In this document: positions 1-64,000 of the stretch, in pieces
Layout of the letters: every line of letters begins with the position of its first letter
Numbering within the stretch: position 1 is the first letter of the stretch
From: Strigamia acuminata
Lineage: Eukaryota; Arthropoda; Chilopoda; Geophilomorpha; Linotaeniidae
Assembly: GCA_949358305.1 (NCBI GenBank)
Contig: OX442314.1
Coordinates: 59,901,369 to 59,965,368, forward strand
Direction of reading: 5' to 3'
Length of the DNA: 64,000 bases
Made by a program: the position numbers and the translations under genes
The notes under the pieces: generated by a model
The model's input: the letters and a program-made list of their open reading frames with translations, nothing else
The model's database searches: none
What the model was told of the DNA's origin: nothing

Positions 1-1926
1 GTCATAAGAGTGAGGACAAATCTTTGTCATCACATGTAGTACTCACTACAAATGAAATAAATCATGTTTGACATTACAATCTTTTTGTCAAACATGTAAA
101 CAACTAAATACGTGATTAATACACATAACATAATATCGTACAAAATAATATAAAGCATTTAGGATATCTTCACACTAATGCAACATGTAGTGAGACCAAC
201 ATTAGGGGACTCATAGACAGGAGGTTGGCCAACAACTCGCAGTGATAACACAAATTAAGGGTATCATGGACCAATGTACTTATAAAAAAGTATTGGAGGA
301 CTGTTATGCTTCCATTTGCACATGATAATCTGCCTTTGACATCGATATTTCAGCAGAAAAATGATTCTATTCTCTGACCCACCATAAGAGAGACACCAGT
401 TCTGAGCCTATTCACTGGTGTAGGGCTACATAAAAGTAGGCCAAAATACCAGAAATAGAATGGATGTGTACACTGTTAGAGAGGAGTAAATAGGCTCGGC
501 CAATAGGAACTGGTGTTAGTGTGTAATAAGCCTGAATATTACTAAGAATTATTAGCAATACTCCTAGACTCATTAATGCCGCAACGGGACTTATCAAAAT
601 AACTTACTAACTCAATCTTAACTTAATCTCAAGCTAAAATGGTGAGAGAAATAATAGAACAATTATTTCTCAAATGAAATGGTATTTATTCAAACTTAGA
701 ATAAACTACTAAGATACAATATTTAATAAAATTACTTTGTGATAAGAGATTAAATAAAACTAATAAAAATGACAAATTAAACACTCAATAAGATATTTCA
801 CTAACAGTGAAAGGAGAAAGAAAAACGGGAAATTATATAATAAACGGTCGATTCGACGGCTCCACGTCTCAGAAGCGACGATGACGTTTATTCTTCTCAC
901 TCGACGCTCGGCTCGGCTTTGATGATTTCTAACTACGGACTCAATTCCGACACGCTGTAACCTCGGACTCAATTCCGACTCGTCAAACTCTCTCGCGGGC
1001 TCCGTCTTCTCCAGATCGCAACTCTGTCGTTTCGGCGACGTCGTTGCGGCTAATTCCGCTAAACTTCTTTCACACAGAAATCGGTCTCTCCGCTGTGGTC
1101 CCACGGCGGCAAGACAAAAATCTCACACAAGCACTGGGCTTGGCAAGAAAGGTCCCACTGCTAAAATGCTTAGCAGCAAGATGAATTTCCCACTGTTGAC
1201 TTTTGCAAACAGTAAGAATACTCTCAAATCAACTTTGTGTTGATTCAAGAATCCAAATACTTCACTGAGGGACACAAAATTACTGTACTATTTCAGGGTA
1301 AATTTTGTGTTGTTTTCTCATGTAAAGTGTAACTCAGACTGAAGAAAAATTCTCCTCTCAGGACTCATTTCCTGTTCTACTCAGCTGATAGGCAGGTTGC
1401 CCTGGCAACCGCCCACATTTCCTCCCACTGTCTCCAACTTCCTTGTTGAGACTTGAAATCATAAAAACTTCAAATAATATAAATAAACCAAATTATATTT
1501 TATTCAGGCTCATTCCTGATTCTTCACTAGTGACCACTAGGGTCACTACAAGTGGTGTGTCTTTAACGGAGAGCCTGAGTATAAGCATAAAGTCAAGGCA
1601 ATTGCTCAGTGTTTCACAATGGCATTGCTTGTGATTTGGATGTTTTAATGAAGTGTTTATGGATAAATTTTAATATTTGCCACATATTTTATAATGGGAA
1701 TGGCTAATTGTTTGTGTTTAATGGGTATGTTAACTTACTTTTTGCCTCTAATTTTTATGTCACTTCACAAAAGAATTTTTTTCTCAGAAACTGATGGATA
1801 GATGTTGATAAAATTTTAGGTGAATAAAGTAGGATGTTGTACGAGTCTTCAGTTAAAATTTCATAAATTTTCCTCTCTTTTTTCCGGAGATACAGCCATA
1901 AGAATCAACATGATGCGTTTGTTAAC
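1..1926. other. No gene recognised
   Basis: AT-rich DNA without an ORF that looks like a protein family. Bases about 840-1130 are clearly richer in GC and CpG than their surroundings and contain a 16-bp direct duplication (CGGACTCAATTCCGAC at 936-951 and 964-979). The minus-strand ORF across this block is strongly arginine- and serine-rich and looks like a composition artefact. It could be part of an old repeat. Confidence 0.4.
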
Positions 1927-2300
1927 TTAGTTTTTGCCCTCACTGTATGTTTTTGCCCCTATGCACCTTAAATGCTTAACAGACACCTTAAGTCTATAAA
2001 AGACGTTACATGCAGTTTTATTCTCAATTGAAGAATGTGGAAACCTGTTCTTCAAATAAACAAAGGTTACGGCCAATTCCGCCCACAAATTCGCAGGAAA
2101 ATCATTCTCGAAAACTTCCTGTAAGATTATTCTATTCGTACGCTCCGCCATCGAATTCATTTTGGGGGAATATGGGTTGGACCGTTCACACTTAATCCCC
2201 TGTGTGTTGCATATGATTTCCAATCTTTGGAGATAAATTTTCCGCCATTATCCGTCCTTATTGACTTGATCTTCCTGGATGGCACGCGCGTGGAGCGCAT
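1927..2300 (-). pseudogene. Copia-type integrase fragment (degenerate)
   Basis: The minus strand encodes part of a Ty1/copia integrase core. About 2230-2300 contains the catalytic-Asp region (RTDNGGKF). After a frame change near 2215, the 1927-2223 frame continues with the YSPKMNSMAERTNR block that carries the catalytic Glu, followed by the usual LWAEL and LKNRFP motifs. Only the second half of the core is present; no reverse transcriptase or LTR was seen nearby. The frameshift and truncation show a dead relic. An overlapping minus-strand ORF at 2248-2583 has a natural-looking composition, but I could not assign it to any family. Confidence 0.7.
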
Positions 2301-4267
2301 CGGCTCGTGTGTCTTCATCTAGAATATTCACATTTAACGCTGCATTGGCAGCTAAAAGGCCATCATTAAATTGGCAGAGATAGGCGCAATTGAAACTTTT
2401 TAGTGTATAAAATATTGCTTGATGTGGATGTCTTTCTAGCATTTGATCGATAAATCGATAAATCAAATAAGTCTCATCCGATTTGCCAATCTGATGAGGT
2501 AAATCAATATAAAACATAGCTAAAGTAATTACGATGACAAGGACCTGAGCCTGATAAGAATTCATGACTCCAAGGTCGAACAATAATATACACAGGCCAT
2601 GAGATTCAGCAGTGTACTACTGGCAATTCCATATTTTGTACTTGCTTCACGTTGTGTCAGTTGTGCGCACTTTTGAGACAGCCAACTCAATTGTTGCTTT
2701 ATTGTGCGTTTTGGTGTGTAATGTGTTGGCATTGTTAACCTACAATAAATTATTTTTTAGGCCTCATTTTTCACTATTTTTACATGACATACTTAAAATG
2801 TGTGTAGATTGTTTTTACATTGCAAAATTGTGGAATATTTTTTTAAGCAAGCTGAAACCATGATACGTTAATTAAAAATAATACGGAGAAGCTAACTGAT
2901 AAATGGCCCAGCAAAATGTGAAGAATTTTTTTTCTACAATTTTTATTTTCCATTTGAATAACTGTATTCTGTAATACAGAATATATTAGTCAAATGTCAA
3001 AATGGCAAAAATCGGAGTTTATTAAACTCTGTTCACAGTTTATATAGTAAAAACTAAACGACCTCATTGGTATGCCAACCAAAGGAGGTAAACAAATAAT
3101 TAGATGCCAATGAGGGTGCCTGATTAGTATGTGAAAGAGGGGGGTTAAAATGACAAGAGGAGTTAAGAACTCTCTTGGCCTTTCAAGGTCAGGATTGTTG
3201 TCCAACAACCCCCTCCAGGAGTTGTACAGCTTGGAGGTTGGCTTCACCGTTCAGCGCATCCAAGATGGCGACTGACTGAATCCAACACATAATGGTGAGA
3301 GAAAACTTATGTCTGTGGGTTGTTCAACCGTATGCCTTAAAGTGAATGAAACATTAAGATAAGCAAACATCCAGTTTTTTAAATTCTTAAATACACCTTA
3401 CAAGTATGGTATTTTTTATACCGTCACACATCCTCTAAGAAAGGGTGCTATTAAGCCGGAATTTGGGAGACATATAAACTTGATGAGAATAAAGATGAAA
3501 AGTAAAAGGGACTCTATTCAAATAGGATATGTTGATGCTAAGAAAAACAAAGTTTATAACAACAGAAAAAAATTAGCCGTGAAATACAACAACAAAAAAT
3601 TCAGTCTGGTTATTTCCAGTTGTGATTAAATAAATTTGAAATGCGAAATCTTTCAATAAGAAGGATTAAGAAGAATGATCCCAAAATTAACAAAATTGAA
3701 ATTAAAACGACATTTTGAAAAGTAAAGCAGAACGAATTGGCACTGCTCGGTGAATATCAATTGTTCTATTCTTCTTTTCAGAAGAGGATAACATACATAA
3801 GTAATAAGTTGCAAAACAAAACAAATGGAGCAAAATACATGTACTTTAATGTAAAACTGTCCAAAAGATATACATAAAAAATAAACATTGCATAAATATA
3901 AACGTTTACATCATCTACCATTTATATGTAATAACCTTCCCCCCCCCCCTCTATTTCTGTGGACTTTTGTTTATAAAATATAACTTAACAATTGAGGTCA
4001 CTCATGTCCAAGTCCCAGTCCCTCTCCTTATCCTGCTGTGACTATGCACTTAGCCCCTTGCTCTTTTGTCACCTCTCTGTGGGTGCATACATTCCTTCAA
4101 CCTTTCACCAAAACCCTCATTAAAAACCCAAACAAATATCTTTGTTTTTATTCTCTTTTTCTCTACTTTAAAAACTAAAACTATTATTTTCCAAAACTAC
4201 TTTTCAAAACTTTCTAAAACTTTCAAAACTCTGTAACTGTTTTACAGTACCCTCTCGCTTTTTACCA
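2301..4267. other. No gene recognised; poly-C tract
   Basis: Intergenic AT-rich sequence. The only distinctive feature is an 11-base C run at 3939-3949 (a purine tract on the minus strand), about 320 bp downstream of the gag-like gene that is read leftwards. It could be a polypurine tract of that element, but no LTR beginning with TG follows it. Confidence 0.35.
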
Positions 4268-5299
4268 TTAGTCTTCGAATTTCCTTTTCTTAAATTTACG
4301 GCATTTATTCCTAAAATGGTCTTTGCTCCCACAGTTGAAGCAAGTTCCTTTTACAAATCTTTTTACCTGTTGCACTAAATGTTTCAGCAGCAGTTTGTCT
4401 TGGTCTTCCGAATCAGATGAATCTTCAGACTGCTCAGAGGCTTGCTTGCTTGCTTCTAATAATTTCGTTCCTGCCTGGACGGAGTTGTTCCATTTTTTAA
4501 AGTCGAATCTATCTCTATCTTGGAGAACTTTTCTGTACAATCTCTCCAAATCGCTTTTATCTAGATTTGTCGAATCCATTTTAAGCTGCATTTCCGCGGT
4601 GGCGTATCTGTATAACATTTTACGGGCGGCCAGGGCCGAGTACGTCGATTGTTGTCGCCAACAATGATAATGTCGCACCACGTATGCGAACAGGGTCTCA
4701 TCTGGTTTTGCTGCTAACTCAAACAAAACTTCGCCCTTCTGCTCGTCTGTTAAGTGCTTAAGATCGTCGTCTAAAAACAATTCGCGTTCCTCCGGTGTTC
4801 CTTCTCCGGTAAATCGGGGTGCTTGATTGGCTAGATGAGCAGCGAAGCTATCGGCCATTTTTTCCATGCTTTCCGCTAATTGAATGAGAGCGTCATTAAC
4901 GATGGATGACGTTTGGGAAACCGGAGAGCTTGCATTTACTGAATTCGATCTGGTTCTTTGTACAAGAGGGGTCGACTGAATTTGTGAGTTATTCGCTGCC
5001 CTGGATGGAGGTCGCGAAGAAATTTGTTTAACCAGGTCTTCTTGGGCCTTCTTGGCAACTAACATTTGGGTGGCACGAGTCAAAAAGTCGTTGAAACCAG
5101 AAAAAAGATTAGGGTCCAAACCTAATAGTAGGCTTAAATTGTTAACGGCAGCCATGTCCAGTACTTCCGGGGTAGGGGAGAGTGTCTCGGCAGGGTTATC
5201 AACTAATGGGGTTCCATTAGAAGGATCTGTTTCGGGTTCCTCCGTGCGTGTTCTGCCTCGGATTACCACAAACTTACGGCAGGGCAATTTTGGATCCAT
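4268..5299 (-). CDS. Gag-like protein with CCHC zinc knuckle
   Basis: A minus-strand ORF of about 343 residues if started at the internal Met of MDPKLPCRK; the open frame extends 11 codons further upstream, to 5332. The C-terminus has one canonical retroviral-type zinc knuckle (CX2CX4HX4C: Cys331, Cys334, His339, Cys344 in the 354-codon frame), followed by a basic tail. Upstream is a Ser/Thr-rich segment and then a helical charged region that would fit a Gag capsid-like domain. Its likely role is nucleic-acid binding and particle formation. No protease or reverse transcriptase follows within 2 kb in any frame, and I found no LTR pair. It is therefore either a gag-only element, a truncated retrotransposon, or a domesticated gag gene. 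The frame is intact, which is notable for a relic. Confidence 0.6.
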   Translation of the reverse strand: MDPKLPCRKFVVIRGRTRTEEPETDPSNGTPLVDNPAETLSPTPEVLDMAAVNNLSLLLGLDPNLFSGFNDFLTRATQMLVAKKAQEDLVKQISSRPPSRAANNSQIQSTPLVQRTRSNSVNASSPVSQTSSIVNDALIQLAESMEKMADSFAAHLANQAPRFTGEGTPEERELFLDDDLKHLTDEQKGEVLFELAAKPDETLFAYVVRHYHCWRQQSTYSALAARKMLYRYATAEMQLKMDSTNLDKSDLERLYRKVLQDRDRFDFKKWNNSVQAGTKLLEASKQASEQSEDSSDSEDQDKLLLKHLVQQVKRFVKGTCFNCGSKDHFRNKCRKFKKRKFED

Positions 5300-5332
5300 T
5301 AATGCAATTGAAAAAATGAACCAAAGATGCAA

Positions 5333-6455
5333 ATAATGACAAATATCTGAAATAGAATAATTTTGTCTTAGTATGTCGGATATTGTCAGAAAACTTAGCC
5401 AAAGAATACTAAGAATTTTAATTTATAAAAAAGATTTCTAAACTTGGCTAGAGTTCCTAAATTCTGCTTGCAGAAGAGAAAATAGCAATCTTAAGCTGGT
5501 AGCCTCAGAAGGCTTAATTTGAATCTGTCTTACCGTCAGTGGAGAGATCGATTTGATTGGTCTTGCTAAATTCGTTCTGGTTGATGGTGGTCTTCTGGAT
5601 TGATGTTTTCACTTGGAGAACACTCCAAAAGGTGAGGTGGGTTGTGGAAAACGGGTCTTTATAGCTTTTGGTTGTACAAAAGCAAAGATTGATGTAAAGT
5701 TCAACTTTTGTTAATGTTTTAATTGCCTGTCTGGCGACATTGGGTCTACAAAGGATTCTTATTAACAAAGAACAGGAAATGGCAGACCTACTTAGATTAG
5801 CAACAAAAGGAGAAAGAATTATCACATAGGTGCTACATTTTTTCGAGGAAGAGGTTTAAGACTTTTGTAAAACTTAGAAAAATTGGTCTTTAACTCGCTT
5901 CTATAACCTTTAAAAGTAATCATTTGTCTGTGAGATGATGTAGATATTTGTTAATTTTTTGAATGTAAGTATTAGTAAAAAATTGTAGAATTATAAAGTG
6001 GTGAGAATTTATAAAATTATGAAGAATTGGAAGATAAATAGATTTTATCAAGAAATTTAAAGGTAGTGTTGGTTAAATATTTAATTTTTAAGTTAAATAG
6101 TTAAATTTTATTTATTTTGGTAGACTTTGTGGCTTTTGGCTTTTAAGCTCCACGGGGGTCTGGGGGTGAGCCTTTGAATAAAAAAGGGCAAACCGTCTAC
6201 AGACCTATTTTCAGGGCCCTATTGGGTAATAAAATCTCACCTCCCTATACTGTGGTTGTGATCGAGCATGTTTGGGGAGTAAGCAGGCGATGGCAAACGA
6301 TATAAAAAATAGAGGCGAGGTTTAATTATCGATAATTCACAATAAAATGGAGAATGAAATGGCTGTTTTATGTTTAATGTCACCAGTATTACCGTTTATT
6401 TGATTATTTGTCTGGTTCTTGCTGGCAAATGTGACAGTAACTGTAGCGGAGGAAT
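5333..6455. other. No gene recognised
   Basis: AT-rich sequence upstream of the gag-like gene. It may include its promoter or 5' leader, but no LTR boundary or core promoter could be fixed. Bases 6119-6260 are locally GC-rich with several G runs. Confidence 0.3.
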
Positions 6456-7805
6456 GATCCTTCTAGGCTACCGTACGTAGATGTAGTTAAGCATAAAGAT
6501 TCGTTCTATCGAGAACTATGCCCATGATTCACGTCTGTAAACCCCGTAGCCACGAAACAGACAAAGGACGGGATGCGATGCGAAAACTCGAGTCGGAAAA
6601 TCACTCATGAATCGTACGTATAATTTCCTCAGATGTGTAAGCACGAGTTGTTTTTATCGTGTTGTTTGTGTTAGTTGGGATTTGAATCGTTCCTACCCAA
6701 CTTTTACTCCAAATTTAGTTGTATTTTTACCTTTAAAACTAACTGCCTAGTTTTAGGGTTCATGAAATGCACATCTCCCGTAAACTTTAATCACTTTTGT
6801 TTTATTCGTTTATTTTTATTTATTTCAGTGTCTCAGCCGCCTGTTTTTCGGCATGAAATTCTTGGGTGCGATTGAAGCCGTCTGCAGTTTGCAAGGACCA
6901 GTCTGTGATCGTTTTCGCTGTTCGCGCTCATCACGAGAAATATCTGGTTGAAACTCCATACAGGTTTTATTTTATTTATTAATGGTCTTGCATCTATTCG
7001 GCCAATCTGCAGTTTTTTGGTTTTTTCTCAATACTTAAATGATTTTATGATTAAATCCGGCTTTTTTTCCTTCAAATTTTCAGTATTTTCGACGTTATCG
7101 ATTGATAATGGCTCGAAAATGTGGTTATCCTTTTGAGACCAAGTCACATTTACTCAGTTTACATGGTCACTGTTTACCAGATGAATGTAAATGGAGTTTT
7201 CTGTAAACACACCTGTTTTGTGCAATTATAAAAAACAAAATTCCAATTCTTACTGGTATCAATGTAAACTTGCCAATGGAAAAAATTATCTCACATTCGT
7301 TATTCCAACAGGGGTCGACCAAACTCAAGATCTATACGAGAGTATTTAATCTTAACTTTTTGAAAATTTAGGCAAGAATATTTAGGCGACTTGGCACTCG
7401 GTATTTGTAGACCCCTGTCAGAGAACACCATTTTTTAAATCTTAAGTAGCATGTAATTGGTTGCTGAAACTTGTCATTCCATCAAAAAATTGTGCAGATA
7501 ATTGTCAAAAGCCAAAAAATTGTTCGTGTTGATTTGTTAGGGGGTGTAAAATCCAACTCTCTACCTCCACGTGGTCACCCCTAGATAAACTGAGCACACG
7601 ACTTGTCTCGGTGGAACCAGAAGAGAGCTCTGGTCATTTGGAAATTTCTGACTGATTTTCTAGTTGTCTTGTAAGCCCAACTTCAATAAGTAATGTGGCA
7701 TTTACAACTCTCATTGCATTGTAAGCCCCCATTCCTTTCATGAATGTGGCATTTTATATGAGTTAAAATTCTTCCATGAGAGTGGCATTTAAATGACTGT
7801 ATAAA
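6456..7805 (+). repeat. Dispersed repeat family R1, copy 1
   Basis: Shares several blocks with 61372-62170 in the same order and orientation: a CCTTCTAGG...AAAGATTCGTTCT block at the left, then GGGGGTGTAAAATCCAACTC, CTCTACCTCCACGTGGTCAC, and AGAAGAGAGCTCTGGTCATT (7541-7645), and then a run of GAATGTGGCATTT-like units (about 7690-7790). The copies differ by indels, so this is an old interspersed repeat. No coding capacity was seen. The class is unknown. Confidence 0.6.
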
Positions 7806-8741
7806 CAGATTAATTTCGTCACGTTTCATCACATTTGAATTCGGTGATTTAGCCACAAGATTTCATTACAATTTTGCCAAATTCCACGCGACGAGCCACG
7901 ATACATTGTTATAAATAAGTGTTAACACTGAGAATTGAGTTGAATCGAACAGAGTTTTATTCAGAATCTTTAATTCGTTAAATTAGCTTAGGAAGTTTGA
8001 AAATTTGAAAGTTGAATTCGGGCGCCATTCCGCAGTGGTCGCCGTTTTCTGTTTCCAGTTTTCCGTTTTCCGTTTTCCGTTTTCCAGGCGAAATGGGCAA
8101 AATGGCGTGGTTTCTGATGGCAATTTTATTTAATATCTGTCAAATTAAATGAGGTATACATACCAGAAAAATGAGTGAGTGCTCACATAACATGACACAA
8201 CAATCAACATTGATGACATTAGCTAGATTAATTAATTCTGCACCATTTGATGACAAATCATTGACGCGCTTGCTCGAGATTTTAATTTTTTGCTTCATTT
8301 TGCCACTTTATTTCATTTATTTTATTGAATGATTTCAACATATTTCCATGATAGATTTTTTTCAGATTTCACAACCCATTTTGCCACGTTTCACGACGTT
8401 TCAATCGATTTTCGCACATTTTTGTTACTGAAAATTCGATCGAAATGAATTGGAACACCTTTTATTGCTCTATTACATTTGAGTTTAATACTAACCGAAA
8501 AATAACCTCAAATTATATTTCCGAGCTCGAGAGAGCTATAGAGAGAACCTCATCCGACCGCATCACGTTGGAGAATGGCACAGTCCTGGTCTTAGTGGCA
8601 GTTTTCAGCGTTAGAGTCCAAGGAGAACTGATCTTTTTGGGTTTCGTTTGCTATATAGAAAGATTCTATTCCCCATTCAGTCTAGTTAACCATCCCACGA
8701 TGTCACAGTGGCCAACCACCATTTGTGGACGATTTATTGAA
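7806..8741. other. No gene; short GTTTTCC tandem array
   Basis: No gene recognised. A short imperfect array of GTTTTCC units lies at about 8041-8085. The plus-strand ORF at 8445-8756 has no recognisable features and is probably chance. Confidence 0.35.
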
Positions 8742-9311
8742 CTAAAAACTAAATAGAATGCGTATATATGAGCCAGCCGATGGTTGGTACAGCTCACACC
8801 CGTGACAGCCCCCTCTTTTAGAGTTTTCGGACTCTCGAAAACCAATAAAGCATCTCCACAGACACATCTCTCTTAATAATCTGATCCACTTCCAAATTGC
8901 ATTAAGTCTCTTATCGATTAAATATTGTCTGACAAAAGAAAGGATCGTTGGTGCGCAAGAATGTTCATCCAACTGTTGCATTCTTGGCGGGTTCCATCTT
9001 ACCAGAGTTTTCTTGAATTCTACTCCTGCTGCTGTTAGAGCAAACTTCAAGGACTCTCAAGGTGGATAAAGATTGTCAATGGGTTCTGATGGTTTGTAAA
9101 GTACAAATTCCGTTGGTGTCTTCCGCCAGTCAATGATGAACAGCTGCCAATGTTGTGGAATTGGCACCGGGAAGATCCAAACTGTCTTTCCAATCAGTGG
9201 AACTCGACGTCTCGGCCATCGTGAGGCTTCCAGTTGAAGCTTTGGATCTACCATTTTGATTATCCACGTTGATTGAAATGAGAAGACGTAGTGATAGCTA
9301 CGCTGAATCAT
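8742..9311 (-). pseudogene. Ulp1/C48-like cysteine peptidase fragment
   Basis: The minus-strand frame from 9311 to 8742 is open except for one TGA at 9057-9059. Before the stop it has a segment like the Ulp1/SENP catalytic His block (FPVPIPQHWQLFIIDW). After the stop, at a suitable distance, comes a Gln-then-Cys block (RMQQLDEHSCAPTILSFVRQ) resembling the catalytic Gln/Cys region of C48 peptidases, where the usual D-C-G is S-C-A. Family members remove SUMO-like modifiers or occur as accessory domains in DNA transposons. The stop and the altered Cys context argue for a decayed copy. An intron removing the stop is possible. The resemblance is by motif only. Confidence 0.4.
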
Positions 9312-10160
9312 TTGGAGATAGTAGGTTAGGATGTCGTGAAGCTATCAAGCAGTTTCCTAAGGCAGCCATTTAATAATTTAGTATTTTAATCGGTGGGTAG
9401 CCTATCATGGTAAAAACCTCATGCATCTTCTCAGATTGTTGAAAGTTCATCGCTAAACTCAGGGATTCCACTCGCTCATGTACGGCCAAGTCTACACGGT
9501 ATACCCGTATAGGAGGTGGTAATACAACGTTTGGATCCTGATATGATATTCAGAGTCTTTTCTGCAGGCTTTAATAGGTGTTTGTGAGTGACAGGGGGCC
9601 ACTCATTCACAAACTGGAATGCCACTGGGGGAGTGACAGAGAATAGCCTTAGGCTAGAAGGGAGATAACCAAAAGAAATGTATAAATCTGACTACGTAAG
9701 AAAAAACTTAGGATAATAAATTTATAGAGCGGTGTTCATAAAATGTGTATAAATGAGCCTGAAACCAAGGGGTTTTATTTATCAAATATTACATCTTGTT
9801 TATTAAGTAATAAACCTAATTTTGAATAATACTAGCCAAAAGGTATATAAAAAAAAGATACGAACACTTAACAAGGCCTCTAAAAAGAGACATAGATAAT
9901 AAAACTACGCTGACATAGCTTGAATCTCATAAAATATATGGTTCAAGTGCAAAAAGCAAAACCGGGAAGAAGAGAATGCGGCTTCTACAATTACACTCAT
10001 GTTATTAACAAAGGTGGTCCAATCAGGTGGATTGCAAATCGGTTCTTGAAGTATTAAAACATAAGATGGATTAGCCTGCCCGTGACAAAACAAACTCACT
10101 TAATGTGTCATTTTGCTTTGTTGCTTGTTTTTCAAAGTCCTTCATCTTTTATTTAGTTCT
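9312..10160. other. Largely unassigned; possible short minus-strand exon
   Basis: No family is recognised. A minus-strand frame at 9905-10099 encodes about 64 residues of ordinary protein composition ending in a stop, and might be the 3' exon of the hypothetical gene at 10161-10601. No splice junction could be fixed. Confidence 0.2.
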
Positions 10161-10601
10161 TCAATTTCTAAGAAACAAAAACCTTCTCTCCAGATTGACT
10201 GCGATGACGACTGTTAATGCGCTTTGGTGTAATTCTAGAGGTGTTTTAAAGTTGTGAGAAACACACACATAAACACGATGTAAGCAGCCATCTTGGAAAC
10301 TTTTATTAAAAATAAAAACTATCACCAGGTGGTGTAACAAAATAATAATGCAATTGTTGATTCCAGTTGTTTGTTGGATCTTTCCAAATGTCTCTGGCTT
10401 CTTAAAAAATGTAAATGTTGGAGTAAATTGAATTGACGTTTCTAGAAATGGTCTAATGTACGCTACGTCTTTGACGTAAAAGTACGCATAACAAATATTG
10501 GCATTTATCAATGTATAAGGAGGTAAATTTTTGGTATTGAGTAAAACGTTTTGGGTTATTAGTTTCCCACATGCGAATTCGTTTGTATCCCAACTTCCCA
10601 A
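10161..10601 (-). CDS. Hypothetical protein, weakly thioredoxin-like
   Basis: A minus-strand ORF of 146 codons. Its middle has a segment resembling the second half of a thioredoxin fold: a hydrophobic strand, then Thr-Pro-Thr-Phe followed by a Phe-Phe-Lys strand (TPTFTFFKK), and then Gly-Ile-Asn-Asn where thioredoxins have Gly-Ala-Asn. No CxxC active site is visible, so it would be a partial or redox-inactive domain. The 3' part of the frame looks non-coding. It may be one exon of a host gene, a pseudogene, or chance. Its 5' end lies about 50 bp from the transposon at 10651. Confidence 0.22.
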   Translation of the reverse strand: MGSWDTNEFACGKLITQNVLLNTKNLPPYTLINANICYAYFYVKDVAYIRPFLETSIQFTPTFTFFKKPETFGKIQQTTGINNCIIILLHHLVIVFIFNKSFQDGCLHRVYVCVSHNFKTPLELHQSALTVVIAVNLERRFLFLRN

Positions 10602-10650
10602 GGAAGAGTCCGTTTTGAATAATCACTGGTGACTGTGGCAATGTTAAGTT

Positions 10651-11143
10651 GGGTACCCGTTCCAACGGCGAATCACCTAATGGCGAATTTTGAAAATTCG
10701 CCATTGGAAAGGTATTTTGACGTTCCAATGGCGAATCTGGGCAAATTCGCCATTGGAAACGTGTGTATTGAAATTCGCCATTGGAAACGTTATTTGCGTT
10801 TTCAATGGCGAATCTGTGGGCGTCATCTATCGCGACTCCCAATTCCTAAGAAGGGCTAACAAGGGGGGGCTGCGCCCCCACTTGACCCCCCGCGAACCTA
10901 ACCTTACTGGTTTTTTCATCCAAAACCATTTTTTTTGCGTCGGCTTGTCGCGGCAGATTCATGTTGCGCTCCTGTGGCTAATTTCTACCAATTCGCCATT
11001 AGAAAGGTCCAAATACGTTCCCAATGGCGAATTGGGAGAAATTTGCCACTGGGACTGCTTTTGGACGGAATAAGGTCGAAATTCGCCATTCGTCCGAATG
11101 GCCAGATTCGCCCTTAGACGATTCGCCGTTGGAACGGCACCCC
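10651..11143. mobile_element. Non-autonomous TIR element with 8-bp target duplication
   Basis: A 493-bp element flanked by a perfect 8-bp direct repeat GTTAAGTT (10643-10650 and 11144-11151). The ends are inverted copies sharing CCGTTCCAACGGCGAAT with small differences in the outermost bases. The interior holds about a dozen copies, in both orientations, of a 14-mer close to ATTCGCCATTGGAA (for example 10696-10709, 10723-10736, 10745-10758, 10773-10786, 10800-10813, 10991-11004, 11018-11032), plus a G/C-rich hairpin near 10863-10880. There is no transposase. Eight-bp duplications are typical of hAT, P and related superfamilies, so an autonomous partner of that kind probably mobilised it. Confidence 0.8.
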
Positions 11144-11151
11144 GTTAAGTT

Positions 11152-11507
11152 CAAATCAAAATGTGCGTGGGATGATCGTTTCATGTATGAACGACCTATA
11201 TGAAACACAAACATGCAGGCTGATTTCTTAAATTCAAGTGAACATAGGTTTAATTCGGTTGCTAGTCGCAACCGAGCAAAACAATGATATAGCATTTATT
11301 CATGATACATGTTGTGATAACAATTTGTTGGTGTGCAACACAACAATAGGCCACCAATGGCTGAGAAGGGTATGCCTCCCTCAAATATGCAAAAAACAAT
11401 GGAAGATCTCACGGTTACAATATTTATTCTAGAAACATGACTGCAAAAAGTGAAAAAATAAAATGAGAAAATGAATATAAAAAAGATTAAATGGAAGAAT
11501 GAAAAGT
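11152..11507. other. No gene recognised
   Basis: Flanking DNA between the small TIR element and retrotransposon A; nothing else is seen. The last four bases (11504-11507, AAGT) are the target duplication of element A. Confidence 0.4.
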
Positions 11508-12547
11508 TGTCACGGTCCTGACTTCAGACAGTAATAATTTTCAAAATTTTAAGCGCATTTTGCGCCTTTCCCTTAATTTTCCCCTAATTTTATTGAGAAA
11601 TTGTTCTAATTCCTTTAAATTATTTTATTTTTCCCAAATCTAAATTTATTATTTTATTTTATATTATTTTCCTTATTTTTGATATTTATCTTTAATTTGG
11701 CCTGGTTTTAATCACCCCATCCAGACAATTCATGAGAATTCTGCAATAAGTTGATATAATCGCGCTCTAAATTTGCATATTTCACCCCTGATCGCCTGTT
11801 TTCTGCCCGGTTCCCATTGGGAATTGACTTGGCCTTTGACATGTGATCAGAGGTGACTTGTTCTGTCAAGACATTTTGACAGAGAGAATAATTTTCGCCT
11901 TCGACTAGTCAACATCTTCTGTCTCAACTGGAAGATTTCCAAGTGCGATTATGTTGCGTCTCAACGCATACGGTCATTATGCAGCCCGAATTCTCATGTT
12001 AGTCTAACTAACCACAACATTTATTATTTGCCCATTATTTGCGTACGAATTACTGGAAAAACGGCGTATTCGACGGTCTTAATTCGTCAATACATTTTAT
12101 GCCACGACTGTGACTTCCTCCTCAGCCTAGACATTTTGAACTTATACTCGTCTCAATTGCGTATTCATTTCATTATCGACGGTCCGACGACGTTGTCTGC
12201 GGTTTGGTACCTGTTTGCGCGTTCACCCAACGTTTGCGCGTGTTCAGGAGAAGAAACATACTCTTCGTAAGTACGCCTAGCATATGACGACATTTTCCCT
12301 AGTGAAGAGCGATATTTTGGTCTTAAAATTCGAGTATCAACGTTCGCCATTTTGTACGGCGCCCGAATTGAATCCTGCACCCATAAAATACAGATTTCAC
12401 GAATAGATGCTGTCTTAACCTAGCTACCACCCCCGGCAAAGTTTTAAGAGTTGCAGCGCCTGCGAACCTAAATTTTCTGGTTATTACAATCCCTGGAAAT
12501 TCTTAAATTTCCGAAACCATTGTTAAAAAGTCGACTACGACGTGACA
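11508..12547 (+). repeat. 5' LTR of element A
   Basis: 1040 bp, same length as the 3' LTR. Two differences were noticed: C versus T near 11524, and T versus C near 12408. The termini form a 7-bp inverted repeat TGTCACG/CGTGACA. The LTR would supply the promoter and polyadenylation signals, but no clear TATA box or AATAAA is visible. It contains seven GCGC tetramers, many for its composition. A donor-like GTAAGT is at 12267-12272 in its 3' third. The 80-codon ORF inside is chance. Confidence 0.95.
12267..12272 (+). promoter_or_regulatory. Candidate 5' splice donor in LTR A
   Basis: GTAAGT in the last third of the LTR, at a place comparable with GTAAGC (46626-46631) in LTR B; both are preceded by TC. 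It could be the leader donor for a spliced message carrying ORF3. This is inferred from consensus and position only. Confidence 0.3.
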
Positions 12548-12551
12548 ATCT

Positions 12552-12571
12552 TGGCGAGCTAGACAGGATTC
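12552..12571 (+). promoter_or_regulatory. Primer-binding site of element A
   Basis: Starts with TGG four bases after the LTR and matches the equivalent place in element B over TGGCGAGC, two variable bases, then GACAGGAT. This is the expected complement of a tRNA 3' end (CCA) that primes minus-strand DNA synthesis. The tRNA was not identified. Confidence 0.75.
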
Positions 12572-12697
12572 AACTCGAAACGTGTTCTAAGAGAACACAA
12601 ACCACCATTTTCTTCAGTGAAGACTACGCAAGTATAGGTCGTTATATTTATTTAATTAATTACTTATTTTTGCCGGCACACATATTATTATTTCAAC

Positions 12698-14596
12698 ATG
12701 GCTTCACGCGACGCTTTGTCGCAATCCAGTGTTTCGGACGTAGAAGCCGAACAAGCGCATACTTTGCCACTTCCAGACTCACCAACACATGAGCCGGACC
12801 AGCAGCAGGATCTATTAGTACAACCAATATCCACAGACGTACCATTTTCCAATCCTTGGAGGACATACGCTCAAATGGAAGCGGATCAACTCCAACATGA
12901 ACGGGAAGCGGCTACGGCACGGGATCAATGGGAGGAAAATAGACGCCATTTGCAGGACTCACTCATGGAGAGAAGACAAATTGTGGACGGGATGCGAGCG
13001 GTTCGAGAAGACATTCAACGAGGACCGCCGCCTCCTTACCAACCTGCGTTTATGCAACCGGAACCACAACAACATCGAAGGAATCTACCTGCATTGACGA
13101 TGGAAGCATTGATGAGAGTATTACGAGAGGATAGAAGGGAGTTACAACACGAACTTCGCCAGGAGTTGCTCGAATCGATGAGGCAAATTAGGCGCGAGCT
13201 GAACGACAGAGTGGAGGAATTTATCCATTCGCACAACGAGCGAACTCAGCCTGAACCACCAGCACCAGAAGCAGGTTCAGGGGCCACACGTCGTGGTCGA
13301 GAGGGCGCTCGGGGAGCCGACTTTTCTTTTGGAGATACTGGACGTGCGTCGGGACCACGACGCACTGGCTCTTATTCTCCGAGACGACGCCAACAACATT
13401 CACAACAGGGAGACACGACTTCCAATGTTCCACGGGACCCACCACCGAATCCTGACCCGGATTCCGCTCAAGGAGGTAGTCAAGGCATACCACTCAGCGC
13501 CTCAAGACAACTGCCTCACACGAGATCTCAACTCTCGTTGGAGTCGGAAGATCAGCGTCAAGCCGCTCAGGTTGGAAGGTATAAACTTAAAGTTGAAAAA
13601 ATTCCATACTTTGATCCGGATGAGGCTACTTTCGACACAGTGGACCTGTTCCTGGGTAAGCTATATGCGCACATGTTTACCATGGGAGCACCGAAAGGAA
13701 TATATTTGAAAGTATACGTGGTTCTCGCGCTTCGAAATAGAGCGCAACGTTGGTGGATGGCTCTAACTCCAAAACCAAACAATTGGGAGGACTTTGAATT
13801 AGTTTTCAGGCAGGTATTTTCCATTAATTCAGCTTTAGCTAATGTTAAGTTGTCTCAGCGCAAACAAAAGCCAGGGGAATCAACTATGTCGTTCCTCAGC
13901 GAGATGATTCATTATTTAAATATTGCTGGATACAAGGACAAGGGCTTGCAGTGGGAACGAGTTCAGGGCATGATGCAAACTCAAGTCGTACAATTAATGC
14001 GCTCTTGGTGCATCAGGACGATCGACGACGCAGTCAAAATGGGCAACGATGTCGATAATCGCCTTCAGTTGGATTCGTTGCGGACTTTTGAGTACAAACA
14101 GTGCGGAGTTTCGGACCAGGAGATGCCTTTACCCGCAGGAGTGGGTCCTGCCACACGTACCAGAACAGAGGAGGAGAAGTTAAATCAACAATCTACTTCG
14201 TCCAGGTCTGGTCGTTTTTCAAGATTCAACAAAGTATTTACAGCATTGCTCGAGGATATGTCGGCGTGCGCGCTTGATCCAGAAGATCCCAACAGCGAGG
14301 AAACCAATAAGGACCCGCCAAAAGAGTCTGCATCAGCGGCAGCACAAAAGTCTGATGTCCACGCCATGACTGCGACTACTGCGCCAACACCTAGAACGGA
14401 TACACAGCACATATGTCCCAAGGACGTTGTCATTTTTCCAGCCGCTAAGGAAGCGCCTTCAGAGCCAAAGCTCCCGAAGAATGCTATGTTCAAATGGTTC
14501 ATGTCCGACAGGCAATCATGGAGGCCTGTGTGCCCCGTTTGTGGCAAGGAATGGAGTCGTCAGTCGGGAAACGCAAGCGGCCTGCTCAAAGCATGA
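12698..14596 (+). CDS. gag: Gag polyprotein, element A
   Basis: 632 residues, starting at the first ATG after the primer site. It is the structural protein of the particle. Residues 40-105 are charged and helical, probably a coiled coil, followed by a PPPPY motif at 110-114 that could act as a PPxY late domain. An Arg/Pro/Gln-rich stretch follows. Residues about 295-460 are a Retrotrans_gag-type capsid domain (QRWW at 350-353). There is no CCHC knuckle. Instead, His571-x-Cys573 and Cys612-Pro-Val-Cys615 could bind one zinc, and the same four residues are kept in element B. Length agrees with the B gag (635 codons). Pol overlaps the last 103 bases in the -1 frame, with a slippery site at 14566. 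Confidence 0.92.
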   Translation: MASRDALSQSSVSDVEAEQAHTLPLPDSPTHEPDQQQDLLVQPISTDVPFSNPWRTYAQMEADQLQHEREAATARDQWEENRRHLQDSLMERRQIVDGMRAVREDIQRGPPPPYQPAFMQPEPQQHRRNLPALTMEALMRVLREDRRELQHELRQELLESMRQIRRELNDRVEEFIHSHNERTQPEPPAPEAGSGATRRGREGARGADFSFGDTGRASGPRRTGSYSPRRRQQHSQQGDTTSNVPRDPPPNPDPDSAQGGSQGIPLSASRQLPHTRSQLSLESEDQRQAAQVGRYKLKVEKIPYFDPDEATFDTVDLFLGKLYAHMFTMGAPKGIYLKVYVVLALRNRAQRWWMALTPKPNNWEDFELVFRQVFSINSALANVKLSQRKQKPGESTMSFLSEMIHYLNIAGYKDKGLQWERVQGMMQTQVVQLMRSWCIRTIDDAVKMGNDVDNRLQLDSLRTFEYKQCGVSDQEMPLPAGVGPATRTRTEEEKLNQQSTSSRSGRFSRFNKVFTALLEDMSACALDPEDPNSEETNKDPPKESASAAAQKSDVHAMTATTAPTPRTDTQHICPKDVVIFPAAKEAPSEPKLPKNAMFKWFMSDRQSWRPVCPVCGKEWSRQSGNASGLLKA

Positions 14597-17500
14597 GTCC
14601 AGAGAGTGGGTCGGATACAAACATCAAGGACTCTACTGAGAAGAAGACTGAAGAATCACCAGACGTCGATAGAAGTACAACACCGTCTACTCCGACACCA
14701 GAGGCGCCATCTGCTGTTCGAGAAGACAACAACAAATTATTAACACCGTCTACTGACATTAAATTAACTACATCAATCAAATCAGATTCAAGTAAATCGA
14801 AATCAAAAACACCCGGTGTCGTAACACCACAACCAACAAAATCAGCGCAACTTTCGTCTGTGAAAGCCAAGGAAACCCCCAAAAAATCAACTTCGTTGAC
14901 AACGCAGAGTGAGACGTTGCAAACAAACTTCGTTCTTTTGTCGCCCGAGGAATTGCAAAAATCCGAAGAGCCAAGAATCGAAATTACGAAGACTGATCGC
15001 TTCAATAGAGAAGCACCATATATCAAAATAACATGGGCTAACGTGAGTTTTGTCGCACTTTTGGATTCAGGCGCTCAGACGTGTGTAATGTCAGAGTCAT
15101 TATTTAACAAACTTAAAGCCAATATGGGTTTGGAATTGCTCGAACTTCACGAAACAGTGCGTACAGCGGCCGATGACAAAATTCCAGTTAAGGGATCTGT
15201 TAAACTGTCGGTGCGCGCACCTTTGGCCGTTATTTCTTTTATTTGCTTAATTATACCCAAAACATCAGAGGACCTTCTGCTGGGAAGAGATTTCTGCAGA
15301 GCGGTTGGTCTGTGCACAGACTTTGAATTGTGCCAGTGGTATTTGAAGGGATCACAAGAGCGAAGACAATTCATGACTTTAGAACAAGCTAACAAGTCAG
15401 AATCTGTTCTTTTATTTCCCATCAAGAAACCCGATGATACAAAGGACAGCGCCAAGGATGTACCCAGGGTAGTAATTAACAACATTAATTGTATTCTTCT
15501 AGAACATCGACCTTTGTCGCAAGAGATTTTCGAATATCCAAATGACGATGCTCAACACCAAATCAAGAGGATTCGGAATCGTACACGAGATCAATGGTCA
15601 TTGATATGGTCACCAAAGAGGAAGGATTCCATTAAAAAATCAAGAAAATTCAATTCATCATTGTTTTCGACGCTTAGCCAACGCAGACGTGCAAGACGAC
15701 AGCGGAGACGCCTTTATGAATTGTCACCAACAATAAAACAACTTAACACACAAGGAAGACAGCTTTTGCGTCGTGTGGATGAAAATGCGCTCATGGCCAG
15801 AGTACACAATCATTCGACGATTTTGGAGCCGCCTCTGGATGTTAATGTACTACAATATCAACCAAGCAGTGATCCAACACAGCTGGATTGGATTTACGAC
15901 CAGCTGTGGTCATCATTGACGGTACCACAAATTCGTTTATTAATTCAGACTCTTCGACCAATTTCGAAAGTATTTCGTGAGGAGGTTGGATTATGTAACA
16001 ACACTCAGTTTGAAGTAAATTTAAAACCGGACTTTAGACCAATTCATGTGCCTGTAAGACCCGTTAACCCAGCAAAAAAGATGGTAATTGACACTTATTT
16101 GGACCAAAAACTAAAACAAGGCATTATTCGTCGATCAAAAAGTGATTGTGCGGTGGCGCCTGTTGTTGTTCCAAAGAAGACTGGAGATTGGCGTACAGCT
16201 ATGGATTTTAGGCCGATGAATGCTCAAACTTTACCCAATGTCTACCCATTACCCGACATCGATAATATATTTTCTTATTTAGGAGGATCAAATTGGTTTT
16301 CGATCATAGATGGACGAGAAGCTTTCCACCAGATTGGAGTGCGTCCAGGTGACGAGAGATTTCTCGCATTTATTACGCACAGAGGACTTTTCGAATATGT
16401 GAGAATGCCGTTTGGACCCATTAATGGCCCAGCAACTCTGCAGAGAGCCATGAACAAAACTTTGTCGAAATATCTTTACAAGTTCGTGTTCGTTTATCTC
16501 GATGACGTCATAATTTTCAGCAAGACTTTCGAGGAGCATGTGCAACATCTCAAAATAATTCTTCAAGCCTTGGATGAAGCGGGATTCACGATGAACGCCA
16601 ACAAGACGGAATTGTGCAGAACATCGCTCGAGGTTTTAGGACATATTGTAGAGGCTGGACACATTAAACCAAATCCAAATAAGGTGACGGCAATTCAATA
16701 TTTTCCGGCGCCTACCAACATCAAAGAATTACAAAGATTCAAAGGAATGATTGGTTATTATCAGTCATTTTTCCCAAATTATTCAAAAACATGCGAGGTG
16801 TTTCGCCCCTTACTCAAAAAAGATTCTGAGTGGAATTGGACGAATCAGCACCAAGAAGCATTTAATTCACTCAAGAGAGGATTGGCTGAACCAACTCTAC
16901 ATCGAAGATTCCCGGATTGGACCAAGCCATACATACTACAAACAGACGCCAGCTATTCAGGTTTGGGCGCTGCACTCATGCAATTAAATGATCAAGGTGA
17001 ACGAACACCAATCGCCTTTGCATCACGTGCATTGAATTCTGCTGAAAAGAATTACAGCGTCACCGAAATTGAGTGCTTGGCGGCGGTTTGGGCAGTCAAG
17101 AGATTTCGTGTATATCTTGAGATGATGAATTTTTATTTAGAAAGCGATCATTTGTCGTTAAAGTGGCTTTTCCAGCAGCGAGAACCAAAAGGACGCCTGG
17201 CACGATGGGTTCTGTCCCTCAGTGAGTACAAATTTACATTTTTTTACTGTTCAGGAGCACAGAATCGTGTTGCGGATGCCCTTAGCCGTGCGCCTGTGGA
17301 ACCATCGGAGCCATTGGATGCAGACGACTCGCCTCTCGTTGACGAAACATGCTACATCGCTTATTTTGACGACCCAAATGATTGGCCAGAATTACCAATA
17401 ATCAACATTATTGGAGTTGGATTGGCTGCGGCACAGCAACGGAATAGCGCAGCTGTGATGACAAGAGCGCAAAGACGACAGCAGCAAATTAAACCAAAAT

Positions 17501-17886
17501 TGGGTAGGCCAAAGGGTTCTAAAAATAAAAAGAGACCACCACCAAATTATCAGGTATTAACTCGAGCCAGAGCGCGTCAACAAACACAAGTTTCGGCGCC
17601 TCCTGGAGCTGTTGCACCATTACCACCTTTAATGTCGCCTCTGCCATCACCAAATGTGTCGACTGCATCATTTCCAACTCCTGATGTGTTGAGCCCACCT
17701 GCAGGACCATCTGGAGCTGTGCGACCGAATTTTGACGGATATGGAGGTCCAGATTCGGATTCGTCGGACGATTCTACAACTTATCAACCGGCATGGATGG
17801 GGCGTGCAGGATCGATTTATGCCACAGCAAGCACGTCAAGATCGATCACAATTTCAAAGAAATGCATCAAGACGACCAATTGCTGA
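14494..17886 (+). CDS. pol: Pol part 1: protease, RT, RNase H (element A)
   Basis: An open frame of 1130 codons, entered by -1 slippage at 14566, so the first codons before that are not expected in the product. A Ser/Thr/Lys-rich spacer is followed by an aspartic protease (DSGA with Asp191; LLGRDF as the second conserved block), a basic stretch (SQRRRARRQRRR), the reverse transcriptase (YLDD at 668-671), and an RNase H beginning at TDAS (Asp818). The enzymes cut the polyprotein, copy the RNA and remove it. After RNase H comes a linker with an AT-hook-like GRPKGSKNKK (1004-1013) and a Pro-rich stretch. The last 30 or so residues before the stop at 17886 have no counterpart in element B and probably follow a frame break near 17799-17835. 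Confidence 0.92.
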   Translation: MVHVRQAIMEACVPRLWQGMESSVGKRKRPAQSMSPESGSDTNIKDSTEKKTEESPDVDRSTTPSTPTPEAPSAVREDNNKLLTPSTDIKLTTSIKSDSSKSKSKTPGVVTPQPTKSAQLSSVKAKETPKKSTSLTTQSETLQTNFVLLSPEELQKSEEPRIEITKTDRFNREAPYIKITWANVSFVALLDSGAQTCVMSESLFNKLKANMGLELLELHETVRTAADDKIPVKGSVKLSVRAPLAVISFICLIIPKTSEDLLLGRDFCRAVGLCTDFELCQWYLKGSQERRQFMTLEQANKSESVLLFPIKKPDDTKDSAKDVPRVVINNINCILLEHRPLSQEIFEYPNDDAQHQIKRIRNRTRDQWSLIWSPKRKDSIKKSRKFNSSLFSTLSQRRRARRQRRRLYELSPTIKQLNTQGRQLLRRVDENALMARVHNHSTILEPPLDVNVLQYQPSSDPTQLDWIYDQLWSSLTVPQIRLLIQTLRPISKVFREEVGLCNNTQFEVNLKPDFRPIHVPVRPVNPAKKMVIDTYLDQKLKQGIIRRSKSDCAVAPVVVPKKTGDWRTAMDFRPMNAQTLPNVYPLPDIDNIFSYLGGSNWFSIIDGREAFHQIGVRPGDERFLAFITHRGLFEYVRMPFGPINGPATLQRAMNKTLSKYLYKFVFVYLDDVIIFSKTFEEHVQHLKIILQALDEAGFTMNANKTELCRTSLEVLGHIVEAGHIKPNPNKVTAIQYFPAPTNIKELQRFKGMIGYYQSFFPNYSKTCEVFRPLLKKDSEWNWTNQHQEAFNSLKRGLAEPTLHRRFPDWTKPYILQTDASYSGLGAALMQLNDQGERTPIAFASRALNSAEKNYSVTEIECLAAVWAVKRFRVYLEMMNFYLESDHLSLKWLFQQREPKGRLARWVLSLSEYKFTFFYCSGAQNRVADALSRAPVEPSEPLDADDSPLVDETCYIAYFDDPNDWPELPIINIIGVGLAAAQQRNSAAVMTRAQRRQQQIKPKLGRPKGSKNKKRPPPNYQVLTRARARQQTQVSAPPGAVAPLPPLMSPLPSPNVSTASFPTPDVLSPPAGPSGAVRPNFDGYGGPDSDSSDDSTTYQPAWMGRAGSIYATASTSRSITISKKCIKTTNC
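14566..14572 (+). promoter_or_regulatory. -1 frameshift site GGGAAAC (gag/pol, A)
   Basis: In the gag frame the bases read G GGA AAC, a classical X XXY YYZ heptamer, 22 bases before the gag stop and inside the gag/pol overlap. Slipping one base back reads GGG AAA and enters the open pol frame directly. Downstream I see only a weak hairpin (CTC/GAG around 14585-14597) and a possible 6-bp stem GAGTCC/GGACTC (14595-14600 with 14628-14633), so the stimulatory structure is uncertain. Element B has GGAAAAC at the equivalent codon. Confidence 0.8.
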
Positions 17887-19342
17887 TGAACAACAAGACG
17901 AAGAAGAAGACGAGGCCGAGCGACTCCATGAGGCGCCGCAAGACCACCAACTATTTCGTCTAATACCAACTATTAACGAAATAATTCGTCGACAACACAA
18001 AGACACGTGGAGCGCCGAATTAATCGAATATCTTGATCAAGGACAATTGCCCAACGACCAAGTGCAAGCAGCGCGTATCAGGTATCGTGCCGTAGATTTT
18101 GCTATGTACAAGGGAATGTTATGTCGTTATCCACCGATCGACATAAATAAAATTCGCCGTAGAAGACAAATCTATTTGCCCCTAATGTTACGCGAACAAT
18201 ATTTCAAAGCTCTGCATTACCCGCCGAGCTGCGGACATTTAGGAGTTGAAAAAACACTTCATCGACTCCAGGCCCGAGTTTATTGGCCAAAAATGAAGGA
18301 GGACGTTTTGCTTTGGATTCAAAAATGTGAACCATGTCAACGAGCTAAGCCGTTAAATCGCCTTCCATATGGACCAATGATCATGGCCAAACCACGACAT
18401 TTGTTTCACACAATTTACATCGATTATTATGGTAAAAAACCCCGATCGATTGGAGGACATTGTTACGCATTAGTAATTGTGGATGCCGCCAGTCGGTGGT
18501 TGGATGTAAGATTGACTGAGACATCTGACTGGAAAACAACAATCAAACAATTGCAAGGATTTATTCAGCGATGGGCATTTCCAAAAGTCATTATAAGTGA
18601 CAATGCGCCAGCTTTCCGTTCAATGGAGTTCCAGGCTGCATGTCAGAGTTTTGGCGCCATCAATCGCTACACGGCTGTTTATCATCCACAGGGGAACTTA
18701 GCCGAAAGATTAAACCAAGCATTGAAAAACTGCATTTTAGCTTATATTGAAGAGCATGTGCGCTGGGACGTTCACATTGGATATTTTGTGCTAGCAATCA
18801 ACTCAGCCTATCAAGCTTCGCTTCAATATTCTCCTTATCAAATGGTGACGGGACAGGAGGCGCGTTATCCAGGTGATTTCGATTCGGACACCGACGATGG
18901 ACAGCCGCTGCCGCCAGCACGAGCGCGAGAGACGCATGAATTGATGAGAAAATTGCGAAATGATGCCACTGCAAATTTACAAAAAGCTCAAATTAGACAT
19001 AAACGTTGGTTCGATCGAAAAAGAAGACCACACGATTTCAAACCAGGCGATTTTGTGTCTATTAAAAATCGACAATTGTCATCAGCGGACCGACAGTTTG
19101 CTGCAGGACTTCGACAGAGGACGGAAGGCGTTTACGTAATCCATAAATTAACTGGACCCAATACTGTCATTCTTATGGACAAGGATGGTCGTCGAATGCT
19201 GCCGTATAACGTCGTAGAATTGCGCCATTGGTTCAATAATGATGATGATTTAGACCAAACGGACGCAACAATGATCGAAAAACATGTTGCTGCGTTTACA
19301 TCGGAAATAGAAACCATCATCGCTTCATTTTCGATAAAATAA
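17732..19342 (+). CDS. pol: Pol part 2: integrase (element A)
   Basis: Integrase in the +1 frame relative to the RT frame. The first residues of this ORF are not part of the protein; similarity to element B begins near MPQQAR (about 17819). The N-terminal zinc domain is HHCC (His162, His169, Cys199, Cys202). The catalytic core has Asp231, Asp290 and Glu325, with 34 residues between the last two. A C-terminal GPY/F-like module follows (EGVYVIHKLTGPNTVIL); there is no chromodomain. It inserts the cDNA and makes 4-bp duplications, as seen at the element ends. In element B the same domains are fused in one frame to RT, so A has a one-base insertion, a recoding site, or a sequence error here. Confidence 0.9.
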   Translation: MTDMEVQIRIRRTILQLINRHGWGVQDRFMPQQARQDRSQFQRNASRRPIADEQQDEEEDEAERLHEAPQDHQLFRLIPTINEIIRRQHKDTWSAELIEYLDQGQLPNDQVQAARIRYRAVDFAMYKGMLCRYPPIDINKIRRRRQIYLPLMLREQYFKALHYPPSCGHLGVEKTLHRLQARVYWPKMKEDVLLWIQKCEPCQRAKPLNRLPYGPMIMAKPRHLFHTIYIDYYGKKPRSIGGHCYALVIVDAASRWLDVRLTETSDWKTTIKQLQGFIQRWAFPKVIISDNAPAFRSMEFQAACQSFGAINRYTAVYHPQGNLAERLNQALKNCILAYIEEHVRWDVHIGYFVLAINSAYQASLQYSPYQMVTGQEARYPGDFDSDTDDGQPLPPARARETHELMRKLRNDATANLQKAQIRHKRWFDRKRRPHDFKPGDFVSIKNRQLSSADRQFAAGLRQRTEGVYVIHKLTGPNTVILMDKDGRRMLPYNVVELRHWFNNDDDLDQTDATMIEKHVAAFTSEIETIIASFSIK

Positions 19343-19873
19343 CTTAATTTCTTTTCATTTTATAATTTTATTTCTTTCTTTACTTTACCCAACCTTCTTT
19401 CCTTCCTGTGTTTATAATTTTCCCTGCTTTAAACCAAATATTTACGGAGGATAGACGCTGAAAATAGTAAGTAAAGATTAGTTTAGGAATTTGAAATTCA
19501 TCAATTTAAAATGATGATACAAAAATTTACTAAGTCCAAACTCATGCTTCTTCGAAGTGCGTGATTAAATCTCGTTCACGCGAGAGGTCCGTGTCATATT
19601 TTATGACGAGGCGACCCCGTAGCGAGACCGCGTGTATTAAAGACATGTGAGGGCACGACTTAGCCACATTTTAATTTGCGTCTGAATAGTCGCGCCTCAA
19701 AAAACTTAACAATCACTTAAATTGGATAAATATTGTTAGAAATTGTGCGTCTATCACCCGTAAGTTCTTTCTATTTCACAACAATTCATTTTTAATTGAA
19801 TATTTTCGTTAAAATAACTTTTTCTTCCTGGAAAATTTCCATTTCTTTTAGTTTCACTTTACAATAATTTATT
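19343..19873 (+). other. Pol-ORF3 spacer with possible splice signals (A)
   Basis: 531 bp without coding capacity. A donor-like GTAAGT is at 19760-19765, and a pyrimidine-rich acceptor ending TTTTAG is at 19851, 22 bases before the ORF3 ATG. Element B has the same arrangement (GTAAGT at 55094, acceptor AG at 55179, ATG at 55190). The acceptor could receive a leader from the LTR to make an ORF3 message. A short hairpin CTCG...CGAG surrounds 19572-19586. Confidence 0.35.
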
Positions 19874-22657
19874 ATGGCGTCCTACGATTCAAAAGTAACA
19901 ATTACGATTCCAAAACCAACGCAAAAAGGTTATCCAAAATACCTGCCGATGCCACCAATTGAAGCGTCGGGCGAAGGACTGGTGCCACGCTTTCATCCGG
20001 ACCACCCAAACGACCAAAGTTTTCCAAACTATGAACTGTGCCCAGTTTGTAGCGGAACGGGATTTGAAATATACCAACTGCGGGCGCCACGAGAATGCCG
20101 AGCGTGTCGGGGCGGCGGTGACTTGCGTCGTTGCAAATTTCGGAAATGGATGCGCCTTATGTTCGCTGCAAACGCCATCGCTCGTTTTCGTCATGCGCAC
20201 GCGTCATATTTGGCACGCATAAAGCAATTGGCGAAGGAGAAGGGAATCCGGCCGTTGACTTGGAAATATCCAGAGGGAGCCTACATAATTGCCGGCGAGC
20301 AACCTGCCGAGCTTCCGGACCAGTTTGTGACGCCTGAAGGAAAGACCTACGATGTGGAATCGGGTATAGAACTGTGTTTGACGGCGCCCAATGTAATCGC
20401 GGATGCGAAAAAAGCGTATTCGGAGCCGGAAAGAGTTGCGGCCGACTTGCCATTTCAGCATTCAAATCTGCGTCCACGACATACGTACGAGGAGCGGAGC
20501 ACGCACCGCTTGAAGGAATACACGCAGAAAGTGACGAAAAGGATCGGAGCGGAGGCGAACCGGGACACTCACTTCGTGACGGGACGATCCGGACCAGCAT
20601 TGGACGTCTCTTCAGTCATCGTTGAGGAAAACGGAGCGGTTGGTGGAGCGCCTATTGCGTCGCCTGTCATCGAATCGACTAAAGAACTTTCGTTGCACGA
20701 CCAAGTGGCTAAAAAGGTAGTAAAAAATGAAGAAAATAGAAGAGAAAGAGAAAAAATTAGCAATATCAACACGATGTCGACCCCGATTATTAAAACGGAA
20801 TCGAGTGTGACGGCGGCGGAGGCGAAGTCAACCAACGTTACTACGGTGACCACTGCTGCGCCAATCATCATTCCTTACTTTTATGTCGTGAAGAACAAAT
20901 CGTCTTCGATTGAGACGTCCGAATCAAGCCAGGCTGCTCAATCTGTCGATACCACTACTGTGACCCAATCGAATGTGACGCCCAAGATGATGACTTCAGT
21001 TGCTGCGACATCAGTGCCGATTACATACTCCAAAATTGCAACTTCAAACACACAAATGGACACAATTGCTGATTTTAACAAAAAACTAATTAAAGCTGAT
21101 TTTTCCCCACAGGTTGACCGAGATATCAAAGCGTTGTTGAATTTTACACCATCTTCATCCATCGCGAATATCGCTGCCGAAATTGCGAGAGATGCGGAGG
21201 AGTGCGCAAAGATCCACGACATCAAGAAATTGGAAAGCAAGACCTCGAATCCAATTGCTAAAGCCATTTCAGCGGTCTCGAGCGGATCGACGTCGTCGGA
21301 GGGATGCGCATCTCTGAAGCCACGTTATCTCCAGGGATTCGACCGAAATGGATGTACGATGCGTTCAGACCGTATCTTCACCCAGATGTCCGAAATATTC
21401 CGGCGCCACGAGCTTGAGATACTGTACCCCATGGAGAACAGGGGTCAAGGACGAATCAACCTGAGATCGGAAGGATGGAGCGAACTTTTTAAAATGTCGA
21501 TTAATTTGGATTTCAACGTCAGCGCCTCGGACTTCAAGACGGTCGTCGGAACGATTTTCGGACGCCTCGGGAACATCGCGAAGGAAATTGAAGCGAAAAT
21601 GACAAAGGACTGTACCGGAGACGAACACGCGGTGCATCACCTCATTGTGCACGCCGTGCACTTTAATTTAAAAGAGATCATCACCCAAATGCATCAGAGT
21701 CGTCGCGACGCCGTTAAACGATTTCGTGAGGCCGACGCGCTCAGGGAGGCCCAGCGACTGGAGGACGAAAGAAATGCGCCCGCCAAACCACCACTGGATC
21801 CAGAATTGATCATGACGGAGGATGAAATTAAGAACTTTTCAGAAAAGATTCTCATCGAGTTGGCGCCTGAAAAATTGGTGCAACAATTTGAGGACGCAAT
21901 TGCCGAAAATCCGAAATTAGCAGATCCCCGAACCAAATATTCATTCCGATACGACCCCGTGATTGTGGCGGACACAGGAATACTCGCCTCGGAATTATCG
22001 TCGGATGTGGATTATTCAATGTCGGATGTCGAGTCGCTTCGCGAGTCAACGGGCGACGAAGAGAACCACAAAGCATTCCTGGCGGCGCAAGAACACAACA
22101 AAATTGAGGTAATTCAGGTCGACGAGCCTTTCAGACTTCCTGGAGTTGGACGGGGCGGTGCGAGAGGTGGACGTCGATCGCCATTGATGTCGAGGATGCC
22201 AAAAATGATTTTGACACCGCCAAAGGAAAAAGATGACGATCCAGGCGAAGTTGTCACACGTGAGAGTTTGCGCGAACCGGTCGAACCGAAGCCTAAGGAG
22301 AAGCGTCTCGTAGAGCCAACTTGCGCATTGGCAATCATGGAGGAGATTATCCCGATTGATGCTATTTTCTACTCATTGCCGTGGGAGCCTAAAATCGAAT
22401 TGGTCGTGGATTGGAGTATTCTGACGCGCCTTTTCGAAACGATCATCTTTTCGGACTTGCAGCTTGATCACAGCGCGGGCGAAAAATTGTTGTCCATCAT
22501 TAAACAATATTATGTTGGACATTTCCTTTACCGAGTGAACCGAATTAGCCGGAAGTGCTACGCGACTTCTAAACAACAGGTGAGAGTGATCCTCGTGAAA
22601 ACAGCGCTTAGACTGGTCTATTATGCGATGGACGGTCAGGGCGCATCTGCATTTTAA
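19874..22657 (+). CDS. ORF3 protein with DnaJ-like zinc motif (element A)
   Basis: 927 residues in the place of env, with its own ATG. Near the N-terminus is a pair of CxxCxGxG motifs (Cys56, Cys59, Gly61, Gly63 and Cys75, Cys78, Gly80, Gly82), the pattern of half a DnaJ/Hsp40 zinc domain, inside a block conserved in element B (HPND...SFPN, then the motif, then GDLRR). Residues about 200-480 are Ser/Thr/Val-rich and probably disordered. Residues about 520-650 and 830-920 are helical regions that align with B; the first ends in a charged coiled-coil stretch. No signal peptide or membrane segment is visible, so it is not an envelope protein. No J domain is present either. The function is unknown; nucleic-acid binding or a chaperone-like role in assembly are guesses. 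The intact frame in both elements implies selection. Confidence 0.85.
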   Translation: MASYDSKVTITIPKPTQKGYPKYLPMPPIEASGEGLVPRFHPDHPNDQSFPNYELCPVCSGTGFEIYQLRAPRECRACRGGGDLRRCKFRKWMRLMFAANAIARFRHAHASYLARIKQLAKEKGIRPLTWKYPEGAYIIAGEQPAELPDQFVTPEGKTYDVESGIELCLTAPNVIADAKKAYSEPERVAADLPFQHSNLRPRHTYEERSTHRLKEYTQKVTKRIGAEANRDTHFVTGRSGPALDVSSVIVEENGAVGGAPIASPVIESTKELSLHDQVAKKVVKNEENRREREKISNINTMSTPIIKTESSVTAAEAKSTNVTTVTTAAPIIIPYFYVVKNKSSSIETSESSQAAQSVDTTTVTQSNVTPKMMTSVAATSVPITYSKIATSNTQMDTIADFNKKLIKADFSPQVDRDIKALLNFTPSSSIANIAAEIARDAEECAKIHDIKKLESKTSNPIAKAISAVSSGSTSSEGCASLKPRYLQGFDRNGCTMRSDRIFTQMSEIFRRHELEILYPMENRGQGRINLRSEGWSELFKMSINLDFNVSASDFKTVVGTIFGRLGNIAKEIEAKMTKDCTGDEHAVHHLIVHAVHFNLKEIITQMHQSRRDAVKRFREADALREAQRLEDERNAPAKPPLDPELIMTEDEIKNFSEKILIELAPEKLVQQFEDAIAENPKLADPRTKYSFRYDPVIVADTGILASELSSDVDYSMSDVESLRESTGDEENHKAFLAAQEHNKIEVIQVDEPFRLPGVGRGGARGGRRSPLMSRMPKMILTPPKEKDDDPGEVVTRESLREPVEPKPKEKRLVEPTCALAIMEEIIPIDAIFYSLPWEPKIELVVDWSILTRLFETIIFSDLQLDHSAGEKLLSIIKQYYVGHFLYRVNRISRKCYATSKQQVRVILVKTALRLVYYAMDGQGASAF

Positions 22658-22820
22658 GAAAATAAAACTCCTGAAATTGACCTTCAAACCTACAAGTGAC
22701 TTTGCGCCTCCTAAAAACCCATATACGAACTGTTGTGTGTGCGGACTTTATTGTGATAATTGTGATACAAACGATAAGTGTTATAATTGTTTAAAATGTG
22801 ATTGTTATGCGCCTCGATGA
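22623..22820 (+). CDS. Small Cys-rich ORF downstream of ORF3 (A)
   Basis: A 65-codon frame overlapping the last 35 bases of ORF3 in another frame. Its second half, about 22723-22817, has nine Cys in 24 residues (CCVCGLYCDNC...CYNCLKCDC), which could be a compact metal-binding knuckle. No counterpart was found downstream of ORF3 in element B, and the surrounding sequence is AT-rich, so it may be chance. If real, it could be reached by frameshifting from ORF3 or by reinitiation. Confidence 0.25.
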   Translation: MRWTVRAHLHFKKIKLLKLTFKPTSDFAPPKNPYTNCCVCGLYCDNCDTNDKCYNCLKCDCYAPR

Positions 22821-23478
22821 AGATTTTTTACGTAAAGTTCCGTGAAAACTCAAACGCCTACGAAAGAAGATAATATTCGTTTGCGAACTTTTTATTTTTT
22901 GATATTTATACTTTACTAATCATTTTTGCTAATCATTTTTATTAACCATTTGTGATCATTGAAATTTTACTATCTTATTATTGTGATAATTGACGCCAAA
23001 TCAGCGCCTAATTAATATTTTTATTTGCTAATAATTTACATTTTTATAGAGATTTTGCCACTCATAGGCATTGTTAATTAATCTTAAATTATTTTATTTC
23101 CTAGTCATAACAGAGAATACCATTGTTAATTTCAAGTGTTATCAAATAATTTAACAAATTTTATTATTTTGTTTAGAATTTAGTCGTAGTTAGCGCCTAA
23201 ACGTCTATTGATTCTGTTAATTTTTATTCAAACGATTTTTTACAATATTCCTCTCCTAGACCCATTTGTTTGTGTTTGTTTGTTCTTGTCTGTAATTACG
23301 CCGAGTTGTGCGCCTGTTGCGTCTGTCCAAATAAATCCCTACCTGTGTTATGTGTTTATTATGAGATTAATGTTATTGATTCATTATTTTTATTTATTTA
23401 TATGTTCAAATTTTTATCAATCATGTTTGTTAACTTCATTTAGATGTTGATTATATAAAAACCATATAATAAACATCT
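22821..23478 (+). other. 3' non-coding region of element A
   Basis: A very AT-rich stretch between ORF3 and the polypurine tract, dotted with GCGCC tetramers or pentamers (for example in GCGCCTCG, GCGCCTAATT, GCGCCTAAAC, GCGCCTGTT). The hydrophobic ORF at 23208-23450 reflects T-rich composition. ATAATAAA near 23468 precedes the tract, and element B has the same word at its equivalent place. Confidence 0.5.
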
Positions 23479-23491
23479 AGGTGGGGGGGAA
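23479..23491 (+). promoter_or_regulatory. Polypurine tract of element A
   Basis: AGGTGGGGGGGAA (one T) directly before the 3' LTR. Expected to resist RNase H and prime plus-strand DNA synthesis. Confidence 0.85.
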
Positions 23492-24531
23492 TGTCACGGT
23501 CCTGACTTTAGACAGTAATAATTTTCAAAATTTTAAGCGCATTTTGCGCCTTTCCCTTAATTTTCCCCTAATTTTATTGAGAAATTGTTCTAATTCCTTT
23601 AAATTATTTTATTTTTCCCAAATCTAAATTTATTATTTTATTTTATATTATTTTCCTTATTTTTGATATTTATCTTTAATTTGGCCTGGTTTTAATCACC
23701 CCATCCAGACAATTCATGAGAATTCTGCAATAAGTTGATATAATCGCGCTCTAAATTTGCATATTTCACCCCTGATCGCCTGTTTTCTGCCCGGTTCCCA
23801 TTGGGAATTGACTTGGCCTTTGACATGTGATCAGAGGTGACTTGTTCTGTCAAGACATTTTGACAGAGAGAATAATTTTCGCCTTCGACTAGTCAACATC
23901 TTCTGTCTCAACTGGAAGATTTCCAAGTGCGATTATGTTGCGTCTCAACGCATACGGTCATTATGCAGCCCGAATTCTCATGTTAGTCTAACTAACCACA
24001 ACATTTATTATTTGCCCATTATTTGCGTACGAATTACTGGAAAAACGGCGTATTCGACGGTCTTAATTCGTCAATACATTTTATGCCACGACTGTGACTT
24101 CCTCCTCAGCCTAGACATTTTGAACTTATACTCGTCTCAATTGCGTATTCATTTCATTATCGACGGTCCGACGACGTTGTCTGCGGTTTGGTACCTGTTT
24201 GCGCGTTCACCCAACGTTTGCGCGTGTTCAGGAGAAGAAACATACTCTTCGTAAGTACGCCTAGCATATGACGACATTTTCCCTAGTGAAGAGCGATATT
24301 TTGGTCTTAAAATTCGAGTATCAACGTTCGCCATTTTGTACGGCGCCCGAATTGAATCCTGCACCCATAAAATACAGATTTCACGAATAGACGCTGTCTT
24401 AACCTAGCTACCACCCCCGGCAAAGTTTTAAGAGTTGCAGCGCCTGCGAACCTAAATTTTCTGGTTATTACAATCCCTGGAAATTCTTAAATTTCCGAAA
24501 CCATTGTTAAAAAGTCGACTACGACGTGACA
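23492..24531 (+). repeat. 3' LTR of element A
   Basis: 1040 bp, identical to the 5' LTR by eye apart from two substitutions. Followed by AAGT, the target duplication. Confidence 0.95.
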
Positions 24532-24535
24532 AAGT

Positions 24536-25844
24536 TAATCAAAATAAATTTCCAAGTTTTCAACATCATCTTCTTCAATATTGAATTCAATCGGATTCAC
24601 TCGGTTGCATAAATTTCCTGCAGCTTCAAAAAATGCTAATGTTGACTTCAATTTTTTCATTTTACCCATTTTTATAAACATGTACTTAGCTAAATAACCT
24701 GGAAAGATACGGTTGTTTATTGATCATTAAAGATGAGATACTCTTTTTATTTACCTGCAAAGAATGCTTTCTTGCTAGAATAATTGATTAAAACTTGTTT
24801 AGCATGCCTCCATGTGCTTTTGATGGTGTTCGTGTGTGCACCGGTTTCTAGTTCTTTTTATTTGAATGAGTGGTTTACCATCAAATGTTGGAATTCCTTG
24901 TCTTCAAGACAATTGTAAGCTTTCTAGCAATCTGATATGATGCTCGATTTTGGTAATACATTGTCACAGGCATGCGGTTGCTCCCAATTCAATTTTATGC
25001 GCAGATAAGTCTTTGCACATTACATTTCTCCAACAATCACCTTATTTCTATCCCACCTCTGATCACAATTGATCAATCCATCAATCATGTGATCTGAGTT
25101 GTCTTCTGGGCAAATCAACCTTTCAGAATCACTTCTCATCCTGCTCTTAAACTATGAGTGTGAATCGCAACCCTAATTATTGTTTTGCACCTTAATTCGA
25201 TGAGAGGAAGCAAAAACGAAATGCATAGAGGTTTCTAACTAAAAAAAAATTAGATTTTTAGTTTTCAGCTGGATTAATTGTGGGATATTATTTTAAAACT
25301 TTAATAATCCTTGAAACTACACATACATTGAGACCACAGAATAACATGTGAGGTCCTCTAACATTCTCTGCCACAATCGATTAATTAATTCATTCCAAAG
25401 AATCATCTTCTCTGATCCGTAATCTCTCCATAGCCCTTAAAATAAAAAAAATGAAAAGAATGATATATGGAATAATTGCAGAAGGCCTAAGTTTCTGAGG
25501 TGGATAGAGTCACCTGGGCCCATAACCTGTTGAGATTATGCTTGGATGGGGTTATTTGCATGGGTTATTAGAGATGAAACTGGACACATGTTACATTTGT
25601 ATGTTAAACAGGAAGTGAAATTTATTCTCTGATTAGTTACACAAAAATTCAAAGACGTTTGTACTCCACCTGACTGAGCAATATCACCAACAAAATTCCA
25701 ACACTAAACTGCAAGAGACAAAGACAATATTACTGGATGAAAAGTTAATTTATTATTGGACGGACAGTGTTCGTCAGTTCGACTAAGACTTAGTGCTACA
25801 ACAGCTATAATTTATGAGATTACAATAACAACAAAAAGTTTAAC
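24536..25844. other. No gene recognised
   Basis: AT-rich flank to the right of element A; no ORF, RNA gene or terminal repeat could be supported. Confidence 0.35.
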
Positions 25845-26530
25845 AGCATCAGAATAACATCAGAATAACATTAGAATAACATTAGAATAACATTAGAATA
25901 ACATTAGTGTAAACTATCAAAAACTAATTGACAGCTGACTAAGAAATAACATGACACACACACTAGCTTGTTCAAATCAAAGTAATTTTATTATCAAACA
26001 ATTCCTCTTTAAATATCTCAGTGGTCAGCTCTGATTGGCTGACCCCAAGGAACAGCCCCCAATTGGCTGTTTGCCCCCAAAACGTTTAGCGGACATATTC
26101 CTGTATGTTCGCCCGCCCCCTGGCGATCGTTATCGCCCGTCAAAACCTGAAAACTCCACATTAGAATAACATCAGAATAACATTAGAATAACATTAGAAT
26201 GACATCAGAATGACATTAGAATGACATTAGAATAACATCAGAATAACATCAGAATAACATCTGAATAACATCAGAATAACATCAGAATAACATTAGAATA
26301 ACATCAGAATAACATTAGAATAACATCAGAATAACATCAGAATAACATTAGAATAACATCAGAATAACATTAGAATTCCATCAGAATAACATTAGAATAA
26401 CATCAGAATAACATTAGAATAACATCAGAATAACATTAGAATAACATCAGAATAACATTAGAATAACATTATAATAACATCAGAATAACATTAGAATAAC
26501 ATCAGAATAATATTAGAATAACATCAGAAT
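25845..26530 (+). repeat. 11-bp tandem satellite (AGAATAACATY)n
   Basis: Dozens of AGAATAACATT and AGAATAACATC units in two blocks, 25845-25907 and 26161-26530, separated by an inserted 253-bp LTR-like sequence. C- and T-ending units alternate over parts of the second block, giving a 22-bp higher-order period. It lies just beyond the 3' end of the IR gene. Confidence 0.9.
25908..26160 (-). mobile_element. Solo LTR (253 bp) inside the 11-bp satellite
   Basis: The sequence interrupting the satellite begins TG (25908) and ends CA (26160) and is flanked by TTAG on both sides (25904-25907, 26161-26164), as expected for an LTR left by recombination. The minus strand contains AATAAA (TTTATT near 25990 on the plus strand), which suggests minus orientation. 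The right part is GC-rich. The parent family is not present in the window. Confidence 0.65.
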
Positions 26531-26836
26531 ATGGACAAAAGAGAAAAACAATCGTACTAATAGCTTCAGTAATTAAGCACACAGTATATAACACAGTAGA
26601 AGTTATACAGTAGCACAATATTATGCATCAAAACAATACATTCAATTGTAAAGTCAGTTTAACAGCATTTTCAAATTTATAGAAGTGATATACATATAAA
26701 TTTAGATTGTACTAAAATACACGAATCTCAATTTAATAGAGTGATTTAACATTGTTGGGTGTGGCTACATCTTTATAAAGATTAAATTTAAGTGCTACTT
26801 GTGCATGCAGACGAATGTTTGTAGGGCAGGCTGGCT

Positions 26837-29261
26837 CTAAGTATCAGCGCGCTGTACAATTTTTATGTCCTCCCCGTTGATAAATCTTTTATATACCTGC
26901 AAACTAAAATCAGTATTTTCTGTTTTCCGGATGCGTCTCATATGTTTTGGTACTCTGTGCATTTTTACTGCTCGTCTGAATTGTGGATTCAGCCAGCCCT
27001 GATAACGAGCATAAACTAATTCTGCAAGCAATGCCATCACTGAGATCAGAACGCCTCCAACGATGACCAGAAAAGCTGTAACCATGTGATATATAGAGAT
27101 TGGTTTCTCTATTTGATCATTTCCACCACAGTTTGTTGTTTCAAGTTCATGCGTTTCGTCTTTGGTTATTTTGGCTAAAATTCCACTTTCTTTCAACTTG
27201 AGAATTCTGAAATAATATGGAAATAATTATTCAGAATGTGTAAGTCCAATTTTCGGCACAGTGCAATAGATTGACATGCATTGGGTCTGCTTCTTGTCCC
27301 CTTCCCCCCCTTTTTCCCATCTATCATTTCGGAGACTAAATTTGTCGGCATCTTCTTGTCTCATCCTGTTCGAAGTTGCAAAGTGAGACTCCTCCAACCT
27401 ATTACGACTGCTGCCGGTTGTCGAATTATAGGATGTCATCATGAAACCTCGGTCTAGAAACAATAAGGGGTTTCATTAAATGAGCGATTAGTTGATTACT
27501 TTGATTACTTTGATTAGTCGATTACTTGATGTGTCATGCGACTGGATTCACAATCACGAGAATAATCATTTCATCAAATAAGCAACTTAGCAACTAATCA
27601 AGTAATCACCCCAAACCATGATTTTCTGCTGACTTGGTCCGATTATAAGTGCTCTCTCGACTGAAACCAACATGGCGGCGCCAGACCCGCTTTAGCTACA
27701 GAAGGTCATAATATAACAAAGACTGCTCAGTTTAGGTTAATCTGAACACGTGAAACGAGTTAGTTAGTTAGTTGCAATTATTATTTGTAGAAACTTTTTT
27801 AAACAATTGCAACGTATTTAGGTTACAATTTAAACAATTCCGCCCATCAGAGCAATAATCACATAATCAAATTTTTGTTGGGCCCTCAAGAATTGAGTGA
27901 TTTCGATTATTGCAATAATCAACTAATCGCAATAATCGCTCCTTTAATGAAACCCCTTAGTATCTATCCAAAATGAGATCCCTATTGTTCTCTGAATGCT
28001 GGAATATAAGGTTATGCATATTATACTTACTTCTGATTAATTATCTCTACATGCTTTGATCCTCGTCTAAATGTAAAGTAAAAAGCACTAATTATAGGAA
28101 TTCTTTTAGTACTGAACATGCAAGAATTAATTTCACTTTGTTGAAATGGAATGTCTAGTAAAAATTCGTAGCTATCAATATAAGCATTGTTTCCAGACAA
28201 CAGCAGTTGTGTCAGTTTGGAGTGGGTAGAAAGGTTTCCTTTATTAACGCTTTTTTCCATACGTTCTCTTATTTTCTGCTTTAGATTTGTATTTGTTATT
28301 TTCTGAAATTTAAATTTGAATATTTTACTATACTAAATAATCACAAGATGAATTTTACTCCCTTCAACAAACTGTAACGAGATTACCATAATGTCACCAT
28401 ACGTAAAGTAGTTTCCCATAGCAAACAAGTTGACTTTGTCATCTAATAGTAATTCGTGAATGTCATTGTATTGATCTCTAGTTGGAGCGACAGTCAATGA
28501 CGTGTATAATACAGCATCGTAACACATAAAGATCAACATCACAAAGATATATTTTATTTGAGTTGCTATACAAACTGAAAGAAAAAAGTTGAGATGTTAA
28601 CTTGGCGATTTTCAAAAATTCTGTCTAAGATAGCTTGGAGTATGGAATTTGTACACTGAAATTCCATGGTTTAAATGGTTCAAATAATGACTGAATTGCA
28701 TTTCTGCATTTGCGTGACTAAATAATTGTGAGTGGTGGTCGGTTGCCTCATGGCTAGAAGCGGACTATGGGCGTTTGTTCACTATTCACAATTAAGAACT
28801 ACACAGAATTTGGATTGATATTATCTTTATCGTGATTGTCTAAGGGTTGCGCATTTACCGTCTTATAACTAGCAGTAATCTTGCCCAGTGCAACTGCTGA
28901 CCACGTGGTCGAGGACCACATCGGGAGCGTGGTCAGATTAACATTGCCCAATCAGTGGATTCTTTCGAGTGATAGTTTGTTACCCGTTTTAATTACCTGA
29001 CAGAGTATGTCTGGTTGTTTCTTTCTTGTTTTTCTTTGTAAGATTTAAAGACAAAGTAATGAGCAAATATGTAGTGAATATAATGAGCCAAAGAAGTTGT
29101 GGAAATGGGTTTAGAAATGTCATCCACAAATATTTTGTTACATCAGTGTCTTTTTTAATCATAAAACCCCAAGTGTCCTGCGACGTTGGAAAAACCGTGT
29201 ATTCCTTCCTTTTCAGAAAATACGAAGTAGCTCCAAATGTCCCTCGCAACATATCATTTAG
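26837..29261 (-). CDS. Ionotropic receptor (IR) gene, 3' four exons
   Basis: Four minus-strand exons encode the ligand-binding and channel part of a divergent ionotropic glutamate receptor: 29261-28997 (end of S1 and first membrane helix), 28574-28387 (third helix, YDAVLYTSLTVAP, in place of the iGluR SYTANLAAF region), 28302-28031 (S2), and 27206-26837 (last helix, FLAELVYAR-like, and cytoplasmic tail to the stop). All have AG/GT boundaries and the phases agree (1, 0, 2), giving an unbroken frame. IRs are ligand-gated cation channels of protostomes, many of them chemosensory. The introns hold a MITE (27466-27957) and a dispersed repeat (28729-28963). The 5' exons probably lie at 35407-36357. 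No stop or frameshift was seen, so this end looks functional. The subfamily cannot be assigned. Confidence 0.75.
27466..27957. mobile_element. MITE with TA target duplication
   Basis: A 492-bp element in the last IR intron. Its ends are inverted copies of AGGGGTTTCATTAAA followed by a GAGCGATTA/GTTGATTA region, one mismatch in the first 25 bases, flanked by TA on each side. The subterminal parts carry repeated GATTA and AATCA words. There is no ORF. The TA duplication suits Tc1/mariner-type mobilisation. Confidence 0.75.
28729..28963 (+). repeat. Dispersed repeat family R2, copy 1
   Basis: Similar along its length to 37054-37272 in the same orientation: GGTCGGT near the start, a TGGATTGAT...ATCTTTAT block, AGGGTTGC, and a closing GACCAC...AGCGTGGTC region. 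It lies in an IR intron. The TTTATT and general layout suggest an LTR-like sequence read on the minus strand, but the ends were not defined. Confidence 0.6.
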
Positions 29262-30230
29262 CTAATATAATGAATAGAGTGTATAAGAAAAATAAACGTA
29301 CAAGATAACGTGTTCTGTTTTAATTTAGTTTACCATATTTCTCAAATAACAAAAACTACCTTAATGTAATGTTTGGTTAAATAGTTCGATCGGAATATCG
29401 TCGTATTAATCATAAGTTAGACCGACATACCAACGACATTTTAGTACTGAAAACGGAAATGAGCTAAAACACAATTTTCGGGGTCGGAATTTGATTTTTT
29501 TAAGGGCTGAAACAGATGAACAACCATTTTCTTGTTCTAGATAATCAAAATGCATCATGGGTAAATTACATGTTACATTATGTTTACCAGAAAACTAATG
29601 CCAAGGTTATCCGGATAAATAAAATCTGAATTTTAACTTATGTGGACAATTGAGTACATGTACACATGATAATTGAAGCAGCAGAATGAATGTTAAAAAG
29701 GCTTGCAAAAATAAGCATATGCACTTATATTGTCGCAAATTTTATATTATTTTATTTATATTTATGAGAAATAGGATAAGCTGTGTGGTCTAGACATAGT
29801 GTCTGACAAAACTGTCACCTTTGGATTATTCTTCCTGTAACTTTCTGAATATTTTTTCTGAATTCTCTCACCTTTAAGCTACAAAGTGTACCTCTAAAAA
29901 TATATTTGCACATGACTGCTAAATACCGTAAAACTTCAAATTGGCGCCGGGTTCTGATATGTGCCAAGGCTCGTTTAAACGCTGGTGGGTTAGCGGCGAT
30001 TTAGGCAATTAATGCCAATGTCCTAAAAATCACCATTTTATGAAAAAAAGCGAATTTTTTTTTAAAAAAAAACTGCGGTTTTTATTAATATCTGCTCGGC
30101 CCGAATAACCGCCAGGTCTAAAAAACAAATAAACGCCCGGACCGCGATTTGGTCTATGTGTGGTATAACTTATGGCATCTATAGTGTACGTATATATATT
30201 TAAAACCAGACATTTCATAGCAAAACCAAA
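29262..30230. other. No gene recognised; likely IR intron
   Basis: AT-rich sequence upstream of the IR exon at 29261. The first half of the IR ligand-binding domain is expected between here and 35.4 kb, but no convincing exon was found. Confidence 0.3.
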
Positions 30231-30510
30231 CTAAATAATTTTTACTGAAAAGATAGAGTTCAGATAAAAATTTACAGACGAGTGAGCATTCATCCAGAAT
30301 CCTAATGTACCAATCATTGAGACAGGTTTGTCAGACACTGAAGTTCGGTTCCAGTCCTGGAAATGTATCTGATCCAGTGCACGCCGAAACATACAGCTGT
30401 CTGGATCATATCGCTTATACTGCACAACAAACTCACCAAACCCCATCTGTCTTTCCAAGTAGCATTTGGTTTAACCTTCCTCACTATGCTGCAAAGATGC
30501 AAAAGGTTAA
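30231..30510 (-). CDS. Tentative exon, possibly of the IR gene
   Basis: Two overlapping minus-strand frames here have protein-like composition. One follows a good acceptor (CATCTTTGCAG, about 30503), contains an N-glycosylation sequence (PNATW), and meets a donor-like GTGAGT about 60 bases later. The other, ending near 30255, is a 75-codon frame with a donor-like GTAAAT near its end. They lie on the expected strand between the 5' and 3' IR exons. Splice phases to the neighbours could not be made to fit, so membership is a guess. Confidence 0.25.
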
Positions 30511-30550
30511 TTTATTTTGGATCATGAAACTTTGTCGGATGTCCTCATAA

Positions 30551-32035
30551 ACTAAAAATGGAGGATGGGAAAGTTTAATCAAACGATACACAATTGCTGG
30601 GACAATTGAACATGCAAAAACAATGGTTTTGGTTCAATTATGTTATGAATAATCTCATTGTCAATTTTTGTTTTTCTCTATTTACGACTTTTAACTATGT
30701 GATTGAAATGCACCACTTTTCAACGTTGTCGTTACGTTTTTGAGGTGTTTGGATATCGTTTCTGCAACTAAAGAACCTGGTATCGAGCATCTCGAGCAGC
30801 CACACAGCTTCCATGCCAGTTCTCCCATGCTTGCCCGCACTTCGCTGCTACCTGGATCAAGTTTTTAGACTCATGGCAAATGAACGTTCATGAGCCAAGT
30901 TCTCCGTGTTAGCAACCTGGTTCTGCAACTAAACGTTCAACACATGCAAAAGTTGGTGTTACTCAAGGCTCAGTTCACCTCAACTCCTCGCCTGGCCCAT
31001 AATGAAGCCAGTTATTGCAACGTGGCAATTGGATTATGCCCGCTTTGGTTGTAGTGTAACCGCCCATTCCCCTTGGGATTTTGGTTTGCTGGTGACCACC
31101 AGCGCACCTCGTCCTCGAATCAGGGTCAAAATGCTGCAGACTGTTCCATTACTTCTAATCGGGCTGCACACCAAGAAATAGAAAATAATAGTAAGATTTG
31201 GAGTCATGTTCCCTTCCCAACCACTCAGTTTTTAGGCTAAGCTAGAGAGAAACAGGAAACCGTTAGAAAGTGTGGCCAATGTAAGTCTCTGCTTGCCATT
31301 ATCCAGGCAAGCTGGACATGCACAGCCACAGAGTTTGTCAAGTTAGGGTCCAATGGTCAGCGATTTGGTGGCCGTTTCGCCTGCTGACCTCGTCACAACC
31401 ATGACCAAAGAAAATAACCCCCTCTTTTGAATGAAAAAGAATTTTTTAAACAATACTGTGTATAACACAATCACTGCATGAAAAAATTATTCGCGAGAGA
31501 GTTTAACAATCCTGGACGGGCCCACAATTGTGAGTGTTTGGACAGACGCCACTTGGTCGGGGTAGAGCCACGGGACGCTGCACACAACACACACGATAAG
31601 ATTCACTCCGAAATACACAAGAGACACAAGTTTAGTTTAAGGTAAGCTTTATTATGTCTAGGGGTATGATGTGGTGTCTCCCAGTGCATTTCCCAATGCG
31701 ATGGCTGAGTTCAGCCATTCCTAACCGGACCGCGTGGCACAGCCGCCAATGGCCGCCATGACAAGCGTGGTCGGTATTCGGTTCGGCCACTGCTTGGCCA
31801 CCCAAGGGTGGCCGCATCCCTGTCACACACTGCCCAAAGGCCACTTAGGTCATCCCTCCCTCGCAGAGGGGTATAACCTAGTGAGGGGTAGGAGAAAGCT
31901 GAGTGGTGTGGGGAGTAGAGGAGAGTGAGAGGTGATGAGAAGTTCTTGTGAAGTCTGTGAGAACAGTCATACCTTGCGCTGTCGGATCCACGGCAGCCTC
32001 CATGAGCATGAGTGGTCGCATTCGGATAAGTTTAG
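30551..32035. other. No gene recognised
   Basis: Mixed sequence with a locally GC-rich block at 30720-31400 and another at 31630-31990. Short ORFs in both directions lack any family signature. A TTTATT word at about 31648 in a context like the LTR-like repeats elsewhere hints at an old solo LTR, but no ends were found. Confidence 0.3.
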
Positions 32036-32777
32036 TTTAGCGATGCCCATTTTAGTAAAAACAAGCAAATTTCTAATGTTTTAGCGACGCTCGACATGTT
32101 GATAGAAATAATTTTTGGCTTATTTCGGGCACGTTGTAGCGATGGCATACTTTAGTGATCCCACGTTTTAGCGAGAAAACGTTTTAGCTACCTAATGGAG
32201 TATCTCGTACTCCACTTCTGTTCATGTTAATTTATGACGCTGCCGATTGCAGCGCCACCTATGTTGTTTTCTCCATTAAAGGCACTTATGCAAATAAGCC
32301 AACCCAAGATGGTCGTGTCTGTAGTCCGTTCATTTCCAATCCAGCACCATTGATCCGAATCCATCTAACAAACACCTCACCTAACAAATGCCTGTTCCTG
32401 TTACGTTTTAGCATAGTAAAGGTCGAAAAAGCTGTTTAGGCTTTGTGCGTTTACTGGAATGGCAGCTCAGGCACTTTTCTTTTTTAATTTCTCGCACCCA
32501 AGGGTTTATGAAGTAATTTTTTCATGTATAGATATTGTTTGCATGCTTTGTTCGACGTTACCTATGAGGAAAGTCTTCTAGCATGGCTGTGTGGTACTGT
32601 GGTTGTCATTAAGCATTGGACAGCCATTAGCAATACTCATGTATTATCGTGATTACTACATAAACCATTACGATCAACCAAGTGTTTGATGTGATAATTC
32701 TAGTTGAATTCATAAACTGGATTGCAACAGTTAGGTATTTATATGTATATCATTTATATGTATATCAATCATTTATT

Positions 32778-34401
32778 CCCTTATAAAAAAGGTTTGCAGG
32801 ACCCTGCATGAATTGGCTTTGCCAAGAGGATCCTGCATGAATTTTCTGTAGGATTGAACCTGCAGGAATAAGAATGCAAGAATTCTTGCAAGATTCCTGC
32901 AAAGAATTATTTTCAGTATTACGCTAAGTTATATGCAATGTGACTGCTGCAAGACACTTGCAAGAGTCTTGCAGCAGCGACATTGCACATAACTTAGCTG
33001 AAATACGGAAATAATTCCTTGCAAGATTCCTGCAAAGAATTATTTTCAGTATTCCGCTAAGTTATATGCAATGTGATTGCTGCAAGACACCTGCAAGAGT
33101 CTTGCAGCAGCGACATTGCACATAACTTAGCTGAAATACGGAAATAATTCCCTGCAAGATTCCTGCAAAGAATTATTTTCAGTATTCCGCTAAGTTATAT
33201 GCAATGTGACTGCTGCAAGACACCTGCAAGAGTCTTGCAGCAGCGACATTGCACATAACTTAGCTGAAATACGGAAATAATTCCCTGCAAGATTCCTGCA
33301 AAGAATTATTTTCAGTATTCCGCTAAGTTATATGCAATGTGACTGCTGCAAGACACCTGAAAGAGTCTTGCAGCAGCCTCATTGCACATAACTTAGCGGA
33401 ATACGGAAATAATTTCCTGCAAGATTCCTGCAAAGAATTATTTTCAGTATTACGCTAAGTTATATGCAATGTGACTGCTGCAAGACACCTGCAAGAGTCT
33501 TGCAGCAGTCACATTGCACATAACTTAGCGGAATACGGAAATAATTTCCTGCAAGATTCCTGCAATAAAAAACGGTAAAATCTACCGATAGATGGCGTGT
33601 TTTTAAAAATGGCTGCCGATGCTACCAATGGCTGGTGTGTGGCTGTTTTAAAAATTATAGTAACTGAATGGCCTTTGCTTTTTGCCTATTATGCTTGAAG
33701 AATTAAGTCAAATATGTCATTGAAAGCAACTTAAATTGAAAAGTTGCTAAAGATTCTTTCATTTTCCATTTTAATTTTGCAATTTAAACAATTACGCACC
33801 AGGGTAATTGACGTGTGTTTAGATATCCACCTCCATATGAAATTTTAACAAATTTTCAACCAAGGCATTGAATTCTTTCTGCCTCCTCCAATGTTAATGA
33901 ATGCATTAAAATGCATTTCATTGTGACTTTGGATGAAAATTGAATATATTGTGATGTGATGTCATCACAATTATTCAAAATGGTGTTTGGTTTGATTGGG
34001 GTTTCATTTTTTTGACAAAATTGTATTTTTATTGTTTTACATTCTGTTTGTTTTACGCGTGCTGGGTGAACAACTGCTAAAATTTTCATAATAAAAATAA
34101 TTGTAGTAAATTCATGCAAAACACACTGCATGATTTTCTGCAATTATCTGCAGGGTGATCATGCAGGACCAATCCTGCATGATCATCTTTCAACGAATGG
34201 CACCAAATTCATGCAAAACACCCTGCATGATTTTCTGCAATTATCTGCAGGGTGATCATGCAGGACCAATCCTGCAGGATCACTTCTGCAGGAGTATTCT
34301 GCAGAGTATGGCACCAAATACCTGCAAAGAAGCCTGCAGGACTTTCTGCCTAGTAAATCCTGCACGTCTTGCAGTGCCCTGCAAGAACATTTTTATAAGG
34401 G
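32778..34401. mobile_element. TIR element rich in CTGCAAG palindromes
   Basis: A 1.6-kb segment whose ends are inverted: CCCTTATAAAAA at 32778, and its complement ending at 34401, each followed inwards by TTGCAGG-type sequence. The left arm contains five tandem hairpin units (32904-33565). The right arm contains two direct copies of a block with CTGCAATTATCTGCAGGGTG (about 34080-34300), then more CTGCA words. The ORF over the right arm is compositional. No transposase is visible. The target duplication is unclear, so the superfamily cannot be named. It would lie in the large central intron of the IR gene. Confidence 0.55.
32904..33565. repeat. Five tandem 133-bp hairpin units
   Basis: Units begin with GAATTATTTTCAGTATT at 32904, 33037, 33170, 33303 and 33435. 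Each unit is itself an inverted repeat: TTTTCAGTATT...GCTAAGTTATATGCAATGTGA...CTGCTGCAAGAC is followed, after a loop of about 10 bases, by its near-complement. Each could fold as a long cruciform or RNA hairpin. The copies are nearly identical. Confidence 0.85.
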
Positions 34402-34604
34402 TTGTGATTCTTTATTACGACATAAGTATACTGTATAAATATTACATATTATAAGTATTTTTTGATGACATATTTATAATAATTCTGTCATTTTAGCAAT
34501 TGTACACTTTAGTGATCGGATCATTATAGCGATTTACACGGTGTTAAAATAATCCAGTCACTAAAATGGACGTTCGCTAAAATGTCGTCGCTTACAGTAT
34601 ATTT

Positions 34605-35406
34605 AATCTCTAAAGTGAACCAGATTCGTATGGTGAAATATTAATGCTAACCTCCCTGTGTGTGACGGGTTGGTTGCTGATGTGGCGTGCCGAAGCGGCA
34701 CTGCCAGCATGTGGCTAGACGAAAGACTCTGACCTCTAGTCAAACGGATTAGAAGCCAACCACCCAACAAGCTGGAGTCCTTGTCTTATCTTTTATGCGA
34801 GCATATGTCCTACCTCAGGGTAACTGATCTCCTAGCTACCCTAGATAAGACCATGCCAACATAATATGATTCAAAATTGAAAAAATATCGACTCTCAATA
34901 TCGAATTCGGACGCCGGACGCCTGACGTTTTGGCGGAAAGGGGGAATCAGACGCCTGACACCTTACAGATAGTCCGGAATAGTCAGGAGACTGATGCCTG
35001 ACACCTGACGTTTAGTGCATCCTGACCTATCCACATATTGCTACTTCTCACTTTAGAACATACAGCACAATTCTCCCAAATTCATTCTTGATCTTACTGA
35101 TTTAATTTTTTCCTGTTATTTGACAATAAGGCTTTAAAAAAAATTTGAATACATGAGTTGTGGCGATTGACACTATCCATTGTACCCCAAACATCATATT
35201 GAAATTTTTGTATAATTTTACCCCAAATAGTAATATGGTAGTAACTTATGTAAAAAACTTACTGCAAATGTTTGATTTGGAAAAAAATCTCATATAAAAT
35301 TACGTCAATCAGTAATGGACGTCGAGCCCAATCTAACTAATTAAAAGAAATGTAGGTTAAATACATTTATTCTACTGTTTTTGAAGAAAAAGTAAACTAT
35401 AGTTAC
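34605..35406. other. Repeat R3 and short GACGCCTGAC cluster
   Basis: Contains repeat R3 (separate entry), and at 34905-35020 a cluster of GACGCC/CTGAC words (CGCCTGACACC, GATGCCTGACACCTGACG) in an otherwise AT-rich stretch. No gene seen. Confidence 0.35.
34650..34865 (+). repeat. Dispersed repeat family R3, copy 1
   Basis: Matches the reverse complement of 44690-44880: CCCTGTGTGTGACGGG, then a GCGTGCC...CACTGCCA block, AGACTCTGACC(T/C)CTAG, and CCGGAGT/TGGAGT...CTTGTCT. Old, diverged copies, with no coding capacity. It could be a SINE or MITE; no ends were fixed. Confidence 0.6.
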
Positions 35407-36357
35407 CTTCCTAGTATAGCAGCACACTCTAAAATCAGGCTTCTGCAAAGTAAAGAGTTCTTTCCATATTCTTCCAAATTGGCATGTCTTTGCTGATCCA
35501 CAGTTTACGCTTAATTTTGTTTTGGTATAAAGATTGTGTTGTTTATTATAGATTTTTGTGTATGTCCATGAAAACAGTTCAAAATTCTGTAATTTATACT
35601 TTGTAATTAGTATTGTTATCATTCATGTATTATACGTATTCTGATCTTAATCTGTTGAGAAAAGATGAGTGCATAGAAACTATTTTGCCTGAATAAAATG
35701 AGATCTTGTAAATAGTAATCAAGCTCAGATCCGTTCAGTATGGTTGCATCAGGAGTGATAAATAAAAGTAGTCTGTTTTCAATATTCAGTTCGGCTAGAT
35801 CAAGCTGAAAGTATTTTGTTTGAAAAATAAAATTTTCTTCAAAATAACCAAATGTTATTCTTACTTTTTTTATTTTATCGGTAATATACAGTAAGGTTGA
35901 CATGTATTCCACTGTCATCACAATTAGTTGGTAAGGAGTAAAATTAAAAGTATCTGGCATAACTTTCCAGTATTCTACTTGTAGTTCAATTTTCCCTATC
36001 ATATCATTATGAATCAATTGTAAAACACAGTTGAAGCCTGACGTTTGTAAAGATAAAAATATACAAAGCATCAGAAATAAAATTATCAGTTACCGTAATC
36101 CTTTACTGTGTAAATGAATAATATTCTCGTGGCATTTAAGGTGTTTATGGTGTTCAATATTCGCAACGCATGTTTTTCAGCACAAGGATTGACAAATAAC
36201 TGTTTTCGGGAATGGTTTTTTCTATTTTAAGAAACAGAATTATTACAAAATTTTCTATTGCATATTGGCTACTCTTACTTATTGTTGAATCAGCAGAATT
36301 TTCAGTCAACACCACCATCGTTAAAACAAAGACAACTACATGTCCAATCGACACCAT
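35407..36357 (-). CDS. Ionotropic receptor gene, 5' exons
   Basis: Probable first exons of the IR gene read leftwards. Exon 1 (36357-36168) starts with ATG and encodes a signal peptide (MVSIGHVVVFVLTMVV, then a polar region). Exon 2 starts at 36037 after an AG and joins exon 1 in phase 1; it runs to about 35626 and encodes the N-terminal domain (LQLIHNDM...). A further open exon, 35586-35407, has good acceptor and donor sites (GTAACT) and is 60 codons long, but the exon 2 to exon 3 junction does not fit any GT donor I could find. The rest of the gene would be at 30.5-26.8 kb. Exon 2 to 3 may therefore be misread, or the gene may carry a break. Confidence 0.5.
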
Positions 36358-37053
36358 AGTTATAATTGCAACACGCGTTGCAATTGATTACGGTATGCTA
36401 AATTTATAACAATTAAATCTAAAAATTTAAATAAGCAAATTGAATTCTTTCAAATTCAGTTGGTTCAGTTTAATCATGACCTAAACTTCACGTCATTAAA
36501 GAAACTAAATAAAGTGATTAAAGCCATATCATCAGACTTCCTAAATTGCATGCCGCTACTTTCTCCAGACAGTGGGTTTTCTTACCTTTAGACAATGACG
36601 ACTTAGGGGTGAGAGGTACTCTTAACCTTGACACATACACGAAAACACGAATCACTGGCTAGGTAGACGTAAAGACGCCAGGGAGGTGCTGCAACAAATT
36701 AACGATTAAAATTTCATAGCTTTTAGATTGAAAATTACTTTGGATTCAATTCGCGTGCAGAGTTCCAATTACAGATGTCGTCGTTGGTTATTATTTTTCT
36801 TTGAATTATTTAATTTTCCAATAATGTGTACAACGAATACAGCGACCAAAACTCTCCAGTTTTCAATGTTTTAGTTTTTTTTTAAGTAACAGCAAAAGTT
36901 GGAAAAAGTTTGGCACATGAAGTGTTAAAAGATGTGATCACATGAAACCAAATGGAGTGAAAATTGTAGTGTAATGGCAGTGCAATGTGTTCGATGTTTA
37001 GAGTGATTTGACATTGGTTCTGTTACAGTAAAGATCGCTTAGTATTGATCTGT
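36358..37053. other. Possible IR promoter region; no gene
   Basis: Upstream of the IR start codon; AT-rich. No core promoter element was fixed. Confidence 0.3.
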
Positions 37054-37272
37054 TTGGAGTGGCGGTCGGTAGCCTATTCCCAAGGGGGGATCATGGAGCG
37101 TTTGGACACCAATCACGGTTAAGAACAACACAGAGAACACACAGTGTGGATTGATTATATCTTTATTGCGGTTGACTAGAGGTTGCATGTTCACCATATT
37201 ATCACCCATTCCAACCACTGACAACGTGACTGAAGACCACGTGAGCAGCGTGGTCCAATTACATTGCCTGCT
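37054..37272 (+). repeat. Dispersed repeat family R2, copy 2
   Basis: Second copy of the family at 28729-28963, same orientation, diverged by substitutions and small indels. Confidence 0.6.
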
Positions 37273-37289
37273 GTGTATTGGGGGTCACC

Positions 37290-38563
37290 TCAAGCCTCTG
37301 CGGACTTGAGAGTAATCTTGTGAGCCCGGGGCTGGAGATTGACCTGGGTCTCCTCTCGTGGTCCTGCCACAGATAGACCCTCTGCTAAATCCTCTGTTCC
37401 CATTAGCTGCAATGGAAATGCAGCTCCGACAGTATGCCGTTGGAACTGCCAAAGATCAACTTCATGATGTTGCAAGTGCCAACTGGTGGCAGTTGGTCAC
37501 AAACACTTATACATCTTTAAAATTTCTTCAATTTGTTTATAAAATTGACAAATGCCATTGTTTTTAAGAGAAGTGTATTGTGTTTGAAGTTTATACTGTG
37601 ACCCTTTGCTCACAATTGAATACGATCAGAGTTGTTAACATGCATCATCATTGTATCATGGGTCGGTTGCTTTTGGCAACAAACCGTATATAAAGAGTTA
37701 CCTGTTAGTTTTCCTTTGACGCACAATTTGCACACGGCCATCTCACTCTGGTTTTGTTCGAGTCCCCGCACTAGGTTATTGTTTCTCATCGTCCTCATCG
37801 TACAACGCCCCAGTTAGCCAAGTCGTTGGTGCCATATGTACACTTGATGGGGTCCAAAATTATTCCATAAGATATTAAAGATATTTTTCTGACCTGCGTG
37901 TGACTATAACTTGTGCTGGTTGTTCGTTGATTGGTAATGACCGGATTAGTGCGAATATACTTGAGTTGACCCAATTGTACCTGTTCTTCATTGCCGTACT
38001 TGATGCCAAGAAACAGGTGTACCGTTTGCGCCCGGTATCTTGATGCTAAATTCGTATTGTGCATCCCATTCTGCTCAGATGATTTTCTAATTCCAGTTGT
38101 TATTTAGCAGTATTAAGCCTAATATTTGGTCTAATAATGCTAAAATAAAGTAAGTAAACAACAATATACTCATTATTAAAAGTAATTTGCAGCGTAGTAC
38201 CAAAATATTTTTATTTATTTACCACAGGTAACATGGATGACAAGGGACTTATTTTTTTTGATTGCAAAGAAATTTATTGCAGATTAGTCTGAATAGATAC
38301 CAACGCAAATTTGAATAGATTTTGCATTTTTGGTTGAATGTTTGCCCATCGACAATTTTTAATGTAAATATCGTGTAGATAAATGTCGATAAGATGTTAT
38401 TACCACATCTACACGATAGCTGAAAGGTTTTTCTTTTGAAATTTTCAAACTTGATCCTACATCCCCATAATAATCCTCAACTTGTGTTCGATGACGATTT
38501 ACCAGGCGAGAAAGTCTCTCTAAAGTTACGAGTGGAAACAACAGACTTATTCGTATTCTATTT
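37290..38563 (-). CDS. Possible unidentified spliced gene
   Basis: Three minus-strand segments have protein-like composition. About 38563-38395 ends at a strong donor (GATGTG then GTAATAAC). About 38110-37884 has an acceptor-like region on its right and a donor GTCAGA on its left (YSHTQ then GTCAG). 37475-37290 ends at a TGA stop. Exon phases between the first two agree only with a weak acceptor (GAGCAG). No domain is recognised. They could be exons of one host gene or unrelated chance frames. Confidence 0.22.
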
Positions 38564-39584
38564 TCTATTTTCTGTTATTTTGTCATGATTTGTTTTTCTG
38601 GTGGTCGTACCTTCGTCACGCAGTTTTGATGATTTTATTTACTTCCATTTGTTTTACACAAAAATTGCCAGTGACATGAATTCAGTATTGTAAGACCACA
38701 TGCTCGAATGCATGTGGCATTTACAAAATTCTCGTGGAAAAGAATTTCACGTTTTTTTTTCCACATAAATAGCCAGGGACAAGATTTAATATTGTTAGAC
38801 CACATCTATGAATACTTGTGGCAATTACAAAATTCTGATGGAAAACAAACTATCTCATTGGCAAAATCCCACTTTAAAAGGATTTGCAAAATTTATTGTT
38901 GCATTAGTTTATCTCACTACGAATTTTGATTTTAATAATTTTTATTTTGGTCCAATTTTTGCACGTCTAATTTTAATACAGGTTACCCTAGCTTAACGCT
39001 GACATTTCGTTCCAGAAAGAAAAGTTTTAGTGAAATTACTGGCTGAGCAAACTACATATAATTCAAGTATGTTTGTGGGTTGGAGTCCTGTAACTTTACT
39101 AGTAACATTAGGGTTAGCCACGGCGGTGTCTGGAATAAACTTACACCATCAAGGTGTAAATGAGCACTTAGTTTTATCTCGGCATGAGCATCAGGTACTT
39201 GTTGAGTTCTGTTTTTGTTGTGGCTTAAACAAGCTTTTAAAGCAGAGACAAAAAAATAAATACAGTAAATGTATTTTAACCAGCGTAATAAGAATATGTG
39301 GTGCTAAATTATGATAAATTCAACTGGATTTTATTTTTAATCTCTTCTAGCAGTGAAAAATAAACAGATTAAAAATTAGTTTTTAATTATTTCCTGGTCT
39401 AGGTCAATCGATACCTATACTGCCATGTTTTCTTTGTTGCTGCTGCTTTCTCCAACATTTTTTTCTGGTTTTTCGGGAAATGATTATAAGTTGTTGTTAT
39501 CATCTTATTTTTGCAACCAGTTGCTTGTCGGTTTGCTGTGATTGTTGATTTTTTTCCTGGTCTTTGACTTTATCCCAAACTGCA
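38564..39584. other. No gene recognised
   Basis: AT-rich; two partly similar stretches, 38690-38740 and 38795-38850 (both with GCATGTGGCATTTACAAAATTC-like text), suggest a local duplication. Last bases 39585-39589 (TTTTT) are the copia target duplication. Confidence 0.35.
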
Positions 39585-39589
39585 TTTTT

Positions 39590-39786
39590 TGTTATGAATC
39601 CAAAGATAAATCAATGTAGTTTAATACAAAATCAATGCGTCCTCACAGTTGTACATTGAGCAGATGAGTGAATACAAAGACAGGATGTTTGCTCCAAATA
39701 TGGTAGGAGCATCCCCACAGGATACAGGATAAAAAACTTACTGATAACGACATCAAGTGGTGATTTTCCACAAAATAATCTCAACA
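39590..39786 (-). repeat. 3' LTR of the copia element
   Basis: 197 bp, TG...CA on the minus strand; flanked on its outer side by TTTTT. Confidence 0.8.
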
Positions 39787-39893
39787 AATTCCCCCAAAAT
39801 CAACAATTCGATTTCGTCACTAATAAAGAACACTTCTCAAAAAACACTATTATACAAAAATAATCAAAATGAACACTGCACACAATAATGTTA

Positions 39894-42408
39894 TTATTCC
39901 CCCACAGTCTTTAGTCCTAATGCTTCTAGTATCCCGTTCAGTGCAGGTCCGGCCAAGGGCTTCGTCAAAAAGTCTGCTAACATGTCTTTGCTTGCGACAT
40001 GTTCCACGACAATGTTCCCATCCTCGATCTCTTGTTTGATGAAATGCACTTTGCGATTTAGATGTTTGGTCCTCGTCTTCTGCGCACCGCCTCGCAACAG
40101 TTTTACCGCGTTTAAACTGTCACAGTGCATCGTTGTGGTATTTCCGTCGTCGATTTCTCCATTTAATCCAATTGCGAGTTGCTTCAACCAAATTAATTCT
40201 CGCACTCCTTCGGTCAGCGCCAAGAGCTCACTCTTTGTACTCGACATTGCGAAAATCGCCTGTTTCTGGCATTTCCAGTTAATAATCGAACTTCCGTCAA
40301 GTGTGATGAATCCGGAGAACGATCGTGCGTTCGATGTCCGGTCTTAACTCGCGTCCGAGTAGCCGTGGATGTGGCTCTCTTCTCCTCCGTAACTGAGCTT
40401 GTAGTTCGTCGTCCCCTTCAGGTATCTCAGCACACGCTTCAATGCTGTAAAATGGATCTTTCGTGGGTCCTTGTTATATTGGGATAACAGGCTCATCGGG
40501 AAACTCAGATCTGGCCTCGTGTGTGTGGCAAGGTACATCATCTTGCCCAGCAGTTCCTGGTACTGAGTCGCGTCCACTTTCTCGCTTTCTTCAAATTCAT
40601 CCAAGTTTTGATTGGGGTTCACCGGAGTTATCGCGGCGTTGCATTCCTCCAATCCCTCGCTCTCCACCAGTCGCTTGATGTATCCACCTTGGTGGATGTT
40701 GATTCTTCCATTTTTATACTCGACTTGGATTCCCAGGATGTATTCCAGTCTGCCTATGCTCACGAACTCAATTTCTTCCTTCATTTTCGACATTAATTCC
40801 GTCTCAAATTCGTCTGTGGATGCCAAAGATAAGTCATCGTCCACGTACACGCCTAGGAACATAAAGTTGCCGTCAACAAAAATCACATAAAGGCACGGGT
40901 CCTCTGGAGATGGTTTAAATCCAATTTTCTTCAATGTCTTATCCAACATTTCAAACCAACATCTCCCTGCCTGTTTTAATCCATAGATGCTTTTAATTAA
41001 TTGGCATACATGTCCTTTTCCTCCTTCAATGTATCCTTCTGGCTGTATCATAAATATCATCTCTTTCAGCTTGCCGTGAAGATATGCGGCTTTGACATCA
41101 TGTTGTTTTAATGGTCGGTTAATTTTTGCTGCCACGTTGATCAGCATTCTCAGAGTCTCTATTCGGATGACCGGGGCGAAGGTGAGCTCGTAGTCGTCCC
41201 CGAATTTCTGTGAGTATCCAGTGGCTACCAATCTTGCTCGGAATCTTTCCGGTTCCCCCTCGGAATTTAACTTCACTTTATAAACCCACTTGGATTTTAC
41301 CGCCTTTTTTCCTTTTGGCAATTTTCCAATTTTCCACACTCCATGTTTCTTCATCGAGCTCATCTCGTCATCCATCGCGGCCTTCCAGTCTGTCGCGTGA
41401 TGGGAGTTTGTTGCTTCGTGGAAATTTTTCGGCGTTAAGATTTCTTCTACTAGTAATGCCATTTGTTTCGCCTTAATTCTCTCTGATCTTCGCGCTCCCT
41501 GGTCAACCAGTCTCTTCTCGTGTTCTTCTCTTTGCACTTTATCGGCGACCAACTTCATTTCCCTGGTCACCCCTGCTGGTCGTCCCCTCTGTGGTGGTTT
41601 GTCACGTTCGACCTCAGTGTCGTTTTCTTCCGTGTTATCTTCCGGTTCATTGGCTTCATTTTCCTCCTCATTTATCTCGTTTTGCTTTTCATCCTCGGCA
41701 TCGTCTGATTCGTCTTCGTTTTCTTCGCAGTTCAGATCGATTTTGACTGTCTCAATCTCATCATCGTCTTTGATTTCTCCATTCAGCAAATCTGCGCCAA
41801 TTTTGCTCTCGTCAAATTTTACGTCGATTTCTTCGCTTATCGAGTCGTTTTCCGGATGATAAATTCGGTACGCCTTCCTTGTATTCGAGTATCCAATGAA
41901 TACTACTTTTTCTGCTTTGGGATCCAATTTCTTTCGTTTATGGTCCTTGATTAGCACATATGCTATACATCCAAATCTTCTCAAATATTTTAGATTTGGC
42001 TTCCTCCCAAACCATATCTCAAATGGCGTGCGTCCGTGAATTGATGCACCGGTTGCGGATGTGCGCCACTGTCGATGCACACTCCGCCCAAAACGTCTTT
42101 GGCAGTTTGCAATCTTTTAAAATTGCTCTCAACATCTCAAGTATTGTCCGGTTCGCGCGTTCCGCGACGCCATTGCTAGCCGGGTTGAATGCTGTGGTCA
42201 GCTGATGTTCAATGCCCCTTTTTGTCGTCCATTCTTTCATACTCTTGGACAAGAACTCACCGCCATTGTCGCTTCGTAGTTTTTTCAGTTTTTTGTCAGT
42301 CTGTCTCTCCATGCACGTGATTAGTTCTGTTAACTTCTCTTTTGCGTCGCTTTTTGCATTTAACGTCTTAATCATTAGCATCCTACTCCAATTGTCCACT
42401 ACAGTCAT
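39894..42408 (-). pseudogene. pol: Copia pol remnant: integrase, RT, RNase H
   Basis: Read leftwards. 42408-42019 holds the integrase core (LRSDNGGEF; GVAERANRTI). After a frame change near 42030-42060, the frame 42080-40344 continues with GRTPFEIWFGRKP, an acidic region, and a copia-type reverse transcriptase (IYGLKQAGRCW; VYVDDDL). An in-frame TAA at 40344-40346 replaces the Trp of the YSDADW-like RNase H block. The same frame then continues with the rest of RNase H to 39894 (MSSTKSE; DMLADFLTKPL). The frameshift, stop and missing 5' half show that the copy cannot encode its own enzymes. Confidence 0.85.
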
Positions 42409-42416
42409 TATATAGT

Positions 42417-42578
42417 TACAAAATCAATGCGTCCTCACAGTTGTACATTGAGCAGATGAGTGAATACAAAGTCAGGATGTTTGCTCCAAATATGGTAGGA
42501 GCATCCCCACAGGATACAGGATAAAAAACTTACTGATAACGACATCAAGTGGTGATTTTCCACAAAATAATCTCAACA
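42417..42578 (-). repeat. Truncated 5' LTR of the copia element
   Basis: 162 bp matching 39625-39786 with one noticed substitution; its last 35 bp are deleted. Confidence 0.8.
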
Positions 42579-42583
42579 TTTTT

Positions 42584-43984
42584 GAGGGGCTCCTCAACTC
42601 TAACTCCAACTCAAATCCCTGCGTGGAGAATTTGCGTCGTAAACTTTTGCTGCCAAAGGATCAGAAACCACGGTAAGCAAGTCGAAAGCGTAGTTCTTTG
42701 GTTCCTGCAACATTTTTCCCACAGAAAGTAGGCACTTGAGTGGGATTTTGAGGATATTCCCACTACAGTATAATGCAATAAAAACTACAAATAACTACAA
42801 AAAATAATCGAAAATATATAAATAAAATTAATGTTTTGTTGCTCCACTTTTGAGTTCATATTGACATTGAGTCCACTTAATTTCAGACAAAGGTCCCTAG
42901 AAATCAAAGTGTCTCTAGATGGAGGCTACGAAGGTCTTAAAGTAGCCCCGATCTTCTTTGGCAGCATGGCCAGTCTCTTATTTGGCTCGACATGCTGTCT
43001 GCCAAACAAAAAAAATATTGGGAGATAAAGTGATAAGATTTTGAGTGCAGGGAGTACACCTTTCCTTAAAGGCGACTGTTCTAGCAACTTTAAACTTACA
43101 TCAGATTGGATTTTCAGTCTTAATTCTTTCTAATGAAATTACCAATCAATACAATTGCAGTTGTTAAGAGCCATTACCTAGGCAAATGTTGCTAATAGTC
43201 ATGTAGGGGTCATTTATCTTGATATGTGCTGTATGGAGTATACAGTATATCTGATTTGTTTGAATAAAGGTAGTCTGGCTTGGACGACTAAGCTGTTGTC
43301 TTTATTTTTCTCACAAGTCGCAACACGTTACACTTCCTTACACTTCCTTACACTTCAAAATGGCCCGCCAAGCTGCTGCCTCACCATTTCTCAGCATAAT
43401 CACAAGTGCTGTAATTTTCAAAAACAATCCCGTTGATTGGTCCATTCATTCATGGCCACAGCTGGACCACAGCAGTAAAATGTACTAGAAACTTTTTCTT
43501 AGTTGTATTTACTGTTTTACAGTGTTGCACATTGAAAAAATGTCAATTTGACCATGACTTCTTGCAATAACTTAGTTCCTGACATGCAAGTTATCGGTAA
43601 CTTTTCTTAACTCCAACACAAACACGAACCAATTGAAATGCTTCGACCATATTCACCTGCAGATCCTCCAATGGTGACCGTTCAACTGCTTGAATAGTTG
43701 AGTGTGTTCATAAGGGTGGCAAATTCTGCTTAATTACCCAGCTTAATACATTAAAGAAATCAATAAAGAAACCTACTAATTAATTCTACTAATTAATCCT
43801 GCAGTTTGGATGTCCATCCTTATACTGCTACGTGGAGACTTGCCCATCACCAGTGAGAGCCTAAGTCATGTTCAGCTTCCGGGCTGTGTTTAATGCCAAG
43901 CGAGATCATATGGAAAATGTCTGGTCTACTTTCTTCTTTTGCAATGATTGTCCAACACCAGTAGCCATGAACACAGGGTTTTAA
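42584..43984. other. No gene recognised; short CTTACACTTC repeat
   Basis: No supported gene. Three tandem units of TTACACTTCC occur at about 43330-43357. TCTTTATTTTTC near 43296 resembles the LTR-like repeats elsewhere. Confidence 0.35.
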
Positions 43985-44130
43985 GTTACCAAATAGCCTC
44001 TCGAAATGAATAGATACTGGCAGCTTCAAAATGTCTTAGATCGAGTATGAGTTCGATCAATCGATTTATATGAAAAATTTCCACCCCATTAGCAGAATCC
44101 ATCACTCTTTGTTGGAAGTAGTTTGCTGAA
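43985..44130 (+). repeat. Dispersed repeat family R4, copy 1
   Basis: Shares AATAGCCTCT, GCTTCAAAATG, CTTAGATCGAG, ATATGAAAAATTTCCACC and CATCACTCTTTGT with 63235-63380 in the same order and orientation. Non-coding. Confidence 0.65.
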
Positions 44131-44151
44131 TTGACTAAAAAAAACAATCTC

Positions 44152-44361
44152 TTAAAACTGAATAAACCTGCGTGCTACAAGGATGTCATCCAAATAGATG
44201 AAGGTCTTTGGGACACCATCAAGCACCGACACAATAATGTGTTGGAACACACTTGCAGATGGCATTGTGCCAAAAGGCAACCTGGTGACTGCCATCAATC
44301 CTTTTGACGTGTTCGCAGCTGCAATGCTTTCGAAACATTCGGACGTCACAATATACAACAA
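44152..44361 (-). pseudogene. Gypsy-type reverse transcriptase fragment
   Basis: The minus strand encodes about 60 residues of a Ty3/gypsy RT: KGLMAVTRLPFG, then a SASVFQ block, then the catalytic YLDD (FIYLDDILVA). Flanking domains are missing. Different from elements A and B, which have GLFEYVRMPFG at this place. It lies beside repeat R4 and may belong to the same old element. Confidence 0.75.
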
Positions 44362-44689
44362 ATTTCAATGTAAAACAGCAAATCAAATGAATTGAACATC
44401 AGAAAAACATTCAAAAGATCCCAGAACCTTGACAAAATCAATATTAAAATGGCGGGTGAGCCAGTCTGTAGAAAATAATTTGTGCGGTCTACCAGGAATA
44501 TTTCAAAATAAGCAACACAAAGCAAGTCAAATCACGCAAATCAAAACAATTTTAAAGAAAAGAAATTAAAGCTAAACAAAATCATAATTTCAGCAAGAAT
44601 TAGAACAAATAAAATCCGTAGTAAAAGAAGAAATTGAAACTCAAGAAAATCCTGAAAGTTTAAGAAACCATTAGTTCGTGACTGGTATG

Positions 44690-44880
44690 GTCAACGGCAG
44701 TCCGGGAATTGACTACCATGGGAGGTACGCATATTCAGGTAAAGGATTGAGACAGGAACTCCGGATTGTTGGGTTTTGGCCTTTAATCGTTGTCTAGGGG
44801 TCAGAGTCTCCCATCTACTCATGTGTGGCAGTGCTGTTAGGCACGCTACCTCAGCATCCCGTCACACACAGGGAATGAAC
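44690..44880 (-). repeat. Dispersed repeat family R3, copy 2
   Basis: Inverted relative to copy 1 at 34650-34865; it ends next to the 20-bp satellite. Confidence 0.6.
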
Positions 44881-44894
44881 CCGCATATCTGCAT

Positions 44895-46138
44895 TAAATG
44901 TTGCATTTCTGCATTAAATATTGCATTTCTGCATTAAATGTTGCATTTCTGCATTAAATGTTGCATTTCTGCATTAAATGTTGCATTACTGCATTAAATG
45001 TTGCATTTCTGCTTTAAATGTTGCATTTTTGCATTAAATGTTGCATTTCTGCATTAAATGTAGCATCTCTGCATTAAATGTTGCATTACTGCATTAAATG
45101 TAGCATCTCTGCATTAAATTGTCACGTCTGGAACTCAAGTTGATGTTTTTCCATGGTTGACTAATTAATTTGCGCAGTTGTTAAGTTCGCGCAAATGGGT
45201 CGCAGGCTCGCGAGAACGTTCGTAACAATGCCGCCGCGCAATATGGACGGTTGGCGGTAAAACGCTCTCAACTCGCTGTTATTACAACTAATATTTTTAC
45301 GACAGGTTACTCTACTTACAGTTGATGTTGTTTGTAAGAATAAACGTGCACTGGGTCAAACTTCAACATGGGTGGAGAATGATAGCCAGGCATGGTAAAA
45401 TATAGGAAAAGGCATTAGGTTTGCGCAATAGGACTAGTTTAGGATGAATGCGGTGTTTAGGCGCAAAGAGAGAGAGAGGTTTGACATTCTCGTTCCACTG
45501 AACCAGGTGTTGGCAGTTCAGATGGAAGAGGAGAAGTGTGGTTATTGTGGTCAGCAAAGCTATAAGTAACCTCCTGGTCAGGTGATCAGAGGGCCAAACT
45601 ATTTGTGTGAATAATTATTTATAAGAGGAGGGGGAAAGTAGAATTAACTGTGATTGTTGGAAATAAATGAGATGCGCAAGAAGCTTCATGCGCATATATT
45701 GTTAGAATGAGTCAGCATCAATGAGTCATTTAGGTTAAATAACATAGGAAATAATATATAAGATGTTGGAAGAGTTTAACTCATAAGAAAGAAAGGGGTA
45801 AGGTAAAAGAAACATGATGCGCAAAGAATTATTTGCGCCCATTCAAAGTAGAATAACTTAGGAACACTGAAATGAAATAACAGAGAGAAAAAGGTAGGAA
45901 TAATATAAATTAAGAGAAATTAGAATGGGTTGTGAAAACCATGCCCATGACAAAATGTAGCATCTCTGCATTAAATGTTGCATTACTGCATTAAATGTAG
46001 CATTACTGCATTAAATGTTGCATTTCTGCATTAAATGTTGCATTACTGCATTAAATGTTGCATTTCTGCATTAAATGTTGCATTTCTGCATTAAATGTTG
46101 CATTTCTGCTTTAAATGTTTGCATTTCTGCATGTAAAT
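44895..46138 (+). repeat. 20-bp satellite, interrupted by a solo LTR
   Basis: Units of TGCATTAAATGTTGCATTTC with variants TTACTG, TAGCATC and a few substitutions, in two blocks, 44895-45119 and 45953-46138, split by the LTR at 45120-45952. Element B starts seven bases to the right. Confidence 0.9.
45120..45952 (-). mobile_element. Solo LTR of a third family related to A and B
   Basis: 833 bp, starting TGTCACG and ending CATGACA on the plus strand, flanked by AAAT on both sides (45116-45119, 45953-45956). On the minus strand it begins TGTCATGGGCATG, like LTR B (TGTCACGGGCACG), and shares GCGCA words, a GATGATGCGCATATC-like region and a TCTGACCAGT-like region with LTR B, so it is oriented leftwards. 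It ends GACGTGACA, as LTR A does. Nine GCGC tetramers are present. It was left by recombination between the two LTRs of a complete element. Confidence 0.85.
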
Positions 46139-46144
46139 ATCCAT

Positions 46145-46818
46145 TGTCACGGGCACGTCTACCCGCCTATTTTTAATTTAGAATAACCCGATCTTATTTC
46201 TTATAATATTTTCTTGTTCTTCTCACTTGTGATGATTCATCTCACTTACTCATCTTCATTTAATGAATGCGCAATCTGGATGATGCGCATATCATTATTC
46301 TTAACAATCGAACTCCTATTTTCACCTTTCCACCCCCTTCTTTAATTGATCTGACCAGTCACATGACTGAGTTTTCTTCTTTCCAATCATCCTAAGTTTA
46401 ATCACTTCTTCTTATGCTCTCTACTGGATAAGACCATTCTCCTTTAGTAACATTTAGATTTAGTCCTCTATTATTTGCGCCTTCAACAAGCGCCACTACA
46501 TCTAACCCTATTGCGCTATTTTCTAAGCCGCCATCTTTTATATTATCACTGCCCGATGATATCCCCTTTCCACTTTAGGTTTATATCATCGTGCTTTCAT
46601 TCTTTTACGCCTACAAACACCCGTCGTAAGCAAGGAACTGTCCAATATAAATTATGTTAGTCAAACGCGAGTATTAGGTTTCCTGAGTTTCTGGATGTCC
46701 ACATTTGAAGGAAACAAGGTTTAGGGAAATCTACGAACTTTGCCCATTACTATTGCGCGAATTAGTTTTTGCGCGATATTGTTAGGAATTAATTACACCA
46801 ACGGAATTAATCGTGACA
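46145..46818 (+). repeat. 5' LTR of element B
   Basis: 674 bp, TGTCACGG...TCGTGACA. Seven GCGC tetramers. Donor-like GTAAGC at 46626-46631. No clear TATA box or AATAAA. The 61-codon ORF inside is chance. Confidence 0.95.
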
Positions 46819-46821
46819 ACA

Positions 46822-46841
46822 TGGCGAGCCTGACAGGATCC
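46822..46841 (+). promoter_or_regulatory. Primer-binding site of element B
   Basis: TGGCGAGCCTGACAGGATCC, three bases after the LTR, matching the A site at 16 of the first 18 bases. The complementary tRNA was not identified. Confidence 0.75.
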
Positions 46842-46919
46842 TCGCTTATTTAGGCTGAAAACGCGCAAGAAAGTTAAGTTTTCGTTTAAATTATTAATCA
46901 TTTTCATTATTTTTTCATC

Positions 46920-48827
46920 ATGTCGAATGAGTTGGGAAACGGTGAGGAAAACCCCACTGTACGAGACCCCTTTGATTTGGACGAGCTGGCTTCGGCTCTC
47001 GTCTGGCAGCGTTATGAGCGTTTAAGGCGAGCACGAGCGGAACAAAGTGAGTTATTGATAACCATTGCGAATTCAATGCCGCAAACTTTTCAAGACAACG
47101 TGTCGGCTCCGATACCTGGCGTAAACATTTCTGCGCCAACGACAGTTGCCACGTCAACACCAGCGTAGCAGCTCGTGCCTCCAGCTTTCTTCACTCCTGG
47201 CACGTCAGGAATATCAATGAATCCGACGATTTTACATTCCGAAGCTTTATTGATGTGTGATATTCGTAATCAGTTTTTCGTTCAGGCACAGGGATTACTC
47301 AAAGAAATGCGAAGCATTTACCAACAAGGCACCAGCCCTCCACATCCAACGGCACCCCCGTCGGAGGATGGTGGATCCTCGCATGGATCCATAAGGGTAA
47401 AAGGCAATTCGGCACCATCAGGAAATGAACTTTCCACGGAAATTCCTCATTGTGGAGGAGCAAGCCACCAACAACAATTTGCGCCCACCACCATAAATGC
47501 GCAACCGACGGTTACAACAACGACACCACCGGTAATGACGCATGCCACTACTTTCACTCAATGTCCGTCCGTGGCATCACAAATTATGGATTCAACAAAA
47601 GCCAATCAGCAGGTGATGAATTCTTTATTATGTGCCAAAATTAACAACACAGGGCACCCATCCGGAGTAAGGGCCCAATTGTCTCTACCATCAATACGAG
47701 TAAGACGAGAAGACTCTTCCCGAAGATATAACAATTATAAGGAAAAACTCCCTCATTTCGACCCTGAGAAGGCCACACTTGACTCTGTTAATTTGTTTCT
47801 GGCGCATTTATTTGCGCATATGTATTCCACCCGCATGCCCGAGGAAGAGTATTTAAAAGTAAATATAATTCAAGCAACCCGCAACAAGGCGCAACGTTGG
47901 TGGCTCGCATTAAAACCAAAACCCAAAACATGGATTGAGTTCGAGGCATTGTTTTGTAAGGCCTTCTCCATGAATTCAGCGGCGGCCAATGTGAAAATTG
48001 CAAATCGAAAGCAACGCAGTGGAGAGTCCACTATGACTTTTCTCAGCGAAATAATATATTATTTAGAAATTGCCGGCTACACAGACCCTGGATTACAATG
48101 GGAGAAGGCCCAGAACATGCTACTGTCTGACGTCGTCCAACTTTTAAGAACAATGCATGTCAAAACAATTGACGAAGCAATTCAACTGGGAAACGACGTG
48201 GACAACCGACTACTACTCGATTCTCACCGCAAAACTGAGTATAGAAACTTGGGTCTCGTTGATCAGTTTGCACCTTTTTCAGAAGCAAACCCTTCATCCC
48301 CCACCGTGTTGAAATCCGTGGATAGATCCAGAGGTGAAGCTGAAACTAAAACCTCCACGTCCAGCGACGCCGGACGTTTTACGCGCTATCGTAAACAACA
48401 ACTTATGTTAGAACTAGCTGCGTTGGAAGCCCGACCCGAGCAACCTCCGCCGCCACAGGAACCAAATTCAAGTAGCAGCAGCGAGTCGGAATCGGAAGTG
48501 GAAACCAAAAAGAGTTCTGTCGCCGGAGCCGCGCAAAAGGTGAACATTTCAGTAAATTCAACCACAATTGCGCCCCCTGCAGATCTCCCCAAGGACCATG
48601 TCTGTTCTACCTCCGTGGTTACATTTGCGCCATCACCAAAACCTCCAACAAGTGTCAAGTTTCCCGAAAAAGGTGCAGCTTGGCGCAAAACAAAAAAGGA
48701 TTGGTGGTACATGATTGATAACACTACTTGGCGCCCTATTTGTCCTGTGTGCTACAAAGTTTTCGAGAGGCAGGAAAACTCCGACGGCCTGAAGTTCCCA
48801 CGACCGGCGGAGCCAGGCCGCAAGTAA
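46920..48827 (+). CDS. gag: Gag polyprotein with internal TAG (element B)
   Basis: The frame from the ATG at 46920 runs to 48827, 635 codons as against 632 in element A, with a single in-frame TAG at codon 83 (47166-47168). After the TAG the frame continues at once with CAG CTC; the next Met is at 47175. The capsid-like domain (YFDP/HFDP...QRWWLALKPKP...GNDVDNRLLLDS) aligns well with A. The C-terminus keeps His560-x-Cys562 and Cys608-Pro-Val-Cys611 in place of a CCHC knuckle. The PPxY motif of A is not present. The TAG may be a recent nonsense mutation or a read-through stop. Pol overlaps the last 100 bases in the -1 frame. Confidence 0.88.
47166..47168 (+). other. In-frame TAG within gag (element B)
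   Basis: TAG followed by CAG, in the same frame as the gag sequence on either side. Consistent with a C-to-T change of a CAG codon. The +1 to +3 codon is CAR, as in some leaky UAG contexts, but the next codon (CTC) does not fit the full rule. Confidence 0.8.
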
Positions 48828-51800
48828 ATCAACCGGTCTCCACAAGCGTAAAACGTGTGGAATCAACAAGACGTGCTCCACCCGACATCACCCTTGACGA
48901 GAACATTTCCGATAGGATTATTCCCACAACAACGACTCCTTCTATCACTCCTAGTGAGTCTAAACCAGGAATTAGTGTTGTATCATCCACACCTCCATCT
49001 TCATCACCGATAGTGACGAATCAAAGGAAAACTTCAGTTTTGCAACCTGTAGCTTTCCAACTAGCATCCGGACCTGTTTCAAAGTCGACAGCCTTGCAAG
49101 CTGCGACTGCACAGAAACAAATCACCAAGAATGTGAGTAAAAACTTTAAAATTCCCATTATTAAGACTACTCCCAGTGTCAATTCAGCGGAAGCGCCCAA
49201 GGAAGTGATCGCTCCAATGAAGGTATCTTTTGTTATGTTGACATCGGAAGAACTTAAAGAATCTCAAGAACCGATTATTGAGATAACACGCGCCGATAGA
49301 TTGCGCCGAGAAGCTCCATGCGTAAAAATATCTTGGGCAAATGTGTCATTTACCGCGCTTTTAGATTCAGGTGCTCAAACTTGTATCATGAGCGAGGAAT
49401 TATTTCAACAACTTCATGAAAAGATGGGACTCGAATTTATTAATTTACATGAACAGGTACAGGTCGCCTCCGGACATGTAGTAACTGCTTCAAAGTCAGT
49501 GACGCTTGCGTTGCGAGCGCCATTAGGAGTGGTGAAATTCGTGTGTTTGGTGTTGCCTGATGCCAAAAATGACTTGATCCTCGGACGAGACTTTAACCAA
49601 GCAGTCGGAGCAACCATCGATCATGGAAGGAGCCAGTGGAGCTTGGCTGGCTCAGACGAAATTCGTAAATTCGTGACCTACGAAGACGCCAAAAAATCTG
49701 AGTCCATTCTCGTGTTCCCAATGGCACCAGAAGGATTGGATAAATCAACAACTCCACTCGCTAAAATAAGTGAGATTGTTCCAAATAAAATACTTAAAAA
49801 ACCTGCGCCATCCAGCGACATTAACTGTGTTCTGCTGTTACACCAACCATTGAGAAATGAGGTTTTTGAGTATCCAAACGACGACTCACAAAGACAGGTA
49901 AAGACAATTAGGCATCGCAGTCGGACAACGTGGTCGAACATCTGGTCACCAAAACGAAAGAAAACTTCGAGAACTTCGAGTAAAGTGAAAAAGACAATCT
50001 CTCGTAAGTTAACTTTAAGCCAATTTCGTCGATTGCGCCGCCTTCGTCATAAATTGAATGTTATTCGTCCCATCGCCAAACAATTGATTGCGCAACGAGC
50101 CAAGGGCATTAACGACCAAAAGAAGTTAATTAACTACTCCAGAACAACTGCGCAACCTACTAATGGTGAGAACGACTCAAATTCAAATGTTTACAACATC
50201 AACTTTTTGCAGTACCGGCCCAGTGAGGATCCGACCGATCTCGATTGGATTTACCACCAACTATGGAACCATTTGACCGTTACGCAAATCAAACTACTAA
50301 TTGAAACTTTACAGCCAATTTCACAGATTTTCCGCGAGGAAATCGGTTTATGTAATAATACGGAATACGAAGTTAATCTACCGGATTTTCGTCCGATCCA
50401 TGTTCCAGTACGACCCGTAAACCCTGCGAAAAAGGCAATTATCGACAAATACATCGACAAGAAACTTCAACAAGGTATAATTCGCCGTTCACAAAGTGAT
50501 TGTGCCGTTGCCCCAGTGGTCGTGCCCAAGAAGACCGGGGAATGGAGGACAGCAATGGACTTCAGACCCATTAATGCGCAAACAATTCCGGATGTGTATC
50601 CACTTCCGGACATAGACAATATATTTGCGTATTTAGGCGGTGCACATTGGTTCTCGATAATCGACGGGCGCGAGGCCTTTCACCAAATTGGAGTGCGCAA
50701 GGGAGATGAGCGATTCTTGGCCTTCATAACACACCGAGGACTATTTGAATACGTTCGTATGCCTTTCGGCCCCATCAACGGTCCGGCAACACTCCAAAGA
50801 GCGATGAATAAGACCTTGGCCAAATATTTATATAAATTTGTATTTGTATACATTGATGATGTTATTATTTTTAGCAAAACATTTGAGGAGCATGTTCAAC
50901 ATTTGCGCCTCGTCTTGGAAGAATTATTTGATGCTGGTTTCACCATGAACGCCAACAAAACCGAGCTCTGTAAACAGCGCCTCGAAGTTCTGGGCCACAT
51001 CGTGGAATCCGGTCAAATTTCTCCAAATCCGAAAAAAGTGTCAGCTATTCAAAATTATCCTGCGCCAACAAATTTGCGCGAGTTACAACGTTTCAAAGGT
51101 ATGGTGGGTTATTATCAATCTTTTATTGCGAACTTTTCCAAGACAAGTGAGGTATTCCGACCATTACTCAAAAAAGATGCTGTTTGGCATTGGAATGAGG
51201 CGCAACAAGAAGCTTTTGATTATCTCAAAGATCAAATAGCGACTCCAACGCTAAAGAGACGTTTTCCCAGCTGGAAGAAGCCATTCATCCTCCAAACAGA
51301 TGCAAGCTACTCCGGTTTGGGGTCAGCTTTAATGCAACTAAATGACGCAGGAGAAAGAATTCCCATAGCTTTCGCTTCCCGTGCGCTTAACAGTGCTGAA
51401 AAAAACTATAATGTGACTGAAATTGAATGCCTAGCAGCCGTGTGGGCAGTGAAACGTTTCCGCGCTTATCTAGAAATGATGCCATTTTATTTGGAGAGTG
51501 ATCATCGTTCTTTAAAGTGGTTGTTTCAACAAAGAGAACCAACTGGCCGACTTGCTCGTTGGGTACTCTCATTAAGCGAATACAAATTCACTTTCCTGCA
51601 CTGCTCAGGATGCAAGAATCGAGTGGCGGACGCGTTAAGCAGAGCACCAGTCGATCCACCCGAAGATGACGAGGAAGACGACAGCCCACTCGTCGACGAA
51701 GCCTGCTACACCGCATATTTTGATGACTGTAGTCAGTGGCCAGCATTATCCATAATTACTGAGTTGCCAAAAGACATTAATAGACAATTTAAGAAAATGT

Positions 51801-54448
51801 TCAAAGATAAATTTATTAAATCAACTTTAATTTCAGCCATTTCACCAACTAAACCAAAGAAAGGAAAAAGGAAATCCCTCATTCCTCGCCGAATTATAGT
51901 GACCACAACACCATCAAATGCGCCAACTCAAATTGCGCAACCCATCTCCACAACTGCGTCAACTCCAGTTGCGCAACCAACTCAACAAACAACTCCAGTT
52001 ACATTACCAGTAATTTCACCTAATTCTCCATCAGTTCGTGTTTCAGTGCCACTTCGTGCGCGCAGACAACATTCGTTAATTCCAATATTAACGAAGAAAA
52101 GAGGACGACCACGTAAGATTATGATAATCCCAGTGCTCTCCCCTCGCGCCAAACGGGCCATTGCGACAAGAACTCGAGCTAGATTAAGAGATCCCACTTT
52201 AGTTCCGAAAATATCTCCGAAATTACCAAGATATGGCGCTAATGTAAAGAAATGGAAACAACCAAAATTATTAAAGGCACAGAGAGTTGGAAAGGGCAAA
52301 AGGACGCCGAAAGCACCTCGTTTAGTGGTTTCACCTATTCCCACAGCCCTTCCTAGTCCTATTCCTGCTCCCATTCCTACTCCGACGCTCCCTGACCAAC
52401 CCAATTCTCCAAGTAAATCAGAAGTTTCCATTCCTTCAGCACCAACTCCCCTCACTTTAAAACCAAAAGGAATACCTAAAAAGTCATCTGGAATTCCTTC
52501 CCATATTTTACCTCCTCGTAAAAAATTTATTTCTACACCAACTCCTGTTTCCAAAATACCAATTCCACCAATTCCTAGACCTAAAGGACGACCTCGAAAG
52601 TCAGCTGGAATTCCCTCTCATATTTTGCCACCAAAACCAAAACCTACACCAAAATCAACTCCTATCCAAATTCCTAATTTTCCTACACCTTCTCCCACAC
52701 AATCCATTCCAATATCGCAATCTCCTATTCCTCCAACCTCTCCTGCGTCTACGCCGTCAACGACAACTGATACAGCACCAACTGTGCCACCAGTGCTTGA
52801 CCCCGGACCTGGGCCTTCTGGACTCCAACTCCCCGATGGATACCCTTCTGAGCCGGACTCCGACACGTCGTCATCCGACACAGACAGTTTTAGCCCGATT
52901 CGGGATTTTCCTTCGCCGGTGGAGTATCCAGTACCAAGAGGTGGAATGCCGCGAACTCCGACAAGACTGCGCCCGAGATCTGAACGAACATTTACAGAAT
53001 CAGACAGAAGGCTCACTGAAGCGGAGCAACAGGCTGAATTGGAACACGATCCACCTATTGAACATCCACCATTTGAAATGTTACCAGATGCCGCTGAAAT
53101 AATAGCCGCACAGAGACAAGATCCGTGGTCGCGTGAGTTGATATACTACTTAACTGCTCAAATGCTGCCGGTCGATCCAGTCGAAGCTGCGCAAATTCAA
53201 AAAGGCGCGCAAAATTTTGGTATGCATAAAGATATGTTGTGTCGTTTTCCACCAGTCCACATTAATGAAATACGCAAGAGGCGTCAAATTTATCTCCCCT
53301 TGGAATTGCGCGAACGATATTTCCGCGCAATGCATTACCCTCCAGTAGTGGGACACATGGGCAGAGAAAAAACCCTCCATCGTTTAAAGACGCGTGTATA
53401 TTGGCCCAAAATGAGAGAAGATGTTCAAACTTGGATCCAGGTTTGCGAGGCTTGTCAACGCGCGAAACCATTAAATCGCTTGCCTTATGGCAAAATGATA
53501 ATGTCAAGAGCGCGCCACTTGTTCTCCGCAATATACATTGATTACTATGGCAAAAAACCACGTTCAGTGGGCGGCCACTGCTATGCCTTTGTAATGGTCG
53601 ACTCAGCGAGTCGTTGGTTAGACGTAAGACTAACAGAAGATTCGCAAATTCAGAAATTTACGAAACGCTGGGGTTTCCCCAAAATCATTATCAGCGACAA
53701 TGCCCCCGCGTTCAGGTCACCTGAATTTTGCAGCCAAATCCAGCAATTAGGCGCAGTAAACCGCTACACTGCAGCGTACCATCCCCAAGGCAATATTGCC
53801 GAACGCCTGAACCAATCCTTAAAGAACTGCATTTTAGCTTACATAGACGACCACGACAGGTGGGATGTAAATATCGGCTATTTTGTTTTGGCAATCAATT
53901 CGGCGTACCAAATTTCGTTAAAGTACTCTCCATTTAAGTTAGTTACAGGCCAAGAAGCCAGATTCCCTGGTGATATTGATAGTGACACAGATGACGGAGA
54001 ACCTTTACCACCATCTGAGGCTGAAAACCTTCATGAGCAAATGCGCACCATGCGAGAAAGGGCGATGAACAATTTGCGCGAATCCCAGATCCGCCACAAA
54101 AAGTGGTTCGATTTAAAACGTCGCGCTCATGACTTTCGCCCTGGCGATTGGGTAACGTTGCGCAATCGGCAACCCTCTTCCGCCGACAGACAGTTTGCAG
54201 CAGGCTTACGCCAGCGAACTGAAGGAGTCTATATCATTCACAAATTGGTGGGCCCCAACACTGTCATCTTAATGGACCAAAATGGCAGAAAAACACAACC
54301 ATACAACGTTGTTGAACTTCGCCATTGGCATTTTGCGCAAATTAATTTCCTAACCTTAAAAGATGTCGAAATCATCGACAAGCATGTCGAAAATTATACT
54401 GCTAACACACTAGATATTTTCACTGCTTATTTTCTTTCTTTTAAATGA
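48728..54448 (+). CDS. pol: Pol polyprotein, element B
   Basis: 1906 codons in one frame, entered by -1 slippage near 48773. Aspartic protease (Asp213 of DSGA; ILGRDF), reverse transcriptase (YIDD 708-711), RNase H (TDAS, Asp858), a linker of over 400 residues rich in Pro/Thr/Ser, then integrase: zinc domain from His1536, catalytic Asp1605, Asp1657, Glu1692, and a GPY/F-like C-terminus. The linker has AT-hook motifs RGRPRK (1125-1130) and PKGRPRK (1285-1291). The second lies in one of two copies of a segment repeated 117 bp apart (1246-1263, 1285-1302). Compared with A, integrase lacks about seven residues between the first two catalytic Asp. No stop or frame break was seen. Confidence 0.93.
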   Translation: MAPYLSCVLQSFREAGKLRRPEVPTTGGARPQVNQPVSTSVKRVESTRRAPPDITLDENISDRIIPTTTTPSITPSESKPGISVVSSTPPSSSPIVTNQRKTSVLQPVAFQLASGPVSKSTALQAATAQKQITKNVSKNFKIPIIKTTPSVNSAEAPKEVIAPMKVSFVMLTSEELKESQEPIIEITRADRLRREAPCVKISWANVSFTALLDSGAQTCIMSEELFQQLHEKMGLEFINLHEQVQVASGHVVTASKSVTLALRAPLGVVKFVCLVLPDAKNDLILGRDFNQAVGATIDHGRSQWSLAGSDEIRKFVTYEDAKKSESILVFPMAPEGLDKSTTPLAKISEIVPNKILKKPAPSSDINCVLLLHQPLRNEVFEYPNDDSQRQVKTIRHRSRTTWSNIWSPKRKKTSRTSSKVKKTISRKLTLSQFRRLRRLRHKLNVIRPIAKQLIAQRAKGINDQKKLINYSRTTAQPTNGENDSNSNVYNINFLQYRPSEDPTDLDWIYHQLWNHLTVTQIKLLIETLQPISQIFREEIGLCNNTEYEVNLPDFRPIHVPVRPVNPAKKAIIDKYIDKKLQQGIIRRSQSDCAVAPVVVPKKTGEWRTAMDFRPINAQTIPDVYPLPDIDNIFAYLGGAHWFSIIDGREAFHQIGVRKGDERFLAFITHRGLFEYVRMPFGPINGPATLQRAMNKTLAKYLYKFVFVYIDDVIIFSKTFEEHVQHLRLVLEELFDAGFTMNANKTELCKQRLEVLGHIVESGQISPNPKKVSAIQNYPAPTNLRELQRFKGMVGYYQSFIANFSKTSEVFRPLLKKDAVWHWNEAQQEAFDYLKDQIATPTLKRRFPSWKKPFILQTDASYSGLGSALMQLNDAGERIPIAFASRALNSAEKNYNVTEIECLAAVWAVKRFRAYLEMMPFYLESDHRSLKWLFQQREPTGRLARWVLSLSEYKFTFLHCSGCKNRVADALSRAPVDPPEDDEEDDSPLVDEACYTAYFDDCSQWPALSIITELPKDINRQFKKMFKDKFIKSTLISAISPTKPKKGKRKSLIPRRIIVTTTPSNAPTQIAQPISTTASTPVAQPTQQTTPVTLPVISPNSPSVRVSVPLRARRQHSLIPILTKKRGRPRKIMIIPVLSPRAKRAIATRTRARLRDPTLVPKISPKLPRYGANVKKWKQPKLLKAQRVGKGKRTPKAPRLVVSPIPTALPSPIPAPIPTPTLPDQPNSPSKSEVSIPSAPTPLTLKPKGIPKKSSGIPSHILPPRKKFISTPTPVSKIPIPPIPRPKGRPRKSAGIPSHILPPKPKPTPKSTPIQIPNFPTPSPTQSIPISQSPIPPTSPASTPSTTTDTAPTVPPVLDPGPGPSGLQLPDGYPSEPDSDTSSSDTDSFSPIRDFPSPVEYPVPRGGMPRTPTRLRPRSERTFTESDRRLTEAEQQAELEHDPPIEHPPFEMLPDAAEIIAAQRQDPWSRELIYYLTAQMLPVDPVEAAQIQKGAQNFGMHKDMLCRFPPVHINEIRKRRQIYLPLELRERYFRAMHYPPVVGHMGREKTLHRLKTRVYWPKMREDVQTWIQVCEACQRAKPLNRLPYGKMIMSRARHLFSAIYIDYYGKKPRSVGGHCYAFVMVDSASRWLDVRLTEDSQIQKFTKRWGFPKIIISDNAPAFRSPEFCSQIQQLGAVNRYTAAYHPQGNIAERLNQSLKNCILAYIDDHDRWDVNIGYFVLAINSAYQISLKYSPFKLVTGQEARFPGDIDSDTDDGEPLPPSEAENLHEQMRTMRERAMNNLRESQIRHKKWFDLKRRAHDFRPGDWVTLRNRQPSSADRQFAAGLRQRTEGVYIIHKLVGPNTVILMDQNGRKTQPYNVVELRHWHFAQINFLTLKDVEIIDKHVENYTANTLDIFTAYFLSFK
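48773..48779 (+). promoter_or_regulatory. -1 frameshift site GGAAAAC (gag/pol, B)
   Basis: In the gag frame it reads G GAA AAC; one base back gives GGA AAA and the open pol frame. The codon position is the same as the GGGAAAC of element A, and the pol products start alike (Gly-Lys, then Arg-Pro a few residues later). It is a non-standard heptamer, because the first three bases are GGA, comparable in kind with the G GAU UUA site of mouse mammary tumour virus. Confidence 0.6.
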
Positions 54449-54465
54449 TTTTTCTAATTATTTTC

Positions 54466-54466
<1 letters not shown>

Positions 54467-54512
<46 letters not shown>
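54467..54512 (+). repeat. 46-base A tract after pol
   Basis: An uninterrupted run of A, 18 bases after the pol stop and inside the element. It could be slippage expansion, or A-tailed RNA captured during reverse transcription. Confidence 0.9.
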
Positions 54513-54515
<3 letters not shown>

Positions 54516-55189
54516 AAAGTAATCCGGTGTAATTCCATCGTTACTTTAAAGAAAAATTTCATTTATGTTTTTATGTTTCTTTATTTTTAAATATTTTATG
54601 TTTTATGTTATTCGTTTTACGTTTCATATTTGTTTATTTCAAAATTGACTAAGTCCATTTCCAGTGAGGACAAAATTGTCCACTAGAGTGTGACACTTTT
54701 AATTGCATTTTCAAAACACCACGTGTTTAGATTATTTATTTTCCTAATTTATTATTTCAACCTAGTTCTATATACCTATGTGTGTTTAGATTTGCATATG
54801 CTAAACTTTCTCATTGAAGATCAATGTTAAATTTGACTATTTCTTCTAGAACATTCATTTACGATCTTTCGTTAACTTCCAATTCTTCACACTAGAGTAC
54901 GTCGTTCTATTAAAACAGTTACGACTATAATCTCCAACACCCACACTTCATACCCATGTGCTTTTATGACACCTGTGTGAGAAAATTCTCGAAGCGTTTG
55001 ACACTCGTGCACTCTTCTTCTAGGGATTAACATCATGTGTTGAATTTCGTGTGTTATGTTTTGTGCGCGTTCATTATTTGCGCAATTCTAATTGTAAGTA
55101 ACGTTTGTGATATGTTCATTGTTTCAATTCGTGTATATAACCCCAATGATTGAAATCAATTAGGCACAATTACATCTAGTTGAGACAAC
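54513..55189 (+). other. Pol-ORF3 spacer with possible splice or promoter signals (B)
   Basis: Non-coding. Donor-like GTAAGT at 55094-55099; acceptor-like AGs at 55163 and 55179; TATATAA at 55133-55139, 51 bases before the ORF3 ATG. The GTAAGT and acceptor arrangement parallels element A. Whether ORF3 is made from a spliced RNA or from its own promoter is open. Confidence 0.35.
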
Positions 55190-57985
55190 ATGGCCGACAA
55201 ACATGTGTGTCGTTGCAAAGAGGATTTCCCGGGCGAACCTTATCCGAAGAACTTTGCCGAACCGCCGCTCCACGCAGTCGGGCCGCCCAAATTTCCATGC
55301 TGGCATCCGAACGATCCCCGTGAACACAGCTTTCCAAACTTTGAAATATGTCCGGTTTGCTCCGGATATGGTTATGAGCTTGTTGTTTCGGGTGTGGACA
55401 AGACGTGTCGAGCGTGTGACGGGCGAGGCGATCTGCGACGCGGATTTCATCGTGTGTGGATGCGCCAGATTTATGGCTGGTGCCTCTTTCGTCGTGTCCA
55501 GGACAAGGTATATTTGATCGGAGTAGAGTTTCCACAATTTCGGCCACCAAACGGGACACCAGCCATGGTACAAAGATTCCGCGCCGGCCATTTCAAGTAT
55601 TGGCACAGACTTCAACGAGAAGCGCGACAGGCGAGAATCGTGCCTAGGAGCTGGATTTACCCGACAGCTGAATTAATGCGCGTTACATTTGCGCAAGTGC
55701 CGAATTTGCTCGCCGACGAAATCGCCGGTTTGGACCCGATGGACCAGGAGCAGCGGGAAGTTGACGAAGCACAACCGACGTTGCCCCAATTCTTCCACAG
55801 CTTCCCTGGGACCGATGCGAGTCTTCAAGAGCAGATCAGCATTGCGTTGGAATCACTAGGAGACCTCAACACTATCGACGACAATTCCGACACTGCGCTG
55901 CCATATTTCTACCAGCGTAAACCACCATGCTCGATGAATCGAAATCCGAATCGAGAGCAGCAACTAGCCATCAAGGTGCGCAACACTTTGGCATCCTCGT
56001 CGTCTGCGCTCCCACATGATCCTACTCGAGACACGGAGACAGAACAATTCGTGCCCAGACCTTCGGCAGAGACGATTGCCAAAGCAGCCGAAAAAATGGC
56101 GACACTCACCATTACTACCAAAGAGGACACCGAAAGTTTGTATTCAAATTCCACCGTGTCTAACGTTGAATTTTCAACTCCACCAACAGAAATGGCGCTA
56201 CGACCAGTGCCACAACTGCAGTTCATTCCCGAATCACCAGTGTTAGCGGACGATTCTGCGCAAGAAACATTGCGCAAAGAGAGCATGGACGATTCTCAGC
56301 AATCCGTTGCCGCCGCTAGACTTCCAGAATTCGACGTACAATCCACAATGAGTGTGACCCCGTCGATTCTGGACATTACCAACGAAATTCGCGGTAGTGT
56401 TCCCACCGCCAAAATAAGTGATGTGCGCAGATTGGAACGAAAGATGATTGACATTCGCGACATCGACATTCCGTCTGCCAGAACTGACTTTTCTCGGCCG
56501 CGCGGACCGCCACTGAGCGCTAGACTGACACCAGCAGTGAAAGCGCAACGATCAGCGTCAACGCCGAGTTTGCCGATTCCCGATTCTGATATTGACCATT
56601 CAAACATTAATGAAAATTTATCTGCCGATCTTTTTCCAGCTTCGACTATTTCCGTTGCCTCAGCTGATGTATTTTCACAAACTTACACGATCTCGCCAAT
56701 TGCACCAGCAACCGAAGTTCCATCATGTCCACAGGTAAAACTTTCAAAAGTTCCGACTTTGCCAGTGACGCCGATTACTTATGCGCACTTTCCTGGGCGC
56801 AATGTAACCTCAACAACGTCGTCCGGCGCCAACTTTAACATGTCAACCACGACGGCGGCCACCGCGAAAATTCCAGTGACGTCGATTCTTGTTTCGGACT
56901 CATCACCTTACCGATCCCGACTCGACTGCGCAATCCCAAATATCGGACCTGGACTTTCATTCAAAAAGGTCGCTTCCCGTTGTGAATTGGCGTATGACAA
57001 GTATGGAGTGACCCAGAAACCAGTTAACTCGTTGGAGGTCGTAGAGGAATTCTTGCGCAAATTCGAGGTCCAGATTTCCATCAAGGGACCAGGAGTTTCC
57101 CAGACCCGCTTCCAAATTCCATGGAAAGCTTGGAATACTTTGATCACCTTCATGTTGGTGGAAGATTTCAGCGTCTACCAAGGAGATTTTCGTGTGACTC
57201 AAAAAGAGATGATGGACAGACGGCCCCACATTGCGCGACAGGTTGAAAAGCGAATGTCCGAGTGTGGCACGTACGACTCCGAGACGGCAGTTGAGATCCT
57301 GATATGGACCCTTCATCGTGAGATCTCCGTCTATCTTTACAAAGTCCAGGACACCAGGGACTATCACAACATGATGGAGGAGAAGAGACGCCAAGAGCGA
57401 GACGCGGAACACGAGCTGGAAAAAACCCGGGTTGCAGAAGCCCACCGCCAAGCAGACGAACGTGAAGCTCGTGAACAAGCAGAAAAAGAGGAAGAAAAGA
57501 GACGGTCGGATGAATTGCGCCTTCAAGAATTGCGCAATCTGATGACGGATTCAGGTTTTTACCCGATGACAGCACCATCCATTCCACCGGCCCAAGGATC
57601 GCAAATTTGGGATGACACGCCACCCCGCATCACTCTGGAGCTGCTCCCCAGCCTTTTGCCACCAGCCGCGGTCGAGTGCAATTTTGCGAATGCAAATGGA
57701 CCGTGCCTCCAATTTGGGATGTCTGCCGCATCTGTCCGACAACTTTTCCAATCCCTCGCATCTGCAGACCTACGCATGAGTCCGGAAGAGGCTAAACCAC
57801 TCCTCAATTCGCTGTATCGCCGATACGGAGAACTCTTCTTGGACCATTGTAAGAATGAGATTAACCGGCAGGGTGCCACCAACTACCGAGATGCAATGAG
57901 AGTTGTGGTCAACGTGGCGTTAAACATGATAAAATCATTTCGAATGCCGACACCTTACCGCACCTTGTCAGGTAATTCTCAATAA
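55190..57985 (+). CDS. ORF3 protein with DnaJ-like zinc motif (element B)
   Basis: 931 residues, homologous to ORF3 of A (927). The N-terminal block keeps HPND...SFPNFE, the CxxCxGxG pair (Cys54, Cys57, Gly59, Gly61; Cys73, Cys76, Gly78, Gly80) and GDLRR. A Pro/Ser/Thr-rich middle, about 240-560, is little conserved. Residues about 610-720 align with 520-630 of A, followed by a long Glu/Arg/Ala-rich coiled coil (about 725-785). The C-terminal helical part (about 840-925) aligns with the end of A. No signal peptide or membrane segment is present. The conservation of ends and middle helices, with free variation between, indicates a multi-domain protein under selection. Function unknown. Confidence 0.85.
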   Translation: MADKHVCRCKEDFPGEPYPKNFAEPPLHAVGPPKFPCWHPNDPREHSFPNFEICPVCSGYGYELVVSGVDKTCRACDGRGDLRRGFHRVWMRQIYGWCLFRRVQDKVYLIGVEFPQFRPPNGTPAMVQRFRAGHFKYWHRLQREARQARIVPRSWIYPTAELMRVTFAQVPNLLADEIAGLDPMDQEQREVDEAQPTLPQFFHSFPGTDASLQEQISIALESLGDLNTIDDNSDTALPYFYQRKPPCSMNRNPNREQQLAIKVRNTLASSSSALPHDPTRDTETEQFVPRPSAETIAKAAEKMATLTITTKEDTESLYSNSTVSNVEFSTPPTEMALRPVPQLQFIPESPVLADDSAQETLRKESMDDSQQSVAAARLPEFDVQSTMSVTPSILDITNEIRGSVPTAKISDVRRLERKMIDIRDIDIPSARTDFSRPRGPPLSARLTPAVKAQRSASTPSLPIPDSDIDHSNINENLSADLFPASTISVASADVFSQTYTISPIAPATEVPSCPQVKLSKVPTLPVTPITYAHFPGRNVTSTTSSGANFNMSTTTAATAKIPVTSILVSDSSPYRSRLDCAIPNIGPGLSFKKVASRCELAYDKYGVTQKPVNSLEVVEEFLRKFEVQISIKGPGVSQTRFQIPWKAWNTLITFMLVEDFSVYQGDFRVTQKEMMDRRPHIARQVEKRMSECGTYDSETAVEILIWTLHREISVYLYKVQDTRDYHNMMEEKRRQERDAEHELEKTRVAEAHRQADEREAREQAEKEEEKRRSDELRLQELRNLMTDSGFYPMTAPSIPPAQGSQIWDDTPPRITLELLPSLLPPAAVECNFANANGPCLQFGMSAASVRQLFQSLASADLRMSPEEAKPLLNSLYRRYGELFLDHCKNEINRQGATNYRDAMRVVVNVALNMIKSFRMPTPYRTLSGNSQ

Positions 57986-59838
57986 ACAATAACAATTTCT
58001 TTAACATAGATATTCTACGGGACAGCAACATCGTCACTCGGAAAACCGTAGGACTACCCATTATGCGCCACCATTCTCTTTGTGCAATTTAACCAACAAA
58101 TCACCACCCAAAGTGTGTTTCATCACCTCTACTCGTTCAACGATGTGAGAATATTTCCTTACAGCGCCCGTGTAAAATTCCTCAATTGAGTTACGGAACT
58201 GGTCTTATTCTCATCCTCACATATGAGTTAGAGGTAAAGTGTATTTCATCTCAGCTATTCGTTTAGTGTCCCGAGAACAACTCCTTATAGCGCCCGCCTA
58301 AAATTTCTCTACGGAGTTGCGGAACTGGTTTTGTTTCTCGCCACCATTGCGGATGCGAATGAAATATTTCATCATAAAAGTTCATTTCACACGTCCCAAG
58401 GCATCAAATTCTTATAGCGCCCTCCTAAAATTTCTCTACGGAGTTGAGGAACTGATTTTGTGTTTTGGCCGTTGTGTTTGTGTTTCTCATCATCATTTTG
58501 TGTTAAATGTTTTTCAATAAGTGTAATATTCCACAGACTGCTGGAAACATTTATTGCGCAAATTTATCTGATCTTCATCACCGCTGGATAAGTGCTCCAA
58601 AAGTGAAGTGTTAATTTTATTATGTTTATTTTTAAATACTTTAGCATGAACAATTAGCCGAACAATTACGAGACTTTTATTTGCTATAGTGTTTTCTTCA
58701 TTATTATTTTTCATTATTATAATTTAATTATATTGTGATATTTTTGAATTTAAATCCTGACTTATTCCAGAAATTATTCTAATTTTTAAATTCCCTCAAG
58801 ACTGAGATGATTAAGTTTAATTTTAGTTTTTCTCATTTGAATTACTGGAATAGGTCATGATACTGATAATTACTTGTGGTATTCATAATTGTGATATATT
58901 AGTGTGATTTTTCAAATTTAGTGTTTATTCAATTTTCATAATGCCTAATATTTCTAACTGTGATAATTTTCCCGTGGCAACCGGTCCGGTTGTGCATGAG
59001 GATACCTTTATCCCTGTTCTTATTTGTTTTCCTCTAATGATTCCAAATAGTGTCATGTTTATATTTTTTGTTTATCGCGCCAACATTGCGCAATTTTCAT
59101 ATTTTCTGTTTAGTTCTCCCATCATTCCCTACATACTTACCTGATGTTAAGATTACATTCATGTATCGTATCCCTTACCTTATTTTGTTTTGCGCATTTA
59201 TTTGCGCCTTGTTCCTAAAAAAAGGTATCCAATCCGAATAAAACCCCCTGTTCGTAAGATAAACTCTCTTGTGACGTTCCTTATTTGTATTATTTTTCGT
59301 GTTTAAAAATTTATCCGCGTAGAAATTTATTGCTTCGATTTACAAAGCAAATGGGTAAAATAATTTTATTGTGATGACTTAAATTGAATTTAAAGTGTAT
59401 AGCCTCGAGTCCGTCCAATCCTAAAAAATTTAGTCCACGTCCCCCCTGTGAATGTCGCGTGTTTAGTTAGTCTTGTCTTCGTCCATACCAAAATTGTTTA
59501 ATCTTTATTCGATGAGTTTTATGCAGTTTATTTAAAAATGTTTGTTTATTCTTCCTAACCTTACTGATTTATAATTTTCATTTACAAGTCGGTCGGAAAT
59601 TTGTCTCAAGCTTCCTGATGAGCTAATTTTTGTTATTATTATTTATCTGGTGACGACCCCAAATAGCCATAATCATCATATTTAGTCAAGATCATATTTA
59701 ACCAAGATCATATTTAATCAAGAGTATGTTAGTCTAGACATTTATTTCATATGTTAACCAAGATTGTATTTATTATTGTATTGTTTTGAGTGAGCCTCTC
59801 TCTCTTTGCCTTTATTACAACAACTATAATAAAGGTTT
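57986..59838 (+). other. 3' non-coding region of element B
   Basis: About 1.85 kb without a supported gene. It contains the 126-bp tandem repeats (separate entry) and is otherwise T-rich. The hydrophobic ORFs at 58941-59144 and 59050-59241 follow the T-rich composition. Confidence 0.5.
58125..58475 (+). repeat. Three imperfect 126-bp tandem repeats
   Basis: Marker text AGCGCCCG...TAAAATT(T/C)CTC...GAGTT(A/G)(C/A)GGAACTG begins at 58163, 58289 and 58416, i.e. spaced 126-127 bp. The second and third copies are closest. Located in the 3' non-coding part of element B. Confidence 0.75.
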
Positions 59839-59851
59839 AAGGGGAGGGGGA
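59839..59851 (+). promoter_or_regulatory. Polypurine tract of element B
   Basis: AAGGGGAGGGGGA directly before the 3' LTR; ATAATAAA precedes it, as in element A. Confidence 0.9.
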
Positions 59852-60525
59852 TGTCACGGGCACGTCTACCCGCCTATTTTTAATTTAGAATAACCCGATC
59901 TTATTTCTTATAATATTTTCTTGTTCTTCTCACTTGTGATGATTCATCTCACTTACTCATCTTCATTTAATGAATGCGCAATCTGGATGATGCGCATATC
60001 ATTATTCTTAACAATCGAACTCCTATTTTCACCTTTCCACCCCCTTCTTTAATTGATCTGACCAGTCACATGACTGAGTTTTCTTCTTTCCAATCATCCT
60101 AAGTTTAATCACTTCTTCTTATGCTCTCTACTGGATAAGACCATTCTCCTTTAGTAACATTTAGATTTAGTCCTCTATTATTTGCGCCTTCAACAAGCGC
60201 CACTACATCTAACCCTATTGCGCTATTTTCTAAGCCGCCATCTTTTATATTATCACTGCCCGATGATATCCCCTTTCCACTTTAGGTTTATATCATCGTG
60301 CTTTCATTCTTTTACGCCTACAAACACCCGTCGTAAGCAAGGAACTGTCCAATATAAATTATGTTAGTCAAACGCGAGTATTAGGTTTCCTGAGTTTCTG
60401 GATGTCCACATTTGAAGGAAACAAGGTTTAGGGAAATCTACGAACTTTGCCCATTACTATTGCGCGAATTAGTTTTTGCGCGATATTGTTAGGAATTAAT
60501 TACACCAACGGAATTAATCGTGACA
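59852..60525 (+). repeat. 3' LTR of element B
   Basis: 674 bp, no difference from the 5' LTR noticed; followed by CCAT. Confidence 0.95.
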
Positions 60526-60529
60526 CCAT

Positions 60530-61371
60530 TTTGGAACAAAATGTCTAATTTTTCTTTTACATTTATTATTTCATCCAGTTTTGTTTATTTTCGCTGAATG
60601 CCCCACCGACTGCAAGTGATAACACCCGCAATGTATGTTCGTTTTTCTGCTCATTAGATGGCAGGAGTGCTAACGAGCTGATATGTTAGTGCACCTAAAA
60701 ATACAGTCAAAGACCACGCACATGCGCAGAATTGACTCCATTCTGCACGAGGAAATGTTATCGCGGCCATTTTCAGGATGGATGCAGTCGTTCGATTTTG
60801 TTGCTCATCGTTCTCGGTTTCATCACGGAAGAATGTTCCTTAGTTCATCTCGAATTTGTTCATTTCAATTTCGTCAAGATTTATTCGTATGATTCCTAGG
60901 GGAGTCGTTTCGGAGAATGAAGATGGCGCTCGGTTGCATTTGGATTTGGATTTGAATTTTCCTTTCATTTATTGCTTTTCATTTTATATCGTGATCATTT
61001 TCGCCGTTAATATCTCGTCACTGAAAGATTGGAAGCAGAAATGCACGTAATTTCATTTTACACCAGTGGTCTCGAAATACCAAGCAGGGTTGCTCATTCC
61101 TTCATATTTCTGTATAAATTGAAGCAATGTGCACAACAGCAATAAATTAAAAATGTATATTTTTATTGTTTTATTGTTACTATACTTCAGAAGTGGAGGG
61201 AGAATTTAGTTGAAGGCCCAATAAAATTTTTAAAATTTATTGAAATATAATATTTATTTTAATAAATTTTTTTTTTTTTAACAATTAGAACGTTCTTCTA
61301 GGGACGTCAATCAGGAGCCACTAAGATGGGTTTAAACTTTGAGCAGATAGATTCGTGTTGAGTAACCTGAG
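60530..61371. other. No gene recognised
   Basis: Flank to the right of element B. ORFs at 60683-60892 and 60856-61050 have no recognisable features. A T run lies at about 61268-61280. Confidence 0.35.
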
Positions 61372-62170
61372 TGTCCTTCTAGGTGTCCGTAGGTAAACTA
61401 AAGCTTAAAGCTCGGCTTAAAGATTCGTTCTGTCTTCACTTTTACGAGATTGTCCGTGATTTTCGTATGTGAATCCCGTAGTAATGTTTCACAAGCACGG
61501 TACGAAGCGGGCAGATTTATGCCTATCGTTTTCTCGATTAGAATTCACCTTTCCATTCTAATTTAACTTAGATTCTGAGACTTTGAACGAGGTAAGGTAA
61601 GCGTACAACTCATACAACCAACAAATTAGTTTATAATTATTAAAATCTCTTATTTTTTCCTCCAGTGCTAATGCGTAATGAGGACAGAAAATTCCTTCAA
61701 TTCATCCCGGACAAAAGAAAAAGAAGAAAAAGTTTCCGAATTTATTTACAAGTTTCTTAAAACGTTTCTTCAAATCTCTTACGTCGTGTGTATGCTGTGG
61801 TTAAATATTTATTTGTTATTTTTTAAATTTAATGGTTTCCATTCTCAGCATGGTTTGCAAGGGGGTGTAAAATCCAACTCTCTACCTCCACGTGGTCACC
61901 CCTGGATAAACTGATGATTTAAGATGTCTCAGCGGAACCAGAAGAGAGCTCTGGTCATTTGCAAATTTATTTATTGCATTTTATTTGTATTTTTTAACAT
62001 TTCTTTTATTCATTTCATTATATCCCTTTATGAATGTGGCATTTACATGACCTTGTTAATGTAAGCCTGTATTCCTCTATGAATATGGCATTTACACGAC
62101 TTGTAATGTAAGCCCGCATTCCTCCATGAAATTTGTATTGTCTGCATTCTCACACGTGTGGCATTTGATT
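61372..62170 (+). repeat. Dispersed repeat family R1, copy 2
   Basis: Second copy of the family at 6456-7805, same orientation and block order; shorter by about 550 bp, mainly in the segment between the AAAGATTCGTTCT block and the GTGTAAAATCCAACTC block. Confidence 0.6.
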
Positions 62171-63234
62171 TTTGCAGTAGATTCGTTTTCAGTAGAAACA
62201 AGATGAGTCCTGTTTCAGATGAAATAGAGGAGGCGCAGTTTGTTTCGGTTATAACTTAGGAGTGAAGATTTCCAAGCGATGGCAGCACGGAAACAATTTC
62301 AGTGTTGTTGTAAAATGTACATAGATTTTGTTACACAGTATGGAAATATCTACACGTTATTATGTGCTAACAAAACAGTTACTTATGTCATTTGTAGGTC
62401 ATTATGGTTGGCAATCCTCGCAAAATAACTTCTTCTAGGAAATTCTTCTGACAAATTGCCAAAATCAGCCAAAAATTTGAAAATGCCAAAAACTAGAGAA
62501 ATCGATCGGAAATGAGCTAGAAAATTGATTAATCATCGCATTCCACTGCTTATCTGTTTCATTTGCAGAGATATGTGCGAAAAACCAAGTTTTCTGGCTG
62601 ATTTTTCTCTTGAAAAATTCCGTTTTTTGCCCATTTGTGAGAAACAGTCTGGTTTCAGCACAATTGTAAATCAAAATTTATTTGTGGTAATCACAAATTA
62701 CAGATAGAACAACGTGTCTGACACCTTATTTTGTCAAGTCATAAAAAAATTGTGTTAAAGAGTATTATTTAGTTTAGAAAAAGAGCTTTATTTTAACTTT
62801 TTTGGTGAAAACCTATCTAAAAATAAGCAGATTAATTTCATGATAATAATCCAAATAAAAATGGTTATTGACAAAACTATAAAAAGTTCTCTTCGAGGCC
62901 ACAGATTAGTATAGAGTGTTCTACTAATCTGCGTTCGAGGCTTTATAATAAATTGTGTCAGTCTTAAAGTGAGCAATTAATTGGACATTGTGGGTGAGGC
63001 AAAATCAGAATCAAAGGAGAGAGAAAAATATTCAACCTGTTTATTAACTACTTAGCCAAAGACTCACAATAATACATTACAATAAAGCTCATGAATTCAT
63101 AACACTAAAAGGTCAAGTTAACAAACACTAATTATGACCTTTGAACCAATTTAACACTCACAATAATATAAAAGGTCAGCTAGAATCCCTGAGGGGTTTA
63201 TAAATGAAGCCCCATTACAATGTCAAAAATTTTA
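62171..63234. other. No gene recognised
   Basis: AT-rich. ORFs at 62465-62976 on both strands lack features. Nothing else supported. Confidence 0.35.
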
Positions 63235-63380
63235 AAATACTGAATAGCCTCTGAAAATGATGAATGGGCACAAGGCTTCAAAATGCCTTAGATCGAGCGT
63301 CAAGTTGATCAATCGAGTGATATGAAAAATTTCCACCCCATTAGCATAGGCCATCACTCTTTGTCGGAATTAGTGTGTTT
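63235..63380 (+). repeat. Dispersed repeat family R4, copy 2
   Basis: Second copy of the family at 43985-44130, same orientation. Confidence 0.65.
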
Positions 63381-64000
63381 TGGGCAAAGTAAACCATTTT
63401 AGGGTCTGTTCAAGGGTAGAAAGGTGACTTTATTTCTAAACTTAAATTATTACCTTTATTCAATGTGATTGAATACAAAACTTAAATTATACTTGTACTA
63501 AATAAATAAAGATAACGAAACTCAAATCAAACATAATCAAATTATTAACTTACCTTAAATTTAAACCTAAAGAAAATCAAAGGTAGATAAATAACAATCA
63601 ATAATAATTTCAAATTCAAAAAGGCTCTGGTTAAAGGGATAAGGCATTCAAGGTGCCAGTCCTAGAAGACCAAGAGATGAGCATGGTTTGAACCTCAGCA
63701 CAGAACTGACTTAATTCAGCACTGTGGCTTAGCAAGTAAGCTAGGTTTTCCAGCTACAAAGTTTAATGGTCCAATAGTGCCAAGTGCATAAAACACTCGA
63801 CGCCATCTAGCGGGAGTTTTCGAAATGATTAAATCAAACTATGTTTGGACTCACAATATCTTGCTGCCAGAGACGTTGAACTCATTTCACATGGGGAGCA
63901 CGGTCCATTTCACAGTGACCTCAAGTTTCTTAAAAGATGGTTGTAGAAATCTGCGAGGGAGGACTCGAGTCTCCACACACATCTCAAGGTCCCAACGGGT
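63381..64000. other. No gene recognised
   Basis: AT-rich end of the window; GGTGACTTTATTTCTAAAC near 63425 resembles the LTR-like polyadenylation region seen in other repeats, read on the minus strand. No boundaries found. Confidence 0.3.

Follow-up and report, generated by a model that had tools for sequence, protein, structure and literature searches.

Two Ty3/gypsy elements of Strigamia acuminata with an env-position open reading frame carrying a conserved pair of CxxCxGxG motifs

Elements A and B and their coding capacity

The window, i.e. the whole stretch of DNA that was analysed, comprises 64,000 nt of the Strigamia acuminata genome (assembly GCA_949358305.1, contig OX442314.1, positions 59,901,369-59,965,368 of the forward strand). 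It contains two LTR retrotransposons, element A (11508-24531) and element B (46145-60525); these and all coordinates below are window coordinates. The features of the two elements are as follows:

11508..12547, + strand: element A, 5' LTR of 1040 bp with 2 mismatches to the 3' LTR; flanking 4-bp repeat AAGT
12698..14596, + strand: element A, gag, 632 aa, no CCHC knuckle (PF03732, E 4.8e-5, 23.9 bits)
14494..17886, + strand: element A, pol part 1 with protease, RT, and RNase H (Pfam)
17732..19342, + strand: element A, pol part 2 in another frame, with integrase (PF17921, PF00665)
19874..22657, + strand: element A, ORF3, 927 aa, ATG to stop (ORF list)
23492..24531, + strand: element A, 3' LTR, with the purine-rich tract GGTGGGGGGGAA just before it
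46145..46818, + strand: element B, 5' LTR of 674 bp, identical with the 3' LTR; flanking 4-bp repeat CCAT
47169..48827, + strand: element B, open stretch of gag, with 43% identity to the gag of A across 380 columns
48728..54448, + strand: element B, pol with protease, RT, RNase H, and integrase in a single ORF (Pfam)
55190..57985, + strand: element B, ORF3, 931 aa, ATG to stop (ORF list)
59852..60525, + strand: element B, 3' LTR, identical with the 5' LTR

The LTR pairs of both elements start with TGTCACGG and end with CGTGACA. Since the LTRs within each pair are nearly identical, both insertions are evidently recent. LTRs, 4-bp target duplications, and the domain order protease, RT, RNase H, integrase (Pfam) are present in both A and B. 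Among solved structures, the RT-RNase H profile matched Ty3 pol best (PDB; E 5.5e-83). Given this domain order and Ty3 as the best RT-RNase H relative, both elements were therefore assigned to Ty3/gypsy (Metaviridae). By their sequences, A and B represent different families. They share 82% identity in RT-RNase H, 63-66% in two long BLAST segments of pol, 46% in a third pol segment (48 columns), and 43% in gag (380 columns).

The pol of element A is split into two overlapping frames, while that of element B is one continuous ORF. In the latter element, an upstream ATG at 46920 is separated from the main gag frame by an in-frame TAG (47166-47168). Because of these two features, neither copy looks fully intact on a simple reading; recoding is possible. 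The intactness described in the first-pass annotation therefore applies to ORF3, and not to the elements surrounding it.

The similarity of A gag to PF03732 (23.9 bits) falls just below the cut-off of this family (24.1 bits), and the sole Pfam match of B gag was the Arc capsid domain (E 0.16). When gag and pol of both elements were scanned for CCHC patterns, none was detected, and neither gag matched zf-CCHC in Pfam. The C-terminal ends of both gags carry a conserved W-R-P-[VI]-C-P-V-C stretch.

The motif pair and the conserved blocks of ORF3

ORF3 occupies the env position in both elements and is an uninterrupted frame in each, just as the first-pass annotation had reported. The following motifs and blocks were mapped within it:

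19931..20272, + strand: A, N-terminal zinc block, residues 20-133 (A/B conservation)
20039..20062, + strand: A, motif 1, CPVCSGTG, residues 56-63 (motif scan)
20096..20119, + strand: A, motif 2, CRACRGGG, residues 75-82 (motif scan)
21335..21778, + strand: A, second conserved block, residues 488-635 (A/B conservation)
22148..22174, + strand: A, Gly/Arg-rich GRGGARGGR, residues 759-767, not in B
22304..22654, + strand: A, C-terminal conserved block, residues 811-927 (A/B local score)
55241..55663, + strand: B, N-terminal zinc block, residues 18-158 (A/B conservation)
55349..55372, + strand: B, motif 1, CPVCSGYG, residues 54-61 (motif scan)
55406..55429, + strand: B, motif 2, CRACDGRG, residues 73-80 (motif scan)
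56990..57469, + strand: B, second conserved block, residues 601-760 (A/B conservation)
57620..57982, + strand: B, C-terminal conserved block, residues 811-931 (A/B local score)

Each ORF3 contains exactly two CxxCxGxG motifs with a spacing of 11 residues, and no additional CxxC occurs elsewhere in either protein. Both motifs lie within a conserved block, in agreement with the initial description. They do not open the protein as stated there; the first motif begins at residue 54-56. In composition-preserving shuffles, at least one CxxCxGxG arose in 9 of 20,000 sequences for A and in 7 of 20,000 for B, and two motifs arose in none. Both proteins thus display the two-motif arrangement of the half-DnaJ, anti-TRAP type, namely four cysteines supplied by two CxxCxGxG, and zinc binding is predicted from this motif pair. 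The net charge in and after the motifs is positive (+6 in residues 51-100 of A; +2 in residues 51-100 and +8 in residues 101-150 of B).

The N-terminal blocks of A and B are 35% identical over 141 columns (BLASTP, E 5e-26). Their local alignment score was 238, and none of 500 shuffles of the B block exceeded 52. With both motifs masked, the score was still 144 versus a shuffle maximum of 44, so the conservation of this block exceeds that of the cysteines alone. The pattern common to A and B reads S-F-P-N-[YF]-E-[LI]-C-P-V-C-S-G ... C-R-A-C-x-G-x-G-D-L-R-R ... R-x-W-M-R. A second match between the two ORF3s extends over 163 columns with 25% identity. The local score was 125 for the second block (A residues 481-640; shuffle maximum 49) and 60 for the C terminus (shuffle maximum 43). 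The Ser/Thr-rich middle is poorly conserved, as are the linkers between the three blocks, and its score is marginal (82; 200 shuffles reached up to 83, with a mean of 50 and s.d. of 7.6). By segment, identity reaches 42% of 120 aligned codons in the cysteine block and 21-22% in the three other measured segments. In a tblastn survey of the window with seven A/B proteins, relatives of ORF3 were found in A and B only.

The dN/dS ratios between A and B are not usable, two sequences being too few: the NG86 dS was saturated in three of four segments (value -1) and amounted to 2.7 in the fourth, while YN00 returned no values. Differences at third codon positions were in significant excess in the N block (55/47/80 of 120 codons, p 0.008), as they were in the weakly conserved middle (p 0.005); the two remaining segments were not significant (p 0.08 and 0.11). 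This excess argues for coding selection but does not set the zinc block apart, because the middle shows it as well. The AlphaFold models were too poor for comparison of folds, with a mean pLDDT of 34.6 for the full-length A ORF3 and 44.5 for the zinc block. The second conserved block of A was mostly helical in a low-confidence model.

Similarity of the zinc block to DnaJ and anti-TRAP

The best Pfam match of both ORF3s was PF00684, the DnaJ central domain (A: E 0.044, 14.5 bits; B: E 0.06, 14.1 bits), in both cases below the curated cut-off of 32.7 bits. In the same search, extended to E 1, A had no other match and B matched only DUF5351 below cut-off (E 0.074). A 46-column A/B profile compared with PDB placed the DnaJ cysteine-rich domain 1exk at the top of 8 entries (whole-sequence E 0.0017; best single stretch E 0.062). 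The other seven entries, six sequestosome-1 and one DnaJ homologue, had E values of 0.56 or worse. The E value of 1exk fell back to 0.079 with a longer zinc-block query, and the full-length A ORF3 alone gave no PDB match up to E 1. Among NCBIfam models, the N blocks matched TIGR02642 (6.5e-4, A only), DnaJ models (best 0.0057 and 0.014), and, weakly, anti-TRAP (RtpA; E 0.43 and 0.17), all below cut-off. Weak PHROGs matches included families of unknown function (best for A phrog_9961, 1.4e-4; best for B phrog_8897, 0.01) and, weaker still, Q-like antitermination proteins (0.18-0.58).

As a statement about sequence, the half DnaJ-type zinc domain of the first-pass annotation is well taken, with 1exk and the sub-threshold PF00684 as best matches, and the N block may fairly be called "half a DnaJ-type zinc module". 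Homology of this block to DnaJ is plausible, but unproven at such length. Type I DnaJ proteins carry, besides a J domain, substrate domains at the C terminus. In Pfam searches to E 1, neither the J domain, the absence of which had been noted correctly before, nor the DnaJ C-terminal substrate-binding domains were matched by ORF3 of A or B. ORF3 thus shares CxxCxGxG motifs with the type I cysteine-rich domain (PF00684, 1exk) and has its best Pfam and PDB similarity there, yet lacks the J domain, four CxxCxGxG, and C-terminal domains of DnaJ/Hsp40 type I. The zinc domain of type I proteins is described as resembling that of ZnJ2, a chaperone without J domain, which has four motifs (PMC5818400), as opposed to two in ORF3. 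Two CxxCxGxG are reported for anti-TRAP (AT/RtpA) of Bacillus, which binds the RNA-binding protein TRAP and forms oligomers that need zinc (PMC2896485). This protein differs from ORF3 in being bacterial, 53 residues long, and assembled into trimers and dodecamers (PMC2896485).

Searches beyond these families did not add relatives. The ORF3 N block (88 stretches scanned) and the RT query (24 stretches) had no relatives among viral contigs, and the 46-residue zinc core had none in 60 stretches of genome contigs. With this core, 41 stretches of viral contigs gave 11 loci. At all 11, the open frame at the match contains one CPVCSGTG and no CxxCxGxG pair, with an extra glycine-less CxxC slightly upstream. 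They were rejected as motif coincidences, the similarity being limited to about 11-20 residues. The spacing between the two motifs is shorter in anti-TRAP than in ORF3. Neither the second nor the third block, searched as a profile, had a convincing relative in PDB. One later-block profile gave five entries (best MS2 coat protein, 0.026), with no stretch passing. In a list of eight entries for a later-block profile, the top three were engineered repeat proteins (3.7e-9 to 0.0016; no stretch passing), which we regard as an artefact, and four were Hfq RNA-binding proteins with E values of 0.17-0.71, too weak for consideration. Comparison of profiles gave no sign that ORF3 is a duplicate of gag (probability 0.2%).

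Possible roles of ORF3

The location of ORF3 downstream of pol would suit an envelope or cell-to-cell transfer protein, and a short transmembrane, fusogen-like protein (sORF2) is described for insect elements of the MDG1 group (PMC11952523). Envelope features are, however, absent from ORF3. The maximal 19-residue hydropathy is 1.5 in A and 1.09 in B (-0.06 and -0.26 near the N terminus), and no obvious signal peptide or transmembrane segment, the hallmarks of retroviral Env, was seen in either protein by this hydropathy scan, the only one applied. There is no R-x-[KR]-R site, and each protein of ~930 aa has 4 N-glycosylation-like sites. The first-pass annotation had rightly denied ORF3 a signal peptide and a membrane segment. 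An envelope function is accordingly very improbable. The same holds for an ORF that arose by chance and for a host transcript captured at random in recent time. Between pol and ORF3, element B has a stretch of 46 A (54467-54512) that would fit a capture, but the longest A run in the matching interval of element A is 6. Two families whose gags share 43% identity can still be aligned in three blocks of ORF3, so ORF3 predates the split of A and B. As a recent event, the random capture mentioned at the outset as a contrary outcome is refuted by these common blocks; an old capture is possible.

The first-pass annotation proposed, among other roles, a chaperone or assembly factor; half a DnaJ zinc module would in that case hold unfolded Gag or RT. 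The best Pfam and PDB similarity to DnaJ and the DnaJ models among the weak NCBIfam matches agree with this role, and ZnJ2 acts as a chaperone despite its missing J domain (PMC5818400). ZnJ2, however, contains four motifs and is reported still to have assisted refolding of RNase A in its Cys-to-Ser form (PMC5818400), so chaperone activity cannot be predicted from the motif pair. Nor is the pair diagnostic of a chaperone, because anti-TRAP has the same module and targets an RNA-binding protein (PMC2896485). With two motifs of four and neither J nor DnaJ C-terminal domains found, the step from motif pair to chaperone does not follow from the sequence, and we consider this role improbable. Somewhat less so, but still unlikely, is a nucleocapsid acting in trans, i.e. 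a supply of zinc-dependent RNA binding or annealing to particles whose Gag has no knuckle. It would accord with the conserved four-cysteine block and with the lack of CCHC patterns in gag and pol and of zf-CCHC matches in the gags. Many Ty3/gypsy Gags, however, work without a CCHC knuckle, the W-R-P-[VI]-C-P-V-C stretch at the end of gag could do part of this job, and a protein of ~930 aa is large for it. Counter-defence, in which ORF3 would prevent the host from silencing the element through small RNAs or chromatin, is unlikely to a similar degree. The poorly conserved linkers and middle are as expected of fast evolution, and weak suppression of RNA silencing has been reported for helicase domains acquired by insect retrotransposons (opinion paper, PMC6338049); direct sequence evidence is absent, though, and Pfam recognised no such domain in ORF3.

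In our opinion, ORF3 is an accessory protein, not an envelope, that has been retained by vertical descent in a Ty3/gypsy lineage and most likely handles the RNA of its own element in a CERV-like manner (rough probability 0.4). The RNA-binding factor listed as an alternative in the first-pass annotation comes close to this reading. CERV is the env-position protein of the Caenorhabditis elegans Ty3/gypsy element Cer1; it is made from a spliced mRNA, and export of genomic RNA from the nucleus depends on it (PMC10309623). Among the matches listed in the literature searched, it is the sole worked-out case of RNA export. Its predicted structure consists of three domains (H, M, and G) connected by flexible linkers. 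A C193/C195/C200 triple mutant and R194A are reported no longer to concentrate at the genomic RNA in the nucleus and to have lost Gag expression or export of the RNA (PMC10309623). Like ORF3, CERV is a non-envelope protein in the env position of a Ty3/gypsy element (PMC10309623). The two are also alike in kind in combining a cysteine block and further structured or conserved parts with flexible or poorly conserved linkers. CERV is described as having a possible C4-type cysteine finger with invariant cysteines while diverging strongly across species (PMC10309623). It differs from ORF3 in length (517 aa) and in its five exons, which include gag-frame sequence; its cysteines C193/C195/C200/C269 do not form CxxCxGxG and are spaced differently; and Cer1 Gag has three CCHC fingers (PMC10309623), whereas none were found in the A and B gags. 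The likeness is an analogy of layout.

By this analogy, ORF3 would be translated from a subgenomic, spliced mRNA. The four-cysteine zinc module and the basic Arg/Trp stretch could dock on genomic RNA or on an RNA-bound partner, while the two other conserved blocks might serve multimerisation and recruitment of host factors. The resulting complex would enable unspliced genomic RNA to exit the nucleus and to reach Gag. Splicing, RNA contact, nuclear site, multimerisation, and export are all transferred from CERV by analogy only.

Several observations argue for such RNA handling. ORF3 combines the env position with a cysteine block that is conserved in two diverged elements and is the best-conserved part of the protein (42% versus 21-22%). 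In CERV, the cysteine loop and its Arg are reported as essential for export of genomic RNA (PMC10309623), and in anti-TRAP a two-motif module is directed at an RNA-binding protein (PMC2896485). A basic stretch lies within and after the motifs. In element A, an acceptor-like site at 19852 precedes the ORF3 ATG by 22 nt with no intervening ATG, as scored with generic weight matrices and without shuffle control. Other observations count against it. Cysteine spacing differs between CERV and ORF3, the best acceptor-like sites of B (55024 and 54850) are followed by other ATGs before ORF3, and the best donor-like site of A sits within the LTR. There was no useful signal in nuclear export patterns (A 13 versus a shuffle mean of 14.7, B 19 versus 12.5; the counts include overlapping matches and are set against the mean with no spread) or in NLS patterns (A 1 versus 1.2, B 0 versus 0.4). 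Two folded stretches of 421 nt downstream of ORF3 were ordinary in RNA structure (z -1.36 and -0.27), Pfam recognised no RNA-binding domain in ORF3, and the AlphaFold models are unusable here.

An env-position ORF is present in many LTR elements and is mostly of unknown function according to PMC10309623. The bdelloid rotifer elements described in PMC5408684 have ORF3s with GDSL, DEDDy, coiled-coil, or transmembrane features. Like ORF3 of A and B, these are non-envelope proteins kept within LTR-retrotransposon lineages, and they are usually made from spliced messages (PMC5408684). They differ from it in their enzymatic, coiled-coil, or transmembrane nature, and the words "zinc" and "DnaJ" occur zero times in the main text of that article (PMC5408684). 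Antisense ORFs with a TRP28 domain in plant Retand elements and additional ORFs in several other plant elements are also on record (PMC11963269, PMC7264820). Env-position ORFs that are not envelopes have thus been described, among them CERV (PMC10309623) and those of rotifers (PMC5408684), so the term "undescribed system" in the first-pass annotation was too strong.

Judged by title and start of abstract, none of the matches listed from the open-licence literature concerned a retroelement ORF with CxxCxGxG. The combination of CXXCXGXG and retrotransposon yielded, by title, plant ORANGE proteins only. It is conceivable, if doubtful, that a Ty3/gypsy lineage turned a half-DnaJ zinc module into the docking head of a large RNA-handling or capsid-assembly factor of its own, independently of Env and CERV. 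A class of retroelement protein with such a docking head was not found in the literature searched. A second, differently built zinc protein in the env position would help to show whether control of genomic RNA is a common job of the ORFs located there.

Gag C terminus and gag/pol junction

The stretch W-R-P-[VI]-C-P-V-C is conserved close to the C terminus of gag in both Ty3/gypsy elements of the window, A and B:

14519-14542, plus strand, element A
48729-48752, plus strand, element B

A pattern search of the two gag proteins revealed a CCHC zinc knuckle in neither of them. Comparison of the reading frames placed pol in the -1 frame relative to gag in both elements. The gag/pol overlap of A includes a heptamer of slippery shape, GGGAAAC, in the gag frame (14566-14572); a similar slippery heptamer was searched for in the overlap of B and was not found.

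Tandem arrays and other retroelement fragments

The following additional repeats and retroelement fragments were detected in the window:

1930-2247, minus strand, weak match to the integrase domain rve_3 (E 1.2e-4, under the cut-off)
4268-5332, minus strand, gag-like ORF of 354 aa, with a CCHC knuckle match slightly below the Pfam cut-off
26158-26531, downstream of A, 11-bp satellite array with units resembling CATTAGAATAA
32878-33568, tandem array repeating every ~133 bp
40347-42116, minus strand, fragment of a copia-type pol (match to PF07727, E 3.2e-61)
44883-45119 and 45953-46138, 20-bp satellite, one array at each of the two sites

The rve_3 match and the gag-like ORF share the same strand. 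The array with the ~133-bp step is also ~82% alike to its own reverse complement, and the second 20-bp satellite array stops a few bases short of the insertion of B at 46145.

ORF3 of element B and its flanks

In the env-position protein, ORF3, two additional cysteines (C-R-C, residues 7 and 9; 55208-55216) lie N-terminal to the conserved block with two CxxCxGxG motifs in B, but are absent from A. The 1.9-kb interval separating ORF3 of B from the 3' LTR harbours an imperfect tandem repeat (58110-58461; ~72% alike, step ~126 nt), for which RNA folding gave an unremarkable z of -1.36. Ahead of ORF3, directly after the pol stop, B carries a run of 46 A residues (54467-54512), which is possibly a scar from acquisition of the downstream part of the element or the product of simple expansion.
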